Below the pieces are notes generated by a model. The model worked only from the letters and a program-made list of their open reading frames with translations, did not search any database and had not been told where the DNA came from. From NCBI GenBank assembly GCA_029258795.1, contig JAPDKB010000004.1:1-64000 (forward strand): a stretch of 64,000 nucleotides of DNA. The letters are read 5' to 3'. Of this stretch, positions 1-64,000 are shown piece by piece. Each line of letters opens with the position of its first letter. Positions within the stretch are counted from its first letter, which is position 1. The position numbers and the translations under genes are program-made. The stretch comes from an archaeon (GTDB lineage: Archaea; EX4484-52; WAPT01).

Positions 1-155
1 TGTACCTCCTCATTCAATGATAAAAATATCATTTCAACTTCTTTTTTAGACAATTCCTTATCAATTTTCAAAAACCCCATTAAGGTATTCCTCGCAACAA
101 CTGATGGTCCGAGATAAGGTGTGGTTATATTTGGGGCTATCACTAAAACTTTCAT
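1..155 (-). CDS. Glycosyltransferase-like protein, N-terminal fragment
   Basis: The first 51 residues of a protein that runs off the window edge. It opens with MKVLVIAPNITTPYLGPS, the short beta-strand plus glycine-containing loop seen at the start of GT-B glycosyltransferases and related nucleotide-sugar enzymes. The ATG overlaps the TGA of the upstream glycosyltransferase gene (ATGA), so the two are translationally coupled in one operon. The family assignment rests on this short stretch and on the glycan-operon context, so it is an inference. The base composition is A+T rich like the next two genes. Confidence 0.6.
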   Translation of the reverse strand, partial: MKVLVIAPNITTPYLGPSVVARNTLMGFLKIDKELSKKEVEMIFLSLNEEV

Positions 156-1315
156 TCAATCACCATGTTATAGACTTTTAAGATTTTTTTTGTGATGTTT
201 TCCCAAGTAAACTGTTTTGCATATTCTCTTATCTTTTCTCTGTCCCATTTTTTATCTAGTGCTCTTAAGATTTTCTCTGCTAGCTCTTTAGGATTTGCAG
301 GCTCACATAAAAACCCATAATCTTCTAAAGTTATCACCTCTGGGATCCCACCAACAGCAGTCCCTATAAATGGTAATCCAACTCCTAAGGCTTCGAACAT
401 GACTGTTGGATTTCCTTCACTCAAACTGGGCAACACAAATAAATCTGCTGCGTTCATCCAGTAGGCTACTTCATCATCTGGTACAAATCCAAGCAGTTTA
501 ACATGATTTTCTAACTTAAGTATTTTGATCTGCGTTTCTAATTTCCTTTTTAGTGGTCCGCTACCTCCGATAAAACAAACAACATCGTCTTGCTCTTTAA
601 TAACCAAAGACATAGCATCTATAAGATACTTATGCCCTTTGTAAGGGAATAACCCCGCAAGATTGAAAAGAATCTTGGAGTTGATCGGTAAGTCAAGATA
701 TTTTCTTGATGTCGATCTAGGAATGATTCGTATTCTATCTGGATTATACCCATTGAGAATATGGACAAACTTCACCGAAGGTACGATCTTCTTGAACCAA
801 GGAATATCTTTTTTATTGACTCTTATTATTGTATCTGCTCTTTTCCAAGTATTTATTATTAAAGGATCTCTATTCAGTAATCTAGGGTATAAACTAATGT
901 GTGTATGTTCTGTGATTACTACCGGGGTTTTAAATTTCTTTTTCAACTCAACAGCAACCACTCCACTCGGCCAAGTATAGTGTGCGTGAATTAAATCGAA
1001 TTTTAAATCATTATTTCGGATGAATTTTCGTAATGCTCTGTATTCGAACAATATCCGTTGTTTATTGAATTTTAAGTGAGATAATGGAAACATTGGATTA
1101 AAATATCTGAGAAACCATATATGTGTATTTGGAAGTAAATCGTAATTTCTGTATTTTATTTTTCTCTTAATTTCAATTCCTATTGGAATTGGAACGACAA
1201 CATTGATCTCATCCACAAATTTGGCGAGAGCCCTGACTTGTTCCTTGACGAATATGTTGGTGATATGAGAATTATTTTCGTTAGGAAAATCATTAACAAG
1301 CACCAAGATTCTCAT
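152..1315 (-). CDS. Glycosyltransferase family 4 (GT-B, group 1)
   Basis: A 387-residue retaining glycosyltransferase that would move a sugar from a nucleotide donor to a surface-glycan acceptor on the cytoplasmic face of the membrane. The N-terminal half opens with MRILVLVNDFPNENNSH and has LIHAHYTWPSG near residue 108. The C-terminal half has GLFPYKGHKYL near 221, GGSGPLKRKL near 250, and the donor-binding EX7E pair E300/E308 in SEGNPTVMFEALG. Length is normal for the family. The gene overlaps the asparagine-synthase-like gene upstream by 23 bases and the next glycosyltransferase downstream by four. Donor and acceptor cannot be read from the sequence. The low G+C suggests recent acquisition. 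Confidence 0.9.
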   Translation of the reverse strand: MRILVLVNDFPNENNSHITNIFVKEQVRALAKFVDEINVVVPIPIGIEIKRKIKYRNYDLLPNTHIWFLRYFNPMFPLSHLKFNKQRILFEYRALRKFIRNNDLKFDLIHAHYTWPSGVVAVELKKKFKTPVVITEHTHISLYPRLLNRDPLIINTWKRADTIIRVNKKDIPWFKKIVPSVKFVHILNGYNPDRIRIIPRSTSRKYLDLPINSKILFNLAGLFPYKGHKYLIDAMSLVIKEQDDVVCFIGGSGPLKRKLETQIKILKLENHVKLLGFVPDDEVAYWMNAADLFVLPSLSEGNPTVMFEALGVGLPFIGTAVGGIPEVITLEDYGFLCEPANPKELAEKILRALDKKWDREKIREYAKQFTWENITKKILKVYNMVIE

Positions 1316-2954
1316 TTATATATTCACCTCCATAAGGTTTAGCAATTTCGAATCCCGCCATTTTTAAACACCAATATCCGATGATTTTATTAAATTCTGA
1401 AGGACGGTATCTTGTTTTGAGACTAGAAGCTATTGGGCCAGCAACCGCGCGCATGTTGACTTCTTCCTTGCGAACAATATTTTTTAAGGGTCTTTTGAGA
1501 AAAGATGGAAAGTATGTCTCAGCAAAATAACGAAGATATTTGAATGATCGCCATGAATGAAATACATTATAATAAAATTTTGTGCCAAACCCCCTAACCC
1601 ATTCTTTATGAGACAGAGAAATATTAAATTTATTAAAAATATTATTCCGAATCACATCATTGTACAGAATTTGATTATATTTATATTTTATGGGTAATTT
1701 TCTAAAAAATTCTACAATTTCAATATCCCATAATGGAATAATGTGCCTGTATCCAAAAAATTCGTAAGTTCTGTTGGAATTTACTATGTATTTTGCCTGT
1801 CTTTCTTTCATATTCCAGTTATCATCGATGGAGTATGGAAATGTTTCATTAGGATAGTTTTCTATGTATTCGCGAAGTTTTTGTATAATTTTTTTATTTA
1901 ATTTTATAGAGTCGTTTAAAATATAATGTTTTGCTAAGATTCTCGATACAACATTCTCTTTCCTTTTCGGTAATGGTAATTTTCTTAAATGACTCCCTGC
2001 AAGAAAGTCACCCGAATGTCCGGGAGCTATGATCGAGTTTTTAGGTAGTAATTTGTTTTCATGAAGATATTTAAAAACAAAGAAATCCTGTAAATGTGTT
2101 GCAGAAACATGGTTAAATGCATATTTGTAAAATTCAAAAAACCAATCGCTATCCGGATAAAAAGGGTCAACCAAAGCATCTGTTTGTTCTATAAAATACC
2201 AGTCATAACCTAACCTTTTTGCGACTTTTCTCGCTACGATCGCCTCACTGCTATTGGGTAATCCATAAGTGTAGCAAATAACATTTTCATATCCGTTTTT
2301 TTTGAGGAGTGCAGCAATGAGTCTCGAATCGTACCCTCCACTTAATGGTATAACTATTGTATTTTCTTTCGCAAAATAAAGGACTCTATCAATAATATGA
2401 TCAAATATTTTCAAAAGGTCGTCTTTGAGCTTATTATAATTTTTTGAATAGATTTCTTTTTTTGTTACAGTATAGTCATAATAAAATTCTTTTTTTATCT
2501 CACCTTTTTCCTTATCTATTGTCAAAATCTCACCCGCTTGGACCTGATATACTCCTTGCAAAATAGTTTCACTACCGGACGTATAACCGCATTTTAAAAA
2601 CTCTGCACATGAGAACGGATTTAATTTTGGTTTTAGACGGTTTTTAATATAGAAAGTATTGTCCGATATGATAATTTTATTATCATTAATAGTGTAAAAT
2701 AAGGGAAATGTTCGCGTAATATCTGTGATCAAATATAAAAAATTATCTCTTTCTAATATAGCTGCAAAAATTCCATGTAATTTTTTTAAAATTTCTTTTA
2801 ATTCATCAAATTCTTGTATTTTATCTAAAAAAATTGGGAGATATTTTTCATTATAAGTTTTTTCATTCTCTATTACATACCCTTTAGCATAATTTCCACG
2901 ATACTTATACCAAGGATATCCATAATTAAAATCCAATTTTATCTCAATTTCCAT
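1293..2954 (-). CDS. Asparagine synthase-like amidotransferase lacking the N-terminal Cys
   Basis: A 553-residue protein with the asparagine synthetase B architecture: a class II glutaminase-like N-terminal half (about 1-190) and an ATP-pyrophosphatase half with the PP-loop SGGYDSR at about residues 205-211. The catalytic Cys2 of class II glutamine amidotransferases is absent: the chosen start reads MEIEIKLDF. The glutaminase is therefore probably dead, and the enzyme either uses free ammonia or does different adenylation chemistry. Such proteins recur in surface-glycan clusters, where some amidate sugar acids; that role here is inference. I start at 2954 because GGTG lies a few bases upstream; an ATG at 2987 would add 11 residues. 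Strongly A+T-rich. Confidence 0.8.
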   Translation of the reverse strand: MEIEIKLDFNYGYPWYKYRGNYAKGYVIENEKTYNEKYLPIFLDKIQEFDELKEILKKLHGIFAAILERDNFLYLITDITRTFPLFYTINDNKIIISDNTFYIKNRLKPKLNPFSCAEFLKCGYTSGSETILQGVYQVQAGEILTIDKEKGEIKKEFYYDYTVTKKEIYSKNYNKLKDDLLKIFDHIIDRVLYFAKENTIVIPLSGGYDSRLIAALLKKNGYENVICYTYGLPNSSEAIVARKVAKRLGYDWYFIEQTDALVDPFYPDSDWFFEFYKYAFNHVSATHLQDFFVFKYLHENKLLPKNSIIAPGHSGDFLAGSHLRKLPLPKRKENVVSRILAKHYILNDSIKLNKKIIQKLREYIENYPNETFPYSIDDNWNMKERQAKYIVNSNRTYEFFGYRHIIPLWDIEIVEFFRKLPIKYKYNQILYNDVIRNNIFNKFNISLSHKEWVRGFGTKFYYNVFHSWRSFKYLRYFAETYFPSFLKRPLKNIVRKEEVNMRAVAGPIASSLKTRYRPSEFNKIIGYWCLKMAGFEIAKPYGGEYINENLGAC

Positions 2955-2994
2955 AATACCGCACCATATTAAACGTAAAAATTTCATATTTGAA

Positions 2995-4128
2995 TCATTT
3001 TTTAAAATTTTTGATCATGTCAAATTTTTTGAAACGATGTTTTTCTAAATCTTCATTCAATAATACGTCAATTATTCTGTCACTTGCACGCCCATCTCCG
3101 AATGGACATTCCTTTGCAATTTCTGGTGGATCAGCAACATGCTTGAGGATCAAATCTTCCTCCAAGCCCGCAAGCACGCACCCCTTCCCTAGCGCTTCAG
3201 GTCTTTCAGTGTTGTAACGGAGCACGATAACAGGAACTTTGAGCACGGTAGCTTCTTCCTGCAATCCTCCAGAATCTGTCATCACAAGCTTCGCATTTTT
3301 CATCAGAACTAAAAAATCCAAGTAACCTAAAGGTGGAATGATGTGTAAATTTTCTATTTTTCTAATTTTTTCAAATAAACCGTGAACTTTTAACAGGTTT
3401 TCTGTTCTAGGATGAATGGGAAAAACCACATTTTCATTTAGCTCTGAACAAATTTTTTTCAAAATACGAGTTATTTTTGAAAGCGCGTCCTTATTTGTGT
3501 TTTCATTTCTATGAAGTGTTAAAAGAATGTAGTTGTTGGGCTCTACATCTAGTTGTTCTAATACGGAAGATTTTTTCATTGCTATGGGTAAGTGTTCTTT
3601 CACCGCATCCACTACAGTATTGCCAGTAACATATATTCGGAAAGACTCGATATTTTCTTTGAGAAGATTATCTTTGGATACGTTGGTGGGCGCGAATAAA
3701 ATGTTGGAAATGTGGTCCGTCAACCTTCGATTTATTTCTTCAGGCATGGTCATGTCATAACTTCTAAGACCTGCCTCTACATGTCCGAACAAATAGCCAT
3801 TCTTCACTGCAGCAAGGGCTGTGGCAAGCACAGAATTTGTATCCCCTTGCGCAAGAACTATATCGGGAGATTCTTTATCCAAAACCTTTTCGATTAAAAG
3901 CATGCCCACTCCAATCTGAATTCCAGGACTTCCGGACCCAACACTTAAATTGTAATCGGGCATGGGTAGATTCAAATCATTCAGAATTTTTTCGAAAAGC
4001 AGGAAATCGTAATGCTGTCCTGTAGTGACAAAAACGTGTTCTACATTGTTTAGCTTAATCGCTTTTCTTATTATCGGAGCCATCTTTATTATTTCCGGGC
4101 GTGTGGAAACAACACTAAGTATCTTCAC
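2995..4128 (-). CDS. wecB: UDP-N-acetylglucosamine 2-epimerase (non-hydrolysing)
   Basis: A 377-residue enzyme that interconverts UDP-GlcNAc and UDP-ManNAc, the first step towards UDP-ManNAcA. It has the GT-B-like fold of the family with GQHYDFLLFEKIL near residue 37, QGDTNSVLA near 95, HVEAGLRSYDMTMPEEINR near 117, a C-terminal TDSGGLQEEA, and RYNTERPEA. Length matches bacterial and methanogen WecB. The start is a GTG whose G-T-G-A overlaps the TGA of the UDP-ManNAc dehydrogenase gene, which takes its product, so the pair is coupled both in translation and in metabolism. It lies about 40 bases before the asparagine-synthase-like gene. Confidence 0.95.
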   Translation of the reverse strand: MKILSVVSTRPEIIKMAPIIRKAIKLNNVEHVFVTTGQHYDFLLFEKILNDLNLPMPDYNLSVGSGSPGIQIGVGMLLIEKVLDKESPDIVLAQGDTNSVLATALAAVKNGYLFGHVEAGLRSYDMTMPEEINRRLTDHISNILFAPTNVSKDNLLKENIESFRIYVTGNTVVDAVKEHLPIAMKKSSVLEQLDVEPNNYILLTLHRNENTNKDALSKITRILKKICSELNENVVFPIHPRTENLLKVHGLFEKIRKIENLHIIPPLGYLDFLVLMKNAKLVMTDSGGLQEEATVLKVPVIVLRYNTERPEALGKGCVLAGLEEDLILKHVADPPEIAKECPFGDGRASDRIIDVLLNEDLEKHRFKKFDMIKNFKK

Positions 4129-5351
4129 ATTACATCCCCCCTCCCAATACCATAAAACTTAAACCCTTCTGGAGGTGTGGAGAAAAATCCTCTTCCATCA
4201 AAAAGCAGTTTAGGCTCTTCCATCATTTCGCTTATTCTATCCCATTCAATATCCTTAAAAGCGGAATGAGCCGTAGCAATCACTATAGCTTGTGAACCCT
4301 TAACAGAAGATTCTATATCGACATCATGAAACACAATTGGATCGTAAATCCTAACTTCCATTCCGTTTTTTTCTGCAAGTTCTTTTACTTTTAAGCTGGG
4401 GCTCTCCCTCACATCGTCCACATCAGGTTTGTAAGCCACGCCAAATATTGTTACCTTTTTCACGTCATGTGCAAGCAGCGTTTCGATAGCTTTAAGCGGC
4501 ATGGAATCGTTAATTTCTCTAGCAGTCGGAATAAGTTTTACGCTGTTATCAACCTCTACAAGGAACCAGGGGTCCACAGGAATACAATGCCCTCCCACCC
4601 CAATACCTGGCTGATGGATGTTCACGCGAGGATGTTTATTAGCAAGATTTATCGCTTCATACACGTTGATTCCTAATTTTTCTGCGAGATGTGCTAGTTC
4701 ATTAGCCAGAGCTATGTTAACATCACGATAAGTATTTTCTATTACTTTAACAAACTCTGCAGTAGTTACATCAGTAATGTAAAAGTCACCTTTGACAAAA
4801 GAGTATAAATGCTTGATAACGCCCTCCATACTTCTATCCATCACGCCTACAATTCGAGGATTGTGTATCATCTCATACAGCGCATTTCCCGGTATTGCGC
4901 GCTCTGGCACATAAGCAAGCTGAATATCCTCACCAACAGAAAGCCCTGAAATTTTTTCAAGAAGAGGTTTGATCAAGTTTAAAGTTGTTCCCGGCGTTAC
5001 AGTGGATTCCACGATTATTAATTGTCCTGACTTAGCAATCTTCCCTATTGATTCGAAAGCTGAAAGAAGGTAAGATGCGTCCATTTTCCTATTTTTTACG
5101 GGTGTTGGCACGCAAACCACAATTGCATCACACCCGGATAATTCAGAATATTCTGTAGTTGCCCTTAATTTTTTTCCAACTCTCTCGAGCAGTTCCTGGA
5201 CGCCTTTTTCCTTTATTGGAGTTTTACCTTGATTTATCATTTCTATTTTTTCCTTTACCAAATCCACGCCCACAACGTCATGACCTGCGTCTGCCATCAG
5301 AAGTGCGGTGGGTAGTCCAACATAACCCAATCCTACAACACCAACCCTCAT
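4125..5351 (-). CDS. wecC: UDP-N-acetyl-D-mannosamine dehydrogenase
   Basis: A 408-residue member of the UDP-glucose/GDP-mannose dehydrogenase family that would oxidise UDP-ManNAc to UDP-ManNAcA with two NAD+. It has the NAD-binding GLGYVGLPTALLMADAGHD at residues 7-25, the catalytic region VKVIENTYRDVNIALANE from 201, and the active-site cysteine C256 in GIGVGGHCIPVDP. A C-terminal UDP-binding domain contains TIFGVAYKPDVDDVRESPS. ManNAc rather than glucose as substrate is inferred from the adjacent wecB gene and from similarity to WecC; archaeal relatives of this size usually act on UDP-ManNAc. The stop overlaps the wecB start. Confidence 0.93.
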   Translation of the reverse strand: MRVGVVGLGYVGLPTALLMADAGHDVVGVDLVKEKIEMINQGKTPIKEKGVQELLERVGKKLRATTEYSELSGCDAIVVCVPTPVKNRKMDASYLLSAFESIGKIAKSGQLIIVESTVTPGTTLNLIKPLLEKISGLSVGEDIQLAYVPERAIPGNALYEMIHNPRIVGVMDRSMEGVIKHLYSFVKGDFYITDVTTAEFVKVIENTYRDVNIALANELAHLAEKLGINVYEAINLANKHPRVNIHQPGIGVGGHCIPVDPWFLVEVDNSVKLIPTAREINDSMPLKAIETLLAHDVKKVTIFGVAYKPDVDDVRESPSLKVKELAEKNGMEVRIYDPIVFHDVDIESSVKGSQAIVIATAHSAFKDIEWDRISEMMEEPKLLFDGRGFFSTPPEGFKFYGIGRGDVM

Positions 5352-5357
5352 TTAAAA

Positions 5358-6350
5358 TCACCACACTTCAGAAAGTATTTTCTCTAATAGATTTTTAGGA
5401 TTTTCCATCAGTTCTCTGTGAACTTTTTTATGTGTGTTTTTTCTCACTCTTTCAATACGTTCCTTCACTTTTTCTTCATCGAGCTCATGAAACAAAATTC
5501 CTTTCCTTATTAAATATTTATCTACTGCCAAAAGTTCTTTACCGGGATACATGCTTATGGCCAGCGTGCCTAAAAGAGCGGCTTCCCTTGTCATTGTTCC
5601 TCCACCACTGACAACCGCATCACAATAATACTCCCATACAGGCCCATCTATAGGTAGTGGTGGTATGCGTACCGAGATTCCTTCACTTTTTAGAAGGAAC
5701 TCGCTTTTTTTCCTTGGTATCAGCAGGATATTAAATTGTGGATCAGTTCCCACTTCTTCAATGAATTTCAAGACAGGATCGGATTTTACATTTCTAAGAT
5801 AGTTAGCGCTTAAAGGTGTGGTTCTAACCAAGACATTTTTCTTTGAAGGGTCAAGAAGATCTGGTTTGGTGTACTTTTGTGGAAAGAAATTATAGAGATA
5901 GAGCCCCTCTTCCACACCTTTGTAGTGTATGGCGTTATGGGCGCTCAAGCCCATACACTCGGGGGTTACAATTAAGGTAGCGAGCTTCATGATCTTGTCA
6001 TTCAACATAGATTTTTCATTATCACTAAAGAATACGGATGGTATTCTGCACAACTTTGCCGATAATAATGAAGATGGATTTTTCGTGAAACAAAGATCTG
6101 GTTTCTCTCTCCTTAAGAAATTAAGAAGAGAAATTGTCCTAACTCCTGTTGCAAGAAATTTGAAAAATAATCCATCCTTATGTGACCCTATATGCACATA
6201 TTCTAGTTTTTCTTTCTTTAACAATTCTTCAGTTTGTGCGATATTTCTGCATGTTATTATAATTTTTGCATTTTCTCTCATAAAAAGGTTAATAAAGGGT
6301 TTAAATGTCATCACGTGTGGTGTATTGGTTATATCGAACCATACTTTCAT
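5358..6350 (-). CDS. DUF354 family protein (GT-B-like)
   Basis: A 330-residue protein beginning MKVWFDITNTPHVMTFKPF, the hallmark N-terminus of DUF354, an archaeal and bacterial family resembling WecB-type GT-B enzymes. A C-terminal AVVSGGGTMTREAALLGT matches the nucleotide-sugar binding loop of that fold. No reaction has been firmly assigned to the family as far as I know. Its place between UDP-ManNAc dehydrogenase and the DegT aminotransferase suggests a role in making or transferring a surface sugar. I start at the ATG of an ATGA overlap with the aminotransferase stop; a second in-frame ATG two codons earlier is possible. Confidence 0.85.
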   Translation of the reverse strand: MKVWFDITNTPHVMTFKPFINLFMRENAKIIITCRNIAQTEELLKKEKLEYVHIGSHKDGLFFKFLATGVRTISLLNFLRREKPDLCFTKNPSSLLSAKLCRIPSVFFSDNEKSMLNDKIMKLATLIVTPECMGLSAHNAIHYKGVEEGLYLYNFFPQKYTKPDLLDPSKKNVLVRTTPLSANYLRNVKSDPVLKFIEEVGTDPQFNILLIPRKKSEFLLKSEGISVRIPPLPIDGPVWEYYCDAVVSGGGTMTREAALLGTLAISMYPGKELLAVDKYLIRKGILFHELDEEKVKERIERVRKNTHKKVHRELMENPKNLLEKILSEVW

Positions 6351-7420
6351 GCACATCGCCTTACCACATCAGCAACTTTTTCCAGCTCCTCCTCGCTCAG
6401 AGCTGGATGGACTGGGATGGAGATGACCTCATTAACGATTTTTTCCGTCACAGGCAATCTGGCTGTGAAGCCCAGCTTTTGCATCACCGGCTGCTGATGT
6501 ATTCCTGCTGGATAATAGATTCCGTAGCCCACCCCTTCCTTCCTGAAAGCTTCTATGAGCTTTTCCCTTTCCTTTACCCGGATGGTGTACTGATGATAAA
6601 CGTGCTTCACCTCCGGAATAACATAAGGAATCTCGACATTATCGATGGAGGAAAGCATCTCATCATAATATCTGGCGTTCTTCCTTCTTTTTTCGTTGAA
6701 CTTATCCAGCTTTTTTAACTGCTCTATTCCTATGGCTGCCTGTATGTTCGTCATTCGGTAATTCCAGCCGAGCTCCACATGCAAATACCTCTCTTTCTGG
6801 CCGTGATTCCTCAACATTCTTATCTTTTCAGCAATCTCATCATCATTTGTGGTTATCATTCCCCCCTCTCCGGTGGTCATGTTCTTGGTGGGGTAAAAGC
6901 TAAAACATGCAACATGCCCGATACTTCCCACCTTTCTACCTTTATATTCCGCTCCGTGAGCCTGACACGCATCCTCCACCACGAAAAGGTCATGCTCTTC
7001 AGCAAGTTCCATTATGGCGTCCATTTCACACGGCTGTCCGAAAAGATGCACGGGCATTACAGCCACAGCGTCCTTTGTTATCTTTTTTCTGGCATCTTCC
7101 ACATCCATGTTGAAAGTTCTTTCATCAATGTCAACAAAAACTGGCTTACCTCCGGCAGCTATGATGGATGTCGCGGAAGCTATGAAGGTGAATGAAGGAA
7201 CAAGCACCTCCTTACCTTCAACACCCAGAGCTTTAAGCGCAAGAATCAATGCCTGCGTGCCGTTTGTGGTGGATAGAGCGTGCTTAACCCCTATGTATGA
7301 CGCGAAAGCTTTCTCAAACTTTTCAACATATTCTCCCATGGCCAGCATGCCAGATTCAAGCACTTCAAGCACGGCCCTTTTCTCCTCCTCACCCACCACC
7401 GGCTTGGCTATCGGGATCAT
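6347..7420 (-). CDS. DegT/DnrJ/EryC1/StrS sugar aminotransferase
   Basis: A 357-residue PLP-dependent nucleotide-sugar aminotransferase. The PLP lysine is in FSFYPTKNMTTGEGG (about K179). Other family motifs are STTNGTQALILALKALG near 50, VPSFTFIASATSI near 75, VEDACQAHGAEYKG near 148, and RMTNIQAAIGIEQL. Together with the Gfo/Idh oxidoreductase three genes upstream it resembles the WlbA/WlbC pair that oxidises and then transaminates a UDP-sugar at C3; no acetyltransferase partner is visible here, so the end product is uncertain. The ATG at 7420 follows GGTGGTG at normal spacing; a GTG two codons upstream would overlap the HAD gene. Confidence 0.92.
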   Translation of the reverse strand: MIPIAKPVVGEEEKRAVLEVLESGMLAMGEYVEKFEKAFASYIGVKHALSTTNGTQALILALKALGVEGKEVLVPSFTFIASATSIIAAGGKPVFVDIDERTFNMDVEDARKKITKDAVAVMPVHLFGQPCEMDAIMELAEEHDLFVVEDACQAHGAEYKGRKVGSIGHVACFSFYPTKNMTTGEGGMITTNDDEIAEKIRMLRNHGQKERYLHVELGWNYRMTNIQAAIGIEQLKKLDKFNEKRRKNARYYDEMLSSIDNVEIPYVIPEVKHVYHQYTIRVKEREKLIEAFRKEGVGYGIYYPAGIHQQPVMQKLGFTARLPVTEKIVNEVISIPVHPALSEEELEKVADVVRRCA

Positions 7421-7422
7421 GA

Positions 7423-8031
7423 TCACACCACCCGTTTCATTATCTCCTCGATGGCATTGTTTATCGTTTTAACAACAACATCAGCACCGCTTTTCTCAAG
7501 TTCTTCCGCATGGAAGTTCTCACTCTCAATCCCGATCACGAAACAACCAAGTTTCTTCGCCTCACTCACATCTTCTGGATGATCCGTGACCACGATACAG
7601 TCTTTTGGTGGCACACTCATCTTCTCGATAACAAACTTCAAATCCTTATCTTTCTTTCCGGCCTCAAAAAAATCTTCCCTGCCCAGAGCGAGATCAACCA
7701 CCACTCCCCCCAAAAACTTCTCAATAACTTTTCTGCTGTTTCTGCTCCATATGGCTATCTTGAATCCATATTCTTTCAAAATTTTGAATATTTCATCATT
7801 TACTTTCTCCTTAAGTCCTTCAATTTCTTTTTCCGTTAAAATATCGTTGACCTGATTCCATAACTCCATATCTTCCTGTCTGATGGCACGCAGGGTCTCA
7901 ATTATTCTCCCGAACTTTATGTGAAATACACCTTGCTTTTCCAGAAATTCGTTAAGCTCCTTTTTGAGTTCTACCCAATCAATCTTCAGTCGTGTTAGCG
8001 TTCCATCAAAATCGAAAACAACAAGCTTCAT
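7423..8031 (-). CDS. HAD-superfamily phosphatase
   Basis: A 202-residue haloacid-dehalogenase-type hydrolase with motif I FDFDGTLT at residues 6-13, a helical cap (about 20-80), motif II IAIWSRNS, a downstream lysine in the GKKDKD region, and motif IV VVTDHPEDVSEAKKLG. This is the layout of small phosphoglycolate- or phosphosugar-phosphatase-like enzymes. Substrate is not evident; the operon suggests a phosphorylated sugar or sugar precursor. The 3' end abuts the aminotransferase gene and the 5' end nearly touches the ATP-grasp gene. A GTG at 8040 would overlap the ATP-grasp stop as GTGA and is a possible alternative start. Confidence 0.85.
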   Translation of the reverse strand: MKLVVFDFDGTLTRLKIDWVELKKELNEFLEKQGVFHIKFGRIIETLRAIRQEDMELWNQVNDILTEKEIEGLKEKVNDEIFKILKEYGFKIAIWSRNSRKVIEKFLGGVVVDLALGREDFFEAGKKDKDLKFVIEKMSVPPKDCIVVTDHPEDVSEAKKLGCFVIGIESENFHAEELEKSGADVVVKTINNAIEEIMKRVV

Positions 8032-8036
8032 GAATA

Positions 8037-9110
8037 TCACACTGTTTTGCTGGTGAACTCTCCCTCCCTGATCAGTTTATGGCCTCCGTCAACAACCCTT
8101 ACCCAGTAATATCCTGCAGGAATTGGATTGTATTTTGGTAAAGGCGGTATTTCCTCTCCAAAAGCAAGCTTCACATGATAGTAGGGCATGTTCACCCCCG
8201 CCTCGCTGAAAAAGTTGCTTGTGGTGAAAAACCTGCCAGCATTTATCTCTGTGACGCACGGTACGCCATCCCTATTCTCCTTGATATCAACACAGAATAT
8301 TCCTGTGGCTTCCTTATCTATGGCCAGAACTGCTTTGGTGGCAACCTCATTCACAAGATCATTATGAACCGTTACAGCCACAGCAGGGGTTGATGTCTGT
8401 CCGCTCGGCGTTATGTGACCGAAGAGATATTCCAGTCTTTGCCTGGCTTGAGAGGTTATCAGCTCTCCATTGTCCCATATGCTTTGCCAAGCGTACTCCT
8501 TACCCGGAAGAAACTCACACAGCATGAAGTCGCTCCAGTCCAAACCTTTCATCTTGATCCAGTAGTCCATCCATGCTATGGCGTGTTCTACCTCCTTAAC
8601 AGGCAGAGCTGCTTTTGAGCCAGCCCCTTTTATAGCTCTGACCCACACCACCTCCTGTTCACATAGCTCCACCAGCTGGCTGAAGGCATCCTCAACATGA
8701 TCTCTGCTTTTGATCCTGATGGATTCCGGTACAGGAACTCCTGCTCTTTTTAAAATTTCTGCAGTTTTCTGCTTGTCCTGACAGATTCTTATTGTTTCTG
8801 TTTTTGGAAGTCTTGTTATCGCGTTTATTCTGTTTCTGTTCTCAGCAATAACCAACACCTCTATATCTGGCTGTGGGTGCACCATCTCAATTTCCTCTTT
8901 TTCTATGATCTCGTTCAGCTTGTCCACATAATCTTCAGCTGTAGCCTTTGGCACGATATAACGAGCATCTACGGGCGAGACCTCTATGTGAAACTTGTTT
9001 ACGTCTGTGCCAACGATGTAAAAACTATCTTCTTTGACCATTCGGAGCGATTTTATGAAGTTTATCGCTGCGGGTCCTCCAGCTCCGGTAACCAATATTC
9101 TTTTTGTCAT
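8037..9110 (-). CDS. ATP-grasp family protein (carboxylate-amine ligase-like)
   Basis: A 357-residue protein with an N-terminal Rossmann-like domain (TKRILVTGAGGPAAINFIKS, then VHPQPDIEVL near 100) and an ATP-grasp fold. Visible are VWVRAIKGAGSKAALPV, FLPGKEYAWQSIWDNGEL, and the Mg-binding region GIFCVDIKENRDGVPCVTEINAG. The domain order is that of carbamoyl-phosphate-synthase-like ATP-grasp ligases found in surface polysaccharide clusters, where they may join an amino acid or carboxylate to a sugar. That role is inference. The start at 9110 forms an ATGA overlap with the oxidoreductase gene and has a GGTG site. Confidence 0.85.
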   Translation of the reverse strand: MTKRILVTGAGGPAAINFIKSLRMVKEDSFYIVGTDVNKFHIEVSPVDARYIVPKATAEDYVDKLNEIIEKEEIEMVHPQPDIEVLVIAENRNRINAITRLPKTETIRICQDKQKTAEILKRAGVPVPESIRIKSRDHVEDAFSQLVELCEQEVVWVRAIKGAGSKAALPVKEVEHAIAWMDYWIKMKGLDWSDFMLCEFLPGKEYAWQSIWDNGELITSQARQRLEYLFGHITPSGQTSTPAVAVTVHNDLVNEVATKAVLAIDKEATGIFCVDIKENRDGVPCVTEINAGRFFTTSNFFSEAGVNMPYYHVKLAFGEEIPPLPKYNPIPAGYYWVRVVDGGHKLIREGEFTSKTV

Positions 9111-10054
9111 CCCGTACACCCCTCCGCCTCTAACGCCACTCTCAAGGACTCCATTGCATCCTCTCCCGTTACGAGAGGTTCAGCGTTTTTCCTCACACAA
9201 TCCAGAAAGTGCGCAAGCTCTCTTTTTAACGGCTCCTCGAACTTCAGCTCTATGATCTTTGCAGGATGCCAGAGCAAGCGTGGATCAGGTTCCTCTTCGT
9301 TCGTGTAGATCTCCAAAGTTTGAGTTATGTAGTTAAGATGTATGAACGCCTTATCCAGCGTTACGTACATGTGTCTTATCTTGCGGGGAGAGACCCAGTT
9401 TGTAACTATTGATGCGGAACAATTCTCCAAACTCATCCAGATCTGGGCATGGTCCTCAACACCCCTTCCCAAAAGTTCCATGGTCTTCGCTCTAACCTCC
9501 AGAACATTCTCTCCCGTGAGATATCTGACTATGTCGATGTCGTGGATACCGAGGTCAACAACAACTCCCGTGGTTATCCCCGCTCTCGGAGCAGGTACCC
9601 CCACCCTCACAATGTTGAATGCCAGATACCTCGCCTTCTTCTTCTCGACCCAGTCCTTCAGGTATTCAACAGCGGGGTTGAACCTCTCTATATGACCAAT
9701 CATCAGAATGTTTCCGCTCTCTTCAGCTTTATCCACAAGCTTCCTCGCATTTTCCATCGTATCAGCTATGGGCTTTTCCACAAGAGCGTTCGTTTGTTCT
9801 AGCACTTTGCATCCAACGTCAGCATGCAGCTTGGTGGGGACAACCACGGAAACAGCATCTGGCTTCTCCTTCCTCAGCATCTCCTCAAAATCCCTGTAGG
9901 CATTACAGCCGTATTTGTCAGCAACCTCTTTTGCCTTTGAAAAATCAACATCAACGACGGCAACAAGCTCTGACCCCCTGAGCTCGGAGTACACCCTCAC
10001 ATGATTCCTACCCATCATTCCGGCGCCAATAACCGCTGTTCTCAAAGTTTCCAT
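9107..10054 (-). CDS. Gfo/Idh/MocA family nucleotide-sugar oxidoreductase
   Basis: A 315-residue NAD(P)-dependent oxidoreductase. The Rossmann fingerprint is AVIGAGMMGRNHVRVYSE at about residues 7-24. The catalytic EKPIADT lies near 92 and the C-terminal half has the DLGIHDIDIVRYLTGE motif. It resembles WlbA/WbpB, which oxidises UDP-GlcNAcA at C3 ahead of transamination, and the DegT aminotransferase in the same operon fits this. Substrate is inferred from context. The ATG at 10054 follows AGGTGG with six-base spacing and lies 11 bases after the NAC stop; an upstream in-frame start would overlap NAC. Confidence 0.9.
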   Translation of the reverse strand: METLRTAVIGAGMMGRNHVRVYSELRGSELVAVVDVDFSKAKEVADKYGCNAYRDFEEMLRKEKPDAVSVVVPTKLHADVGCKVLEQTNALVEKPIADTMENARKLVDKAEESGNILMIGHIERFNPAVEYLKDWVEKKKARYLAFNIVRVGVPAPRAGITTGVVVDLGIHDIDIVRYLTGENVLEVRAKTMELLGRGVEDHAQIWMSLENCSASIVTNWVSPRKIRHMYVTLDKAFIHLNYITQTLEIYTNEEEPDPRLLWHPAKIIELKFEEPLKRELAHFLDCVRKNAEPLVTGEDAMESLRVALEAEGCTG

Positions 10055-10065
10055 GAAAATCCACC

Positions 10066-10404
10066 TCACTCACTCGCCTTCAACCTCATGATCGCTTCAG
10101 CTATGTCTCCATTGCATTCCTCCAGCGCTTTTCTCGCTTCCTCCATGCTGACATTGGCCTGCTGGGCAACGAGCTCAACATCTTCATCCTTTATGGCAAG
10201 TAATGGCTTTTCCTCCACCTCACCCTGAATCTGGAAGCTCTCAATACCCTGTACCCTTATCTTCTGCACCACAGGGTTCCTTATGATCAGCTCCTTGCTC
10301 TCGCACTTTATTATCACTTCAACGGCATCAACACTCTCAACATTCATGCCAAGCTTTCTCATCATCTTCTCCATCTCTCTAGGGTTAAAGCCGGCTGGCA
10401 GCAT
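10066..10404 (-). CDS. nac: Nascent polypeptide-associated complex protein
   Basis: A 112-residue archaeal NAC homologue. Archaeal NAC forms a homodimer on the ribosome near the peptide exit and shields nascent chains. It begins MLPAGFNPREMEKMMRKLGM, has the NAC domain in the middle (VDAVEVIIKCESKELIIRNP), and ends in a UBA domain (EDVELVAQQANVSMEEARKALEE, about 75-112). Length is typical. The gene heads the minus-strand glycan operon with only 11 bases to the oxidoreductase start, an odd partner. A TATA-like element near 10431-10440 is at leaderless distance from its ATG. Confidence 0.95.
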   Translation of the reverse strand: MLPAGFNPREMEKMMRKLGMNVESVDAVEVIIKCESKELIIRNPVVQKIRVQGIESFQIQGEVEEKPLLAIKDEDVELVAQQANVSMEEARKALEECNGDIAEAIMRLKASE

Positions 10405-10443
10405 ATTATCAAACTTTTAAAGAGGGGGAACTCTTAAAAATCT
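10405..10443. promoter_or_regulatory. Overlapping divergent leaderless promoters
   Basis: Only 39 bases separate the NAC start (minus) from the TctA-like start (plus). Two TATA-like elements are interleaved: CTTTTAAAG at 10414-10422, about 25 bases before the plus-strand ATG, and TTTTTAAGAG read on the minus strand at 10431-10440, about 30 bases before the NAC ATG. Each promoter therefore lies inside the other's initiation region, so transcription in the two directions may be mutually exclusive. This is inferred from spacing only. Confidence 0.55.
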
Positions 10444-11652
10444 ATGGCAGACATCACGATGGCTTTCCTTTTTCTGGCAGCAGTTTTTGCCGGTGTTGGA
10501 ATTGGAACTATAACCGGATTGGTGCCGGGGTTGCACGTGAACAATGCAGCGATACTTCTCTACTCCCTGATGGGTTTGAGCGGGATGGCAAGCGGCAACG
10601 TGTTCATCATCACTCTCATCATCTCAGCAGCCATAACCCACACCTTTGTGGATTTCATTCCATCCATTTTTGTGGGAGCTCCAGAGGAATCGACATCTCT
10701 ATCCGTGCTTCCGGGCCACAGGCTGATGCTCCGCGGCTTGGGTTATCAGGCTGTTGTTTACTCCGCTTGCGCTGGAGTTGCCGGAATCCTGCTATCCATT
10801 TTTTCGCTTCCCCTGCTCCTGAAGGCTGGAGCAGAGATGTATGGAAAGGTGAAAGCAGGGATGCCTTATCTGCTTGGCAGCATTCTGCTTTTCTTGGTGC
10901 TCACGGAAAAAAAGAAGAAGGATGCCATTCTCATCCTTTTCCTTTCATGCATGCTCGGCACGATAGTGCTGTCTTTACCCATGACGAGCTCAGAAACATT
11001 GACAAGCATGCTGACAGGACTTTTCGGCATAAGCACGATGGTGATGAGCATAACCACAAAGCCGAAGGTGAAAAAGCAGAGAATGAATGTGAGGATTGTA
11101 AAGAAGTGCCTGCTGAAGGACTCGCTGCTCGGCACCATGGCAGGCACGCTTTCCGGCCTGCTTCCGGGAGTAACATCAACCCAGACATCCATAATCATGG
11201 CCACGCTTTCCCGAATGAAAAACGAGCTGAGATTCATAAGCTTGTTAGGCGCTGCTAACACGGTGCATGCCTTCATTGCGGTCATGGCCCTTTTCATAAT
11301 CTCAAAGCCAAGGAGTGGTGTGGCTGTGCTGCTGCAGGAGATGAAGATTGAAACCATGATGACGCATATCATAGTGGCATCGATGCTGGCAAGTATGGCA
11401 GCATGCATTCTCACCGTAAAGCTAGCAAAGAAAATCGCAACAAGCTTGGAGCGTTTCAGATATGAAAGGATAAGCCTGGCTGTGCTTTTAATGCTCGTTA
11501 TCATGCTCTTCATCCAGACCTCATGGCTGGGCATGATGGTGGCGTTAACTTCATCATTGCTTGGCATACTGGCTTACAGAAAGAACGTGAAGAAGAGTTT
11601 ACTGATGGCCGCGCTCATTTTTCCCATAATCATCAACTATGTTGTGGTGTGA
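10444..11652 (+). CDS. TctA-like integral membrane transporter (DUF112)
   Basis: A 402-residue polytopic membrane protein of the archaeal TctA/DUF112 group. It has a duplicated structure with the signature GIGTITGLVPGLHVNN near residue 19 and a second copy GTLSGLLPGVTSTQTSI near 236, each followed by hydrophobic spans; about ten transmembrane segments are visible. Bacterial TctA is the large membrane subunit of tricarboxylate transporters, which also need a small subunit and a periplasmic binding protein. Neither partner is nearby, so archaeal members probably work alone on an unknown substrate. The ATG is at leaderless distance from a TATA-like element. Confidence 0.85.
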   Translation: MADITMAFLFLAAVFAGVGIGTITGLVPGLHVNNAAILLYSLMGLSGMASGNVFIITLIISAAITHTFVDFIPSIFVGAPEESTSLSVLPGHRLMLRGLGYQAVVYSACAGVAGILLSIFSLPLLLKAGAEMYGKVKAGMPYLLGSILLFLVLTEKKKKDAILILFLSCMLGTIVLSLPMTSSETLTSMLTGLFGISTMVMSITTKPKVKKQRMNVRIVKKCLLKDSLLGTMAGTLSGLLPGVTSTQTSIIMATLSRMKNELRFISLLGAANTVHAFIAVMALFIISKPRSGVAVLLQEMKIETMMTHIIVASMLASMAACILTVKLAKKIATSLERFRYERISLAVLLMLVIMLFIQTSWLGMMVALTSSLLGILAYRKNVKKSLLMAALIFPIIINYVVV

Positions 11653-11654
11653 AG

Positions 11655-11767
11655 TTAACACACCCCTTCATTTCATGTGGAAACAAACCGAAAATTTTAT
11701 AAAAATTATCGCAGGGTGGCGTGAATTTCCGCATTAACTTAACCCCCCTTCATTTCATGTGGAAATT
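11655..11767 (-). other. Pair of origin recognition boxes (ORB-like)
   Basis: Two near-identical elements read on the minus strand: TTTCCACATGAAATGAAGGG followed by GTGTG (minus-strand read of about 11655-11683), and TTTCCACATGAAATGAAGGG followed by GGG (about 11739-11766). This is the archaeal ORB layout: a TTCCA-N2-TGAAA core followed by a G string, bound by Orc1/Cdc6. Both have the same orientation. Between them lies an A+T stretch (AAAATTTTATAAAAATTATC, 11691-11710) that could unwind. The region sits between the TctA-like gene and the PolD large-subunit gene. The match is to known consensus features; binding is inferred. Confidence 0.7.
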
Positions 11768-11851
11768 TTGCGAATGTTAAGAAACGTTAAAACAATTAGC
11801 TGTTGTGAAAATTCGTAAAATTTGATTTGTTTTCCAAAAAATCACGTGAAA

Positions 11852-14800
11852 TCATGAAGAATTGTTTGAGGCAACAGCAAACAAGCTTATCTGCCTGTCT
11901 TTCCTACCGAATAAATTATCTATATCTCTCTCCAGAAGCTTGAAGGTCTGGAGCACATAGCTTGAAACGCGGTAACGCTCAAGCAGCATTTTCGTTGGCT
12001 CGACGTACTTTCTTATGGCGCCTTCCGGCACAGTCAGCAGGAGTTTGCCACCACACTTCTCGCATTTACCGCTCAGAGGCACACGCCTGTACTTTTCGTT
12101 GCAGTCCACACATCTGAACGTCTGCTTGGAGAAGGTTCGCAAATTACCCTTTATGTCTCGCAGAAAGTGGTTAACTATTACAGCTTCCGCCACCTTGTTT
12201 TCATCGCAAGCCCTTATCAGCTCCGCTATCCTCAACTGCTCCTCTATCTTCTCCTCCATTTTCTTGAGCAGAACATACCTAGTTTTCAGCGGAGCGTCCA
12301 CTATGCTTGCCGTATCATGCGTGAACTTCATCCTTATTTCCTCCCGATCGAGCACATCCTCCACCACTCTCGGCCTTACCTCTATTTCAGTAGGCATGGC
12401 GTAATTCAGGGTTGCGTAGTAGAACTCGAGAGGGTAGCGCTCATCTATGTCTATGTTCCATGCTTCATCATCTATCTCTTCAGGATTCAGCTGCACGGTA
12501 AGGACAAGCGGCGCATCCATCGTGGAAGCACCTCTCGTTGCTGGCAGATATTTTCTAGAGAAGTTCAGCAAGGCATCCATTAAAAGCATTATAGAGTCCT
12601 CATCTCCATCCGCGTTGCGGCGTTTCGCAGCATGCCAGAAGGGGTGTGCAAAACACACCCTCGCTTTGGTAAAGCCGATTATCCTTCCAACTATGCCCGC
12701 TGATGTGTGCGGCGCTAACCCAATCACGAGCTTGCCTATCAGATCTTCCTTCTTCTTCACGTTGTAGTATGGCTTAAGTCCGTAGAACTTGACGAGAAGT
12801 TCATCCACGAACTTTGCCACCCTCACCAAATACTCGGCTGCTGAGCTCTCATCGTTATCAGAGATTATTATGTCCTGAGGCATCAGCTCAACTATCTGCT
12901 CATCACTAACGAGCTCCTTGCCATAAATATCGTGTGTGTAGCCCAGCTCCCTCAGCTTCTCAACACTCACCCCTATTTCCTTCGGCTTGAAATGTGTTAG
13001 AGGCACGTCCGTGCTGTCATATCTGATGGTGCCGTCCTTGTTAACATACAGACCATGCTTGACCCTCAGCAGACCCTTCTCAAGCCGTTCCATCGTTCTT
13101 TCAGCTCCGGAAACGCCGCGCACACCTTTGAAAAGATTGGGCAGCTCCTTCATTTGGAGGTTACGAAGAGCATCATTAACGAACTTCCTTATCTTCACGT
13201 TCATTTTGGCATAAGGTCTGGTTTCCATACCGCAGTGCTTCCTCTCCTTCACTATCCTGCCACACTTAACGCACTGGAAATAAAGTGTCGTCTCGCTCCC
13301 GCAGAGAGGGCAGACGGGATAAAAGACAAAATCGTTGCATTTCTCACACTTGTAGAGTGGGAATTCAGCTTCCACATATCCCTTGGAATAAGCCTCACTT
13401 ATGTTCCTCATCCTGCCTCCCTGCTGTCCGCACGGGAAGAGCACCTGAGGTCTGCCCTTCATCACCCGTTTATCAGCTTTCTCTGGCCTGCCCATCTTCG
13501 TGCCCAATCTTGTGGGGGCTTTCTTCATTATTTTTACGCCAGCCAGCTTCTCCAGAGCTTCCATCACATCGCTGCTGCTATCGATTTTTTCCAGTAAAGA
13601 GTTCACGTTAACTTCATCCGGCCTGCCCAGACAGTAATATGCTGCCAAGCTTTTTTCACGCAGGTGAATTTTGCCGTCCTTAACTTCACACGGCAGGCAT
13701 AACTCCTGCAAAATTGCATGAAGCTTCTCATCATAATCAAGCACAAACACACCATTTTCCATCCTGCCCTTAGAGAAGAAGCTAACGAGCTGCTTCAGCT
13801 GCTCCTTATCTATGTCGTGCCAGAAAAAATTATAGTAGGGGTGGAGCGGCACACCCAGCTCTTTTGAAATTGTAAAAGCTTCTTCCAGCGCTGGCGAGAC
13901 ATACGGTTTCCTAATGTACCTGCTGACATCAGCGCTGCACCTCTTTCCTTCCTTCAGTGCTTTCTCAACCTCAAGGACCCACCACTCCTCGCAATAACCA
14001 GCTGGCAGTAAAACGTGGTTGTTGGAGAGAAACTCACCGAAAGGCACGAGTATGTCTCCCAAACTAAGAATCTTCACAACGTTTCTCTTATGGTGTTCAA
14101 CATCCTCTTTGCTCTTCAGCTCAACTATACTTCCGTCTTTGAGCAGGACAACTGGCCCCTCAATAGCATCACAAACAGTGACCACCGTTGCTTTACCCGG
14201 AGCTTCGGTCGCCATCTGAGTGCCAATGGCAAGGAAATCAACAAGATGTGCTGTTGCAGGATGGATCGCTGTGGCTGCAAGTCCTGCTGTTCTTGCCCTC
14301 CCGTACCTCAATCTAAATCCTCCCTTTCTTGCTGGATGCGCTATTATGGGCCTTCCAGCAACAATCTTCTCCAGATACTTGGTGCTCGGGATGTATTTGG
14401 CTCCATCTCCCTCCTCCCTTTTTACATCCTTGGCAGCATGTATCCTGTGCTTCATTTCTATGAATTCCTCCAGCCACAACCAGTCCTCCAGACCAAACTC
14501 CTTACCGTACTTCTTTATTTTCTTCAAGAGCTTCTCTGCTTTCAATGGCAAACCATCGAGCAGAACAAGACACATCCCGCCTCTTATCCTGTTGGTCTCC
14601 ACCCTCTCCAGATCCTTGTAGTTGCTGACCTCCAGCTTTTCGGTTGGCTCTCCGGTCATCTCAACTGGCACGTTCTTTATTATGAACTCTATCTCCTCTT
14701 TGGTTGGATGGTACTGCTTCTTAGCAACACGATTGTAATAATCCTCTACCTCTGTGTAGTAACGCAGTATTTCCTTTTCCTCCGGCTTGTATCTATCCAG

Positions 14801-15319
14801 CCCCAGAGCACGCCTTATGTAATCTGCTGCCACCACAGACATGGCAGATGCTGTACCTCCCGCACTCCTTATCGGACCAGCGTAATAAACCGCAAGATAC
14901 TCCGTCCCATCATTGTTTTTCTTAATCCTCACCCTCGATATTCCTTCAAGTGGTGCAGTAACCACACCGAGAGTTAGATATGCGACAGCAACCCTAACAC
15001 CGGCTTCAGCCGCCTCCTCCCTGCTTTCAAAAGAGCAGAATTTACCGAGGGCTGTTTCCTTCCCCGCTATGAAAGCCACCCTCTCGTCATTCTTGTGGTA
15101 CTGGCCTTCCAGCTCCCTGATCCTCTCCTTCAAACCGGAATTGAAAATCTGCGGGAAGATGATTGAAACCAGTCCCTCCACCTTTGCCGCAAGGTCTTCC
15201 GCCACAGGTATTGCTACCTTTTTCTCAGGGTCATAACCTCTTGCCCTTGCCTGATTTGCTATGCTGTACGCTTTCTCACATTCCTCCTTTATCGCTGAGA
15301 AATAATCCTTCCATCGCAT
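11852..15319 (-). CDS. polC: DNA polymerase II (PolD) large subunit DP2
   Basis: The catalytic subunit of the archaeal replicative polymerase PolD, 1155 residues from the ATG at 15319 (MRWKDYFSAI), a usual length without inteins. The PolD catalytic signature NADGDEDS lies in AKRRNADGDEDSIMLLMDAL near residue 885. Zinc-ribbon cysteines occur in CEKCNDFVFYPVCPLC near 660, CVKCGRIVKERKHC just after, and CVDCNEKYRRVPL plus CEKCGG near 1070. An upstream extension to 15532 is open but overlaps a divergent gene and does not look like DP2. A TATA-like TAAATAAAAGTT lies about 28 bases before the ATG. The small subunit is encoded 1.3 kb away on the same strand. Confidence 0.97.
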   Translation of the reverse strand: MRWKDYFSAIKEECEKAYSIANQARARGYDPEKKVAIPVAEDLAAKVEGLVSIIFPQIFNSGLKERIRELEGQYHKNDERVAFIAGKETALGKFCSFESREEAAEAGVRVAVAYLTLGVVTAPLEGISRVRIKKNNDGTEYLAVYYAGPIRSAGGTASAMSVVAADYIRRALGLDRYKPEEKEILRYYTEVEDYYNRVAKKQYHPTKEEIEFIIKNVPVEMTGEPTEKLEVSNYKDLERVETNRIRGGMCLVLLDGLPLKAEKLLKKIKKYGKEFGLEDWLWLEEFIEMKHRIHAAKDVKREEGDGAKYIPSTKYLEKIVAGRPIIAHPARKGGFRLRYGRARTAGLAATAIHPATAHLVDFLAIGTQMATEAPGKATVVTVCDAIEGPVVLLKDGSIVELKSKEDVEHHKRNVVKILSLGDILVPFGEFLSNNHVLLPAGYCEEWWVLEVEKALKEGKRCSADVSRYIRKPYVSPALEEAFTISKELGVPLHPYYNFFWHDIDKEQLKQLVSFFSKGRMENGVFVLDYDEKLHAILQELCLPCEVKDGKIHLREKSLAAYYCLGRPDEVNVNSLLEKIDSSSDVMEALEKLAGVKIMKKAPTRLGTKMGRPEKADKRVMKGRPQVLFPCGQQGGRMRNISEAYSKGYVEAEFPLYKCEKCNDFVFYPVCPLCGSETTLYFQCVKCGRIVKERKHCGMETRPYAKMNVKIRKFVNDALRNLQMKELPNLFKGVRGVSGAERTMERLEKGLLRVKHGLYVNKDGTIRYDSTDVPLTHFKPKEIGVSVEKLRELGYTHDIYGKELVSDEQIVELMPQDIIISDNDESSAAEYLVRVAKFVDELLVKFYGLKPYYNVKKKEDLIGKLVIGLAPHTSAGIVGRIIGFTKARVCFAHPFWHAAKRRNADGDEDSIMLLMDALLNFSRKYLPATRGASTMDAPLVLTVQLNPEEIDDEAWNIDIDERYPLEFYYATLNYAMPTEIEVRPRVVEDVLDREEIRMKFTHDTASIVDAPLKTRYVLLKKMEEKIEEQLRIAELIRACDENKVAEAVIVNHFLRDIKGNLRTFSKQTFRCVDCNEKYRRVPLSGKCEKCGGKLLLTVPEGAIRKYVEPTKMLLERYRVSSYVLQTFKLLERDIDNLFGRKDRQISLFAVASNNSS

Positions 15320-15376
15320 GGCAACAAATATTGATATATCAAAACTTTTATTTAATTTCAGAGCCAAAGAGTAAGC
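15320..15376. promoter_or_regulatory. Shared bidirectional TATA region between polC and coiled-coil gene
   Basis: The A+T block CTTTTATTTAATT at 15345-15357 lies 25-30 bases from both the PolD large-subunit start (minus) and the coiled-coil gene start (plus). It reads TAAATAAAAG on one strand and TTTTATTTAATT on the other, and both genes are then leaderless or nearly so. Confidence 0.5.
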
Positions 15377-15964
15377 ATGGTGTTTGGCTTTCTTTTTGGA
15401 AAGAAGGAAAAGCAGAACAAAAAGGATGAGCTCGAGGAGATAAAGAACCGTGTTCTGAGCACGGAAAACGCGCTGCACCAGCTTTCTGCTTACACTCAGG
15501 AGGAAATAACGAAAATCTATTCCTACCTCCATCAGTTACACACAGACATAGATGGAATTGCAAGTGTTGTTGACGAGCTCAAAAATGGAAGAGGTAATGA
15601 TAGTGGTGCTGCTATTTCCATCCTTCAGCAGAGGGTTGAGAGCCTTGAAAGGATGGCCGATAACCTTTCTATAATAGGCAGGGTCGCGCTGAAAAATCAT
15701 GAGAGGATAAGCAAGCTGGAAAGCAGGATAAATGAGATGCTTCTTGCGATAGACAGGCTTGTGGATGAGGTCATAAAGAACAGCGCCCAAGCAATAAGTA
15801 CTGAGGAAAGGAAGAAAGAGAAAGCCGAAAAAAAGGAGGAGACAGAAGTGAAGGCTGAGGTGAAAAAGGAGGAGAAGAAAGGGAGGATGTCGAAGGAGAG
15901 GGAGTACCTTGCTGAACTTGCAAGATTGAGGAAAGAACTCGTGGAGCTAAAAACATTCAGCTAA
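15377..15964 (+). CDS. Coiled-coil protein with N-terminal FLFG-KK motif
   Basis: A 195-residue protein of no family I recognise. It starts MVFGFLFGKKEKQNKKDEL, a short hydrophobic segment followed by lysines. Heptad-rich helices follow (about 15-130), then a highly charged Lys/Glu linker (about 133-175), and a final helix. The start resembles that of the winged-helix coiled-coil protein at 39835 (MGLLSFLFGNKK), so the two may share a membrane- or protein-anchoring N-terminal motif. It is divergent from the PolD large-subunit gene and shares its promoter region. It is probably cytoplasmic or peripherally membrane-bound; function unknown. Confidence 0.75.
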   Translation: MVFGFLFGKKEKQNKKDELEEIKNRVLSTENALHQLSAYTQEEITKIYSYLHQLHTDIDGIASVVDELKNGRGNDSGAAISILQQRVESLERMADNLSIIGRVALKNHERISKLESRINEMLLAIDRLVDEVIKNSAQAISTEERKKEKAEKKEETEVKAEVKKEEKKGRMSKEREYLAELARLRKELVELKTFS

Positions 15965-16024
15965 TGTCGAGTAAAATTGGGGATGGTGTAGGAAACATTT
16001 ATAAATGATGAAATTCGAACATAC

Positions 16025-16315
16025 TTACTGAGGTAATTGCCATGGCGGCTACCCCGAAAACAAAACATTACAGGATGTTCTTTAAGAAGTGGGTAGCCGT
16101 TGGAATGTATCTAATTCCCGGATGCTCCACAGAATAAATCCGGGATGACTCCACATCTCTTCTCATGGGGTGTGGACGACCGGAGGAGGTTGGTGTGCTG
16201 ATCTTCTCGGATGGAATTGATTCGGAGGGTGGGGGTCTGGAGGAGAGAAGGTACACACCCCCCACCGTCCGAGCCCGATTTTCCTCTTTTCCACATGTAG
16301 AAGTGGTGACCCTAA
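16025..16315 (+). ncRNA. Structured RNA of unknown family (about 290 nt)
   Basis: The 450 bases between the coiled-coil gene and the next small ORF have no convincing coding potential but fold strongly. Helices by eye: CGGCTACCC (16046-16054) with GGGTAGCCG (16091-16099); TCCCGGAT (16116-16123) with ATCCGGGA (16138-16145); CCACATC (16151-16157) with GGTGTGG (16169-16175, one G-U); CTCGGA (16206-16211) with TCCGAG (16268-16273), enclosing a G-rich strand (16228-16236) paired to ACCCCCCACC (16257-16266); and CCAC/GTGG (16291-16305). The G-U pair would be A-C on the other strand, favouring plus. TATA-like CATTTATAAATG ends about 25 bases before the start. I see no SRP, RNase P or tRNA signature. 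Ends are approximate. Confidence 0.6.
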
Positions 16316-16416
16316 TATTTTAGACAAACCTACATATAAATTTTTCGGTTAATGGGAAAAATTTCCTAAAATGAAAAAAGAAAAGCTTAAATAAGTTGGA
16401 AGGAATCTCAAACCTT

Positions 16417-16647
16417 ATGCGCGTGTCGATGGTTGAGCTGATTGTGGATGCCAAAATGGAAGATGTGGAAAACGCTTTGAAAAACAGCGAGTTTGTGGAT
16501 GATTTTGAAATAGAACCTCTTGACAAGGAAGACGTGCGAAAAAGCGTGCTGATAGTTTTCAAGGAACTGGTGGATTCCAAATACCTTGATGAGGTTCTGC
16601 GCAAAATCTTTCCGTTTGAGGAGATAAAGAAGGGCTTGGAAGAATGA
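16417..16647 (+). CDS. Small conserved-looking hypothetical protein
   Basis: A 76-residue acidic protein (MRVSMVELIVDAKMEDVENA) that I do not recognise. It has alternating beta-alpha character: a hydrophobic strand, a helix with the acidic run MEDVENALKNSE, then LIVFKELVDSKYLDEVL. It could be a small ferredoxin-like or ACT-like fold, which is a guess. The start at 16417 lies about 25 bases after the TATA-like CTTAAATAAG (16386-16395); an in-frame start seven codons upstream is possible. It converges on the PolD small-subunit gene, whose stop lies three bases beyond. Confidence 0.6.
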   Translation: MRVSMVELIVDAKMEDVENALKNSEFVDDFEIEPLDKEDVRKSVLIVFKELVDSKYLDEVLRKIFPFEEIKKGLEE

Positions 16648-16649
16648 AC

Positions 16650-18122
16650 TCAGTTGTAAAAGTCCAGAACCCTCACTTCTCTCGTGTTTAGCTCGACCAC
16701 AGTCACCTTTCCAGGATTGGCAACATGCCCAACCCTGTCCATAAAGCTGGTTTGTGCCTGGAAGGTTGATGAGCTGATGAGAGTTATGCCCTTGTAGTTA
16801 TCAACACAGTGTGAGTGCAGATCACCTGTATGGAATATATCTGGAACCTTATCTATAACCAGCTGATCATGTTCGTGTGGTGCCTGAATTATACATCCGT
16901 ACGCTGGAGCAAGATGCCTCTTCTTCAGCACTTCCTTCATGACGTATTGTGGGTTTGTGGTGCCGTACTTCCTTATAGGAGTTATCATATCTATAAGGGA
17001 GGTGAAGCTATAGCCGTGATACATTAAAACAAGTATGCCTTTTTCCCCGTCTTTTCTGTGTATTCTGACGTAAGCAGGATTCGTGGCCAGAAAAACGTTG
17101 TTCAGGTGGTAGAGTTCTGGAACAAGCTCTTTGGGTAGAGGTGGTTGTGGCTCCGCGCTCCTCACAGCGTCGTGGTTTCCGGGGCAGAGCACAATAGCTA
17201 TGTGTTCTGGAATCTTTTCCACAAACCTTTCGAGGAGCTCGTACTGCTTATATATGTCCTTCACAACCAAATCATCCTCCTGTTCAGGATATATTCCTAT
17301 GCCATCCACAAGGTCTCCCGCAATGAATAGGTATTTGACAGAAGATGCTATCTTGTCATCCTTATCGTTTATCCATTTCAAAAACCTCCTTTCAATATCC
17401 ACTATGAACTCCTTGCTTCCGAAGTGGAGATCTGAGATGAAAACCGCGGAAACGGGATCACTCACCTTATTTATGTCTGTGGGCAGCGGAACATCGGGAA
17501 AAACTATGTTCGATGCGTAAAAGAAATTTCCATTATAATTACCCCTTAAGCCAATAACCTCATCCTCCAGAACATAATCTCCCAGTTTGGTGGCATCATC
17601 TTTCAAAAAAACATTAACCACGCCTGTCGTGTCCTCCAGTTCAAGAATGTAATTTCCATTTTTGGTTTTCGTTTTTTCACGCACAACCCCGATTATAGCG
17701 GTTTCACCATTCCCCTTAATATCCTTTAACTTTCCTATGGAAACTGCATTCCTCAGTTCTGCGCGCTGCATCAAAATATCTCTTATTTTTTCGTATCTAT
17801 CCTTGAACATCTCAACGAAAAGTTCAACACCTTTTTGGGAAATATTTCCATTTGAGGTGTCTCTGTTCTCAACCTCCACAAAGAAATCATACTCCTCCGC
17901 TTTAACCCTTTTAACCGGCCTTATGACTTCAACCCTCTCTTCATTTCTCACCTCTTCAACCAACGGCTCGAGGTGCTTTCTTGTGAGTACACCCTCCTCT
18001 ATCTCCAAAGAATATATTTTCTCAACAGGAATTCCATGCTCCTTTATGAAATCGAAAGCTGATGGCTCAATGAGAATTCCACGTTCCATCAACTCAAAGA
18101 TCAGCTTCTGTACAGATTCCAT
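16650..18122 (-). CDS. polB: DNA polymerase II (PolD) small subunit DP1
   Basis: The 490-residue proofreading subunit of PolD, with 3'-5' exonuclease activity in a calcineurin-like phosphoesterase domain. An N-terminal helical domain (1-70) is followed by an OB fold (about 115-205, with AIIGVVREKTKTKNGNYILE). The nuclease motifs are FISDLHFGS near 229, AGDLVDGIG near 266, CPGNHDAVR near 314, MYHGY near 369, and FHTGDLHSH near 434. All key Asp and His positions look intact. TATA-like GATTTATAAC precedes the ATG at leaderless spacing. It follows the cdc6 gene by 24 bases on the same strand. Confidence 0.97.
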   Translation of the reverse strand: MESVQKLIFELMERGILIEPSAFDFIKEHGIPVEKIYSLEIEEGVLTRKHLEPLVEEVRNEERVEVIRPVKRVKAEEYDFFVEVENRDTSNGNISQKGVELFVEMFKDRYEKIRDILMQRAELRNAVSIGKLKDIKGNGETAIIGVVREKTKTKNGNYILELEDTTGVVNVFLKDDATKLGDYVLEDEVIGLRGNYNGNFFYASNIVFPDVPLPTDINKVSDPVSAVFISDLHFGSKEFIVDIERRFLKWINDKDDKIASSVKYLFIAGDLVDGIGIYPEQEDDLVVKDIYKQYELLERFVEKIPEHIAIVLCPGNHDAVRSAEPQPPLPKELVPELYHLNNVFLATNPAYVRIHRKDGEKGILVLMYHGYSFTSLIDMITPIRKYGTTNPQYVMKEVLKKRHLAPAYGCIIQAPHEHDQLVIDKVPDIFHTGDLHSHCVDNYKGITLISSSTFQAQTSFMDRVGHVANPGKVTVVELNTREVRVLDFYN

Positions 18123-18146
18123 AAGGATTTTGATTATGGTGGAATG

Positions 18147-19391
18147 TTATAAATCTAATTCCTGCTTGAGTAAGAGAAGTATTTTGTCGTGTGTTGTTTT
18201 TGAGATGGAGAGTGAGATCTCTCTTGTCCTCCCATACCTGCCTTTAGAGATGACGCTCGCGTTTATTAAGCCCTGGATGTCGAGCTCCGCTATTATGTCT
18301 GAGACACGTCTTTGTGTTAAGGGTCTCAACCCCATCTGCGCACACAACAACTCGTAGCTTTTCTGTATGTCTCCCGTGAGCACGCACTTCTTTCTTTTGA
18401 GCACGGTTAGAATTGCGAAAAGCACCAATTTCGAGTGTTTGGGTAGCACACGTGCTGCTTCAGTCATCCTGTCAAGATCAAGTTTCTCTTCCGCCATATC
18501 TATGTGCTTTTCCTCCACCCTATCATCATTATTCCTTTCAGCGATCTCACCCGCTATCCTTAATAGGTCAAGAGCCCTTCTCGCATCACCATGTTCCTGC
18601 GCTGCCAGAGCAGCACATTTGTTTATGGCTGCTTCATCTATCTTCCCTTCATTGAAAGCAAGCATGGCCCTATCAAAAAGTATGTCCTTAAGCTGTTCAT
18701 AATTATAAGGTGGAAATATGATCTCCTCTTCAGAAAGTGATGATTTGACTCTGGCATCAAGACAATCTATGAATGAAAGGTCGTTTGATATCCCAATTAT
18801 AGATACGTTCACATCGTTTGTTGTTTCACACATCCTTGTGAAATTGTAAAGAAGCTCGTCCCCAACCTTTTTCACAAGAGCGTCAATCTCATCCAGAACA
18901 AGAATGACGTTTCCACCCACTCTTTCCAGCGCGTTATAAAACCTCCTGTAAACTTCATCAGTAGGGAGGCCGGTTGTTGGTATCTCCTCCCCCAACAAAT
19001 TTGCGAGATGTGCTAAAAGCCTGTACTCTGTGTCGGCAACCTTTTTCATCTTGCAGTTGGCAAAGAGAACCCTCAATTTTATATTATGTTTCTCAGCAAA
19101 AGCTTCCAAATTCGAAGTAACGTAAGTTGTTACTAAGGTTTTACCCGTACCAGTCAACCCGTAAATAAATATATTGGATGGCTTTTCATTTCTGAGGACG
19201 GGAGCTAAAATTCTACTAAGTGTGTTGATCTGCTCATCTCTGTGGTAGATCTTCTCTGGTCGGTATTTGATGGAGAGCGCGTCCTTGTTTTTAAAAATAG
19301 ATTCTTTCTTCATGAAATCTTCAAAGAGGTTTTCCAAGGTTTTTTGTGTTGGAGTTGTGTAATGAGATAGTGTTCTCTCCTCCATAAGCAT
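18147..19391 (-). CDS. cdc6: ORC1/Cdc6 origin-binding AAA+ protein
   Basis: A 414-residue initiator that binds origin recognition boxes and loads MCM. AAA+ core: Walker A GLTGTGKTLVTTYV near residue 80, Walker B ILVLDEIDALVKK near 155, sensor 1 IIGISNDLSFIDCLDARVKS near 190, and sensor 2 within GDARRALDLLRIAGE. A C-terminal winged helix (about 325-414) has TQRRVSDIIAELDIQGLI. The ATG at 19391 gives MLMEERTLSHY; an ATG at 19433 is possible but sits in the A+T promoter. The start codon overlaps a degenerate ORB, and two better ORBs lie within 200 bases upstream, a layout typical of archaeal origins and suggesting autoregulation. Confidence 0.96.
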   Translation of the reverse strand: MLMEERTLSHYTTPTQKTLENLFEDFMKKESIFKNKDALSIKYRPEKIYHRDEQINTLSRILAPVLRNEKPSNIFIYGLTGTGKTLVTTYVTSNLEAFAEKHNIKLRVLFANCKMKKVADTEYRLLAHLANLLGEEIPTTGLPTDEVYRRFYNALERVGGNVILVLDEIDALVKKVGDELLYNFTRMCETTNDVNVSIIGISNDLSFIDCLDARVKSSLSEEEIIFPPYNYEQLKDILFDRAMLAFNEGKIDEAAINKCAALAAQEHGDARRALDLLRIAGEIAERNNDDRVEEKHIDMAEEKLDLDRMTEAARVLPKHSKLVLFAILTVLKRKKCVLTGDIQKSYELLCAQMGLRPLTQRRVSDIIAELDIQGLINASVISKGRYGRTREISLSISKTTHDKILLLLKQELDL

Positions 19392-19602
19392 CACATGAAA
19401 TATAGGAAGTGTAGGTGTATTGTAACATCTCAATTAAAAAATTTAAAATAATGGTTTGGGTTGGTGTGAGAGACACTCCTTCATTTCTCATGGAATAGAT
19501 AATTATATTAAGCGATTTTTTATAACAATGTTATATTAAAAAACACATCTAAATACCATTCCATTTGAAATCAAGGGGGCACTCCACTAGAAATGATAAG
19601 AA
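19389..19602. other. oriC: Probable replication origin with ORB-like elements
   Basis: The region between cdc6 and the HTH gene holds several ORB-like sequences. Best is TTCCATTTGAAATCAAGGGG (from 19559, plus strand). A second is on the minus strand: TTCCATGAGAAATGAAGGAG (complement of 19476-19495). Weaker copies are CACATGAAATATAGGAAGTG (19392-19411, plus) and TCCACTAGAAATGATAAG (19583-19600, plus). The two best are in opposite orientation around an A+T-rich stretch (19501-19545) with long A/T runs, a plausible unwinding element. Inverted ORBs around A+T-rich DNA beside cdc6 is the standard archaeal origin plan. Origin function is inferred. Confidence 0.72.
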
Positions 19603-19610
19603 GTTAATGT

Positions 19611-20342
19611 TCAATCCAATGTTTTCAATCGTTTTATCATCACTTCAACATCTTTTATTTTAGAAATAATGACTGGGATTTTCTCAACTTCAGCTATCCT
19701 TCTACCAATATTATCTAAATCGTCAATTTCATGAAATACAACCACACCCGGCCTCAAGTTAGTAACTTTTATTGCTATAAACGGTGACCTTCCATGGGAA
19801 ATGTTGGTGAAGATGAGTGCTCTTTCCGTTGTTAGACCATACATCTTAACCAACTCCGCTGGAGAAAGTTCTATTATGGCGCGTACAGAATCAATAATAG
19901 TGTATCCAAAAATATACTTCTCTATATCTTCACCCACAACGATTTCTCCATCAATAACTTTGGCGAATTCCTTAAGTGGTATTGGTTTTTCAAATTCCTT
20001 CATACTGAGTATGACATCACTTATCTTCTCCTCTGGGAAGAGGGAAGAGTATTCTTTTATTATCTCACCACCTCTTCTTTCATCAATCTCAAGCATGGCG
20101 GTAACCAACTTCTTTATGAACTTCACTCCAGGGGATTTCCTTCTACCACTTTCATAATCAGAAATCACAGAAGGCATGATATTTAGTTCTTGCGCGAGCT
20201 TTCTCTGTGGGATTTTGAAGATACTGCGCCATTTCTGTATCACAACACCAGGATCATTGGAGAGAACAATCTCCCCGGCTATTTGTATTGAGAGCATTTT
20301 TTTTGCCTTTTCGAAGGGTGTGTAGTTCTCCAAAACATCCAT
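19611..20342 (-). CDS. Archaeal HTH (XRE-type) transcription regulator
   Basis: A 243-residue protein with an XRE/Cro-type helix-turn-helix at about residues 43-100: WRSIFKIPQRKLAQELNIMP, then SVISDYESGRRKSPG. A roughly 130-residue C-terminal domain follows with VRAIIELSPAELVKMYGLT and SPFIAIKVTNLRPGVVVFHE. This HTH plus C-terminal domain plan is widespread in archaea as predicted regulators, but I know of no assigned target. The start at 20342 (MDVLENYTPF) is preferred over an upstream ATG because the longer form adds ten unlikely residues inside the promoter. It is divergent from a small membrane-protein gene and lies beside the putative origin. Confidence 0.88.
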   Translation of the reverse strand: MDVLENYTPFEKAKKMLSIQIAGEIVLSNDPGVVIQKWRSIFKIPQRKLAQELNIMPSVISDYESGRRKSPGVKFIKKLVTAMLEIDERRGGEIIKEYSSLFPEEKISDVILSMKEFEKPIPLKEFAKVIDGEIVVGEDIEKYIFGYTIIDSVRAIIELSPAELVKMYGLTTERALIFTNISHGRSPFIAIKVTNLRPGVVVFHEIDDLDNIGRRIAEVEKIPVIISKIKDVEVMIKRLKTLD

Positions 20343-20405
20343 ACCAATCAAAATATTATAATGTGAGCACACTATTTAAAAATTTGTTTACCATCTCGTA
20401 TTCAC
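20343..20405. promoter_or_regulatory. Bidirectional promoter between HTH gene and small membrane protein
   Basis: TATA-like TATTTAAAAATT at 20373-20384 lies about 25-30 bases before the plus-strand ATG at 20406. Read on the other strand, the same block or ATTATAATATTT (20350-20361) could serve the HTH gene. Confidence 0.4.
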
Positions 20406-20585
20406 ATGGGGTTCAGAGCGTATTTGAGAGATATTCTTGTGTTTTACACAGCCATCCATACCTACAGCTTGGCGATCAACTCCAAAGAAATTGATGTTAA
20501 ATTGATAATAACTATAACACTTCTTTTCATCATAACTCTCTGGTTTTTGCTGGAGCGTGTAGGCATCCTCCCCAAAATCGGCTGA
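20406..20585 (+). CDS. Small single-pass membrane protein (59 aa)
   Basis: A short ORF that begins MGFRAYLRDILVFYTAIHTY, has one strong transmembrane helix (LIITITLLFIITLWFLLE, residues 33-50) and ends ERVGILPKIG. The start is at leaderless distance from a TATA-like element, and the stop is three bases from the convergent Holliday-junction resolvase gene, so it fills the gap neatly. I do not recognise a family. Coding status rests on promoter spacing, the clean hydrophobic helix and the fit between neighbours. Confidence 0.55.
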   Translation: MGFRAYLRDILVFYTAIHTYSLAINSKEIDVKLIITITLLFIITLWFLLERVGILPKIG

Positions 20586-20587
20586 GA

Positions 20588-20935
20588 TCAACTAAACTTA
20601 TTTTCAAGTTTTTCAAAATCAATCACGAAACTCTCCCCTAGCTCCTCCATATCATCTAGAGTTACGAAGAAAAACCCTTTATTTTTCTTTTTTACAAGAA
20701 AAAACGGCTTAGCATTAAACATATCCGCCACAAATAATAGGTTTTTCACCTCATCTTTAGATATGTAAAGTTTGTTTTTTGAGGTGTATTTACACTCTAT
20801 CACCAACACTTCATAACCCTTTCCAGCAATTATGTCTGGTTTTTTACTTCCAGCAGAACGTATAACATAATATCCCCGCTCTTCCAGAAACTTCCTGACC
20901 TCCCACTCAAACTTGTAACCCTTTCTGTAAGACAT
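20588..20935 (-). CDS. hjc: Holliday junction resolvase Hjc
   Basis: A 115-residue structure-specific nuclease of the restriction-endonuclease-like fold that cuts four-way junctions during recombination. The catalytic pattern is complete: an N-terminal glutamate in GYKFEWEVRKFLEERGY, D34 in SKKPDIIAG, and E47-X-K49 in VLVIECKYT. Basic residues at the N-terminus (MSYRKGYKFE) are typical of the DNA-binding arm. Length matches Pyrococcus and Sulfolobus Hjc. It lies in a region rich in replication and recombination genes. Confidence 0.95.
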   Translation of the reverse strand: MSYRKGYKFEWEVRKFLEERGYYVIRSAGSKKPDIIAGKGYEVLVIECKYTSKNKLYISKDEVKNLLFVADMFNAKPFFLVKKKNKGFFFVTLDDMEELGESFVIDFEKLENKFS

Positions 20936-21012
20936 TATGTTGCACCAAAAACCATAATTTATTAATAGATTATGCTGCTCATGAGTTATTAAAACTTTGT
21001 ATGGTGGTGGGT

Positions 21013-21567
21013 ATGTTTAGAGAGTATAAAGTTAAAGACATCATGGATAAGGATTTTGTTAAAGTCAAACCAGACGACACCATAATGGATGTTGCCAAAA
21101 AAATGAAAAAAGCAAAAGCGTCTGAAGCAATCGTGGTTGATGGAAAGGAAGTGATGGGGATCGTGACATTACGTGACATAGTTTATGGAATGGCTGCTGG
21201 CAAAAAACTGGAGGATGAAGTGCTGGAAGTGATGAGCTCTGAGCTCATCGTGGGAGAGGAAGGCGAAAGCGTGATGGATGCGCTCAAAAAAATGAGGAAA
21301 TACAACATAGGAAGGTTGCCGGTCATTGACAAGAACAATAAACTAATTGGTATAATTACAGAAAAGACGATAATAAACACATTCCCTTCCATTTTAGAAG
21401 TGATGGAGGAAGAAGCCAAAATCAATGAGGGTGGTGAAGAAAGCGCTTCCCAAGAAGAAGAGATAATGGAAGGAGTGTGTGAGAGCTGCGGAAATTATTC
21501 AGAAACGCTGCGCAACAAGGACGGATCTTGGTTGTGTGAGGAATGTTACAAAGAGGAAGGTGATTAA
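21013..21567 (+). CDS. CBS-pair protein with C-terminal zinc-ribbon-like tail
   Basis: A 184-residue protein with two CBS domains: about 1-57 (VKDIMDKDFVKVKPDDTIMD, VMGIVTLRDIVYG) and 65-120 (VLEVMSSELIVGEEGESVMD, LIGIITEKTIINTF). CBS pairs sense adenosine nucleotides. A Glu-rich linker leads to a ribbon-like CESCGNYSE and CEECYKEEGD, giving four cysteines that could hold zinc. The start at 21013 follows GGTGGTGG; an ATG four codons upstream has no such site. The gene stands alone between Hjc and a structured RNA. The regulated partner is unknown. Confidence 0.88.
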   Translation: MFREYKVKDIMDKDFVKVKPDDTIMDVAKKMKKAKASEAIVVDGKEVMGIVTLRDIVYGMAAGKKLEDEVLEVMSSELIVGEEGESVMDALKKMRKYNIGRLPVIDKNNKLIGIITEKTIINTFPSILEVMEEEAKINEGGEESASQEEEIMEGVCESCGNYSETLRNKDGSWLCEECYKEEGD

Positions 21568-21605
21568 AAGTAATTAATTTAAAAGTCCAGCAACAATTTT
21601 CAGCA

Positions 21606-21780
21606 GGCCCACACCCGTCAGCAGCCAGAGCAAAGCCTCTGGCTTGCGATGAAGTGCTGTGTTACGTGTGGGCCACACTCCTCCAACCCAGAAGCATCAT
21701 GCTCACCATCATCACACACCACTATAAGGGAAAACGCGGTGTGAAGGGAAAATAGTAATCTTACTGCTTCTGGGTTGGGT
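21606..21780 (+). ncRNA. Structured RNA of unknown family (about 175 nt)
   Basis: The 257 bases between the CBS gene and DnaG are non-coding and form two long hairpins. First: GGCCCACAC (21606-21614) with GTGTGGGCC (21666-21674), enclosing GCCAGAG (21624-21630) with CTCTGGC (21637-21643) and an unpaired GCGATGAAG stretch. Second: CCAACCCAGAAGCA (21683-21696) with TGCTTCTGGGTTGG (21765-21778), 14 perfect pairs, enclosing CACACC (21715-21720) with GGTGTG (21738-21743). TATA-like TAATTAATTTAAAAG (21571-21585) ends about 20 bases before the first helix. ACA directly follows the first stem (21675-21677), as in H/ACA guide RNAs, but a clear kink-turn is not evident. Strand is set by the TATA placement. 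Confidence 0.6.
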
Positions 21781-21824
21781 GTTTAGCAAACTATAGAAAA
21801 TCTTAACACTGAGGTGATGTTCAT

Positions 21825-23075
21825 ATGGCAAAACTGGCTCAAACATCTGTGAAGTATTTGGTGAAGGCTAAATTCGAAGCTTCGGGGTATGTGGAGAGGC
21901 CTGATGTTATAGGTGCTATATTTGGACAGACAGAGGGGTTGCTTGGTCCCGAACTCGATTTGAGGGAGCTGCAACGCACCGGTAGAATGGGAAGGATAGA
22001 GGTCGAGATAAATTATGATAAAGGAAAGTCGACAGGAGTGATAATCATTCCAACAAGCCTGGATATAACAGAAACGGTGCTGATAGCAGCTTCTCTGGAA
22101 ACCATAGAGAGGATAGGACCCTGCAACGCTAAAATACGCGTCACCAGTGTGGAGGATTTGAGGACTGTGAAAAGAAAATACATAATAGATAGAGCTAAAG
22201 AACTATTACAACAAGCACTCTCTCAAATACCCGAACCATCTCAAATAACAGAAGACCTCATGCAATCGGTGAGAGCCAACGAGATAACCGAGTACAGAGG
22301 GCTCCCTGCAGGACCCGCTGTTTTGGAATCAGATAAGATAATTGTGGTTGAGGGAAGGGCTGATGTCATAAACCTCCTGAAACACGGTATAAGAAATGCA
22401 ATAGCGATAGAGGGAACGAGCGTACCGGAAGCCATAGTGGAACTATCCAAACAGAAAGAAGTCACAGCGCTTTTGGATGGAGATCGGGGTGGTGATCTAA
22501 TATTGAAAGAACTTCTCACAAAAGCGGACATAGATTACGTTGCCAGAGCCCCCAGAGGCAAGGAGGTGGAGGAACTCACAAGAAAAGAACTGTACAAATG
22601 TTTGAGAGAGGCGATTCCAGCAGAAGAGGTCAGAAACCAGTTACACATAGAACAGGAGGGAATTTTTACACCTGAACCCAAAAGATACGAGAAGCTCGTG
22701 AAGGAAGATATTGGGGAAAGAAGAGCCGAGAGAAAGAGAAAGGATGAAGGAGAAAAGAGAAAAACAGAGAAGAAGGAAGAGGTAGTCAGCAAAGAAACCA
22801 AAGAGCTCTTTAAAAAAGAGATGGAAGAGATTTTGGGTACGAGAGCGGCATCAATATTCAACGATAAGATGGAGTTCGTGGGCAGGGTTCCGATAAAAGA
22901 GCTGGAAAAGGCGCTCACACAGGTTGAGAATGCGAGGGCAGTGGTTATAGATGGAGATATCACAGATGATATTCTTAAAATAGGAAAGAAAGGAATAACC
23001 ATCATCGTGGGCAGAGAGGTCAAAACAAAAAGGAAGACACCAACTTTACTGCTGGGACAGAAGGATCTGGAATGA
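21825..23075 (+). CDS. dnaG: Archaeal DnaG-like primase
   Basis: A 416-residue archaeal DnaG, a TOPRIM-domain protein with reported primase activity that is also reported to associate with the archaeal exosome. The archaeal N-terminal domain (about 1-160) begins MAKLAQTSVKYLVKAKFEAS. The TOPRIM domain (about 170-250) has the conserved glutamate in KIIVVEGRADVINLL and the acidic pair in ALLDGDRGGDLI. A Lys/Glu-rich linker (290-330) precedes the C-terminal domain. It lies just downstream of a structured RNA and within the replication-repair cluster. The ATG follows GAGGTGATGTTCAT. Confidence 0.95.
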   Translation: MAKLAQTSVKYLVKAKFEASGYVERPDVIGAIFGQTEGLLGPELDLRELQRTGRMGRIEVEINYDKGKSTGVIIIPTSLDITETVLIAASLETIERIGPCNAKIRVTSVEDLRTVKRKYIIDRAKELLQQALSQIPEPSQITEDLMQSVRANEITEYRGLPAGPAVLESDKIIVVEGRADVINLLKHGIRNAIAIEGTSVPEAIVELSKQKEVTALLDGDRGGDLILKELLTKADIDYVARAPRGKEVEELTRKELYKCLREAIPAEEVRNQLHIEQEGIFTPEPKRYEKLVKEDIGERRAERKRKDEGEKRKTEKKEEVVSKETKELFKKEMEEILGTRAASIFNDKMEFVGRVPIKELEKALTQVENARAVVIDGDITDDILKIGKKGITIIVGREVKTKRKTPTLLLGQKDLE

Positions 23076-23080
23076 TTCAA

Positions 23081-24124
23081 TCATTTCAGCGAGAAAAGTG
23101 GTGTGGCTTTGCTCTTCCCAATCAGAAACATCCATTCAACACGAACACCAAACTTACCTTTGAAATAGGCAGCGGGCTCCACAGCAACGACCATATTTTT
23201 CTTGAGGTTGCCGCCTTCCTTAATCAGGGTTGGCGCTTCGTGAACCTCAAGTCCAACACCGTGCCCAAGCGCGTGAAAGTTATGGTATGCTTCTTCCCCA
23301 AACCCACACTCTTTCATCAAGCTTTCAGCATGCTCGCAAAGAGATTTGATCGGCACACCTTCCTTGGCAATTCTTCCCACACTCTCAACCACATGAATTA
23401 AAGAGCTCTTAATCTTCTCAACCTTTTCATCAAGCACAAAAGTGGTGGTGGCATCACTGCAATACCTATCCACCACAACTCCCAAATCGAAAAGCGCAAC
23501 TTTTTTGCAAGTTCTGCCATCCATCTTGCCATGTATGATTGCGCTATTCTCATCATAACACACCAGCGGATTGAAAGCGGGCTCAACCTTCTGCTCTGCC
23601 ATCCATCTCTTTATGGTGTAATAAGCATCCTTATCCTTATACTCCCATAATCGCTCCATTTCAACACTTTTGAAAATTTTTTCAAGGGCTTTACACGCTT
23701 TCTTTATTTTTTTGATCTCACCTTCATCTTTAACCGCTCTTAATTCAGAGAGAATGGGGTTGATGTCAGCACACTTTTTCACACCAAACTTTTTCTTCAC
23801 TTCCATAAACCTGCCGTGGCTCATCGAAAAATCGAGTCCCACAATTTTTGCGCTTTTTACAATCCTCTTTATTGTTTCTAAGCCATCTTTACCCCATCTT
23901 CTGACTTCCCATGGAAAGGATGCTGGCACAGCATCTTCACTTGTGCAAAACAGAACAACGCTATCGCTAGCATAATCCACAAGAAGAGCAGAGTTGAAAT
24001 CAACAGTGTTCGTTAGATAGAACATGTTTGCATCAAAATCATTTGCCAGCAGCACAGCACACTCAATCCCTTTTTCACGCATCTCTGCCATGAATTTTTC
24101 CATTCTGGTTTTTAGGAAATTCAT
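23081..24124 (-). CDS. pepQ: Xaa-Pro aminopeptidase-like M24 metallopeptidase
   Basis: A 347-residue creatinase/prolidase-type enzyme that would release residues next to proline in the cytoplasm. The N-terminal creatinase-like domain (about 1-120) is followed by the pita-bread catalytic domain. Dinuclear metal ligands are visible in ALFDLGVVVDRYCSDATTTF (two Asp), HALGHGVGLEVHE (His), VVAVEPAAY (Glu) and a terminal GVRVEWMF (Glu). Length is normal for prolidases. It lies 11 bases after the radical-SAM gene on the same strand. Aminopeptidase P versus prolidase specificity cannot be told. Confidence 0.9.
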   Translation of the reverse strand: MNFLKTRMEKFMAEMREKGIECAVLLANDFDANMFYLTNTVDFNSALLVDYASDSVVLFCTSEDAVPASFPWEVRRWGKDGLETIKRIVKSAKIVGLDFSMSHGRFMEVKKKFGVKKCADINPILSELRAVKDEGEIKKIKKACKALEKIFKSVEMERLWEYKDKDAYYTIKRWMAEQKVEPAFNPLVCYDENSAIIHGKMDGRTCKKVALFDLGVVVDRYCSDATTTFVLDEKVEKIKSSLIHVVESVGRIAKEGVPIKSLCEHAESLMKECGFGEEAYHNFHALGHGVGLEVHEAPTLIKEGGNLKKNMVVAVEPAAYFKGKFGVRVEWMFLIGKSKATPLFSLK

Positions 24125-24135
24125 CCTAATTACCT

Positions 24136-25500
24136 CTACTCATGTTTTTTGAGCTCCTTCTCTATTATCCTCACCATCTCATCCAGCAAATCTTGATGAA
24201 TGAGCACATCCTTCCTACCCTCATCCTTCAATTTTTTGTAGAGTTTGTGATCAACACAATCCACAACTCTCACACCAACATTTTTGGCAGCGTCCATGAG
24301 GGCTTTATAGGAAAGGGAGTCCGGCTTCAAATATGCAAAGAAAACCTTATACCTCTTCTTCTTTTCCCTCAAATAATTTTCCAGCCTTTCTCTCGTTACT
24401 TCATAATATTCCTTCTGAATCTCCTCCGTCTCTCTCCACTCTTCCCAATCGTAGCTGGTGAACGGATACTCGTTCTCAAACTCACGGGGTATGACTCCTG
24501 CATTGGATATCATGATCTGATGAATCTTAGCGTAATCTTTTAGGCGCATCAACCTGCTTATTATTGCCCTGTGTGTTTTGGATTTGGAGTAGGGCTTTCT
24601 GTACGCACACGGTAGAAAGAGCGCGTATTTTTTAATAGAGGGTGGCTGGTAAACCTTGACTATGTAGTCGTGCCACACATTGAAGTAGGGGTGCACCAAA
24701 TATTCTTTGCCCACACCCTTCAGAAAAACACGATCCTTCTTTGGTATGCGTGGAGGGCACACATAATCATAGTAATACAGTTCAACATCTTCCATCTTCA
24801 TCCCCGTTTGCTTTAACGCTTTCCTCACGATCTCTTCAAACTCTTTTTTTGATAGCGGATGCCACCTGCCCTCCAACCACAGCCTGAAGAGTTCTGTGTT
24901 GGGCCTGGCATACGTGTTCAGTATGGCGATGCTGTCAGCATGTTCTTTACAGAAAAGCAGGGATTTGGCAAGCATTCCTGCTTGATCCTCCACAAAAGGC
25001 AAATTCACCATGATGTATGCGCGCACCCTCCCGCCAAACTTCCTTATGATTTTAGAAGCTTCAACGAACTCCTTTGTTCTGAATGGCTTGTTGATCTTTG
25101 CCATTATTTTATCATCAGCAACCTCCAGCCCTATGGCAAAACTGACCTCAACTCCCTTTTCTTTAGCATAATTTAGAAGTTCCACAACCTCCTTCTCTTT
25201 CATCACAACATGTTGTGGCAGTACCTCAACCACCACCTCCCTAATGCCCGTTTCCGCTGCAATATCTATCATCTTCGTCCTGAACTCTTTAGGTATCTGG
25301 TTTTCATCCAGAAAACTACCTGAATTGAAGAACTTAAGCACTTCAGCATCACTCACTCTTTCAACTTTTTCCCTGACCTCTTTCTCAAGCTCTTCACAGC
25401 TTTTCTTTCTACTCTCCTTCCACCCAAAAGGACAGAAAATACACCTTCCCCAAGAGCACTTACCGCTTGTCGTTATCACCACAATTTCCTTTTTCTTCAT
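24136..25500 (-). CDS. Archaeosine synthase: radical-SAM RaSEA-like domain fused to ArcS-type domain
   Basis: A 454-residue protein with two parts. Residues 1-270 form an Elp3-like radical-SAM domain with cluster cysteines C15, C20 and C23 (CSWGRCIFC) and VVVEVLPQHVV, the TIGR01210/RaSEA type. Residues 285-450 resemble the ArcS core domain: LFLPCAYRKPYSKSKTHR (compare the PCS-KPYS-S-SH signature), VIPREFENEYPFTSYDWEEW, then a Rossmann-like tail. ArcS attaches lysine to preQ0-tRNA and RaSEA cleaves the adduct to give archaeosine at G15 of tRNA. They are separate proteins in Thermococcus; here they appear fused. The arcTGT gene is divergent next door. The fusion reading is my inference from motifs. 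Confidence 0.75.
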   Translation of the reverse strand: MKKKEIVVITTSGKCSWGRCIFCPFGWKESRKKSCEELEKEVREKVERVSDAEVLKFFNSGSFLDENQIPKEFRTKMIDIAAETGIREVVVEVLPQHVVMKEKEVVELLNYAKEKGVEVSFAIGLEVADDKIMAKINKPFRTKEFVEASKIIRKFGGRVRAYIMVNLPFVEDQAGMLAKSLLFCKEHADSIAILNTYARPNTELFRLWLEGRWHPLSKKEFEEIVRKALKQTGMKMEDVELYYYDYVCPPRIPKKDRVFLKGVGKEYLVHPYFNVWHDYIVKVYQPPSIKKYALFLPCAYRKPYSKSKTHRAIISRLMRLKDYAKIHQIMISNAGVIPREFENEYPFTSYDWEEWRETEEIQKEYYEVTRERLENYLREKKKRYKVFFAYLKPDSLSYKALMDAAKNVGVRVVDCVDHKLYKKLKDEGRKDVLIHQDLLDEMVRIIEKELKKHE

Positions 25501-25553
25501 GCATTATCGCTTTTCACCAAACCTTTAATAATTTCCTGAGAAAAACCAACCTT

Positions 25554-27284
25554 ATGTTCGAGATAAAGGAGAGGGAAGGGCTGGCAAGAATTGGAAAGTT
25601 CAGGGTCAACGGAAAAACGCTGGAAACACCAACCATCTTTGTGGTGTACAATCCGAACATTCCAACGGTAAAGCCCGAGGAAATAAAAAAACTCGGGTTA
25701 CCTCTCATCACCAGCTCCTACATTCTGTGGAAAACAAGGAAAGAGGAGGTTGAAAAAAAAGGCCTACACAACTTTCTTAACTTCGATGGTGTGGTGATGA
25801 CGGATAGTGGAGCATTTCAAGCATTTCAGTACGGAGACGTTGACCTAACAAACGAAAGCGTCATAGAGTTCCAGAAAAGAATAGGATCTGACATAGGAGT
25901 CATTCTTGACCTAATAGTCGGGATGGAGGAGGATGTTGAAAAAGCGAGGGGTATGGTTGAGGAAACCATAAGGAGAGCAAGAGAACTCTTCGAGCTCGGA
26001 AAGGGCAAAACTTTGTGGGCCGGTCCAATTCAGGGTGGAAAACACACCGAGCTAATCAAACTTTGTGCCAGAGAAATGGAAAAAATGGATTTTGACCTTT
26101 TTTGCATAGGGAGTGTTGTTCCCGCATTGGATAATTATTGGTTTGATATCGTGGTCAACCAGATTCTCACAGCGAAACAACACTTACCCTTTAACAAGCC
26201 AGTCCACCTCTTTGGCGCGGGACATCCGATAATCTTCAGCTTGGCTGTTCTGCTCGGCATAGACCTTTTCGATAGCGCTTACTACGCTCTTGCGGCAAAA
26301 CGTGGAAAGTATCTTCTTCAGTCAGGCCAGGTTCTGGACGTTAGCTCCATGAGTGACGTTGCATGCACATGCCCGATATGCACCTCCCACTCCATAAAAG
26401 AGTTTGGAGAGAAGGAGCTTGCGCTTCACAACCTTCACGTTATAGCTGAAGAGATGAAGACGATCAAGCAGGCGATACGTGAAGAGAGGTTGTGGGAGCT
26501 CGTGGAACAGAGGATAAGAGCACACCCCTCAATGGTAAAAGCATACGTGGAGTTAAGAAACTACAAAAAGTTCTTGGATAAGTTTGAACCTGCATCACGA
26601 AAACGCGGAACCTTCTATTTCGATAGGCTTAGCGAGATAAGACCTGTTTTCAGAGTGGCAGCCTCTCGTTTAAAACGGGTGGAAAGCAAAAAGAAGTTCA
26701 GATGGCTAAGGTGGGATGTGCCAGCAGAACTTAAACACACCTATCCGTTCGGACAGACGGTGTTCCCCCACACGATGATAGGGAAGGATGATGAAGCTAA
26801 AGCCATATCCCAGACAGAAGCCAGAAACATTGTGGTAAAAATTGTGCAATACCAATATGGAATTGATACCACATCCATTCTCAATTCTGAAGATGTGAAT
26901 GTGGAGATCTCAAAATCAACAGGTAGGATAAGGAGGGTTTACAAATCCTCCAAATTGCTGGGCACGATAAGAGCTCAGGACGGACTCTTCATCCCAACAC
27001 TCGAATTTTTCAAACTGACCAAAGAGTTGTTCAACAACACCTATTCGATATGGGTTGATAAAGAAGCCGAAGAGTTCGTGAAATCAGGCAGGAATGTCTT
27101 TGCAAAGTTTGTGGTGAAAGCATCCTCAAACATAAGGGTCGGGGATGAAGTCATGGTGCTGAACAAAAATGACGAGCTGATAGCTTGCGGCACAGCTCTG
27201 ATGACTCCCTTAGAAATGTCACAGTTCAAAAGAGGCGCTGCCGTTAACGTCAGGGATTACCTTCACAAGGATAGAGCTTCTTGA
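25554..27284 (+). CDS. tgtA: tRNA-guanine(15) transglycosylase (archaeosine)
   Basis: A 576-residue arcTGT that swaps guanine 15 of tRNA for preQ0, the first archaeosine step on tRNA. The catalytic TIM barrel (about 1-340) has VVMTDSGAFQAFQYGD (catalytic Asp near 85) and the zinc site CTCPICTSHSIKEFGEKELA with a later His. C-terminal C1/C2 domains follow and a PUA domain ends the protein (about 500-576, AEEFVKSGRNVFAKFVV to FKRGAAVNVRDYL). The start at 25554 is about 27 bases after TATA-like CTTTAATAATTT; a 29-codon upstream extension overlaps the divergent gene. Full-length form, as in Pyrococcus. Confidence 0.96.
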   Translation: MFEIKEREGLARIGKFRVNGKTLETPTIFVVYNPNIPTVKPEEIKKLGLPLITSSYILWKTRKEEVEKKGLHNFLNFDGVVMTDSGAFQAFQYGDVDLTNESVIEFQKRIGSDIGVILDLIVGMEEDVEKARGMVEETIRRARELFELGKGKTLWAGPIQGGKHTELIKLCAREMEKMDFDLFCIGSVVPALDNYWFDIVVNQILTAKQHLPFNKPVHLFGAGHPIIFSLAVLLGIDLFDSAYYALAAKRGKYLLQSGQVLDVSSMSDVACTCPICTSHSIKEFGEKELALHNLHVIAEEMKTIKQAIREERLWELVEQRIRAHPSMVKAYVELRNYKKFLDKFEPASRKRGTFYFDRLSEIRPVFRVAASRLKRVESKKKFRWLRWDVPAELKHTYPFGQTVFPHTMIGKDDEAKAISQTEARNIVVKIVQYQYGIDTTSILNSEDVNVEISKSTGRIRRVYKSSKLLGTIRAQDGLFIPTLEFFKLTKELFNNTYSIWVDKEAEEFVKSGRNVFAKFVVKASSNIRVGDEVMVLNKNDELIACGTALMTPLEMSQFKRGAAVNVRDYLHKDRAS

Positions 27285-27606
27285 TTATCATCTCCCCATC
27301 ATAACTCACTTCTCCTTCTGCACAAATACAAACTACATCCATATTGCCTGCATCCACTTTTGAAAAAACAACACCTTCCAAACAGCGCGAACCATTACCG
27401 AAAAACACGATTCTTGAATATCTCGAATAAGCATAAACTTTTGCTTCACCACACACCTTTATGTAATTCTCTCTGCGCTCCTCAGCGAGATCACATGGCT
27501 TCATAACCTCAACTTTCATGAATTCACCAACCAGAACGAGCATCACACATAAAATAAGGAAGATGATCACGATGGTTTTATCCGTGAAGTTCACGTTAAC
27601 CTTCAC
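27250..27606 (-). CDS. Membrane-anchored small protein, possible OB fold
   Basis: A 118-residue protein with an N-terminal signal-anchor helix (IVIIFLILCVMLVLVGEF, about 12-29) and an extracytoplasmic domain of about 85 residues with four to five cysteines (C38, C52, C75, C92/94, C114). The strand-rich pattern KVCGEAKVYAYSRYSRIVFF then GVVFSKVDAG recalls small OB-fold domains of archaeal secreted proteins, a tentative reading. It overlaps the 3' end of tgtA by 35 bases on the opposite strand and overlaps the 3' end of the 2'-5' ligase-like gene by 11 bases in the same direction, so it probably belongs to that operon. Confidence 0.7.
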   Translation of the reverse strand: MKVNVNFTDKTIVIIFLILCVMLVLVGEFMKVEVMKPCDLAEERRENYIKVCGEAKVYAYSRYSRIVFFGNGSRCLEGVVFSKVDAGNMDVVCICAEGEVSYDGEMIIKKLYPCEGNP

Positions 27607-28183
27607 GTTTATCTACCTGCCCACCCAATTTGTATTCGTGGAGTTTAACGTAAACCGGACCATCGTGCTTCAAAATGCTTTCGTAAAGCGAAGCGTTGTT
27701 TATAGTGAATTTGAGCTTCGGTATCTCAACCCCCTTAATTAGTTCAGCTAACTTTTCCCTATCATTAACGCTTTTCACTCTCGCCAAAGTTATGTGAGGT
27801 ATGTAACTTCTTTCTTTACTGAACCCCAATTTGGTCATGTTCACGTCAACTTCACGCATCAACTCTTCAATCATGTTATTCGATTCTATGCCTATCCAGA
27901 CAACTCTCACGTACTTTTCATTAGGGAACACTCCGAGCTTTGCGTGAAGTTCACATGAAATTTCACGTTTATTTGAGAATAGGGTTGTTAGTTCTTCATG
28001 AATCTTTAGGATGCTGCTCTCACCCACGTTGCCCAGAAATTTCAGGGTTACGTGCATGTTGTCTTTTTTCACGAACTTCACGTTTCCTACACGATTAACT
28101 TCACGTGTAAAATTTCTTACAGCACCCACAATGCTCTCCTTCACATCCTCCGGAATATCCAGAGCTATGAAGCACCTCTTCAT
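27596..28183 (-). CDS. thpR: RNA 2',3'-cyclic phosphodiesterase (LigT/ThpR family)
   Basis: A 195-residue 2H phosphoesterase that would open 2',3'-cyclic phosphates on RNA, including tRNA halves. The two HxT motifs are HVTLKFLGNVGE near residue 44 and HITLARVKSV near 140, the standard spacing. The N-terminus MKRCFIALDIPEDVKESI is typical of the family. Length is normal. A downstream overlapping gene encodes a membrane-anchored protein; the divergent gene upstream is an AAA ATPase. An RNA 3'-phosphate cyclase lies elsewhere in the window (41.8 kb), so RNA-end processing is represented twice. Confidence 0.93.
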   Translation of the reverse strand: MKRCFIALDIPEDVKESIVGAVRNFTREVNRVGNVKFVKKDNMHVTLKFLGNVGESSILKIHEELTTLFSNKREISCELHAKLGVFPNEKYVRVVWIGIESNNMIEELMREVDVNMTKLGFSKERSYIPHITLARVKSVNDREKLAELIKGVEIPKLKFTINNASLYESILKHDGPVYVKLHEYKLGGQVDKREG

Positions 28184-28273
28184 GAACAGAGCAAAACCTT
28201 TTCAAAAATTTAAATCTTTCTGCTGCTTAATATCCATACTTCTACCTTTACGTGAACTTAACATTAACTTCAG

Positions 28274-29341
28274 GTGAAATTCATGAGTGATGCTAGGGCA
28301 TCATGGTACTCTCGGTTTGGGTGGAGCAGGAACCCATTCACTCTTGAGATAAAACCCCATCTTTTCGTGGGTCACAGGAAGGAGATAGAGGAGCTCGTTT
28401 CTGCCATAAACGATGGTGAGAAGTTCATCTTGGTCACAGGACCCACAGGAGCGGGCAAAACAACACTGTTGAAATGGTTGAGCACACAGCATTTCTCCCT
28501 TTATTTTCCCAAACCCCCCTCAAACAAAGACGAGCTGGTTGATGTGTTCAGGGAGAATGTTCTTAAACCATCCTTATTGGAGAGGATTTTCAGAAAAAAC
28601 ACGCTGAACATATACAACCTTCCGGAGAAATTCATGAAGAAACACAAGAACAAGAAGTTTCTCTTGCTGGTGGACGAAGCTCACGAATCCGAAGTCTCCA
28701 TAATGGAATGGTTGAGGAGCATAGGCGATCAGATAGATAATTGCGTTACAATCTTCGCAGGACTACCAAAACTCAGAGAAACAACACTGAAACAACTCGA
28801 AACCCTGAACCAGCGATTCACGATGGAGATGGAACTCAGCACCTTGACCAAAGATGAGATGATAGAGCTTGTGCGCAAAAGGATAGAGGATGCGGGTGGT
28901 AAAGGAATCGAACCGTTCACTTATGAGGCGCTCGAGCTAATTTACAAACACACAGGTGGATTTCCGAGAGAAGTTCTTAAACTATGTAATCAATTGATAA
29001 ATGAGGCGATAAAGCGCAACTCATATGTCATAGATGGGAGCTTCTTCAAGTTTGATGCTGAGGAGGAAGAGAAGATAAACCCGTCTTTGGAACTTGAAAG
29101 CTTGACCGACAAACAGAGAGAAATTGTGGAGCTCATAGCAAGAAATGATGGATTAACACCGACAGACATAGTTGAGATGATAGACACCACATCTTACAAA
29201 ACCAAGATGCACGCTTTACGTGCCGTAAACAACATTCTCAGGCGGCTGGAGAGAGATGGGATGGTGGTGAGGAGAAAAAAGGGCAGGACTTATGTGTACG
29301 AGGTGACACCAAAAATAAAGAGTTTGTTTGTCGAATCGTGA
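28274..29341 (+). CDS. AAA ATPase, ExeA/Orc-like, with C-terminal winged helix
   Basis: A 355-residue ATPase. Residues 10-30 (WYSRFGWSRNPFTLEIKPHL) resemble the N-terminus of ExeA/TniB-type ATPases. Walker A is LVTGPTGAGKTTLLKWL near 54, Walker B is FLLLVDEAHESE near 130, and an arginine-rich sensor region follows (NQRFTMEMELSTLTKDEM). A winged helix (about 285-350) has SLTDKQREIVELIARNDGLT and LRRLERDGMVVRRKKGRTY. The plan is like Orc1/Cdc6 but the sequence is closer to ExeA, so origin binding is not implied. It overlaps the DUF92 gene by four bases (ATGA), suggesting co-expression. Function unknown. Confidence 0.85.
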   Translation: MKFMSDARASWYSRFGWSRNPFTLEIKPHLFVGHRKEIEELVSAINDGEKFILVTGPTGAGKTTLLKWLSTQHFSLYFPKPPSNKDELVDVFRENVLKPSLLERIFRKNTLNIYNLPEKFMKKHKNKKFLLLVDEAHESEVSIMEWLRSIGDQIDNCVTIFAGLPKLRETTLKQLETLNQRFTMEMELSTLTKDEMIELVRKRIEDAGGKGIEPFTYEALELIYKHTGGFPREVLKLCNQLINEAIKRNSYVIDGSFFKFDAEEEEKINPSLELESLTDKQREIVELIARNDGLTPTDIVEMIDTTSYKTKMHALRAVNNILRRLERDGMVVRRKKGRTYVYEVTPKIKSLFVES

Positions 29342-30024
29342 TGGGTGGTGTCATGCTGCTCTTTTTTGTGTCATTGCTTTTCGTTGCCATTCTATCCATC
29401 ATAACTCTCAAAAAGAAGGCCTTTGATTACATCGCTGTGCTGATTTCCGCGCTTTTTGGTGTTATTGTGATAAATTTGCGTGGAGTGCGATGGTTTTCAG
29501 TGATGCTCATTTTTTTGGTGGTTGCGCTGTATGCAACCTATTTTGGTAAAGCGAAAAAGGACATGAACCATGAAAAGAAGAGAGGAGCTGACAACGTAAT
29601 ATCCAACGGGTTGGTTGCATTCGTGGCCGCAATTCTTAACCTACCCTACATGTTTGCCGGCAGTTTGGCTGCCGCTCTCTCAGACACGATGAGCTCCGAG
29701 ATAGGAATCCTATCCAAATCTGATCCCATGCTCATAATCAATCCACGAAAGAGAGTGCCGAAAGGCACGAATGGTGGGGTTAGTCCTCTGGGCTTGCTTG
29801 CGGGAGCGGTTGGTGCATTACTCATGGGTATTGCTTCCTCCATCTTAATCCTGAACGGAGACCCAACTACCACCATCCTAATCTCTTTTGCTGGGTTTTC
29901 GGGGAATATACTGGATAGTTTGCTGGGTTTGGTGGAGAATAAGGGCAAACTTTCAAACGGCAGCGTTAACTTCTTAGCAACCCTGTTTGGAGGGGTGGTG
30001 GCGACGTTTACATCATATTATTAA
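29338..30024 (+). CDS. DUF92 family integral membrane protein
   Basis: A 228-residue polytopic protein of the DUF92/TMEM19 family, related to the plant phytyl-phosphate kinase VTE6. Signature segments are GADNVISNGLVAFVAAI near 81, AALSDTMSSEIGILSK near 117, INPRKRVPKGTNGGVSPLG near 139, and GFSGNILDSLLG near 193. Six or seven hydrophobic spans are visible. Plant relatives phosphorylate phytyl phosphate; the archaeal role is unknown and could involve polyprenyl phosphates. Its ATG overlaps the AAA-ATPase stop. Confidence 0.88.
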   Translation: MMGGVMLLFFVSLLFVAILSIITLKKKAFDYIAVLISALFGVIVINLRGVRWFSVMLIFLVVALYATYFGKAKKDMNHEKKRGADNVISNGLVAFVAAILNLPYMFAGSLAAALSDTMSSEIGILSKSDPMLIINPRKRVPKGTNGGVSPLGLLAGAVGALLMGIASSILILNGDPTTTILISFAGFSGNILDSLLGLVENKGKLSNGSVNFLATLFGGVVATFTSYY

Positions 30025-30061
30025 ATTTTTGGAATCAAAAGTGATAAGAGGTGATGAGGTT

Positions 30062-30328
30062 ATGTTCAAGGAGCAGAGGTTGAGAGGTAGGGACATAATA
30101 GGTAAGGTTGTGGTTAGTGATGAGACAGGCAGCAAATTTGGCATAGTGGAGGATGTAACATTCATAGCGGAGACGGGAGAGCTACTTAATCTATTGCTGG
30201 TTGAACCCACAAAATCCGCGAGAGAAGCCAACATTCAGCAGGATGAGAATGGTAGGTACATAATTCCATTTTCAGCAGTTAAAAGTGTTGGCGACTTTGT
30301 CATAGTCAGCGAGAAAGACCTTTTCTGA
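30062..30328 (+). CDS. PRC-barrel domain protein
   Basis: An 88-residue protein made of a single PRC-barrel: FKEQRLRGRDIIGKVVVSDE, then TGSKFGIVEDVTFIAETGEL, ending DFVIVSEKDLF. Archaeal stand-alone PRC-barrels have been linked with RNA metabolism and, in haloarchaea, cell division; no role can be set from this sequence. The ATG at 30062 follows AGAGGTGATGAGG, which fixes the start; the open frame extends upstream into the DUF92 gene. It ends two bases before the RadA stop on the other strand. Confidence 0.9.
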   Translation: MFKEQRLRGRDIIGKVVVSDETGSKFGIVEDVTFIAETGELLNLLLVEPTKSAREANIQQDENGRYIIPFSAVKSVGDFVIVSEKDLF

Positions 30329-30330
30329 CT

Positions 30331-31281
30331 TCATCTTATACCTTCAGGAGTCACCCTGAAAACAGCTTCACCATCTGGCAAGTATGGTGAGTCCACAAGC
30401 TTTGCTATTCTCTTGTCTCCTTTACTCTTTCTCAGATAGATTCTGAATGTGGCCGCATGGTATAAAACATGACCTCCCACAGCTTCTGTTGGATCACCGA
30501 ACAACACATCTGGCTTAGCCATGACTTGATTGGTTATGTACACCACACAGTTGTATGTGTCCGCTATCCTTTGCAGTGTGTGGAGATGCTGATTCAGTTT
30601 TTGCTGTCTCGTTGCAAGAGCACCCCGCCCAACATACTCTGAACGGAAGTGGGAGGTGAGGGAGTCAACCACAACAAGCTTTATGTTGTACTCCTTTATC
30701 ACATCCTTGGCTTTCTCAACCAGCAGTATCTGGTGGTCTGAATTGTAAGCCCTACCCACAAATATGTTCTCCAGCGTTTTTTTCGGATCAAGACCCAGAG
30801 CATTTGCCATCTGCTCTATTCTCTCAGGCCTGAACGTGTTTTCCGTATCTATGAAGAGAGCATTTCCGTTAAGCCCACCCTTCTCTTTTGGAAGTTGAAC
30901 GTTGACCGCAAGCTGATGAGCCAGCTGTGTTTTCCCGCTTCCATAAGCGCCATAACATTCTGTTATTGCCTGCGTTTCCAACCCACCATGGAACAGAGCG
31001 TCAAGCTCTTTGCTTCCAGTGGTTAACTTATTCACACTCTTCCTCTTTTCGAGAACATTCAGCCCTGTTTCAAAACCCATATCTAAAGCATTTCTGGCGG
31101 CAGCTATTATTCTGGATGCAACACCCTCTCCAATTTCAGCAACTGCAGCTATTTCAGCTGGAGATGCTGTAGCTATTACCATCAAATCATTGTATCCAGC
31201 TTCCGCAAGTTTCTCAGCTATCTTTGGGCCGACGCCCGGCAAATCCTCCACATTTTTTATTTTGTTTTCCGCCACATTCAT
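30331..31281 (-). CDS. radA: DNA recombinase RadA
   Basis: A 316-residue RecA/Rad51-family strand-exchange protein. The N-terminal helix-hairpin-helix domain (about 1-60) has [20 protein letters not shown]. Walker A is [17 protein letters not shown] near 109, Walker B is [19 protein letters not shown] near 205, and the L2 region contains [18 protein letters not shown]. The segment [20 protein letters not shown] is the polymerisation linker. Length is that of archaeal RadA, and no intein is present. Its ATG overlaps the RPA stop (ATGA), so RPA and RadA are made together, matching their joint work on single-stranded DNA. Confidence 0.97.
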
Positions 31282-32315
31282 CCACCCACTTCAACGGCTT
31301 TTTCCACCTCCTCCAGCACCTTTTTCAGCAATGATGTGTAATTCACATCATCAACCCTGGTCACCACAAGCTCCACAAAATCGTTGATATCGCTTTCTTT
31401 TAACAAACCTCTAACCACAACCTCCTTTCCTATCAATCTCACGACGTGCTCTTCAAAAAATCTTTTCTCACCCATGATTTTAATTTTTTCCTCAATTTCA
31501 TCCACACTCATGTTGAGCAGTGCTTCGACATTCTTTCTGAAAGCCACAAAATTGACAGCAGCAGTACCATCGTCCACAACACCACTTAAAACGAGGAATC
31601 TATCTGGCTTAACTTCACCATGATTTTCACACTTGCCTTCATTGAGCTTGGTTTTACATGTGGGACACAGGTAATGGAGCACAGGCCTTTCAAACACCAA
31701 TGAAATTGCACATCTGCACGTTACGGCATCACCAACTTTTGCATCAATCAAATCAACTTCCTTATACTCTCTTTTTTTGGGCTCTTCTCCATCCCTAACA
31801 TACCCTTCAGGCACGGAAATGTCCACACCTTCAACCTTCCTTATATTACCCTGTCTGCCAACTCTAACCTCCACTCCAGCAAAATCATCCTCGCGAGTGT
31901 AACCATTCAAAATCTCAATCACATCCCCCTCATTAATGTTGTTGAGAAGCTCAACCTTTTCATTCCACACGGAGACGCGCACCACCCCACTATCATCTCC
32001 AACAAGCAGATTAACAACTTTGCCCGCTCCACCATTCTTCTTGTTGAATTCATGTGAAGAATAGATTCTGATGACTTTCACCCTCAAGTTCACCTGATTC
32101 AGGCCGGGTATCAAATTCTCAACCTTGAGAATTTTCGGCTTTTTCTCCACCAAATCCACACCAAGCTCCTTACCCACGATTATTATCGCTCCAGCCCTTG
32201 ACACCAGCCCTCCAAATTCTTCCAGTTTCTCTTCCACTTTTTTGAGAAGCTCCTCTCTGCTGATCTGGGCGTTCTCCACTATTTTGTTTATCATTTCTTC
32301 CTCGCTCAACTCCAT
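31278..32315 (-). CDS. rpa: Replication protein A (single-strand DNA-binding)
   Basis: A 345-residue archaeal RPA. An N-terminal helical segment (about 1-55) leads to an OB fold (65-165: [40 protein letters not shown]) and a second OB fold interrupted by a zinc finger (about 195-300: CRCAIS, then [20 protein letters not shown] and [20 protein letters not shown]). This is the RPA41-like plan. It protects single-stranded DNA in replication and recombination. It is upstream of radA with a four-base overlap. Confidence 0.94.
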
Positions 32316-32381
32316 GCTGATGAAAAATTACTCCACTATATTTAAATCCCTACCCATATCCCTGCCGATAGAAAAACGCAA

Positions 32382-35075
32382 CTATCCGAAATATCCCAGC
32401 TCTTCTGGTTTGTGGAGACTCTTCACCTTCTCCAGCTTTTTCTTGAACGCCTCAATCTCTGACTTCGTTAAGGACGGTTTTATTATCTTCAACGCTTCTT
32501 CAAAATGCTTCATTGTCACCTTTTTAGCGTTTATGTTCTCGCGCAGAGCTATTATTGCTGCCTCCCTACACAGAGCTTCCAGATCCGCTCCACTGTAATT
32601 CTCTGTCTTCTCAGCAACATTCTTCAGATCAACATCTTTGGCAAGAGGCATGTTTTTGGTGTGCACTTTCAGAATCTGAAGTCTGGCTTCCATATCTGGC
32701 ATCGGCACGTAGATGTGTCTGTCAAATCTACCGGGCCTCATTAAAGCAGGATCGAGAGCATCAGGTCTGTTCGTTGCGCCAATAACAACCACACCTTCCA
32801 ACCCTTCCAGCCCATCCATCTCTGAAAGCAGCTGTGTAACAACCCTTTCTGTCACATTGGTGTCCATACCAATCCCTCTTCTCGGGGCCACAGCATCAAT
32901 CTCATCTATGAAAATTATGGAGGGTGCAACCTGTCTGGCTTTCCTGAATATCTCCCTTATCTTCTTCTCACTCTCTCCAACCCATTTGGAAAAGATTTCA
33001 GGCCCCTTGATGTAGATGAAGTTAGCCTCACTCTCATTAGCAACAGCTTTAGCAAGCAAAGTTTTTCCCGTACCCGGCGGACCATAAAGAAGCACACCCT
33101 TGGGTGGCTTGATTCCCATTCTTTTAAACGCTTCCGGATGTTTGAGAGGCCATTCCACCATCTCTCTCAGCTGCTGCTTCTGCTTCTCAAGCCCTCCAAT
33201 ATCACCCCACTTAACTTTAGGCACCTCTATCATCACTTCTCTCATGGCTGACGGCTCCACGACCATCAGCGCGTTCTTGAAATCCTCCATGGTAACCTGC
33301 AGCTTTTCAAGAACCTCTGGAGATATGTCCTCGTCAAGGTTTATTTCTGGCAGGATTCTGCGCAGAGCAGACATTGCCGCTTCCTTAACCAAAGCAGCGA
33401 GATCAGCTCCAACGTAACCATGAGTGCTATTTGCTATCCTCTCCAACATTATATCAATAGCTTTTTTACTCTTTTTCATTTCAGCTATGGCTTCAGGAGT
33501 GATAAGCTCAGTAGATATAGCTAAACGTACGATGTCGGATTTTGCCTTTTCAATATTTTCCTTATAAAATATGTTTCTTGGATCATACGCTTCTCTTAAA
33601 GACAACAATCTTTCATTTTCAAGTATGAATTTTATTAATTCGTCTATTTTTTCTTTAGTTTTTATCGCTTTCTTCAATTTATTTAGTTCTTCAACTTTTT
33701 TTTCAATATTGAATAATTTGTTCTTTATCTGATTTATGACATTTTTCTCCTCTAAACCATGTTCATATTCTCTAATTTTAGATTCGAGTTGTTCTTTCTT
33801 TACTTTTAACTTCTCTAGCTTTTCTTCTATCTTTTCCTCCAAGTATGTTCGTATTACTTCTGGATATAATTCTGCTTCTAGAGGCATGTTTCTGGTGTGG
33901 ATCTGCAGAATTTCAAGCCTCCCGTTCCTATCAGGAACGCCAATCTCAATCTCCCTGTCGAACCTGCCCGGCCTGCGCAAAGCAGGATCCAAGGCGTCAG
34001 GCCTGTTGGTCGCGCCAATAACTATCACTTGCCCTCTGCTCTCCAGTCCATCCATTGAAGCTAGGAGCTGAGCGACTATCCTCCTTTCCACCTCTCCAGT
34101 AACATCCTCTCTCTTAGGAGCTATCGCATCAATCTCATCTATGAAGATGATTGAAGGAGCGTTTTCCTGCGCTTCCTTGAATATCTCCCTTATCTTCTTC
34201 TCACTCTCACCATACCACTTGCTTGTTATTTCAGGACCGTTTATGGAGATGAAGTGCGCACCACTCTCATTAGCAACAGCCTTGGCCAGCAACGTCTTCC
34301 CAGTGCCTGGCGGACCATAAAGAAGCACACCCTTGGGTGGCTCTATACCCAAACGCTCGAAAAGCTCAGGGTGCTTCAGCGGGAGCTCTATCATCTCCCT
34401 TACCTTTCTAACTACCTCCTTCAATCCACCTATATCCTCGTAAGTTACGACAGGCACACCTTCCTCTTCCTTAACCTCAACCATGTGGCTGAGCACTTCA
34501 ACTTCAGTCCTTTCAGTTATCATCACTATGTCCTTGGGCTCGGTTTTGACAACCCTGAAAAGCATCTCCCCAAAGCCAAGAGCAAAAATTTCATCTATGC
34601 CCATGCCTGTGAGGAATTCAGGGTAGAAAGGCGCGTTTCTTTTGCGTGGTGTGGGCACAATTATATCTCCCTTAACCATCACCCTTCCCATCAAAATCCT
34701 CTTGATGTGCTCTCCAGGAATGTGCACCACAACACCCTTCTGAGCTGGAGCGAGCACGACCTTCTTCGCTTCCTTTATTTCTGCTTTTCTAACTATGACT
34801 GTCTCTCCAACAGAAACGTTAGCATTCCTTCTTGTATAGCCATCCATCCTTATTATACCCAATCCCGCATCTGAAGGATAGGAGCGCACAGCAATGGCTG
34901 CAGTTTTTCTCCTTCCCTCTATCTCAACTGGCTGTCCTTCCTTCACCCCTATTTCCGCAAGCTTTTTCAGATCAATTCTGACTATACCCACTCCTATATC
35001 TGACTGAGCACTGCTGGGTATTTCCCCGACCTTCAACTTTATCTCCTTCTTCCGTTTGGGCTCTCCATCCACCAT
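32382..35075 (-). CDS. cdc48: Cdc48/VCP-type AAA+ unfoldase with large D1 insertion
   Basis: An 897-residue two-ring AAA+ protein. The N-domain (about 1-190) is the double-psi barrel plus four-stranded barrel of Cdc48 ([20 protein letters not shown]). D1 and D2 each have [18 protein letters not shown], Walker [10 protein letters not shown] and sensor [10 protein letters not shown]. Archaeal VAT is about 745 residues; the excess is about 150 residues at roughly 397-547, between IHTRNMPL and [17 protein letters not shown], within the C-terminal part of D1. The insert is charged, mostly predicted coiled coil, and its DNA (33435-33885) is more A+T-rich than its flanks. It unfolds proteins for degradation. 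Upstream in-frame starts are absent. Confidence 0.95.
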
Positions 35076-35143
35076 AAGCCATCACATAAACAACAAATTA
35101 TGTCTGGCTTAAAATTTAAATGTTGGAGCATAAAACTTCGCAC

Positions 35144-35851
35144 ATGAAAAATGTACTCAAGCTGAGGTGGGAACAGCTAAATAACTTTCTTGGAGGAGGG
35201 CTGGAAAAGGGAATAATCACCAACGTCTATGGTGTGGCTGGAGCAGGCAAAACCAACTTTGCTCTTGAGACCGTTATAGCCGCATTACTCGATGATAAAA
35301 AAGCAATCTTTGTGGACACAGAAAGGAATTTTTCTCCGGAGAGGTTTCTCCAGATGCATCCGAAAGAGGAGGATCTTGAAAGAGTCATTATCTTTGAACC
35401 GTTCTCATTTCAGGAGCAGCACGAGGTGATAACCAAAAAGCTCCCTCTGATTTTGGAAGAGGAAAAAAGCAAGATCGGTGTGGTTGTCGTTGATTCGATG
35501 GTATCCCTCTACAGGCTGGAGATGAAGCATGAGAAAGCCCAAGAAATAAACGCTATGCTGAGCGAGCAGTTCGTCATGCTGGCAAAAATAGCCAAACATC
35601 ACAGCATACCTGTACTTGTTACCTGCCAGGTTTACACACCTTTTGACAGCGATGAGCTCGAAATAGTAGGGAGAGATATCCCGAAATACTCCTCAAAATG
35701 CATGATTTTGCTGGAAAAGAAGGACTATGGGATCAGAAAAGCAACGCTCATCAAACACCGCTACATGCCAGAAGGTACGAATATAGAACTTAAAATTACT
35801 AATAAAGGACTTGAACCTTCGGAATCGAGAAAATTCAGCATATTTAAATGA
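35144..35851 (+). CDS. radB: RadB recombinase paralogue
   Basis: A 235-residue RecA-fold ATPase without the helix-hairpin-helix domain of RadA, as expected for RadB. It has LGGGLEKGIITNVYGVAGAG, Walker A GVAGAGKTNFALET, Walker B GVVVVDSMVSLYRLEM, and VLVTCQVYTPFDSDELEIVG in place of the RadA L2 segment. RadB helps recombination, probably as a mediator. The start at 35144 lies about 25 bases after TATA-like CTTAAAATTTAAA; an ATG eight codons earlier touches the TATA box. It is divergent from cdc48. Confidence 0.93.
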   Translation: MKNVLKLRWEQLNNFLGGGLEKGIITNVYGVAGAGKTNFALETVIAALLDDKKAIFVDTERNFSPERFLQMHPKEEDLERVIIFEPFSFQEQHEVITKKLPLILEEEKSKIGVVVVDSMVSLYRLEMKHEKAQEINAMLSEQFVMLAKIAKHHSIPVLVTCQVYTPFDSDELEIVGRDIPKYSSKCMILLEKKDYGIRKATLIKHRYMPEGTNIELKITNKGLEPSESRKFSIFK

Positions 35852-35884
35852 TGCTCTCCAAAAAATATAATGGGTGTGGTCTGG

Positions 35885-36460
35885 ATGGTGTCACTGTTCG
35901 ACATATTCAACATGTCAAACGTGATTAAGATAGGAAAGTACAAGATATACAAGAATCTGGAATCCAACATCTATTTCGATGTTTCCGAAATTCTGAACAA
36001 CCCGCGCAACTTTGACATTCTAACTGACATGCTTGCCGATGAAGCCATGGCCTTGAACCCAGCCAGAATTGCAGGGGCTTACACATCAGGAATTCCTCTG
36101 GCCACTGCCATCTCCTTGAAAACGAACATCCCCATGGTGTTCATAAGAAGAGAGCCAAAGGAGTATGGTATGCACACACAGATAGAGGGTAGGATAAATG
36201 AGGGAGATCATGTCGTGCTGGTGGATGATATGTTCACATTTTATGAATACAACGTTCCGTTCATAGAAGCAATAGAGGATGCTGGTGGAATAGTGACTCA
36301 CATGCTCGTAATAGTTGATTTTGGAATAGAAGAAGAGCGGAAAAAACTTGCAAGAAGGGGTATTGAGCTTGTTTCTCTCACAACGGTTAGAGAAGTTGTG
36401 AGTAAATTGAAGAAGAGAGGCATAGTTCCTGAAGATTTCAAGATCGAGCTTGAGTATTAG
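35885..36460 (+). CDS. Phosphoribosyltransferase, orotate PRTase-like, atypical PRPP loop
   Basis: A 191-residue type I PRTase-fold protein. AGAYTSGIPLATAISL and MVFIRREPKEYGMHTQIEG match the orotate PRTase pattern, including the RREPK hood segment. The PRPP motif reads VVLVDDMFTFYEYNVPF, where OPRTs normally carry a DD-x-x-TTGG loop that grips the 5'-phosphate. The acidic pair is kept but the TTGG part is lost, so either the specificity differs or catalysis is impaired. Start chosen at 35885 after GGGTGTGG. The 3' end overlaps the topoisomerase gene by 23 bases. No other pyrimidine genes are nearby. Confidence 0.75.
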   Translation: MVSLFDIFNMSNVIKIGKYKIYKNLESNIYFDVSEILNNPRNFDILTDMLADEAMALNPARIAGAYTSGIPLATAISLKTNIPMVFIRREPKEYGMHTQIEGRINEGDHVVLVDDMFTFYEYNVPFIEAIEDAGGIVTHMLVIVDFGIEEERKKLARRGIELVSLTTVREVVSKLKKRGIVPEDFKIELEY

Positions 36461-38486
36461 CTTTCTTTTTCTTGCATTCGGGGTCCAAACACAGGAGCCA
36501 TGGTTTCTTATTTCGCATAATGATCTTGACTATTGGCGTGCCACACTCCTCGCAAACCTTACCAGTAGCTTCTACTTTACCTTTTGAAGGTAGGGGGTAT
36601 ATCTTCCTGCACTTAGGGTACGTGTCACATGACACAAATCTCTTCCCGTTCTTACTCTTTTTTATGATGAGGTTGCCTCCGCACTCACACTTTCCAACAA
36701 CGTTATTCATTTTTTCGGTTTCTTGGATGGAGTTAAGAAGCATTGAACCCACTTTAGATTCTCTGTTCTTGAACTCCTCGAGCACAACAGTTAAAGACTC
36801 CTTAGCTTCCTCAATGACATCTTCGCTTTCCACAGCATCCTTCGCTATTTTTTCAAGTTTTTCTTCAAATTCTCTGGTGAGCTTTTCATCCACTATTTTC
36901 TCAGCGTTATCCATGAGGACTTTAACAACCATCTCTCCAAGCGGAGTTATTTCAATTTTTCTTCCTTTTATGTAGCCTCTATCATACAAACTCTGCACTA
37001 TCTCCGCCCTGGTTGCCTTTGTGCCAAGATTTCTTTTCTCCATCTCTCTGACGAGAGAAGCAGGAGTGTATCTTTCAGGTGGAGATGTCATCTTCTTTTC
37101 GAGCTTAACCCGTTCAATATTTCGTAGTTCCCCAACACGGAATTGAGGAAGTTCTGTGTCCCTTATCCTTAAATACGGCTTGTAAGCTTCATACCACCCT
37201 TCCTTCAAAGTTGTTGTTCCGGTTGCCACGAATTTTATGCCAGATGCATTGAAAACAGCCTTTACCGTTTTCTTTTCTGCGGGCTCCATGAAGCATGAGA
37301 GGAAGCGCCTAACGATCAGATCATAAACTCTTGCCTCATTCCTGCTCAAGCCGTTGGGGAGCTCTCCTGTTGGATGTATCGCTGGATGTGCTTCGTCCTC
37401 TTTTTTTCCTTCAGCCGGAATCAGCATTCTTTTTTGGAGAAGAGTGCCAGCAATCTTCTTATATGGCTCAGATTTTGCGAGTTTCCCCATTATATTCCTG
37501 AAATCTATGGTTCTCGGGAGTTTCTGGGAGCTTGTTCTCGGATAGGATATGAGTGACATCTCGTAAAGCTTTTGCGCTATTTCCTGTGTTTGCTTTGGCG
37601 TTAGCTTAAAAAGAGCATATGCTTCCGATTGCAAATCGTTAAGGTTAAAGGGTGCTGGGGGATTATGCTTGTAGGTTTTTTCGGAAACGTCCTCCACAAC
37701 ACAGGTTTTTTGCCTGCTCACAATCTCCTTAAGCTTCTTTCCCTCATCCTCACTCTCAATCTTCCCTTTTTCGTATTCAGCGTTAATGCCATCCACAACT
37801 ATACTCAGCTTCCAGTAGGGTGTGGGTACAAAATCCCTTATCTCAAGCTCCCTCTCGTAAACTATTCTTAAAGCTGGCCCCTGCACCCTCCCACTGCTCA
37901 AAATGTAATGCCTTCCCGCTTTTTTCACGGAGCTCATAAGGGCTCTGCTTACATTTATCCCCCAGAAATAATCCAGTATGTGTCGCGTGACACCAGCTTC
38001 TGCCAAACCCTTCAAAATGGTGGACTTGGCATTTTCATAAGCTTTAACCAGATCTTCTTTGGTGAGTGCGGAAAACAGCATTCTTTTGGCATTCTTTCTA
38101 TTACATATAAAGCGGAGGATGTTGTATCCTATCGCTTCCCCCTCTATATCATAATCCGTCGCGATTATTATCTCTTTAGCATCTTTGCTCAGCTTTCTTA
38201 TTAGGTTTATGTAATCTTTTGTGTAAGAAGCGCTTCTGCTTATAGCATATAGTGGTTTCCACTCCACCTCAAAAACAGGGTAATGATTGAATGCCACCTT
38301 TTTCTTCTCAGCAACTCCAAAAAGGTGGCCAGCTGCGCCAACCACAACAATCTTTTTTCCTTTCCTTTCAATCTCAAAGTATGGCACTCGTCCATACTTT
38401 CTGGTTTTAACCCTGCTCTCTGCAAGCGCTTGCGCTATCTTCCTTGCGCTAGAAGGTTTCTCAGCGATTATAAGCTCGTCCAACAT
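36438..38486 (-). CDS. topA: DNA topoisomerase I, type IA
   Basis: A 682-residue type IA topoisomerase that relaxes negatively supercoiled DNA. TOPRIM motifs: IIAEKPSSARKIAQALA at the N-terminus and IIIATDYDIEGEAIGYNILR near 110. The catalytic tyrosine is in MSLISYPRTSSQKLPRTI near 313. LVREMEKRNLGTKATRAEIV is the family motif near 487. Two C-terminal zinc ribbons follow: CECGGNLIIKKSKNGKRFVS with a second cysteine pair, and CEECGTPIVKI with LCLDPECKK. There is no helicase domain, so it is not reverse gyrase. It lies five bases after serS on the same strand. Confidence 0.96.
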   Translation of the reverse strand: MLDELIIAEKPSSARKIAQALAESRVKTRKYGRVPYFEIERKGKKIVVVGAAGHLFGVAEKKKVAFNHYPVFEVEWKPLYAISRSASYTKDYINLIRKLSKDAKEIIIATDYDIEGEAIGYNILRFICNRKNAKRMLFSALTKEDLVKAYENAKSTILKGLAEAGVTRHILDYFWGINVSRALMSSVKKAGRHYILSSGRVQGPALRIVYERELEIRDFVPTPYWKLSIVVDGINAEYEKGKIESEDEGKKLKEIVSRQKTCVVEDVSEKTYKHNPPAPFNLNDLQSEAYALFKLTPKQTQEIAQKLYEMSLISYPRTSSQKLPRTIDFRNIMGKLAKSEPYKKIAGTLLQKRMLIPAEGKKEDEAHPAIHPTGELPNGLSRNEARVYDLIVRRFLSCFMEPAEKKTVKAVFNASGIKFVATGTTTLKEGWYEAYKPYLRIRDTELPQFRVGELRNIERVKLEKKMTSPPERYTPASLVREMEKRNLGTKATRAEIVQSLYDRGYIKGRKIEITPLGEMVVKVLMDNAEKIVDEKLTREFEEKLEKIAKDAVESEDVIEEAKESLTVVLEEFKNRESKVGSMLLNSIQETEKMNNVVGKCECGGNLIIKKSKNGKRFVSCDTYPKCRKIYPLPSKGKVEATGKVCEECGTPIVKIIMRNKKPWLLCLDPECKKKKANTQARS

Positions 38487-38490
38487 CCTT

Positions 38491-39786
38491 TTACCTCTTG
38501 GTCTTCGGTTCTATCTTCTTTATCCCGTTCATATATGGCCACAGAACCTTGGGTATGTCCACACTACCATCCTCGTTCTGGTAGTTTTCAAGAATTGCGC
38601 ACATGGTTCTTTCCGTCGCTATTCCCGTGCAGTTCAGTATGTGAACATAGCCCTTTGGCTTATCCCCTTCTTTCTCCCTCCACTTTATGTTCAGCTTTCT
38701 TGCCTGATAATCCGTGCAGTTGCTCCCGCTGACCACCTCTCGGTATTTCTGCTGTGCTGGAAACCACACCTCTATATCGTACTTTTTGGCAGCGTTATCG
38801 TTCATCTCTCCCGAGCATATGTTCACAACTCTGTAAGGCAAGCCAAGCTCCTGATAGAACTCTTCAGCATTCCTTATCATTTTTTCATGCCAGTCCCAGC
38901 TTTCCTCAGGCAGACAGAACACTATCTGCTCCACCTTGTCGAACTGATGCACCCTGAATATGCCTTTTGTATCCTTACCATGGCTCCCTGCTTCCCTCCT
39001 GAAATTGGTTGAAAAGCCAACGTATTTTAGGGGGAGGTCATCCTTCAGAAAGGTCTCATCCATGTGGTATGCTAAAATGGATTGCTCAGCAGTAGCTATA
39101 AGGTAAGCATCCATACCCTCCACTTTGTAAAGCGTGTCCTGAAAATCAGCCAGTTCTGAAGCCCCCTTCATGGCTTTGCCACTTATCATATATGGCGTCC
39201 ATAATGGAATGAACCCCTTGGCAACGAGCTTCTCAAAGCCATATCTTATCAGCGCCAAATTCAGGAGCACGAGCTCATTTTTCAAATAATAAAACCTAGA
39301 GCCTATCACTTTTGCAGCTCTTTGGACATCGGCAACATCAAGCATCTCCACCAGGTCAGCATGACCCCTTGGCTTAAACTCAAAGCTTTTCGGCTCACCC
39401 CAGGTGCGCACAATCTCGTTATGCTTTTCCTCATCGTCCCCTACAGGCACGCTCTCATGCAATATATTCCCTATCCTGTAGCGCAGCTCATCCCTCTTCT
39501 GAAGAAATTCCTCCACCTTCCTTTCAAGTTCCGCAATCTCTTCCTTCAATTTCTTCATCTTCTCCACAATCTCGGCTGGAACTTCCCTGCCTTCTCTTTT
39601 TAGCTTCGCAACTTCCTGCAGAATTCTGTTTCTTTCCTCCCTTTTCTTCTGCACTTCCTGTAAGCATTCGCGCCATTTAACATCATACTCCAGAACCTTA
39701 TCCACGATGCTGGGGTCCTTGAACCTCTTGCGTTCAGATTCCTTAACAACATCGGGATGTTCCCGTATGAATTCCATGTCCAGCAT
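38491..39786 (-). CDS. serS: Seryl-tRNA synthetase (standard class IIa type)
   Basis: A 431-residue SerRS that charges tRNA-Ser. The N-terminal antiparallel coiled-coil arm (about 30-105, many Lys/Glu heptads) grips the long variable arm of tRNA-Ser. The catalytic core has motif 2 VGFSTNFRREAGSHGKDTKG near 268 and motif 3 LNCTGIATERTMCAILENYQ near 388. It is the common form, not the rare methanogen type. A GGTGATCGCTC site precedes the ATG. It is upstream of topA with almost no gap and is divergent from the coiled-coil winged-helix gene. Confidence 0.97.
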   Translation of the reverse strand: MLDMEFIREHPDVVKESERKRFKDPSIVDKVLEYDVKWRECLQEVQKKREERNRILQEVAKLKREGREVPAEIVEKMKKLKEEIAELERKVEEFLQKRDELRYRIGNILHESVPVGDDEEKHNEIVRTWGEPKSFEFKPRGHADLVEMLDVADVQRAAKVIGSRFYYLKNELVLLNLALIRYGFEKLVAKGFIPLWTPYMISGKAMKGASELADFQDTLYKVEGMDAYLIATAEQSILAYHMDETFLKDDLPLKYVGFSTNFRREAGSHGKDTKGIFRVHQFDKVEQIVFCLPEESWDWHEKMIRNAEEFYQELGLPYRVVNICSGEMNDNAAKKYDIEVWFPAQQKYREVVSGSNCTDYQARKLNIKWREKEGDKPKGYVHILNCTGIATERTMCAILENYQNEDGSVDIPKVLWPYMNGIKKIEPKTKR

Positions 39787-39834
39787 GAGCGATCACCACA
39801 AAACCTTTTATAATTCACCTAGTGTTAAATTTTT
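39787..39834. promoter_or_regulatory. Shared TATA element between serS and wHTH gene
   Basis: CCTTTTATAATTC at 39804-39816 lies about 25 bases from both divergent start codons and reads as a TATA box on either strand (TTATAAAAGG on the minus strand). The plus-strand gene is then leaderless. Confidence 0.5.
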
Positions 39835-40458
39835 ATGGGTTTGCTCTCCTTCCTTTTTGGAAATAAAAAAGTGGAGAAAGACGTAGAAGAACTTAAAAAT
39901 TCTATGGAATCTTTTAAAGATGACATCAAAAATTTTGCTTTCTCGCTCGCAAAGATGAACGAAAAGATAGTTGAGTTAAATGAAAAGTTTGATGATGAGA
40001 TTGAACAGATTTACGAGAGAATTTCTGAAATTGAAGAAAAAATTAGCATATTGGCTAAATCCACTCGTGTTGGTGTGGAGGCAAAGAAAGAGCTGAAGGA
40101 AGTGAGGGAACAGCTGAGCAAGCTGATTCAAAAGAAAAAGGAAATTAAGAGGGAAAAGCCCGTTCAAGAGATTAATACGGAGGAAACAAGTAAAGTGCAG
40201 GAAATACATGCCTCTGTGAAAGAGGAAATGAGAATGCTGTCTCCTGCTGAAAGAGAAATCCTTTCCGCCTTGCTTTCTTCCGAAATTCCTCTGAGCTACG
40301 AAGAAATAGCCCAGCTTACGGGTAAATCCACAAGTACTGTTAGAGACCATATGAACAACATAAGGAAAAAAACAAATTTGCTGGAAGTGGTAGAAACTCC
40401 GGACAGAAAGAAGCTGTTTAGGATAGCGGTCAAAGCGAAGCAGGAGATCATATTGTAG
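39835..40458 (+). CDS. Coiled-coil protein with C-terminal winged helix-turn-helix
   Basis: A 207-residue protein. It opens MGLLSFLFGNKKVEKDVEEL, like the coiled-coil protein at 15377. A long coiled coil spans about 15-110 (MNEKIVELNEKFDDEIEQIY). A charged linker follows, and a DNA-binding winged helix ends the protein at about 135-207: LSPAEREILSALLSSEIPLS, then YEEIAQLTGKSTSTVRDHMN and LFRIAVKAKQ. It could bind DNA through the C-terminus and oligomerise or anchor through the N-terminus. Immediately downstream lies an 11-bp-phased palindrome array, a candidate binding site. I do not recognise a named family; function unknown. Confidence 0.8.
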   Translation: MGLLSFLFGNKKVEKDVEELKNSMESFKDDIKNFAFSLAKMNEKIVELNEKFDDEIEQIYERISEIEEKISILAKSTRVGVEAKKELKEVREQLSKLIQKKKEIKREKPVQEINTEETSKVQEIHASVKEEMRMLSPAEREILSALLSSEIPLSYEEIAQLTGKSTSTVRDHMNNIRKKTNLLEVVETPDRKKLFRIAVKAKQEIIL

Positions 40459-40461
40459 TTC

Positions 40462-40651
40462 TATCGAAATTTTCGACACATCTTCGACAGACATTCGACA
40501 CATCTTCGACACTGTCGAAATTTTCGACACATAAAAAAGCACAAGCAAAAGATGCTTTGCACATCTGTGTCGAATAACTGTCGAAATTTTCGACACATCT
40601 TCGACAGACATTCGACACATCTTCGACAGACATTCGACACATCTTCGACAC
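40462..40651. repeat. Array of 11-bp-phased TCGACA boxes and palindromes
   Basis: Three copies of the 17-bp inverted repeat TGTCGAAATTTTCGACA (first copy with one change) lie at 40462-40478, 40513-40529 and 40579-40595. Each right half continues or can continue as direct CGACA boxes at exact 11-bp steps: 40474, 40485, 40496, 40507; then 40525; then 40591, 40602, 40613, 40624, 40635, 40646. Another inverted TGTCGA at 40568 is 11 bases from the one at 40579. A 22-bp unit is made of two alternating 11-mers, CGACACATCTT and CGACAGACATT. An AAGCA/TGCTT hairpin (40544-40558) splits the array. It lies between two convergent genes. Possible multimer-binding site, centromere-like site or double-sided terminator. 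Confidence 0.9.
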
Positions 40652-40718
40652 TCAAACACAGCCATTTCCTATTAACGTACATATAAGTCCGAATTAGAAA
40701 CAAGGAAGTTCGTTAAAA

Positions 40719-41807
40719 TTACCTTGTGATTTCAACATTCTTTATGAACTCGTAAAGCTCCCTTGCTTTCTTGTTCTTTTCGAAGTGCTCTCTTATCGGT
40801 TTTATGAGCTTTTCCAGATGCGCTGCCACAGCCATCTTCAGATCAAGCGGGTGGAGCTTGCCCTCTCTATAATCCCCTTCAACCTCCTCGTACGAGCCAT
40901 AAACAACGTCTCCTCCGAACTTCTCCGGACGCTCAACCTTGAACTCATCAAACGCTCTGAAAATTATGTGCTTGACGTAATCCATAATCGGATTGTCCTC
41001 AACAACCTTTTCAGGACAGTACGCCTTCCTTATCTTTCTCACGATCTCCTCGCAGCTATCATGAACAAATATGGCTGAATCGGGCTTGCTCTTGCTCATT
41101 TTGGAAGAAATTTCCTTATCTATTTTCTTGTTTTCATCATACCCTTCTCCCTCCTTTGGCCCTTCCAGCCCCATCAGGATATGGTGGCTGACAACTACTG
41201 GCTTTTTCCACCCAAGCTTATCAGCCATCTCCCTTGCAAGCATGTTCACTTTCCTCTGATCCATCCCAAGCTGGCATATGTCAACATCAAGATGGAACAC
41301 GTCAGCACACTGCATTGAAGGATAGAATAGGAATGCCGTCGGATTGTTCTCTCTCCCAACTCTTCCCGCCACCGTCAAACATCTCATGCCCCGCTGAATT
41401 GTGTGGTTTTTCGCTATTAAAATAACCTTTTTCCAGTATTCTGGATCATCAAAATGCTCTTTATGCCACACAACATCAACCTTATTCATGTCAACTCCCG
41501 CAGCTTTCCATACCTCCAGAAAGTATTCTCCACACTTCCTTATTTTTTCAATATCTCCTCCCAGCTTGTTGTTTATCCATGCAAAGCTGTCCGCAAGCAA
41601 AAGCTTGAAGTGCACACCCGCCTTCATGAGATCCCTGAGCAGAAGGGGTCGAAAAACACCAACAGGCAGATGCGCTATACCACTCGGCTCAAAACCATCA
41701 TAAGCCACAATCCTATCTTTCGTTTCAACAAGCTCCCTGAGCTCTTTTTCCGTCACAATCTCTTCTCCCACGCCCGCTATGAGCTGGAAGCGCGTCTCCG
41801 CATCCAT
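40719..41807 (-). CDS. tyrS: Tyrosyl-tRNA synthetase, archaeal type
   Basis: A 362-residue class Ic synthetase that charges tRNA-Tyr. The HIGH equivalent is FEPSGIAHLPVGVF near residue 40 and the KMSKS loop is SSKMSKSKPDSAIFVHD near 223. QLGMDQRKVNMLAREMADKL is the tyrosine-binding region. The short archaeal/eukaryotic form lacks the S4 domain. The start at 41807 (MDAETRFQLI) is 26 bases after TATA-like AATTTAAAGTG read on the minus strand; an in-frame start at 41849 would cross that promoter. It converges with the coiled-coil wHTH gene across the repeat array and is divergent from rtcA. Confidence 0.96.
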   Translation of the reverse strand: MDAETRFQLIAGVGEEIVTEKELRELVETKDRIVAYDGFEPSGIAHLPVGVFRPLLLRDLMKAGVHFKLLLADSFAWINNKLGGDIEKIRKCGEYFLEVWKAAGVDMNKVDVVWHKEHFDDPEYWKKVILIAKNHTIQRGMRCLTVAGRVGRENNPTAFLFYPSMQCADVFHLDVDICQLGMDQRKVNMLAREMADKLGWKKPVVVSHHILMGLEGPKEGEGYDENKKIDKEISSKMSKSKPDSAIFVHDSCEEIVRKIRKAYCPEKVVEDNPIMDYVKHIIFRAFDEFKVERPEKFGGDVVYGSYEEVEGDYREGKLHPLDLKMAVAAHLEKLIKPIREHFEKNKKARELYEFIKNVEITR

Positions 41808-41847
41808 AAGGTTATGGTTAAGTACTTTACACTTTAAATTTGTTGTC

Positions 41848-42873
41848 ATGATCGAGATTGACGGGAGTTATGGTGAGGGCGGAGGCCAGATAGTTCGGGC
41901 TGCCATGGCTTATTCCTGCCTTACGGGCCAGCCCACAAGAATATTTAACATACGGGCTAAGCGTTCCAATCCCGGGTTAAGGAAGCAACACGCAACAGCG
42001 ATAAAAGTGCTCGCAAATTTATTCAAGGCGGAGGTTGAGGGAGTAAGCGTTGGAAGCAAGGAGGTGACTTTCAAACCCGGGAGTGAGGTGAGGAGTGGTA
42101 ACTTCACTTTTGAAATAGGTAGTGCGGGCTCAATAACTCTGGTTCTTCAGAGCGTTACCTTCGCTTTGATAGGAAGAAAGTGCAAAATAACTCTCACAAT
42201 CAAGGGAGGTACAGATGTGCCCTTCTCCCCAACCTTTGATTATTTCAAGCACTGCTATCTAGCATTACTCTCACGTTTTGGGTACGAGGCAAGCGCTGAA
42301 GTGGCGAGGCGCGGCTATTATCCGGAAGGCGGAGGGGAAGTGAAGTTCACGTTTAGGAAGCATGAACCCCAGCCAATATTGATGAACGATTGTGAAGAAG
42401 ATTTAAAGGTATTCCGCGTGCTCGCTTCCGCTTCCAGCAACCTGCAGAAAGGCAGAGTATGTGAGAGAACGATAAATTCCGCTATTCACCACATCCTGAA
42501 GAACTTTGGAGAGGTGAAGGTTGAGACATGCAGACACTACTCTCAAACCCGATCCACTGGAGCAGCACTTTGTATAGTCGGTTCCGGCGGGGAAAGAATG
42601 ATCGGCGTTGATTTGCTCGGGAAGAGAGGTCTCCCCTCAGAAGAAATCGGGAAGAGGTGTGTTGAACTCATAAAAAATGAAAGTAAAAGTGGGGCATGTG
42701 TGGATTTTCATCTTGCTGACCATCTGGTTCCTTTTCTAGCAACTTGTGGTGGAGAAATAAAAACTTCTCATATAACGGAGCACACCAAGACGATGGTCTG
42801 GCTTGCCAACAGATTCATGGATGGATGCTTGAAAATAGAGGGGAACTTGATAAAATCATTAAATAAGGGTTAG
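41848..42873 (+). CDS. rtcA: RNA 3'-terminal phosphate cyclase
   Basis: A 341-residue RtcA that turns RNA 3'-phosphates into 2',3'-cyclic phosphates using ATP through a covalent AMP-histidine. Family motifs are IDGSYGEGGGQIVRAAMAYS at residues 4-23, KRSNPGLRKQHATAIK near 40, FEIGSAGSITLVLQ near 90, KGGTDVPFSPTFDY, and the adenylated histidine in KTSHITEHTKTMVWLANRF near 310. Length is standard. The start at 41848 follows the divergent tyrS promoter; an in-frame start at 41779 would lie inside tyrS. Partner RtcB is not in this window. Confidence 0.95.
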   Translation: MIEIDGSYGEGGGQIVRAAMAYSCLTGQPTRIFNIRAKRSNPGLRKQHATAIKVLANLFKAEVEGVSVGSKEVTFKPGSEVRSGNFTFEIGSAGSITLVLQSVTFALIGRKCKITLTIKGGTDVPFSPTFDYFKHCYLALLSRFGYEASAEVARRGYYPEGGGEVKFTFRKHEPQPILMNDCEEDLKVFRVLASASSNLQKGRVCERTINSAIHHILKNFGEVKVETCRHYSQTRSTGAALCIVGSGGERMIGVDLLGKRGLPSEEIGKRCVELIKNESKSGACVDFHLADHLVPFLATCGGEIKTSHITEHTKTMVWLANRFMDGCLKIEGNLIKSLNKG

Positions 42874-42889
42874 CATCAAAATTAAGAAC

Positions 42890-45800
42890 ATGAGGTTAAG
42901 AATGATCTTGCTTTTCACAGTAAGTATCCTCATGCTTTTTATTTGGTCACAGGCATCTCTGGCTATCAACCCAACCCTAATTAAATCACTATCGTCCAAT
43001 CCCAAAGTACATGGTTTGGAGAATCTGGATGTGCTGATGAAAGCCATCTCCAATAATCACAGAAAAGCTAACGGAATTCCCCTCATTCTTAAATTGAATG
43101 GCAACGTGGATGAAAACCTCCTGAAAAGAAAGGGAATAATCGTGAAGAGACGCATACCAAAATTGAATGTTCTGATTGTTGAGGCACCACCAGAAGCATT
43201 GGAATACCTCACATCACTACCTGAAATAAACGCGGTCCGCATACCACGACAGATACCTCTCACCTTACACGAGAGCGTGCCTTTAATTCGGGCCGACAAA
43301 TTATGGAACGTCCAACTAAACGGAATGAATCTAACGGGAAAAGGAATTACCGTCTGTGTTATTGATAGCGGTATTGATTACACACATCCTGCTCTCAGCA
43401 ATTGCACCACAGCATATCAGCCGGAAAATGATAGCGTAACCGTTGTGCCATATACCCTTAACATAACCCCAACAGCCACGCCCTTAATTCAAAATCACAC
43501 AATCGAAATAGAGAATTTCTCCGCATACTCCATTCACATAAAGGAGCTGCATCTTGGTTGGGATGACTATCTCTACATCTATGATGAGAACGGCACAGTT
43601 GTTCGGGAATATAACTGGGAAGACGATGTGGATGTTTGGACTCCACCAATAACAGGCAGGAACGTGACGGTGGGGGTGGTGATAAACGATAGCGATTCCA
43701 GCGTTTACATAGATATGGTGGCCAACGGCACAATGATCCCCAACATAAGCGTATGTCCAAGAATCGTTGCGGGTTACGATTTCGTTAATGACGACCCATT
43801 ACCCTATGATGATGTCGATCACGGAACCATGGTGGCAGGAATAATAGGGGCTAACGGCACGATAAAAGGTGTTGCTCCTGACGTCAATTTTGTGATAATA
43901 AAGGCTTGTTATCCTTTTCTATGGCTGGGGGTGTGCGATGAAGCAGCCATCATAAATGGAATATATTATTGTGTTGAAAACGCAACAAAGTATAACATCT
44001 CGGTCATTTCCATGAGTTTGGGGGGAGGATCTTTCTCAACTTATTGTGATGATTACAGCGAGGAGATGACTCAAGCCATAAGAGATGCGTTAAAAAACAA
44101 CATAACTGTGGTTGTTGCTGCAGGAAATGATGGGTATGCTACCAACATTTCTCATCCTGCATGCATCAACGGCACAATTCCTGTAGGGGCAACAACGAAA
44201 ACTGACGAGATAGCTTATTTTTCCTCCAGATCTCCAAACTTCGAATACTTTGTTTTTGCCCCAGGACAGGACATTTTAACCACAACCCCTACCTATCACA
44301 CAACAGGTTATTATGGAAAGGGAGACGGAACTTCCTTTGCAACTCCACACGTGAGTGGTGTCGTTGCTCTAATGTATCAGTTTTACCGTCTGCTTTACTC
44401 AACCTTACCCACCCCACAATTAATTAGGAGAAAGCTCGTTGAGACGGGCGTGCCAATAATGGATAGTGCTACCTCACACGTTTATCCAAGGGTGGACGCA
44501 TACGCAGCGGTCATGTCACTAGACACAATACCACCAACAGTGTCAATCATAGAACCACCAAAAGATATTGTTACAAACAACACCAATCTAACGTTTTTTG
44601 TGAAGCTAACGGATAATTTTGCGCTGAAAAATGCCTCCGCACACTTACTCTTCAACGGAACCCGCACCGAGCTTAAGAACTGGAATTTTGAGGAGAACAT
44701 CAACAGCACGACCATAAATTTTACTGTGGAGTTTACATCTGATGGAACACGCATAATCAACGTGTCAGCGTGTGACTATTCTTCCTGCACATCTTCATTA
44801 CGCACAGTGGTGGTGGACACAACACCTCCAGCAATACATCTCAACATGTCTAATGGCACTACCATCAACACCTCGACTGTGGTTGTCAGCGTTAAATGCA
44901 CGGATTTAACCCCCATAACCAGTATGGAATACTGTCTGGATGAATACTGCACACCGTTAACCTGTACCAACGGAAACGCGCAATTCGTCCTTAACAATCT
45001 AACAGACGGGAATCACCAGCTTGTCATGCGCGCGGAAGACTTTATAGGGAACAGCAACACGATCAACATAACCTTCAGGGTTAAGGTACCTCCCTACATT
45101 CTTGTTTACATTAATGAGAGCGAAAGCATCATACCAACCAATAACGTTTCAGTGTTCATTGAGGGTTCAGACAACACAGAAATCAAAGATATGGTTTTGG
45201 TTGTGGATAACAGCACGTATGAACACATTTTAATTAACGCAAGCAGCGTGAATTTAAATTACACTTTTTCATTGCCGGATGGAGGGCACAACATAACCGT
45301 GTGTGTTAATGACAGCGTGAATTTGTCTAGCTGTTCATTTTTAGAGGTGAAGGTGGATGGCAATCCCCCAGTTATCTTGCTCGTGTCTCCTCAGAACACC
45401 ACTTACACCAACTCAACCGCCATCCCACTACAATTCCAAGTTAGCGACCGACCATTTAACATCATAAACTGCAATTCAACCATCGAAAGATTCAATGGAA
45501 GTGGTTGGGTCGTGCAACACAAATTTTCCTTGAGCTCAAATGAAACGCCAATAAATTATAGCGATACCTTAACGATGGGTGATGGCATCTTTAACCTCAC
45601 AATAAGTTGTGTGGATCCCGCAACACACATTACCTCCATCAAAGCCAACTTCACCATCGACACCCTTCCTCCATCGATCAGCATCTCCTGGAAGAAAGGA
45701 AATTTGGTGGAGCACACACTGTACTTGAATGAGAGTGAACTTGAGTTTAACTTGAGCGTTAACGATCATGGTACTGGCATTAAAGAAGTAGAGATTGTTA

Positions 45801-47038
45801 AACTTGCTGGAAATTCAACGGAAGCAATAATCAACGACACATATCACAATTTAACCACGGAGAAGCGTTACAATTTATCTTTGATGGTGGAGCAGGAAAA
45901 CACAAGTTTAACGGTGGTTGTGAAGGATAGCATCAGATCCGTGAACGAGAGCTTTTACATCGTAACGGATACTTTGCCCCCACAAATCGTTATGCTTAGT
46001 GTGCCCTCAAAAGTTGCTTTAAATTCGGATATAGAAAGGCTGGCAACATGTGAGGCAGAAGATAACGAAACAGGTATATTTTTGGTTGAGATTTATGGAG
46101 ATACAACCACTACAGGCAACAAAACATTGGTGTGCTGTGCTTACGATTACGCCCTAAACCGCGTGTGTAACGAAACCTATTATTACGTTTATGCACCTAA
46201 ACCCAAAAAATCCAGTTCAACCACCCTCACCACGAGCTCCACTACCACAACCATTCAGATTGTTGAAGAGGAAGAGGAAAAGGAGGAGGTTCTGATTTTG
46301 GAAGATGCAGTTGTCATTGACATTTCAACAAAAGGAAGTGAAAAGGAAATCGATCTTTCGAATCAATCAATCCTGCCGTTCATCAAAAAATTAAGAGTGA
46401 AATCAGAAAAAGGAGTTGAACTCGAGATAGCTCCTGTGCAAGTTCAAAACGAAAGTGTGATTGAGGCTTTTGTTATCAACGCTTCCGGTTCTTCCGAGAT
46501 AACAAGTATCAATCTAACACTCTCTCTTCAAGAACTTCTTGAAGAGGGGGGAGATGTTATAATAGTTGTGAATGAGAAGGAAAATCACAAGGAATTGAAT
46601 GTTGATGCTGACACGCATTCAACAGTAGGTCTGGAAGTTGTTCCTCCAGCCACCATCACCATCCTCAAGAAAAAAACCACACAACTCACATATTATGGAG
46701 AGGAAGTGCAACCCGTGGAAGAGCAGTCCGAGATAAAAACAACCCAAACCAGACCCGATGATGAGGAACAACAACCCTCCAATTCCATTCTCTGGCTGTT
46801 AATGTTGGTTTGTTTTGTTTCCACACTTGTTCTTATAAAATTGTGGTCGCGCCATCTGAAAGAAAAACAGAAAAAACAGATTATTCGTGATATGGAAAGG
46901 ATCAACCTCCTTCGTGCAAAGATGGAGGAATTGCTGAGCTCGAAAGATATAGCTGAGGAGGATCGTAAAAGACTGGAGAGTTTAAGGAATGAAACAGAGA
47001 AGTTGTACAAATTCATGAAAAAGTCATTAGATAAATGA
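42890..47038 (+). CDS. Large membrane-anchored subtilisin-like serine protease
   Basis: A 1382-residue secreted S8 protease. Residues 1-25 form a signal peptide (MILLFTVSILMLFIWSQASL). A propeptide follows, then the catalytic triad D159 (VCVIDSGIDYTHPAL), H311 (DHGTMVAGIIG) and S482 (DGTSFATPHVSGV), with oxyanion N413. About 150 residues separate D and H because a beta-rich, CUB-like domain is inserted (about 183-287, HIKELHLGWDDYLYIYDENG). Several Ig-like repeats with VDTTPP/IDTLPP starts span about 540-1090. A Ser/Thr-Glu linker precedes further domains, then a transmembrane helix near 1300 and a 60-residue charged cytoplasmic coiled coil. Many N-glycosylation sequons are present. Confidence 0.9.
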   Translation: MRLRMILLFTVSILMLFIWSQASLAINPTLIKSLSSNPKVHGLENLDVLMKAISNNHRKANGIPLILKLNGNVDENLLKRKGIIVKRRIPKLNVLIVEAPPEALEYLTSLPEINAVRIPRQIPLTLHESVPLIRADKLWNVQLNGMNLTGKGITVCVIDSGIDYTHPALSNCTTAYQPENDSVTVVPYTLNITPTATPLIQNHTIEIENFSAYSIHIKELHLGWDDYLYIYDENGTVVREYNWEDDVDVWTPPITGRNVTVGVVINDSDSSVYIDMVANGTMIPNISVCPRIVAGYDFVNDDPLPYDDVDHGTMVAGIIGANGTIKGVAPDVNFVIIKACYPFLWLGVCDEAAIINGIYYCVENATKYNISVISMSLGGGSFSTYCDDYSEEMTQAIRDALKNNITVVVAAGNDGYATNISHPACINGTIPVGATTKTDEIAYFSSRSPNFEYFVFAPGQDILTTTPTYHTTGYYGKGDGTSFATPHVSGVVALMYQFYRLLYSTLPTPQLIRRKLVETGVPIMDSATSHVYPRVDAYAAVMSLDTIPPTVSIIEPPKDIVTNNTNLTFFVKLTDNFALKNASAHLLFNGTRTELKNWNFEENINSTTINFTVEFTSDGTRIINVSACDYSSCTSSLRTVVVDTTPPAIHLNMSNGTTINTSTVVVSVKCTDLTPITSMEYCLDEYCTPLTCTNGNAQFVLNNLTDGNHQLVMRAEDFIGNSNTINITFRVKVPPYILVYINESESIIPTNNVSVFIEGSDNTEIKDMVLVVDNSTYEHILINASSVNLNYTFSLPDGGHNITVCVNDSVNLSSCSFLEVKVDGNPPVILLVSPQNTTYTNSTAIPLQFQVSDRPFNIINCNSTIERFNGSGWVVQHKFSLSSNETPINYSDTLTMGDGIFNLTISCVDPATHITSIKANFTIDTLPPSISISWKKGNLVEHTLYLNESELEFNLSVNDHGTGIKEVEIVKLAGNSTEAIINDTYHNLTTEKRYNLSLMVEQENTSLTVVVKDSIRSVNESFYIVTDTLPPQIVMLSVPSKVALNSDIERLATCEAEDNETGIFLVEIYGDTTTTGNKTLVCCAYDYALNRVCNETYYYVYAPKPKKSSSTTLTTSSTTTTIQIVEEEEEKEEVLILEDAVVIDISTKGSEKEIDLSNQSILPFIKKLRVKSEKGVELEIAPVQVQNESVIEAFVINASGSSEITSINLTLSLQELLEEGGDVIIVVNEKENHKELNVDADTHSTVGLEVVPPATITILKKKTTQLTYYGEEVQPVEEQSEIKTTQTRPDDEEQQPSNSILWLLMLVCFVSTLVLIKLWSRHLKEKQKKQIIRDMERINLLRAKMEELLSSKDIAEEDRKRLESLRNETEKLYKFMKKSLDK

Positions 47039-47992
47039 ATCCAGTATCACTTCACCTATTTCCTTTGTGGACTGAGAAATTCTGCTCAAATTTTCCGTTA
47101 TGTTGGCTATGTCAGATCTAATGTCCGCTGGCACAACACTTAAATTTTCTCTCAGGTTTTCCAGATCAACTTTGGAATATCTTGTGCTTTCATCCACAAC
47201 ATAGTTGGCAAGGTTTCTGTCGTTTTCGCCAAGGGCAAGCGGAATTTTCTTTATTATCTCCGCCAACCTGTTGAGCGGTTGTTGCAGAAGATGGGAGAGT
47301 TCCGCCTTTTCCATAATCTGTATGGTGTGGGTGGCTATGCTCTCAAGACAATCTCCAACACTTTCCAGTTTTTGCAGAACAGAACTGTAACCAAACAGTT
47401 TGATGAATGTTCTCATGCTCGGAAAGCTCTCATATCCCTTGATATTTAGCTGTCTTCTCGCCAAAAGAACCATTTTATCCAGATCATCATCCCGTTGGAC
47501 AACATCTCGTAAGAGAGATGCGTCATTCTTTATTATCGCTTCAATGAGGGAAGATATCATCCAGAGAATGGATGCGCAACACCTAGAGATCATATCCTCA
47601 AGATTCATTTTTTCTGGCCCGACCATAACCTTTATGATCAGCTTATTATTTTCCTCCAGCAGATCTATCCCGAAAAGTATGGACTCCACACTGCTCTTGA
47701 TCTTTTTCAGCACATCCCACGAATCAAGGCCGGTAACCTCTATTTTATCGTATCCTTGAACGTATTTCGCAACTATTTCCCTTACCACCCATTCCACATT
47801 TCTGTCAAATTTAACAAAACACTCCCTCACCATCTTTCTGTCCTTTCTAACAACAACATGCTCGCTTTCTGGCGTGTAGTTTACCACCAACATGTCCCCA
47901 TTCTTTATTCCATGGCTATCCACCCATTCTTTTGGAAGAGAAACGACCAGTGTTGTTCTTCCAAGCTTCTGCACCTTTCTTCTTTCCTCCAT
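47027..47992 (-). CDS. AbrB-PhoU phosphate uptake regulator
   Basis: A 321-residue archaeal regulator with an N-terminal SpoVT/AbrB DNA-binding domain (MEERRKVQKLGRTTLVVSLP, then KEWVDSHGIKNGDMLVV) and two PhoU-like helical repeats (about 100-321; ISRCCASILWMISSLIEAII, SVLQKLESVGDCLESIATHT). Such fusions are predicted to link phosphate status to transcription. No phosphate transporter genes are nearby. The ATG at 47992 follows AGGGG; an upstream in-frame start would run into a palindromic operator candidate. The 3' end overlaps the protease gene by 12 bases. Confidence 0.9.
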   Translation of the reverse strand: MEERRKVQKLGRTTLVVSLPKEWVDSHGIKNGDMLVVNYTPESEHVVVRKDRKMVRECFVKFDRNVEWVVREIVAKYVQGYDKIEVTGLDSWDVLKKIKSSVESILFGIDLLEENNKLIIKVMVGPEKMNLEDMISRCCASILWMISSLIEAIIKNDASLLRDVVQRDDDLDKMVLLARRQLNIKGYESFPSMRTFIKLFGYSSVLQKLESVGDCLESIATHTIQIMEKAELSHLLQQPLNRLAEIIKKIPLALGENDRNLANYVVDESTRYSKVDLENLRENLSVVPADIRSDIANITENLSRISQSTKEIGEVILDSFI

Positions 47993-48003
47993 ACTACCCC
48001 TTC

Positions 48004-48023
48004 GGTATATGTTTGTATATACC
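48004..48023. promoter_or_regulatory. Perfect inverted repeat covering the AbrB-PhoU promoter
   Basis: GGTATAT (48004-48010) and ATATACC (48017-48023) form a perfect 7-bp inverted repeat around a 6-bp spacer. It lies 12-31 bases before the AbrB-PhoU start and overlaps its only TATA-like element (TATATAC read on the minus strand). AbrB-type domains bind A+T-rich palindromes, so autoregulation is likely; this is an inference. The A-ATPase operon promoter (CTTTAAATATTTAAC, 48037-48051) starts 14 bases further on. Confidence 0.5.
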
Positions 48024-48097
48024 ACTCTTAATTAACTTTAAATATTTAACTTGGATTAGTGATTTTGTCTTTCCACCCCGTTCTTTGGTGATTTGTG

Positions 48098-48415
48098 ATG
48101 GAGGACACGATAGTTAAGATAAAGGAAGCCGAGGAGAAGGCAAAACAAATCATCGAAAATGCGGAGAAGAAGAAGGAAAAAATAATTCTTGAAGCCAGAG
48201 AAAAGGCGGAAATGCTGTTGGTCGAGACCCAAGAAAGATTGAAAAAGGAGAGAGAGCAGGAATTAAAAAAACTTGAAAGAAAATTGAAGAATAAAAAACA
48301 GAAGTTGCTGAAAGAAGCGGAAAAACAGGCAGAAGCGCTACGCAAAACATACGAAGCACAGAAGGGAAGGCTGGTTAAAAAGGCGGTCGAGCACTTTCTA
48401 AAGGTTTATGCGTGA
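48098..48415 (+). CDS. ahaH: A-type ATP synthase subunit H
   Basis: A 105-residue, almost wholly helical Lys/Glu protein (MEDTIVKIKEAEEKAKQIIE), the peripheral-stalk subunit H that pairs with subunit E to hold the A1 head to the membrane subunit I. Length and first place in the operon match Methanosarcina and Thermococcus. GGTGAT precedes the ATG by about five bases. TATA-like CTTTAAATATTTAAC at 48037-48051 gives a leader of roughly 25-30 bases and should drive the whole nine-gene operon. Confidence 0.9.
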   Translation: MEDTIVKIKEAEEKAKQIIENAEKKKEKIILEAREKAEMLLVETQERLKKEREQELKKLERKLKNKKQKLLKEAEKQAEALRKTYEAQKGRLVKKAVEHFLKVYA

Positions 48416-48421
48416 AGGGCC

Positions 48422-50290
48422 ATGCTCAGAACAGAAAGAATGTACAAGCTGACGGTTATAGGAGCGAAAAAGTATTTGGAAGAGGTAGTGGATGCTCTAT
48501 ATGATCTTGGAGCGGTGCATATAAAAGAATATGAAAAAAGTGATGAGTTCTTCGACATAGGAAAGCCGTTTGAGAAATCGGAAAGAATCTCCAAACTTTT
48601 AATGAAGGTAAGAGCAATACTATCCTTACTCCCCAAAGATGTTGAGGTGGATGGAAAGCGGGCTGGCAGCTTCAAAAAATTTGATGAGCTGGAAGCTTGG
48701 TGTATCGAAATCCATGAAAAATTGGAAAAACTGCATGATGCTCTGAGAAAATATACCGAGACACAAGAAAAACTAAAAACAAAAGCGGAGCATCTCAAAA
48801 TGCTTGAGAAGCTCAACCTCAAACCAGAACTGCTGACAGAATATTCCACAATTCAGTGGAAAATCATTTTGACAAAGAATGATGATTTGGTTAAGAAGTT
48901 GGAATCGAAAGCCAAGGATGTGTGTGAATTTCGCGTTGCTGAGTATGATGGAGGGAAATTGATTGCTGTGTTTTATAGAAAGGATGCGGAGAAAAAAGTG
49001 AATGAGATCATGAGTAATTATGAACATGCAGTCGTTGAACTTAAAGAGCTGGAAGGGATGGAAGGCTCACCCACCATCCTGAAAAAAGAGGTCGAAAAAG
49101 AGCTCGTAAAGGTGGAGAAGGAGATTGAAAAGCTTCAGGAAAAAATAAAAGAGATTGCAAAAAGGGTAAAGCCAATTCTCCTCTACTGGCAGGAGGTTCT
49201 GGAGGAGGAAGCTGAGAAAGCTGAAGCCCCGCTAAAATTTGCCACAAGCCCCAACGTCTTCATGCTCAAGGGATGGGTTCCGAAGAAAAATGCGGAAAAG
49301 GTCAAGAAAACGCTGGAAAAAATAACCAACAAAACCATCTATCTGAAGTTTGAAGAGGTGGATGAGAAGAAAGAAAATGCTCCTGTCAAATTCGCTCATC
49401 CCAAAGGTGTGGATAATTTCCAGTACTTCATGGAAATGTATTCCCTGCCAAGATACAGCGAGATAGACCCAACACTCTTTGTTGCGCTCACATTCCCCGT
49501 CTATTTTGGCTTCATTCTGGGTGATGTTGGATACGGACTTACGAGCTTGATAGCGTTCCTCCTTCTCCGTCAAAAGTTCCCGAATCTGAAAAAGCTCATG
49601 AACATATTCATTTTCAGCGCGATAATGACCATAGTGTTTGGATTTGTTTATGGGGAGTTCTTCGGGCTTAATGAGATAGCTGGAATCAAGATGCCTGTGC
49701 TGATTCACAGGGTTCATGAAACAATGGACCTACTTTTAATCTCGGTTGCCATCGGAATAATACACGTTAACTTAGGATTTATTCTGGGCATAATAAACGA
49801 GTGGAAGCTCCACGGATTCAAGAAAGCATTATTTGAAAAAGCGAGCTGGCTGATAATTGAGGGAGGTGTGGTGATGTATTATTTAGCATCAAAGAGCTAC
49901 ATAGCCATTCCAAAAGAAACGGGTATAGCAGTTACGCTTGCAGGCGTTGTCATGCTCGCGAAAGGAGAAGGTATAAAGGGTGTGGTTGAACTCCCCACAC
50001 TGTTGAGTCACACTTTATCATATGCGCGATTGATGGGTGCCGGAATAGCTTCAGCAGGGCTAGCGATGGTGATAGATTCCATAGCTGGGCAGCTGATGGC
50101 AAAAGGTTCCGTGTTCGTTCTTTTTGCTATATTGCTCGTGATAATGGGTCATGTTATGAACATCATGCTTGGCATAATGGAAGGATTTCTCCACTCCCTC
50201 AGGCTTAATTATGTTGAATTTTTCACAAAGTTTTTCATAGGTGGAGGTTTTCCTTACAATCCTTTCGGCAAAAAATCAAAAATGAGGTGA
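48422..50290 (+). CDS. atpI: A-type ATP synthase subunit I (a subunit)
   Basis: The 622-residue membrane stator subunit that forms the ion half-channels. The N-terminal half (about 1-310) is a soluble coiled-coil region that binds the E-H stalks. The C-terminal half has about seven or eight transmembrane helices starting with FVALTFPVYFGFILGDVGYG near 356. The essential arginine should lie in TLLSHTLSYARLMGAGIASA near 528. The end is short (GGGFPYNPFGKKSKMR). Whether the ion is H+ or Na+ is not decided by this subunit. Confidence 0.95.
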   Translation: MLRTERMYKLTVIGAKKYLEEVVDALYDLGAVHIKEYEKSDEFFDIGKPFEKSERISKLLMKVRAILSLLPKDVEVDGKRAGSFKKFDELEAWCIEIHEKLEKLHDALRKYTETQEKLKTKAEHLKMLEKLNLKPELLTEYSTIQWKIILTKNDDLVKKLESKAKDVCEFRVAEYDGGKLIAVFYRKDAEKKVNEIMSNYEHAVVELKELEGMEGSPTILKKEVEKELVKVEKEIEKLQEKIKEIAKRVKPILLYWQEVLEEEAEKAEAPLKFATSPNVFMLKGWVPKKNAEKVKKTLEKITNKTIYLKFEEVDEKKENAPVKFAHPKGVDNFQYFMEMYSLPRYSEIDPTLFVALTFPVYFGFILGDVGYGLTSLIAFLLLRQKFPNLKKLMNIFIFSAIMTIVFGFVYGEFFGLNEIAGIKMPVLIHRVHETMDLLLISVAIGIIHVNLGFILGIINEWKLHGFKKALFEKASWLIIEGGVVMYYLASKSYIAIPKETGIAVTLAGVVMLAKGEGIKGVVELPTLLSHTLSYARLMGAGIASAGLAMVIDSIAGQLMAKGSVFVLFAILLVIMGHVMNIMLGIMEGFLHSLRLNYVEFFTKFFIGGGFPYNPFGKKSKMR

Positions 50291-50296
50291 GGAAAA

Positions 50297-50521
50297 ATGG
50301 CAGGAGATGTTGGCCTGATAGCAATCGGAGCCGGACTGGCTATTGGTTTGGGAGCGATCGGAGCCGGACTCGCTGAAGCATCCATAGGAGCTGCAGCAGT
50401 TGGTGCATTCACAGAAAAAGAGGAGCTCTTTGGAAAGGGTTTGATCATGACAGTGATTCCAGAAACCCTCGTGATATTCGGTATGGTTATAGCCATAATG
50501 CTGATGCAGCTCGCACACTAA
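50297..50521 (+). CDS. atpK: A-type ATP synthase proteolipid subunit K (c ring)
   Basis: A 74-residue two-helix proteolipid: helix 1 DVGLIAIGAGLAIGLGAIGAG and helix 2 GLIMTVIPETLVIFGMVIAI. The ion-carrying glutamate is in IPETLVIFG (about E55). One hairpin per subunit is the common form, not the duplicated or triplicated form of some archaea. The helix 1 pattern AIGAGLAIGLGAIGAGLAEA contains a glutamate but I cannot decide H+ versus Na+ from sight. A GAGG site lies upstream. Confidence 0.95.
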   Translation: MAGDVGLIAIGAGLAIGLGAIGAGLAEASIGAAAVGAFTEKEELFGKGLIMTVIPETLVIFGMVIAIMLMQLAH

Positions 50522-50544
50522 AATCTTATACAAAGAGGTGAAGA

Positions 50545-51105
50545 ATGGCATTGGATGAAGTGGTAGAGGAAGTTATCAGTAGCGCCAAGAACGAAGCCAA
50601 AAGAATAACGGAGGAAGGAAAAAAAGAAGCTAAAAAAATACTGAGTAAAGCGGAGAAGGAAGCAAAGGAGTATGAAGAGCGTTTCAGGAAGGAGACAGAG
50701 AAGATGCTGGAAGCGCTGGAGAAAAAAACAATGGCATCAGCAGAACTGGAGGCCACAAAAATTATCATGGAAGCAAGAAAAACGATCATGGAGGATTTCG
50801 TCAAAAGCTTGTTGGAAACCCTATCCAAACTCGACAAGAAAAAGAAGGAAAAATTGTTAGGGTCTTTGGCGGAGATGGTCAGGAATGAAATGAAGGTTCA
50901 CACCATTTATTGCAATAAGAACGAGGAAAACATCATCAAACAACTCTTTAAAAACGTCAAAATCAAGCACATCGATTGTGCAGGAGGGTTCATCGCAGAG
51001 AACAAGGAAGGAGATTTATCCATGGATTTGACATACGAAACTCTCGTAAATAGAATAAAGCTCGATCTCCTCAAGATCCTCGATTCCGGGCTCAAGAGCA
51101 AGTAA
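50545..51105 (+). CDS. atpE: A-type ATP synthase subunit E
   Basis: The 186-residue peripheral-stalk subunit E. Residues 1-95 form a long charged helix (EVVEEVISSAKNEAKRITEE) that coils with subunit H, and the C-terminal globular domain (about 100-186, HIDCAGGFIAENKEGDLSMD) binds the top of the A1 head. GAGGTGAAGA precedes the ATG. The operon position after the proteolipid gene is standard. Confidence 0.94.
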   Translation: MALDEVVEEVISSAKNEAKRITEEGKKEAKKILSKAEKEAKEYEERFRKETEKMLEALEKKTMASAELEATKIIMEARKTIMEDFVKSLLETLSKLDKKKKEKLLGSLAEMVRNEMKVHTIYCNKNEENIIKQLFKNVKIKHIDCAGGFIAENKEGDLSMDLTYETLVNRIKLDLLKILDSGLKSK

Positions 51106-51116
51106 GCGTGAACACC

Positions 51117-52187
51117 ATGCCCGCAATGGACATACTTGGAAAGATAAGCTTTGGAAAGTATCCATATCTAGCGGCACGGATGCGTGCCATGAAGAGTAAG
51201 TTGATGACTAGAATGGACTACGAAAAAATGCTTAAGATGGACATATACACCATGACCAAGTATCTGTATGAACACAGCTTCCCGATTCAGGAAGAATTGA
51301 TGAAAGAAGGTATAAAACCAGAGGATGTCATAGAGATGGCAGTAAATAAAAGCTTAGAGGAGTGCTTCAGAAAACTCCTGTTCATAACCGCAGGTAACAC
51401 CAGAAAAATCATCGTCGCATACGCTTACAGATACGACATAGAAAACTTGAAGGTTCTGGTTCGAGCAAGGATAAGTAACGAGCCCCTCGATCTCGTGGAA
51501 AAGCTGTGGGTGTGCGCCGGAACTCTGACCAAGGAAAAACTCCGAGAGCTTTATCAGCTTGAGAGTTTGGAAGATGTGATGAAAAAAGCAAGGATATTCA
51601 AGGTGGATAAGAAAATGAAGCAAGCCACAGAAGTTGCCGAAAAAGAAGGTAACCCAGCGGTAATAGAAAACCTTTTTGACAAGCGTTACTATACTTTCTT
51701 GGTTAAGTACACCAAAAGATTTGGTAGGGAAGCAGAACCGATCTCAAAACTGATAAAACTTCGTTTTGATATCATGAACCTGCGCACGCTTTACAGGCTT
51801 AAGAGGGAAGGTGTTTCCAAAGAAGAAATTCTCAAGTGGATCCACCTCACCGGAGGTTATCGACTCAAGAAAAAGGAGTTGGAACAATTGGCATCCGCAT
51901 CAAACCTCAGAGAACTTCACGAGAAGGTTAAAAACACTTACTATGGAAGCATTATCGGAAGTGTGGATATTTCAACCACACTCATAGACCTCGAGCTCAA
52001 GCTGAGTCAGTACTTTTTGGGCTTCGCATCCACCCTCATGCATGCTCATCCTTTATCCATAGTGCCGGTAATAGCATTCATGATGATGAAGGAGGTGGAA
52101 GCTAACAATATAAAGCTTATAGCAAGAGGTAAGGCAAAGGGTGTGGATGAAAACTTCATTAGAAACAATCTGGTGGTGTATGCATGA
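51117..52187 (+). CDS. atpC: A-type ATP synthase subunit C (V-type d-like)
   Basis: The 356-residue funnel-shaped subunit C that couples the central shaft to the proteolipid ring. It starts MPAMDILGKISFGKYPYLAA and has the family's internal repeats, for example LIKLRFDIMNLRTLYRLKRE and LSQYFLGFASTLMHAHPLSI with the conserved PLSI...YI-type ending. It stops at ARGKAKGVDENFIRNNLVVY. A GTG at 51108 is an alternative start three codons upstream. The stop overlaps the atpF start (ATGA). Confidence 0.94.
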   Translation: MPAMDILGKISFGKYPYLAARMRAMKSKLMTRMDYEKMLKMDIYTMTKYLYEHSFPIQEELMKEGIKPEDVIEMAVNKSLEECFRKLLFITAGNTRKIIVAYAYRYDIENLKVLVRARISNEPLDLVEKLWVCAGTLTKEKLRELYQLESLEDVMKKARIFKVDKKMKQATEVAEKEGNPAVIENLFDKRYYTFLVKYTKRFGREAEPISKLIKLRFDIMNLRTLYRLKREGVSKEEILKWIHLTGGYRLKKKELEQLASASNLRELHEKVKNTYYGSIIGSVDISTTLIDLELKLSQYFLGFASTLMHAHPLSIVPVIAFMMMKEVEANNIKLIARGKAKGVDENFIRNNLVVYA

Positions 52188-52504
52188 AGCAAAAGAAGGT
52201 ATGGGTTGTTGGCAGCTATGATTTCACGCTTGGGTTCAGGCTTGCAGGAGTGAAGGATGTGGTTGAAGTGAGACATGGTGATATACAAACTCTTGAGAAA
52301 AAACTGGATGAAGTTGTGGAGAGGGATGATGTGGGAATAATCATAGTTAGGGAGGATGAGTTCAAACAGCTGCCAAAGAGAAAAAGAGCCGTGCTTGAAA
52401 ATCTGACCGAGCCAATCATAATCCCTCTTTCAGAAAAAATGGAAGGGAGTGATGTTTTGAGAAGCAAGATAATTCAGGCAGTTGGTGTTGATCTGTTAAA
52501 ATGA
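52184..52504 (+). CDS. atpF: A-type ATP synthase subunit F
   Basis: The 106-residue subunit F of the central stalk. It has a Rossmann-like CheY fold: KVWVVGSYDFTLGFRLAGVK, DVGIIIVREDEFKQLPKR and IIIPLSEKMEGSD. It binds subunit D and sits next to the B subunit. Four-base overlap with atpC upstream; 18 bases to atpA. Confidence 0.93.
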   Translation: MKQKKVWVVGSYDFTLGFRLAGVKDVVEVRHGDIQTLEKKLDEVVERDDVGIIIVREDEFKQLPKRKRAVLENLTEPIIIPLSEKMEGSDVLRSKIIQAVGVDLLK

Positions 52505-52522
52505 TGATGCGAGGTGAAAAAT

Positions 52523-54268
52523 ATGGCAAAGGATGTCGGCAAGATATACCGAATTGCTGGTCCGGTCGTGGTGGCAAAAGGTATCCATGCTAAAATGTAT
52601 GATGTTGTTAGAGTTGGACACGAAAAGTTGATGGGTGAAGTGATTCAGATAGACGGAGATAAAACCATAATACAGGTTTATGAAGACACAACAGGACTTA
52701 AGCCGGGAGAGCCCGTGGAAAACACAGGAAAACCTCTCACAGTTACCCTTGGTCCCGGTTTGCTCGCGAACATTTACGACGGTGTGCAGCGCCCGCTTAG
52801 CATGCTGAAAGAAAAGTCCGGAGATTTTATAGCCAGAGGTATAGAAGCTTTTGCACTTGATGAAAAGAAGAAGTGGGAGTTCGTTGCCACAAAGAAGAAA
52901 GGGGATTATGTTAGGGGTGGAGATGTGATTGGATACGTGATGGAGTTCAACACCAAACACCACATCATGGTTCCTCCCGACGTCAAGGGAGGAAAAATAA
53001 AATCCATCTCATCCGGAAATTTCACGGTCAGGGATGTTGTCTGCACGTTAGAAGATGGAACGGAAATAAAGCTCAGCCACGAGTGGCCAATAAGAAAGCC
53101 ACGCCCCTACAGGAAGAAGTTGAAGCCCGAAGTTCCATTAACCACAGGGCAGAGAATTCTGGATGCGCTTTTCCCAATCGCAAAGGGAGGTACAGCCGCC
53201 ATACCGGGTCCATTCGGTGCAGGTAAAACGGTAACGCAGCAGACACTTGCCAAGTTCAGTGATGCTGATATTGTGGTTTATATTGGCTGTGGTGAGCGCG
53301 GCAATGAGATGACCGAAGTTCTGGAGGAGTTCCCAGAGCTTGATGACCCAAGGACAGGCAACCCTCTCATGAACAGAACTGTTTTGATAGCTAACACCTC
53401 CAACATGCCTGTGGCAGCGAGAGAGGCATCCATCTATACGGGCATAACCATAGCTGAATACTACAGAGACATGGGTTATGATGTCGCATTGATGGCTGAC
53501 TCCACATCCAGATGGGCTGAGGCGATGCGTGAAATTTCAAGCAGGCTGGAGGAGATGCCCGGAGAGGAGGGCTATCCCGCTTACCTCCCAACCAAGCTTG
53601 CGGAATTTTACGAGAGAGCTGGAAGAGTTCTGCCTCTGGGAGTTGAGGATATAGGATCTGTCACCATCATAGGAGCTGTCTCTCCACCCGGTGGAGATTT
53701 CAGCGAGCCGGTAACGCAGAACACGCTGCGCGTTGTTAAGGTGTTCTGGGCTCTCGATGCCAAACTTGCACACAGGAGGCATTTCCCCGCAATAAACTGG
53801 CTGACCTCCTACTCTCTTTACCTTGACACGCTTGAGCCGTGGTTTGCAGAGAATGTCGCAAGTGATTGGATAGAAAAGGTCAGGAAAGCGATGGAAATTT
53901 TACAGGAAGAGGAGAAGCTGCAGGAGATAGTGCAGCTTGTGGGTAGCGATGCCCTCCCACCAAAGGAGAGGATAACGCTTGAAGTGGCAAGGATGCTCAG
54001 AGAGTTCTTCCTGCAGCAGAACGCTTTCCATGAGGTGGACAGATACTGCCCTCTGGACAAAACATACCTCCTGCTTGACCTCATATTGAAATATGAGGTG
54101 TTTGCAAGAGAGGCACTTGCAAACAATGTTGCGCTTGAGGACATACTCAACATCAAATCCAAGAAGAAGATAGCGGAACTCAAGTTTATTGAGGACTACA
54201 AGAAGGAGATAGAAAAGATAGAGAAAGAGATGGAGAATGAATTCAAAGCTCTTGTGAGGGGTGAGTGA
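52523..54268 (+). CDS. atpA: A-type ATP synthase catalytic subunit A
   Basis: The 581-residue catalytic subunit. The N-terminal barrel is [20 protein letters not shown] and the A-subunit-specific bulge is about 115-190. The P-loop reads [14 protein letters not shown], where alanine replaces the usual serine of GPFGSGKT. The catalytic glutamate region is [19 protein letters not shown], followed by [20 protein letters not shown]. No intein interrupts the P-loop, a frequent insertion site in other archaea. A GAGGTG site sits before the ATG at 52523. Confidence 0.97.
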
Positions 54269-54270
54269 AG

Positions 54271-55677
54271 ATGGCAATGAAGGAAGCTCATAAGTTTAAG
54301 GAGTACAAAACCATTGAAAGGATAGCAGGTCCACTGGTTTTTGTAAAGAAAGTTAAGGATGTTGCATACGGAGAGGTGGTTGAGGTCATTCTTTCCAATG
54401 GAGAGAGAAGAATGGGTCAGGTGCTTGACAGCTCGGAAGATATAGTTGTGGTGCAGATATTTGAGGGAACGAGCGGAATAGACAAGGAGAACACAAAGAT
54501 AAAGTTTACGGGAGAAGTGATAAAGCTTCCCGTCTCCCTTGACATGCTGGGCAGGATATTCAATGGGAGAGGCGAGCCCATTGATGGAGGCCCAGAAATC
54601 GTGCCTGAAAAGGAGATGGATATAATCGGTAGCGCTATCAATCCATACAGCAGAGCTCCACCTTCCGAGTTCATCCAGACGGGAATTTCAGCGATAGATG
54701 GTATGAACACGCTTGTTAGGGGGCAAAAGTTGCCCATATTCTCCGGCTCTGGCTTGCCTCACAACGAGATAGCGCTGCAGATAGCAAGACAGGCAAAGGT
54801 TGTTGGAAAGGATGAGAAGTTTGCGGTGGTCTTTGCAGCCATGGGTATAACTCATGAGGAGGCGCAGCGCTTCATAGATGATTTTGAGGAGACAGGCGCT
54901 CTTGAAAGAGCCGTTGTCTTCCTCAACCTTGCTGATGACCCTGCTGTGGAAAGGTTGATCACCCCAAGACTTGCGCTCACAACAGCGGAATATCTTGCCT
55001 TTGACAAGGACATGCATGTGCTTGTTATCCTTACGGACATGACTAACTACTGTGAGAGCTTGAGAGAGATAGCTGCAGCAAGAGAGGAGGTGCCCGGAAG
55101 AAGAGGTTATCCCGGTTACATGTATACGGACCTTGCAACAATTTACGAGAGAGCTGGAAGGATAAAGGGCAAGAAGGGAAGCATAACACAGATACCGATC
55201 CTCACCATGCCCGGAGATGATATAACACACCCGATTCCGGACTTGACGGGTTACATAACAGAAGGGCAGATAGTGCTGAGCAGAGAGCTTCACCGCAAAG
55301 GTCTTTACCCCCCAATAGATGTCCTGCCCTCACTTTCTAGGTTGATGAACGCTGGTATTGGTAAGGGTAAAACCAGAGAGGATCACAAACAGGTTTCTGA
55401 TCAGCTTTATGCACTTTATGCAGAGGGTAGGGATTTGAGAGGGCTTGTCGCCATAGTTGGAGAGGAAGCTTTATCTGAGAGAGACAAGCTCGTGTTGAAG
55501 TTCGCTGATAGGTTTGAGAAGGAGTTCGTGCAGCAGGGAAGGAAGGAGGACAGGAGCATAGAGGAAACCCTGAAAATAGCATGGAACCTGCTTTCAATGT
55601 TGCCTGAAGAGGAACTGACCAGAATCTCTCCAGAGTTCAGAAAGAAGTACTACAAAAAAGATGAGAAAAAAGAGTGA
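54271..55677 (+). CDS. atpB: A-type ATP synthase regulatory subunit B
   Basis: The 468-residue non-catalytic B subunit that alternates with A in the head. It lacks a canonical P-loop, having [20 protein letters not shown] instead, as expected. [20 protein letters not shown] and [20 protein letters not shown] are highly conserved B-subunit segments. GGGGTGAGTGAAG lies before the ATG at 54271. It is followed by atpD after 18 bases. Confidence 0.97.
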
Positions 55678-55695
55678 AGCCGGTGGATGCACGTG

Positions 55696-56310
55696 ATGGA
55701 TGTTAAACCCACAAGATCAGAACTGTTGAACTTGAAGAAGAAAATACAGCTGGCAAAATCAGGACACAAACTGCTGAAGAAGAAGAGAGACGGACTGATC
55801 ATGGAGTTCTTCGAAATTTTGAAAGAAGCCAAACGGGTGATGGATGAGACCAGCAATCTTTATGAAGTGGCCAAGCAAAGGCTGGTTATTGCAGAGATAA
55901 CGGAAGGTGCGACAAAACTCAGATCAGTAGCGATGGGGGTGGCGCCATTCCCCTCCATAAACTTCACCACAGCAAACCTCATGGGTGTGAAAGTGCCAAA
56001 GGTGGAGGTGGAAGGAAGCGAGCTACATTTGCTTGAGAGAGGTCTCGGTCTTTTAAGCACCGATGCGAGGATAGATGAGGCATCCTACTATTACCGACTT
56101 CTGGTTGAAAAGCTGGTGAAGTATGCAGAGATAATAGCGACTCTTTACAAAATGCTGGATGAGATAGAAAAAACCAAGAGAAAGGTCAATGCTCTCGAAT
56201 TTGAAGTAATTCCAAAGCTGGAGGAAGCCTCAAAGTTTATAACCCAAAGACTGGAAGAAATGGAAAGAGAAAACATATTCAGGCTTAAAAGAATCAAGAA
56301 AAAGAAGTGA
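55696..56310 (+). CDS. atpD: A-type ATP synthase subunit D
   Basis: The 204-residue rotor shaft subunit, two long antiparallel helices: VKPTRSELLNLKKKIQLAKS at the N-terminus and VNALEFEVIPKLEEASKFIT near 165, the family signature. It ends with a Lys-rich tail. The ATG at 55696 follows GGTGG by nine bases; an ATG three codons upstream is possible. It is the last gene of the operon; no subunit G follows, and the next gene is on the other strand with no gap. Confidence 0.95.
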   Translation: MDVKPTRSELLNLKKKIQLAKSGHKLLKKKRDGLIMEFFEILKEAKRVMDETSNLYEVAKQRLVIAEITEGATKLRSVAMGVAPFPSINFTTANLMGVKVPKVEVEGSELHLLERGLGLLSTDARIDEASYYYRLLVEKLVKYAEIIATLYKMLDEIEKTKRKVNALEFEVIPKLEEASKFITQRLEEMERENIFRLKRIKKKK

Positions 56311-56526
56311 TCATTTCTTTTTCAGCTTCCAGTAGACCTTCTTACTCTCCCCAATTCTCGCTATCCTGTACTCGCAATCTATCTTACCCTCGTCCTTCAA
56401 TCTATAACAGTGTGTATTTGCCGTGCTCCAGCTTATTCCCAGCTTCTTAGCTATTTGATATGTGGTCAGGGGTTCTTTCGCTTCTTTAAGCACCTTAAGT
56501 ATTGCCTCAGCAACGCTTTTGGTCAT
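56311..56526 (-). CDS. Small winged-helix DNA-binding protein
   Basis: A 71-residue winged helix: VAEAILKVLKEAKEPLTTYQ, then IAKKLGISWSTANTHCYRLK and a basic wing IARIGESKKVYWKLKKK. It is probably a transcription regulator. The ATG at 56526 follows GAGAGGTG at good spacing; an upstream start at 56625 would add 33 residues across a TATA-like TTTTATATAGG and is less likely. It converges with atpD without a gap. Confidence 0.75.
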   Translation of the reverse strand: MTKSVAEAILKVLKEAKEPLTTYQIAKKLGISWSTANTHCYRLKDEGKIDCEYRIARIGESKKVYWKLKKK

Positions 56527-56693
56527 GAAAGCACCTCTCGAGGTATCAAGATACAGATTTATTATTTCAATTAAAGCCCAAACTCCTATATAAAAATTTC
56601 GTTTTTCCAAAACCGCATTTTCCATTATTTACAAAATTTCACATTAAAAAGAGAAAAGGAGGTAGTTCTTAGTTTATTTTTACTCGGGGGAAA

Positions 56694-57314
56694 TTACTCT
56701 CCTTCCATTGCCTGCCTTATCTGGTGCAAAAGCTCTGCTGGAGTTTTTATCGGATACCTGAGTTTGTCCAGAATATCCTCGATTCTCTTGCCCTTTATCA
56801 CCATACCCTCCAGCTTTCTCTGCAGAGTGTCTTTTTCAACAGGGAAATCAGTACCCTTAAGCTTTGCGAGCACATGCACTGCCCAGTCAGCACCCAAACT
56901 CTTAACGGCCTGCTTTGTTATCTCTATGGCAAGGTTGATTTCATCCCTTCCGGCGAGAATCTCCTGATAGGCAAGCTTTGCGAGAGCTCCAGCTGTATGA
57001 GTCCTCTTCTCCTCATCCTTCTCTCCAGCAACATCATCCAGCTTGGATTTTATCGCTTCAGGATCAGCCCTCAACATGTTCTGCACTGTCTGCTTTGTCA
57101 CACCCAGTACGGATGCTATGTGCTCAGCACTGTAGTTCTTCTCCTTTGCATAAACTATGGCATAGCTTGCAGCCATCAAACTCGGAAGCCACGTCAAGTT
57201 GCGGTGCTCAACCAGCTTTCTTGGACCGCCAAGAATCTCTATGGACTTGAGAAATACTCTCATGGCTTTGGCATCAACATCATCCTCAACCGGCTTGACC
57301 TCTATCACCATCAT
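56694..57314 (-). CDS. KaiC-associated regulatory domain protein
   Basis: A 206-residue protein with an HTH-like segment (YSAEHIASVLGVTKQTVQNM) within a domain that, in archaea, regularly sits next to a KaiC-like ATPase (TIGR03879 'near_KaiC_dom' type). The C-terminal part (LGADWAVHVLAKLKGTDFPV) continues the archaeal family. The start overlaps the KaiC stop and has GGAGGTGGTGA before it, so the two proteins are co-made. Probable DNA-binding partner of the ATPase; the exact role is unknown. Confidence 0.8.
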   Translation of the reverse strand: MMVIEVKPVEDDVDAKAMRVFLKSIEILGGPRKLVEHRNLTWLPSLMAASYAIVYAKEKNYSAEHIASVLGVTKQTVQNMLRADPEAIKSKLDDVAGEKDEEKRTHTAGALAKLAYQEILAGRDEINLAIEITKQAVKSLGADWAVHVLAKLKGTDFPVEKDTLQRKLEGMVIKGKRIEDILDKLRYPIKTPAELLHQIRQAMEGE

Positions 57315-58225
57315 TCACCACCTCCTGAATAGGATTTCAAACCTACCTGACTTGATTCCTTCATTAACTCTTCAAGTGGAGGTCCAACCTTTACCAAGCC
57401 CGTCTCTGTTATTTCGAAAACATGAGTCCTTGTGTCGTGACCGCACATCCTGCAACCATCAATTCTTATAAGCCGCACCACCGAACCTACGGGTTTCTTG
57501 TAAAGGCTTGCAGCATACCTGCTCATTATCAGCTCCTTTGAGAGCACGATAGAACAATCCACTATGTGGCTTACTGCATAACCGCCAGCCGCTTCAGCTG
57601 TCAGCTCTTCATGTCCGCTCCTCTTTTGAGATACGAATATCGCTGTCTGATGGTGCAGCTTCATGAAATTGAACAGCTTCCTGACTATACTCCTTGCCAT
57701 CATTTCTTTTGCTTCGTAAAGTCCGGTAACAGAATCTATGACTACCGACTTAGTATCATAATTGTCTATCGCGTATTCCAGAGTGTTAAGCAAGCTTGAG
57801 ATATCCTCTCTCAACACAGAATGAGTTGCTGCATCAACCATCACAATGTTGTTCTCTATATCATCCCATTTTATGCCCATAGCTCTGGCTCTTTCTCTTA
57901 ATCCCACACTCACAAAAGCTGAAGGCGATTCCACAGTTACAAAGCAAACTCTGTAACCTCTCGATGCTTGAGTTACTGCAAACTGCTCCACCATCAAGCT
58001 CTTCCCCGTATCGGAAACGCCTGTTAGGTTAACCACAGCCAGATATGGAATTCCACCGAGCGGAACCCTCTTCACTTTACCTCCTTCAATCTTCGTGGTG
58101 AAGAACATCTCATCAAGTCCTTCCACACCCGTAGGTATGCCGAAGAGTTTTGGAGCCCTCTTCCCCGCTTCTTCCAGCGTTTCCACCGCTTCTTTCACAA
58201 CCTTTTCCCGTACTTCCTCGCGCAT
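57311..58225 (-). CDS. KaiC-domain ATPase, AF_0351-like family
   Basis: A 304-residue single-domain RecA/KaiC ATPase. Walker A is LTGVSDTGKSLMVEQFAVTQ near residue 78, Walker B is DTKSVVIDSVTGLYEAKE near 155. C-terminal cysteines in IDGCRMCGHDTRTHVFEITE may bind metal. Its sequence and the partner gene downstream match the archaeal KaiC group TIGR03880. It is not a clock KaiC: only one RecA domain is present. Proposed to signal or regulate with its partner; evidence is genomic association only. Confidence 0.85.
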   Translation of the reverse strand: MREEVREKVVKEAVETLEEAGKRAPKLFGIPTGVEGLDEMFFTTKIEGGKVKRVPLGGIPYLAVVNLTGVSDTGKSLMVEQFAVTQASRGYRVCFVTVESPSAFVSVGLRERARAMGIKWDDIENNIVMVDAATHSVLREDISSLLNTLEYAIDNYDTKSVVIDSVTGLYEAKEMMARSIVRKLFNFMKLHHQTAIFVSQKRSGHEELTAEAAGGYAVSHIVDCSIVLSKELIMSRYAASLYKKPVGSVVRLIRIDGCRMCGHDTRTHVFEITETGLVKVGPPLEELMKESSQVGLKSYSGGGE

Positions 58226-58300
58226 AGTAATATTTTTGTTATCGAAACTTTTTAACTCATAATCAAAATCTTTATATGCAAGTTAAAAGAACCAAATATT

Positions 58301-58960
58301 ATGTTCTTGCGCAAGAAAAAATTGAATGTAATCGTGGTTGGTGGAGGGAAAATAGGGGAGCACGTGTCCAAGCTCTTTGAAACAAGAGGTCATAGTGTGT
58401 GCGTTATTGAAAAGGATGAAGAGCTGGCAAAAGAACTCTCCACCAGAATAGGAAGCACTGTTATAAATGGGGATGGAACAGACATGCTTGTGTTGAAGGA
58501 TGCTGGCATAACCAATGCTGATGTGTTCATCGCCCTCACCGGAGATGACAAAGTTAACCTCATGGCATGTGAGATTGCAAAGAGCTTCAACGTGCCAAAA
58601 ATAATAAGCATAGTTAATAAACCTGGCAATGAGGAGCTATTTCTCAAGCTGGGTGTAAATGACATAGTGGCGGTAACGCAGCAAGTTGCAAATGCCGTTG
58701 AGAACATGATAATGAAGGGGGGTAGCAGGGTTATTGGAGAGGTGGCGGATGGATCAGTCAAGGTTGTTGAGCTGCTCATAGGCGAGAATTCAAAATATGT
58801 TGGGAAGATGAAGGACGAGGTGAAGGATTTTCTGCTTGCAGGAATATGGAGAAACGGAGCTTTCATTTTTCCACACAATCACGTTAAAATCAATGCGGGA
58901 GACCTCATTCTTGCGGTGGTGAGAACCAAGGATCTGGACAAGGTAATGTCTAGGCTGTGA
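58301..58960 (+). CDS. trkA: Potassium channel/transporter regulatory protein TrkA
   Basis: A 219-residue RCK protein that gates TrkH. The N-terminal Rossmann domain has VIVVGGGKIGEHVSKLFETR and the conserved acidic CVIEKDEELAKEL for NAD/ATP binding. The C-terminal RCK-C domain starts near 140 (GEVADGSVKVVELLIGENSK). TATA-like CTTTATATGC at 58270-58279 gives leaderless spacing. Single RCK unit, as in KtrA-type proteins. The TrkH gene follows after six bases. Confidence 0.94.
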   Translation: MFLRKKKLNVIVVGGGKIGEHVSKLFETRGHSVCVIEKDEELAKELSTRIGSTVINGDGTDMLVLKDAGITNADVFIALTGDDKVNLMACEIAKSFNVPKIISIVNKPGNEELFLKLGVNDIVAVTQQVANAVENMIMKGGSRVIGEVADGSVKVVELLIGENSKYVGKMKDEVKDFLLAGIWRNGAFIFPHNHVKINAGDLILAVVRTKDLDKVMSRL

Positions 58961-58966
58961 TGCGAC

Positions 58967-60331
58967 ATGAGAAGTGTGCTTGGTTATTTAGGCGTGCTGC
59001 TTCAGATAATAGCAGTGTTCTCTCTGATTCCTGGGATTGCAGCTTTGATATGGAACGAGTTTGCCTACGCATTCTACATGATGTCGCTGGTTTTCGTGTT
59101 TTTGGGCATAATTCTGGAAAAGTATTTCGGGACTAAGGACGAGTTGACCATATCTGACGGTTTGAAACTCACAGCCATATCTTTTGTTGTGGTCCCCGTA
59201 ATTGCCACCATCCCTTACTTAACCCTGCTTAAAAATTCAATAACTTTTACGGATGCACTTTTCGAAAGCATTTCAGGGTTTACAACCACTGGGCTAACAG
59301 TATTTGATGACCCCTCTACACTTCCCAAATCGTTGCTGCTGTGGAGAAGCATGACTCAGTGGATAGGAGGGATTGGAATAGTGGTGGTTTTCCTCGGATT
59401 TTTGAGAAACGCATCAACCTCAGCGCTCAACATATTCTCCGCACAGAACATCGAAAAGAAGGTTGGATACGACATAATCAGGCTTGCTCGCAGAATCTTT
59501 CAAATATACCTCATGCTTACATTTACAGGATTTCTTCTATTTTTCATCGCGAGTAAAAGCGTTTTCACATCCATCAATTATGCACTGACCTCCATATCCA
59601 CTGGAGGTTTTCAAGTGGGTGCGCAGTTTCCATCAAGCCATGGAATGATGCTTGTAGCCATCATCATGATGATTGCAGGAGCCACAAGCTTCCTACTTCA
59701 TGACGAGCTGTTGAGGAGAAGGATAAAAAATGTAATTAAATCAGTGCCTTTTATGGGTATGATATCTTATCTTACTGTTTTCGTTCTGTACTCGTTTATA
59801 AATACTGGAAGCCTGGAATTTTCAGTGTTTCAGGTTGTCTCGGCGCTCACCACAACGGGATATCAGGTGGTGGATATAGCGTCGTTGCCTCTCCACCTCT
59901 TTTTCATACTTCTTATAGGGATGATCATTGGGGGGAACACGAACTCCACAGCAGGAGGCATAAAGACGGAGAGGGTATGTTTAAGCTTAGCATCCATACC
60001 ATGGATGGTGAAAAAACTATCCTCTCCAAGGAGGGCGGTCATACCCCTTAAGCTTGGAAAAAAAGTGGTGAGTGATGAGGAAGCTAAACTTGCATTTGTG
60101 TTCATTGGAGCCTACTTTATATTCGGAGTTGCTTCAGCGTTCTTCATAGCTTCATTTGGTGTGGGGTTTGAACACGCGCTCTTCCAATCCTTCTCAGCTA
60201 TAGGTACTGTGGGTCTGAGCACGCAGTCGTTAGCTTCATATCCTTTTTTAGCCAAGCTGAACCTCATGGTGCTCATGTTGATGGGGAGATTGGAGATATT
60301 TCCGCTGTTGATACTGCTGAAAAGAGAATGA
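58967..60331 (+). CDS. trkH: Potassium uptake protein TrkH
   Basis: A 454-residue K+ translocating subunit built from four M1-P-M2 repeats. Selectivity-loop segments seen: SISGFTTTGLTVFDD near 107, TSISTGGFQVGAQ near 210, SALTTTGYQVVDIAS near 295, and SAIGTVGLSTQSLAS near 409. Each has the key glycine. Conserved GGNTNSTAGGIKTERV lies near 322. About eleven hydrophobic spans. Operon with trkA upstream; AMP phosphorylase follows by 15 bases and may share the transcript. Confidence 0.95.
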   Translation: MRSVLGYLGVLLQIIAVFSLIPGIAALIWNEFAYAFYMMSLVFVFLGIILEKYFGTKDELTISDGLKLTAISFVVVPVIATIPYLTLLKNSITFTDALFESISGFTTTGLTVFDDPSTLPKSLLLWRSMTQWIGGIGIVVVFLGFLRNASTSALNIFSAQNIEKKVGYDIIRLARRIFQIYLMLTFTGFLLFFIASKSVFTSINYALTSISTGGFQVGAQFPSSHGMMLVAIIMMIAGATSFLLHDELLRRRIKNVIKSVPFMGMISYLTVFVLYSFINTGSLEFSVFQVVSALTTTGYQVVDIASLPLHLFFILLIGMIIGGNTNSTAGGIKTERVCLSLASIPWMVKKLSSPRRAVIPLKLGKKVVSDEEAKLAFVFIGAYFIFGVASAFFIASFGVGFEHALFQSFSAIGTVGLSTQSLASYPFLAKLNLMVLMLMGRLEIFPLLILLKRE

Positions 60332-60346
60332 AGAGAGGTGTGGTCC

Positions 60347-61849
60347 ATGCTGAAGCTCAGAACGAAGCAAATGGATGTGGAATCAAACAGCAATCTGGTT
60401 GTGTTGAACGAGAAGGATGCTTACAGGCTGGGGGCGCATGCAGGAGATAGAGTTGCGGTGCGTTATGGTGTGCAGGAAGCTTGTGCCATCGTTGAAACAA
60501 CCAAAGAATTGGTGGATGAAGGTACCATAGGACTTTCCAAAGAACTTGTGGGGTGTGGTGTGAAGGATGGATGTGTTGTTGAGGTTGTGCCAGTATCAAA
60601 GCCAAGATCAATAGATTTCATAAAAAAGAAGCTTAGCGGAGAGGAGCTGGACGAGAAGGAGATAAAAGAGATAATGAAAGACGTAGCTTCTGGCATGCTT
60701 TCGGACATGGAAATAGCAGCTTTCATATCTGCAGTTTATGTTTACGATTACACAGAAAATGAGATAACCGCCGTAATAAACGAGATGGTTAATGCCGGAC
60801 TCACCATCGAATGGAAGAAGAAATACGTGGCTAACAAGCACAGCATAGGTGGTGTGCCAGGAAATAGAGTCTCACCCATAGTCATTCCAATAGTTGCGGC
60901 TGCAGGAATAACAATTCCCAAATCATCATCAAGGGCGATAACCTCTCCGGCAGGCACTGCAGACACGATGGAAGTGATATGTGACGTTAGCTTCAGTGTG
61001 GATGAGATAAAAAGGATTGTGAGGAAGACGAACGGCTGCCTTGTGTGGGGTGGAGCGCTGGATCTAGCGCCCATAGACGATAAGCTGGTGAGGATAGAAA
61101 GACCACTTTCCCTTGACCCTCGCGGTCAGGTTTTAGCATCCGTACTGTCCAAAAAGAAAGCCATGGGTGCAAAACAGGTGGTGATAGACATACCTGTGGG
61201 AAGTGAAGCAAAAGTGAGGAGCATGGATGGCGCGTTGTCTCTTGCGAGAAGGTTCAAAAGCATAGGTGCAAAGCTGGGCATGCAGATTGAGTGCACCATA
61301 ACGAGAGGGGATGAGCCGATAGGGAGAGGAATCGGTCCCGTGCTCGAGATGATAGATATAATGAAGGTGTTGAGCAACAGATCAAAAGGACTTGAGGACT
61401 TGAAATCGAAATCAATCATGCTTGCTGGCAAGCTGTTGAAAATGTGTAATGCTGGAGATGAGTCCACAGCCAGAAAGATTCTGGAAAGCGGGAAAGCTCT
61501 CAAGAAGTTCAAGGAGATTGTGGAAGCCCAAAATGGCAGCATAGATGTAAAGCTGGAAGAGATGCTGGCTCAACATCATTACGATTTTGTGGCTGAGAAG
61601 GATGGAGTTGTGCTTGACGTAAGCATAAAGAGCATAGCAGGTATAGCGAGACGTGCTGGCGCTCCCATGGATAAAGGAGCGGGCATCTATATGTTCGTGA
61701 AGAAGGGTGAGCACGTAAAGAAAGGACAACCCCTTTTCAGAATTCACGCATCCACCTCCACCAAACTCAGAAGCGCTTTGAAATACGCGAGAGAAACCAA
61801 TCCAGTTATGATAGGCAGGAGGGAGGATTTGCTGTTGAGGACGTTATGA
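60347..61849 (+). CDS. deoA: AMP phosphorylase (thymidine phosphorylase-like)
   Basis: A 500-residue archaeal AMP phosphorylase, which splits AMP with phosphate into adenine and ribose 1,5-bisphosphate; in archaea this feeds a route through ribose-1,5-bisphosphate isomerase and form III RuBisCO, or a pentose bisphosphate bypass. The archaeal N-terminal extension (1-90) precedes the thymidine-phosphorylase core: VANKHSIGGVPGNRVSPIVI near 163, SSRAITSPAGTADTMEVI near 197, and GDEPIGRGIGPVLEMIDIM near 320. Partners are not in this window. GAGGTG before the ATG at 60347 sets the start; a GTG three codons up is possible. Confidence 0.94.
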   Translation: MLKLRTKQMDVESNSNLVVLNEKDAYRLGAHAGDRVAVRYGVQEACAIVETTKELVDEGTIGLSKELVGCGVKDGCVVEVVPVSKPRSIDFIKKKLSGEELDEKEIKEIMKDVASGMLSDMEIAAFISAVYVYDYTENEITAVINEMVNAGLTIEWKKKYVANKHSIGGVPGNRVSPIVIPIVAAAGITIPKSSSRAITSPAGTADTMEVICDVSFSVDEIKRIVRKTNGCLVWGGALDLAPIDDKLVRIERPLSLDPRGQVLASVLSKKKAMGAKQVVIDIPVGSEAKVRSMDGALSLARRFKSIGAKLGMQIECTITRGDEPIGRGIGPVLEMIDIMKVLSNRSKGLEDLKSKSIMLAGKLLKMCNAGDESTARKILESGKALKKFKEIVEAQNGSIDVKLEEMLAQHHYDFVAEKDGVVLDVSIKSIAGIARRAGAPMDKGAGIYMFVKKGEHVKKGQPLFRIHASTSTKLRSALKYARETNPVMIGRREDLLLRTL

Positions 61850-63058
61850 TTATTCCACGATCTTCTCCTTTCCAATGATGTTGAGGATTTCATGCATCAA
61901 ATCCTTTGCATGAATTCTGGCAAGCATACCGTTCTGACAGTCCCTCTCTCCAAACCTGTAACAGCCATCAACCCTAACACCATCCCCACTTATGAGGAGG
62001 GGGACATCATCTCCGCTGTGGTCCTTCAAGCAGCACGGTGTTGAGTGATCTCCCGTCACAACCTTCAGGCATTTTGTGTTTTCAAGCTTAGAAAACGCAT
62101 CGTCAAACTTCTCTATGAACCTCTTTTTTCCAATGGCATCGCCATCATGCCCGAAGAGATCGGTGGCTTTAACATGCAGGAAAACAAAATCGTATTTTTT
62201 GAGGGCTCTTTTTGCTGCTTCAACCTTCGCACAAACATCCGTTTCCTTTGTGCCTGTAGCGCCCCTCACCTCCAGAACATTCATGCCAAGGAACCTTGCT
62301 ATACCTTTGTAAAGCCCCGTCCCCGCTATACAGCAGGCTTTCAGCCCGTACCTCTCCTTGAAACTTTCAACATGTTTATGTTGAGCAGCACCCCTTATCA
62401 AAATGTAATTTGCAGGGAGCAGACCCTTTCTGATGCGCTCTTTGTTCACCTCATGCCTCTCCAGAATCTCATGCACCTTTTTTACATACTCTTCCAGCAG
62501 CTTTGCAAGATTCCTTGCCCCACTCTCCTTACTCACAGCCCTGATTTTTCTAGGTTTGACACCAGTCTTGTGCGGGTCATTCCCCTTCACATTTTTGCTT
62601 ATGTTTTCACCTCTGACCACAAGCACAGCCCTGTGCTCCACTCCCGCCTTCAGAATGAACTTCACACCACCAATCTCCATGGTGAGGTCCTTTTCAAAAA
62701 CACTCACATCCTTTATCCTCCCAGCTCTTCTATCCACAATCTTTCCGTCCTTCATCGTTGCGAAGTTGACGCGGAATGCGACATCTCCTTCCTTCAGCTT
62801 GAAGTTAACACCGAGAGCTTCAGGCACCCCCCTGCCCGGATAAAACTTTTCTAATGGATGGTAGCCAAAAAGCTCGAAATGCGCCGGTCCAGATTCCACC
62901 ACCACACCCGGCTCAATGGGAGTGTGGAACCCACACATCCCCTCTCTTGCAAGAAAATCCAGAAATGGTGTGGAAGCAGCTTCCAAGGGTGTCTCGCCAT
63001 AAAGCTCCTTGCAGGGCCTGTCTCCCAATCCATCCAGAATGGTGAAGAGAATTTTCAT
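61850..63058 (-). CDS. apgM: 2,3-bisphosphoglycerate-independent phosphoglycerate mutase, archaeal type
   Basis: A 402-residue alkaline-phosphatase-superfamily mutase of glycolysis/gluconeogenesis. Metal and serine-site motifs: FTILDGLGDRPCKELYGETP at the N-terminus, PGRGVPEALG near 74, HVKATDLFGHDGDAIGKKRF near 300, and VVTGDHSTPCCLKDHSGDDV near 338. Length is standard. It faces AMP phosphorylase tail to tail without a gap. Start at 63058; the upstream intergenic region is A+T rich. Confidence 0.95.
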   Translation of the reverse strand: MKILFTILDGLGDRPCKELYGETPLEAASTPFLDFLAREGMCGFHTPIEPGVVVESGPAHFELFGYHPLEKFYPGRGVPEALGVNFKLKEGDVAFRVNFATMKDGKIVDRRAGRIKDVSVFEKDLTMEIGGVKFILKAGVEHRAVLVVRGENISKNVKGNDPHKTGVKPRKIRAVSKESGARNLAKLLEEYVKKVHEILERHEVNKERIRKGLLPANYILIRGAAQHKHVESFKERYGLKACCIAGTGLYKGIARFLGMNVLEVRGATGTKETDVCAKVEAAKRALKKYDFVFLHVKATDLFGHDGDAIGKKRFIEKFDDAFSKLENTKCLKVVTGDHSTPCCLKDHSGDDVPLLISGDGVRVDGCYRFGERDCQNGMLARIHAKDLMHEILNIIGKEKIVE

Positions 63059-63101
63059 GATAAAAAAAGTTATTCTTTTTTTATATTAAGTTTTCTGTTT
63101 A

Positions 63102-63428
63102 TCAGCTACACTTACACTTTAGTGTTGCATCTCCTAATAAAACATCCTTACATGTGTCCTTTACTCCACTCACAGAACAACTAATTCCTTTGTTTTCACA
63201 TAGATTTTTACACTCACCCTTTGCTATATCGCTTGGATCTGCATTCGGACTGGTAGAACACGCTCCCAACACACAGGTTTTACATGCTTGTAGTTCCTCT
63301 TGAGGCACAGTATTTTGAAGGGGCTGCATCCCTCCACCAAAAATACCTATAAGAACCATGGCAACCACTATCAGAACTACAGCAGCTATAACCAAGGTTA
63401 GTGGTGCAGATAAAGCCCTCCTAGCCAT
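63102..63428 (-). CDS. Pilin-like cysteine-rich secreted protein
   Basis: A 108-residue protein. The start MARRALSAPLTLVIAAVVLI and the following VVAMVLIGIFGGG form a hydrophobic helix with a short basic leader, like archaeal type IV pilins and related surface proteins. The outer part has nine cysteines (ACKTC, GAC, GEC, NLC, SC, TC, KCKC), enough for about four disulfides. It is predicted to be anchored or assembled outside the membrane. TATA-like TTATATATAA at 63452-63461 precedes it. I do not know a characterised homologue; function unknown. Confidence 0.8.
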   Translation of the reverse strand: MARRALSAPLTLVIAAVVLIVVAMVLIGIFGGGMQPLQNTVPQEELQACKTCVLGACSTSPNADPSDIAKGECKNLCENKGISCSVSGVKDTCKDVLLGDATLKCKCS

Positions 63429-63496
63429 ACCCTTCTATTAGAGCGGAGGTTATATATAAAAATTTCGTTGATAATATGATGTTGTCTTGGGTTCTT

Positions 63497-63601
63497 GGGG
63501 CCGTAGTGTAGCTTGGTTATCACTCCAGCCCGGGGCGCTGGCAACCCCGGTTCAAAAGCTAGGTTAAAGCGGTAAAGCTGAAAATCCGGGCGGCCCCACC
63601 A
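63497..63601 (+). tRNA. tRNA-Pro (anticodon GGG) with T-loop intron
   Basis: Acceptor GGGGCCG (63497-63503) pairs with CGGCCCC (63591-63597), followed by discriminator A and encoded CCA. The anticodon arm is CCAGC-CCGGGGC-GCTGG, giving anticodon GGG, with C instead of the near-universal U at position 33. The T stem CCCGG/CCGGG is interrupted: 28 extra bases (about 63556-63583) sit in the T loop. Removing them leaves a normal TTCAAAT loop. AGCT at 63557-63560 pairs with AGCT at 63576-63579, and flanking A-rich bulges give a bulge-helix-bulge-like splice site. A T run follows the gene. Confidence 0.9.
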
Positions 63602-63604
63602 AAT

Positions 63605-63838
63605 TCAAAATCCTTTTTTCATTCCAACCTTCTCACTCTTCCATCTTTCAACATGCCCCTCCTCATCCAGCAGAAGGAGCTCAACCCCATCATCATTTAT
63701 CATCAGCTTGCAGCTTATCCTGCCGTTCGTTATCTTTATGGCTCCAGCTACGGGATGGGGTAAGAGTATCTTGTGCTTTACAACATCATAATTATCATCA
63801 AAACAGTTGGCTTCTATCAGCAAAGCTTTTCTGGCCAT
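63605..63838 (-). CDS. Small hypothetical protein (77 aa)
   Basis: A 77-residue protein, MARKALLIEANCFDDNYDVV, with a beta-rich pattern (AGAIKITNGRISCKLMINDD, VELLLLDEEGHVERWKSEK). I do not recognise it. It starts after GGTGGGGTGATG at usual spacing, and the A+T-rich region 63855-63895 upstream has TATA-like TTATTAATAATAAC and TTAAATTTAAAA. Its stop is four bases from the CCA end of the convergent tRNA. Confidence 0.65.
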   Translation of the reverse strand: MARKALLIEANCFDDNYDVVKHKILLPHPVAGAIKITNGRISCKLMINDDGVELLLLDEEGHVERWKSEKVGMKKGF

Positions 63839-63931
63839 CACCCCACCTTTTCACCAATTTTGTTACTTATTAATAATAACACCTTAAATTTAAAAACCTT
63901 CTCAACACCCGCCACAATTCAACTTTTTGGT

Positions 63932-64000
63932 TTACAGCTCAACAGAAACGAACTTACTGGCTTTTTTCACTCCTTCCACCGTGTTCACGCGAAACAGAAT
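63932..64000 (-). CDS. C-terminal end of an unidentified protein
   Basis: Minus-strand frame entering from the right edge and ending in TAA at 63932. The visible residues end FRVNTVEGVKKASKFVSVEL. Too short to identify. Coding status rests on an open frame with a plausible amphipathic C-terminus and on the absence of any other use for these bases. Confidence 0.4.
   Translation of the reverse strand: MLFRVNTVEGVKKASKFVSVEL

Follow-up and report, generated by a model that had tools for sequence, protein, structure and literature searches.

What kind of RNA, if any, is encoded between the PolD subunit genes of this archaeon? The window (the whole stretch of DNA analyzed here, 64,000 nt) comes from contig C4 of an archaeal genome of 1.17 Mb (G000); among named public genomes, its nearest relatives are DPANN (Nanobdellati) metagenome-assembled genomes. 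An earlier note had proposed a structured RNA at 16025-16315, either a divergent housekeeping RNA or a new family. Based on the lack of a match to Rfam, on covariation, and on orthologues and paralogues that mostly have TATA-like boxes of their own, we favor the second possibility, and we are highly confident that RNA A, as we refer to it, is a real RNA of a new, previously uncatalogued family. The best explanation overall, which we consider probable, is that it is an independently transcribed structured RNA of this new family and a putative L7Ae-nucleated RNP.

RNA A is flanked by a coiled-coil ORF (15377-15964) and an 83-aa ORF, and genes for the PolD large subunit, the PolD small subunit and Orc1/Cdc6 surround the locus. 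The TATA-like element TTTATAAAT (15998-16006, plus strand) lies ~25-30 nt upstream of RNA A and is aligned and conserved in both sister species (G001 and G002), in agreement with the previous description of such an element at the right distance; an additional TATA-like box lies between RNA A and the 83-aa gene. With regard to the neighbors, the coiled-coil protein starts with MVFGFLFGKKE, is encoded divergently from PolD DP2 and had no family above the cut-off, and a similar ORF (LFGKKE) lies 5' of the RNA in genus g6 of family f6. The other neighbor (16420-16647) is a conserved protein of 75-83 aa adjoining PolD DP1 that has no Pfam or NCBIfam match; by eye, it has relatives at the same place in f6, and it is convergent to the RNA in genus g11. 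Elsewhere in the window, the GC skew passes from negative to clearly positive between 46000 and 54000.

Using the covariance models of Rfam 15, we found no match at gathering score anywhere in the window; weak matches in the region of A were chance-like (E 0.4-6), and the homologous elements in the loci of eight relatives also gave no match. This check, which the earlier note had called for, thus revealed no strong match to a known family. Because of its size, A had been compared to SRP and RNase P RNA, the conserved cores of which had not been seen in it. Consistently, the same genome encodes an archaeal RNase P RNA (RF00373; C5:23597-23919, 134 bits) and an archaeal SRP RNA (RF01857; C2:91079-91355, 139 bits), while neither model matches at RNA A. 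Although these two RNAs resemble A in size, in having their own promoter and, in part, in having L7Ae as a partner, each lies at its own locus elsewhere in the genome, and therefore A is neither of them nor a divergent version of either. A search of the literature on DPANN noncoding RNAs returned nothing relevant.

A small ORF, competing helices and a kink-turn

The whole-strand fold of RNA A has a minimum free energy of -111 kcal/mol (z = -2.8) that is equaled by 3 of 100 shuffles. By itself, this energy is mildly unusual, and it is the comparative evidence that is decisive. Among the modules, z-scores are lowest for the ORF segment with helix P1 (-3.9) and for helix P2 (-3.3), and about -1.8 for the others. 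P1 (GCGGCUACCCC / GGGUAGCCGU; 16045-16055/16091-16100, plus strand) contains GGCUACCC and GGGUAGCC, which are invariant across three species, while P2 (UCCCGGAU / AUCCGGGA; 16116-16123/16138-16145, plus strand) has a near-invariant loop, GCUCCACAGAAUAA, the end of which is the stop codon of the ORF. A third hairpin at about 16182-16208 is not conserved. P2 and the outer stem of the kink-turn described below use one strand in common and are mutually exclusive, so all helices cannot form together. Thus, the row of at least five helices originally proposed has a stable fold and its helices are where they were described, but the picture is too simple.

We also found that the locus does not lack an ORF, as had been claimed. 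A probable small ORF of 31 codons (MAATPKTKHYRMFFKKWVAVGMYLIPGCSTE*; 16042-16137, plus strand) is preceded by a Shine-Dalgarno-like GAGGT (16030-16034, plus strand) 7 nt before the ATG, and all three species share this motif, the start, the stop and the C-terminus (IPGCSTE); the corresponding predicted products are MAATHIHLNLWKFCKWVAKVMYIIPGCSTE in G001 and MAATHTHLNPWKFCKWVAKFMYIIPGCSTE in G002. Net indels are whole codons (multiples of 3), and changes peak at third positions (14 of 28 compared with G001 and 13 of 29 compared with G002). Between G001 and G002, there are 3 synonymous changes in 18.7 sites versus 3 non-synonymous changes in 74.3 sites. Because the counts are low and these bases are also under constraint from RNA helices, the support is modest, and we judge it somewhat better than even that 16042-16137 is coding. 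Read-through of the TAA stop was also considered: by inspection, G000 and G002 have an open frame beyond it; however, in G001 the frame is shut after ~25 codons, and we rejected this possibility. Two minor observations concern the same segment. On the minus strand of 16068-16265, there is an antisense ORF of 65 aa, to which an antisense ORF in G002 is partly similar, probably due to conservation of the sense ORF. A 20-nt stretch elsewhere in the genome (C2:102722-102741, locus L041, minus strand) nearly matches the end of the small ORF (E = 0.047), which may be due to chance; it reads ATG-GGA-TGC-TCC-ACA-AAA-TAA (MGCSTK*) and lies ~25 nt after a TATA-like TATTTAAAG.

Using BLASTN, we detected A in the two remaining genomes of the genus (72-73% identity, same gene order) as well as a second locus, paralogue B, in all three. 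In the window's own genome, the neighbors of B are a divergent winged-helix regulator on one side and a radical-SAM gene on the other, and the latter is 3' of B in all three genomes. B starts with an 8-codon ORF (MAPGLDRA/MAPGLGRA) with an SD-like motif. BLASTN matches outside the order were rejected: they are short, visual inspection suggests coding sequence in the case of G046, and the matches to positions 250-270 of the query fall on the pyrimidine-rich tail. A match in the window's own genome, at C5:53855, lies on this tail as well.

A and B have just two stretches in common, i.e., a kink-turn and a 3' terminal hairpin with its tail. The kink-turn hairpin of A (16139-16184, plus strand) has a C-stem (UCCGG/CCGGA), the bulge GAU, tandem G.A/A.G pairs and an NC-stem (UCCACA/UGUGGA), and the bulge lies 6 nt 3' of the stop of the small ORF; across A and B, this distance is 5-6 nt. 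Based on sequence and covariation, C-stem, 3-nt bulge, tandem G.A pairs and NC-stem are present in both A and B (UCCGG-GAU-GA-C-UCC...GGA-C-GA-CCGGA in A0 and UUCGG-GAU-GA-G-ACC...GGU-U-GA-CCGAA in B0), with a shared core, CGG-GAU-GA...GA-CCG, that follows the ORF stop codon. In alignment A6, the eight stem pairs of the kink-turn are standard in 95.8% of cells, and three pairs change on both sides. The covariation score was reached by 1 of 500 shuffles, a count that is not a probability because the set comprises only six sequences in two groups; upon sliding of the partner columns as a control, pairing was 24-56%.

The terminal hairpin and its copies in family f6

The terminal hairpin of A (UUCGGA-G-GGGUGGGG ... 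CCCCCACC-G-UCCGAG; 16221-16273, plus strand), which in both A and B ends with UCCGAGCCCGAUUUU, was followed with models R1, R2 and R3 and alignments A5, A7 and A11. It is succeeded by a conserved tail, CCCGAUUUU (16274-16282, plus strand), that is identical in A and B save for the length of the U-run, reads CCCAAGU(U/A)U in f6 and is probably the 3' end of the RNA. A scan for intrinsic terminators found none, and the U-run starts ~5 nt past the stem rather than at once. For the comparisons that follow, we note that the genomes are assemblies, many of them incomplete, that E-values are rough because calibration was short, and that the left arms are poorly aligned between families in the MAFFT alignments.

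R1, built from the six genus sequences and run over the PolD DP1 and radical-SAM loci of genomes of the same order, matched intergenic sites in f6 (E = 0.017-0.44) beside a 75-aa relative of the 83-aa ORF. The pattern CCNTCCGAGCCCRANTNTT occurs in exactly one copy in each of eight f6 genomes and always on the DP1 contig. R2, built from the DP1-type (A) copies of f6 only, with matches resting on sequence and the outer stem, identified f6 paralogues with E-values from 4.8e-9 at best to 1e-3, and its best match in the window's own genome was B (E = 0.16); R3 added further paralogues. Altogether, the f6 hairpin is present at both syntenic places, i.e., in the DP1 neighborhood and at acd/Taw3-wHTH, and at others. 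Four copies (L162, L163, L164 and L173) lie beside B-type neighbors, namely an acd-type ATP-grasp gene or Taw3 with a divergent wHTH gene (Taw3 and ATP-grasp being our own reading of the sequences), while L168, L159, L160 and L167 are divergent from an HTH-CBS regulator. Two or more paralogues are present in the genus and in most of f6, and TATA-like boxes lie upstream of most copies. Because two orthologous groups are common to two families, we conclude that the copies are inherited vertically and are not a mobile element.

The kink-turn core occurs in nine copies (three of A, three of B and three f6 "q" copies), compared with 30 four-pair chance cores in 128 kb of strand. The f6 copies with a core at the place of B read GGG-GAU-GA...GA-CCC (L162, L163) and GGGG-GAU-GA...GA-CCCC (L164). 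No kink-turn is present in the A and p copies of f6 or in genus g11 (q copies), nor, apparently, in f3. With regard to small ORFs, L162 and L163 have one of 11 codons before the kink-turn and some p copies have MP*, while several copies (those of f3 and L173) have no ORF. As neither kink-turn nor ORF is in every copy, the hairpin and tail make up the core of the family.

Function and alternative readings

To our knowledge, L7Ae is universal in archaea. In the case of A and B, we see an even chance that L7Ae binds the kink-turn and nucleates an RNP, in which a second partner would bind the terminal hairpin at its asymmetric internal loop; transcription would stop at the U-run. Because the kink-turn is missing from many copies, L7Ae binding cannot account for the function of the family as a whole. 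More speculatively, translation could act as a switch: the final codons of the ORF contain the 5' arm of P2, and P2 uses a strand of the kink-turn outer stem, while in B a predicted leader helix (GGCACC.../...GGUGCC) would share bases with the NC-stem. Because a ribosome at the stop codon would open these helices, translation could favor or block the kink-turn and, in this way, decide whether the RNP forms. We give such a translation-coupled switch between a P2-type helix and the kink-turn a rather slim chance, and it is doubtful that the family represents a novel kind of archaeal RNP RNA that goes back to the ancestor of the DPANN order, is kept in two or more paralogues and couples ribosome activity to RNP assembly via tiny-ORF translation.

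There are precedents for parts of this scheme. Archaeal L7Ae binds kink-turns in mRNA leaders, including the l7ae 5' UTR and the nop5-fibrillarin transcript (PMC5539422). As in those leaders, the kink-turn here is near a start or stop codon and translation could be affected; however, here it comes after the stop of a tiny ORF. The kink-turns of the Pyrococcus abyssi RNAs sRkB and sRkC have been shown to bind L7Ae (PMC3124441). Compared by description, these RNAs are also intergenic archaeal noncoding RNAs (~210 nt), repeated in the genome, with kink-turns and with a neighboring start codon that forms part of a stem; in contrast to A and B, they have two kink-turns, are described as specific to P. 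abyssi and are discussed beside an IS605/IS200-type ORF (PMC3124441), whereas the copies described here are inherited vertically and in synteny.

An alternative with a small but appreciable chance is that the locus is an mRNA element: a leader peptide encoded by the small ORF would be followed by a U-run-containing structure, either an attenuator or part of a 3' UTR, that controls this ORF or the gene downstream of it. The conserved SD and ORF in A, the SD-like motif and 8-codon ORF in B, the short ORFs of L162, L163 and some p copies, and the mutually exclusive helices fit this idea, as do f6 A copies that lie 2-20 nt past the stop codon of a protein gene in several genomes. However, genus g11 has the downstream gene in convergent orientation, an ORF is entirely missing from several copies, the neighbors of the paralogues are unrelated, and a TATA-like box separates A from the 83-aa gene.

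That A is an aberrant box C/D or H/ACA modification guide RNA is improbable. Like the archaeal guides, the family has a kink-turn, in which GAUGA/GA resembles boxes C and D, a hairpin with an internal loop that resembles a pseudouridylation pocket, and several copies per genome. However, there was no Rfam match even at relaxed thresholds, the tail (CCCGAUUUU / CCCAAGUUU) has no ACA box, and C' and D' boxes paired with the single C/D-like kink-turn were not seen. Moreover, the internal loop lies ~13-17 pairs above the base of the lower stem, while an H/ACA pocket is expected about 14-16 nt above the ACA box, and its left side is common to the paralogues and does not vary as guides do. Finally, it is highly improbable that the locus functions as DNA rather than RNA, for instance as an inverted repeat of a replication origin close to orc1/cdc6 and PolD. 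In favor of this reading, A is a GC-rich inverted repeat that lies between the PolD subunit genes and adjoins orc1/cdc6. Against it, the kink-turn is asymmetric and strand-specific, the TATA boxes are on the 5' side, the 3' U-run never changes strand, the paralogues are far from orc1/cdc6, and GC skew has no clear turn at 16 kb.

Relatives in other families of the order

As far as seen, the family is confined to one DPANN order. DPANN archaea have very small genomes, and an RNA kept in at least two copies at fixed places across families therefore probably does a needed job. The family is absent from Rfam and yields usable seed alignments, and it lets one test whether, in addition to the known guide RNAs, RNase P and the ribosome, further RNPs are organized by L7Ae.

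Families f3 and f4 contain RNAs of the same plan, which start with GGUUGGGU, end with ACCYAAUCCAGG and consist of an outer stem, an asymmetric internal loop, the left side of which tends to AAAUAANNUYC, an inner hairpin of 4-5 bp and an A/U-rich right side. Compensatory changes affect 6 of the 17 pairs within f3/f4; together with the kink-turn stems, these hairpin pairs provide the covariation among relatives that had been suggested as a check. R3 scores linking f3/f4 to f6 are weak (E 0.007-0.7), and, given these scores and the shared plan, it is likely that the f3/f4 RNAs belong with those of f6. In G003 of f2, there is a pattern match 3' of a coiled-coil ORF, while f5 and f7 gave nothing convincing. 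Outside the order, there was no credible match: a search of 198 genomes with R1 yielded two weak ones (E about 0.02-0.03), and the f3/f4 pattern matched about as frequently as its reversed control. A pattern scan of viral contigs was negative. In G022 (L208:1390-1575), one TATA box is apparently followed by a tandem of two hairpins with this plan, and some family members may thus be two-hairpin RNAs.

Follow-up and report, generated by a model that had tools for sequence, protein, structure and literature searches.

Plasmid centromeres such as tubC and parC consist of short direct repeats arranged in arrays. In the type III (TubR-tubC) and type II (ParR-parC) systems a small DNA-binding protein assembles a nucleoprotein complex on the centromeric site, and TubR has a winged-helix fold (PMC9178275). 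In archaea, AspA from the Sulfolobus plasmid pNOB8 is a winged-helix protein that binds a centromere and spreads from there along the DNA (PMC5120986). The centromere-like sites of ParABS lie near the replication origin (PMC7333895), and the Bacillus subtilis protein Noc carries an N-terminal amphipathic helix with a weak membrane affinity that needs assembly of the nucleoprotein complex (PMC4331003). Archaea outside the SegAB lineages pose the question of how sister chromosomes are found and separated, and the DPANN archaea have hardly been studied in this respect; among open-licence papers, a search on the subject brought up only work on SegC.

Here we analyse a window of 64,000 nucleotides from a DPANN archaeon (contig JAPDKB010000004.1) in which a phased repeat array and the winged helix-turn-helix (wHTH) gene beside it look, from their sequences, like a previously undescribed chromosome-anchoring (centromere-like) site. 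Searches of open-licence papers returned no description of the array or of the protein pair, and no matching family was found. Compact, and with gene and array together near the probable origin, the locus is a directly testable candidate.

The array spans positions 40462–40651 (190 bp) and, read directly from the sequence, consists of 14 TTCGACA boxes, eleven direct and three reverse, mostly at exact 11-bp steps, in two blocks. On the + strand the direct boxes start at 40472, 40483, 40494, 40505, 40523, 40589, 40600, 40611, 40622, 40633 and 40644, the exceptions to the 11-bp step being the 18 bp from 40505 to 40523 and the gap between the blocks; boxes in reverse orientation lie at 40513, 40568 and 40579. 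Block 1 (40462–40529, + strand), which is conserved in the two other genomes of the genus, G001 and G002, opens with the imperfect palindrome TATCGAAATTTTCGACA at 40462–40478 (one mismatch), which leads into the first four direct boxes, and closes with a perfect palindrome, TGTCGAAATTTTCGACA, at 40513–40529. The spacer that follows (40530–40565) contains a run of six A (T6 on the tyrS strand), has diverged and is not conserved in the alignment with G001. Block 2 (40566–40651, + strand) holds the reverse boxes 40568 and 40579, a second perfect copy of TGTCGAAATTTTCGACA at 40579–40595 and six direct boxes (40589–40650) at exact 11-bp steps, built on a 22-bp unit, TTCGACA-CATC-TTCGACA-GACA, with a 100% match over 2.8 copies (TRF). 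A preliminary description had counted eleven direct CGACA boxes; the number and the steps hold, its positions (40474 and onwards) being those of the CGACA part of TTCGACA, but the three reverse boxes must be added, and that at 40568 had gone unlisted. Palindromes do mark the left end of a block at 40462 and 40579, as it said, but the one at 40513 closes block 1. CRISPR loci have repeats of about 24–37 bp separated by unique spacers, and with units of 11 or 22 bp and no spacers the array was rightly set apart from them.

The most frequent 7-mer occurs 12 times in the 400 bp that hold the array, while some 843 other real 400-bp windows from the same genus never exceed 4 copies of any 7-mer, and the array is therefore not a product of chance. 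A search for TGTCGA-N5-TCGACA with at most one mismatch found four places in the 1.17-Mb genome (96.3% complete), three of them within the array, and every exact TTCGACA-N4-TTCGACA pair of the genome also falls there. The array is the sole one in this genome.

The putative array-binding protein is encoded immediately to the left, at 39835–40458 on the + strand, and the convergent neighbour on the other side is tyrS, tyrosine–tRNA ligase, at 40719–41849 on the − strand (NF006330 above cut-off), which confirms the earlier placement of the array between convergent genes. The protein has 207 amino acids and begins with a hydrophobic and basic motif, MGLLSFLFGNKK. AlphaFold2 predicts (mean pLDDT 87) a long helix of about 100 residues (4–105), a disordered flexible linker and a C-terminal winged helix-turn-helix (117–206). 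Pfam and NCBIfam gave only generic HTH/wHTH matches, and the best Foldseek matches to the wHTH domain were MepR, NolR and MarR-family proteins (E ~1e-4), which gives it a MarR/ArsR-type fold.

The gene for the replication initiator Orc1/Cdc6, a marker of the probable origin, lies 21 kb from the array at 18147–19433 on the − strand (NF001625 and TIGR02928 above cut-offs). It adjoins the gene for the small subunit of DNA polymerase II (PolD; 16650–18122, −), and the large subunit is encoded at 11852–15532 (−). From the Cdc6 and PolD genes, the 11.9–19.4 kb that they span is the likely origin region; no clear origin position emerged independently from GC skew in the window contig or in two further genomes, G271 and G288, at whose loci the arrays are weak, so that a genome-wide ranking of arrays there is uninformative. 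Between the PolD genes lies a coiled-coil reading frame without a wHTH domain (15377–15964, +) whose N-terminal motif, MVFGFLFGKKE, is that of the wHTH protein and which is a possible partner or a relic of a second paralogue. In G002 an N-terminal-only match (G002:C14:4351–4713) is situated 2.7 kb from Cdc6. The non-coding stretch at 15965–16380, beside the PolD and Cdc6 genes, contains hairpin-like segments (GCGGCTACCCCG...GGGTAGCCG) and is possibly an unrecognised structured RNA or an origin element; no Rfam family was detected in it, and a lax scan of 15960–16660 gave chance-level matches only.

The proximity to Cdc6 extends well beyond the genus. The wHTH locus and Orc1/Cdc6 share a contig in 58 of the 92 tabulated genomes, with a median gap of 6.2 kb (no more than 10 kb in 46 of them, 35 kb or less in 57), although genomes within a phylum are related, so that these counts are not independent and the linkage should be read as conserved synteny rather than as 58 separate events. 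Weak matches to the wHTH domain alone (for example in G066, G087, G127 and G260) are on contigs other than that of Cdc6. For a centromere role, the preliminary description had expected one or a few near-origin copies, and it had named hundreds of arrays at unrelated 3′ ends as the opposing outcome. The former is what we find, and not the latter: a single array 21 kb from Orc1/Cdc6 and PolD and a homologous locus near Cdc6 in dozens of genomes.

The same proximity also speaks for the strongest of the rival readings, replication control, in which the wHTH protein would be an initiator or regulator of the iteron type that cooperates with Orc1/Cdc6, and the array would serve initiation, handcuffing or copy control as an accessory element of the origin. 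Plasmid iterons are direct repeats bound by a winged-helix protein, and the 22-bp direct-repeat unit with its winged-helix neighbour resembles them; in most genomes with both on one contig the locus is near Cdc6. In 57 of the 58 one-contig genomes the distance however varies between 1.5 and 32 kb, with no fixed place, and Orc1/Cdc6 is present as an ordinary initiator. Neither Pfam nor NCBIfam detected a replication-initiator domain in the wHTH protein, and the boxes vary between genera. We consider replication control unlikely.

In the window's phylum, homologue genes of other genera are followed immediately on the 3′ side by repeated boxes of other sequence (AATCGATTAA, GATACTA, ACATAAC and TGTTGTA), and at least five copies of a box are present in 7 of 10 homologue 3′ flanks compared with 2 of 467 control windows (p = 4e-12), while the 5′ flanks and coding sequences of these homologues are at background, with 2–3 copies of any 7-mer. 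Two members, L175 and L182, lack a strong array in the 400 bp 3′ of the gene; at L175 a weaker array lies further downstream, and L182 is cut by the contig end. At 773–1003 in L175 (G033:C33), downstream of the complete gene, the wHTH domain occurs a second time in truncated form, with the box cluster beyond it, which looks like a partial duplication.

In a second DPANN phylum the protein commonly occurs as a pair of paralogues. Homologues were matched at E 1e-8 in 135 of 279 sampled genomes, about half having none, and where two matches are listed for a genome they are nearly always adjacent, in 41 convergent and 4 tandem pairs; all 28 loci taken from that search are convergent pairs. Each second-phylum locus spans 3.5 kb, most of it occupied by the two genes, and for this reason the placement of arrays within these loci was not used as evidence. 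The two paralogues can be told apart by their recognition helices and by their half-sites: type A genes (SSIRDY/H) contain 49 TTCGACA sites and 2 TTGGACA, and type B genes (STIRGQ/H) 52 TTGGACA sites and 1 TTCGACA, with gene-level Fisher p values of 1e-3 and 2e-4. Of the 31 genes of each type, 12 of type A and 14 of type B contain the exact half-site; other members carry repeats of GACAGACA or of AAACACC/AACACCT. A hydrophobic and basic N-terminus is found in 31 of 31 type B proteins, in 1 of 31 type A proteins and also in the window protein.

The half-sites often fall within coding sequence, in several genes in more than one reading frame, and they exceed the numbers expected from synonymous-codon shuffles (49 against 6.5 for type A, 52 against 8.1 for type B). 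Taken together, the excess and the use of several frames make selection on the DNA likely, while the boxes of L229 and of many type B genes mostly keep to the reading frame of the protein, so that repetition at the protein level accounts for part of the coding arrays. The recognition helix of the window protein, TSTVRDH, has the RD[HY] motif of type A, and its box is also that of type A, an agreement that is suggestive rather than proof. Comparative evidence gives strong support to the adjacent winged-helix protein, suspected earlier, as the putative partner of the boxes. Two nearly identical half-sites, TTCGACA and TTGGACA, each tied to one of two paralogues, would make a neat protein–DNA recognition system, and it would be unusual for a binding protein to have its array inside its own coding sequence.

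Sites that are always at the gene, and a protein whose nearest folds are MarR/ArsR-type regulators, could also indicate an operator for ordinary autoregulation by the wHTH protein. Within 300 bp upstream of the 31 type B genes AAACACC occurs 51 times and TGTTTAA 83 times, which suggests some autoregulation there. In the window's phylum, however, the boxes are 3′ of the gene and the 5′ flanks are at background level, their number reaches 14, far above what an operator needs, and the proximity to the origin would be left unexplained. Autoregulation as the reason for the array is a rather improbable reading, more so than replication control.

The convergence of the flanking genes also allows the boxes to be read as hairpins in the 3′ ends of two transcripts, acting as a two-way terminator or as a stability element. 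The 202-nt RNA folds better than 200 of 200 shuffled sequences (z = −6.7), but its centroid structure is nearly empty, which means that many alternative pairings compete. A terminator scan found no terminator-like site, and the boxes of the relatives L176, L178 and L181 all point one way and cannot form these hairpins; in other genomes the boxes are within coding sequence. The hairpin terminator, one of the options of the preliminary description, was rejected on these grounds, and no known RNA family was matched. Any RNA element here is very improbable.

The behaviour of the array within the genus bears on the last alternative. It is held between the same two genes in G001 and G002, with the two-block layout and the block core TCGAAWTTTTCGACACAWCTTCGACAGACATTCGACACAWCTTCGACA kept, while the alignment shows that the spacer between the blocks has diverged; the array of G002 is split across the ends of two contigs. 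Over the same distance the wHTH proteins have drifted, those of these genomes being only about 48–49% identical to that of the window.

A protein-blind search of some 85,000 genomes for runs of three TTCGACA boxes spaced 11 bp apart returned 98 stretches, most of them bacterial REP-like or plain tandem repeats, so that the number of matches is no evidence in itself and only the archaeal subset is informative. This subset has five members, the two genus mates and three loci from another DPANN phylum (L052, L096 and L137), and all three of the latter arrays are in or beside the gene of a coiled-coil/wHTH homologue, inside the coding sequence in L052 and L137. In L137 the boxes encode residues 73–93, within a linker predicted to be disordered (59–94). 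Two small genes precede the type A gene at L096:2600–3353 and L137:3293–4103, one of about 143–148 amino acids with no known family and one HTH-like of 89 amino acids. Elsewhere, the related viral contigs L143, L145, L149, L151–L153, L156, L163 and L165 share a phased TTTTCGACACCC array downstream of AATTGTTCTAAT; L046, L058, L070, L073, L114 and other Niastella BIN41 loci have a REP-like element, CCTTCGACAAGCTCAGGGTGACAGC, the left arm of which recurs at 11-bp intervals at numerous sites in a single genome; and L126 from Legionella gresilensis (NZ_CAAAHX010000007.1, 24001–32000) has a four-box array, TTCGACACATATTCGACACGCCTTCGACACGTATTCGACACGC, much like that of the window. That the array is a functionless 11-bp tandem repeat or the remnant of a mobile repeat, as such bacterial TTCGACA arrays might suggest, is hardly credible given its single copy per genome, a two-block layout that the genus has preserved despite divergence of the spacer, archaeal matches that are all at one gene family, and half-sites that are specific to each paralogue.

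We propose, with moderate confidence, that the array is the cognate site of the adjoining coiled-coil/wHTH protein and that the two together make up a centromere-like or tethering locus near the origin in DPANN archaea. The wHTH domains, carried on long coiled-coil rods, would settle next to each other along a single face of the helix, at direct boxes 11 bp apart and at inverted boxes 10 bp apart, and cooperative filling of the array in this way would gather the rods into a dense nucleoprotein cluster. The N-terminal hydrophobic and basic motif, multiplied by the clustering, could then fasten the origin region to the membrane or to some other partner, and this tethering would place sister origins apart. 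A partition site or anchor had been among the first suggestions for the array; the single copy near the origin agrees with it, and in this reading the protein would bind the boxes, polymerise, and segregate or anchor the DNA. Somewhat more tentatively, and with the balance slightly against it, the locus may belong to an undescribed origin-proximal centromere system seen in two DPANN phyla, with one or two coiled-coil/wHTH proteins per chromosome, each having an array of its own half-site 3′ of or inside its own gene. The gene itself would then be the centromere, and the array sequence would change between lineages along with the protein.

Compared with the described systems, the locus has the feature general to centromere-like sites, one or a few copies near the origin, as far as the origin can be placed from the Cdc6 and PolD genes. 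It lacks the features of SegAB and ParABS that were tested, having no linked ParA-like gene, no ParB homology and no scattered sites. SegB, encoded with the ParA-like SegA, binds dozens of TCTAGA-type palindromes at many places across the Sulfolobus chromosome, whereas here the box is TTCGACA, in one array at one locus per genome, with no ATPase linked to it; no ParA-like ATPase gene was found beside the locus, and in the 16 genomes with a PF13614 match the matches lie either tens to hundreds of kb off or on a different contig. Unlike ParABS, the protein showed no ParB homology and no clamp-forming CTPase domain in domain searches. Noc is likewise a DNA-binding protein, and the hydrophobic and basic N-terminus of the type B and window proteins may bind membrane as its amphipathic helix does; Noc is however a ParB homologue with sites scattered round the chromosome, whereas the present protein combines a coiled coil with a wHTH domain and has a single array near the origin. 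The partners of AspA are ParB and ParA, and its site is one 23-bp palindrome that lies upstream of its own gene; the present locus has many 7-bp boxes, is chromosomal and has no linked ParA that we could find. With TubRZC and ParMRC it shares a short direct-repeat array beside the gene of the binding protein, and it differs from them in that no TubZ or ParM gene was seen among those flanking the array, in its chromosomal and origin-proximal position, in a protein with a long coiled coil and a hydrophobic N-terminus, and in boxes that can be intragenic. By analogy, the array and its protein may work like TubR-tubC, ParR-parC, AspA or SegB (PMC9178275, PMC5120986, PMC12284271).
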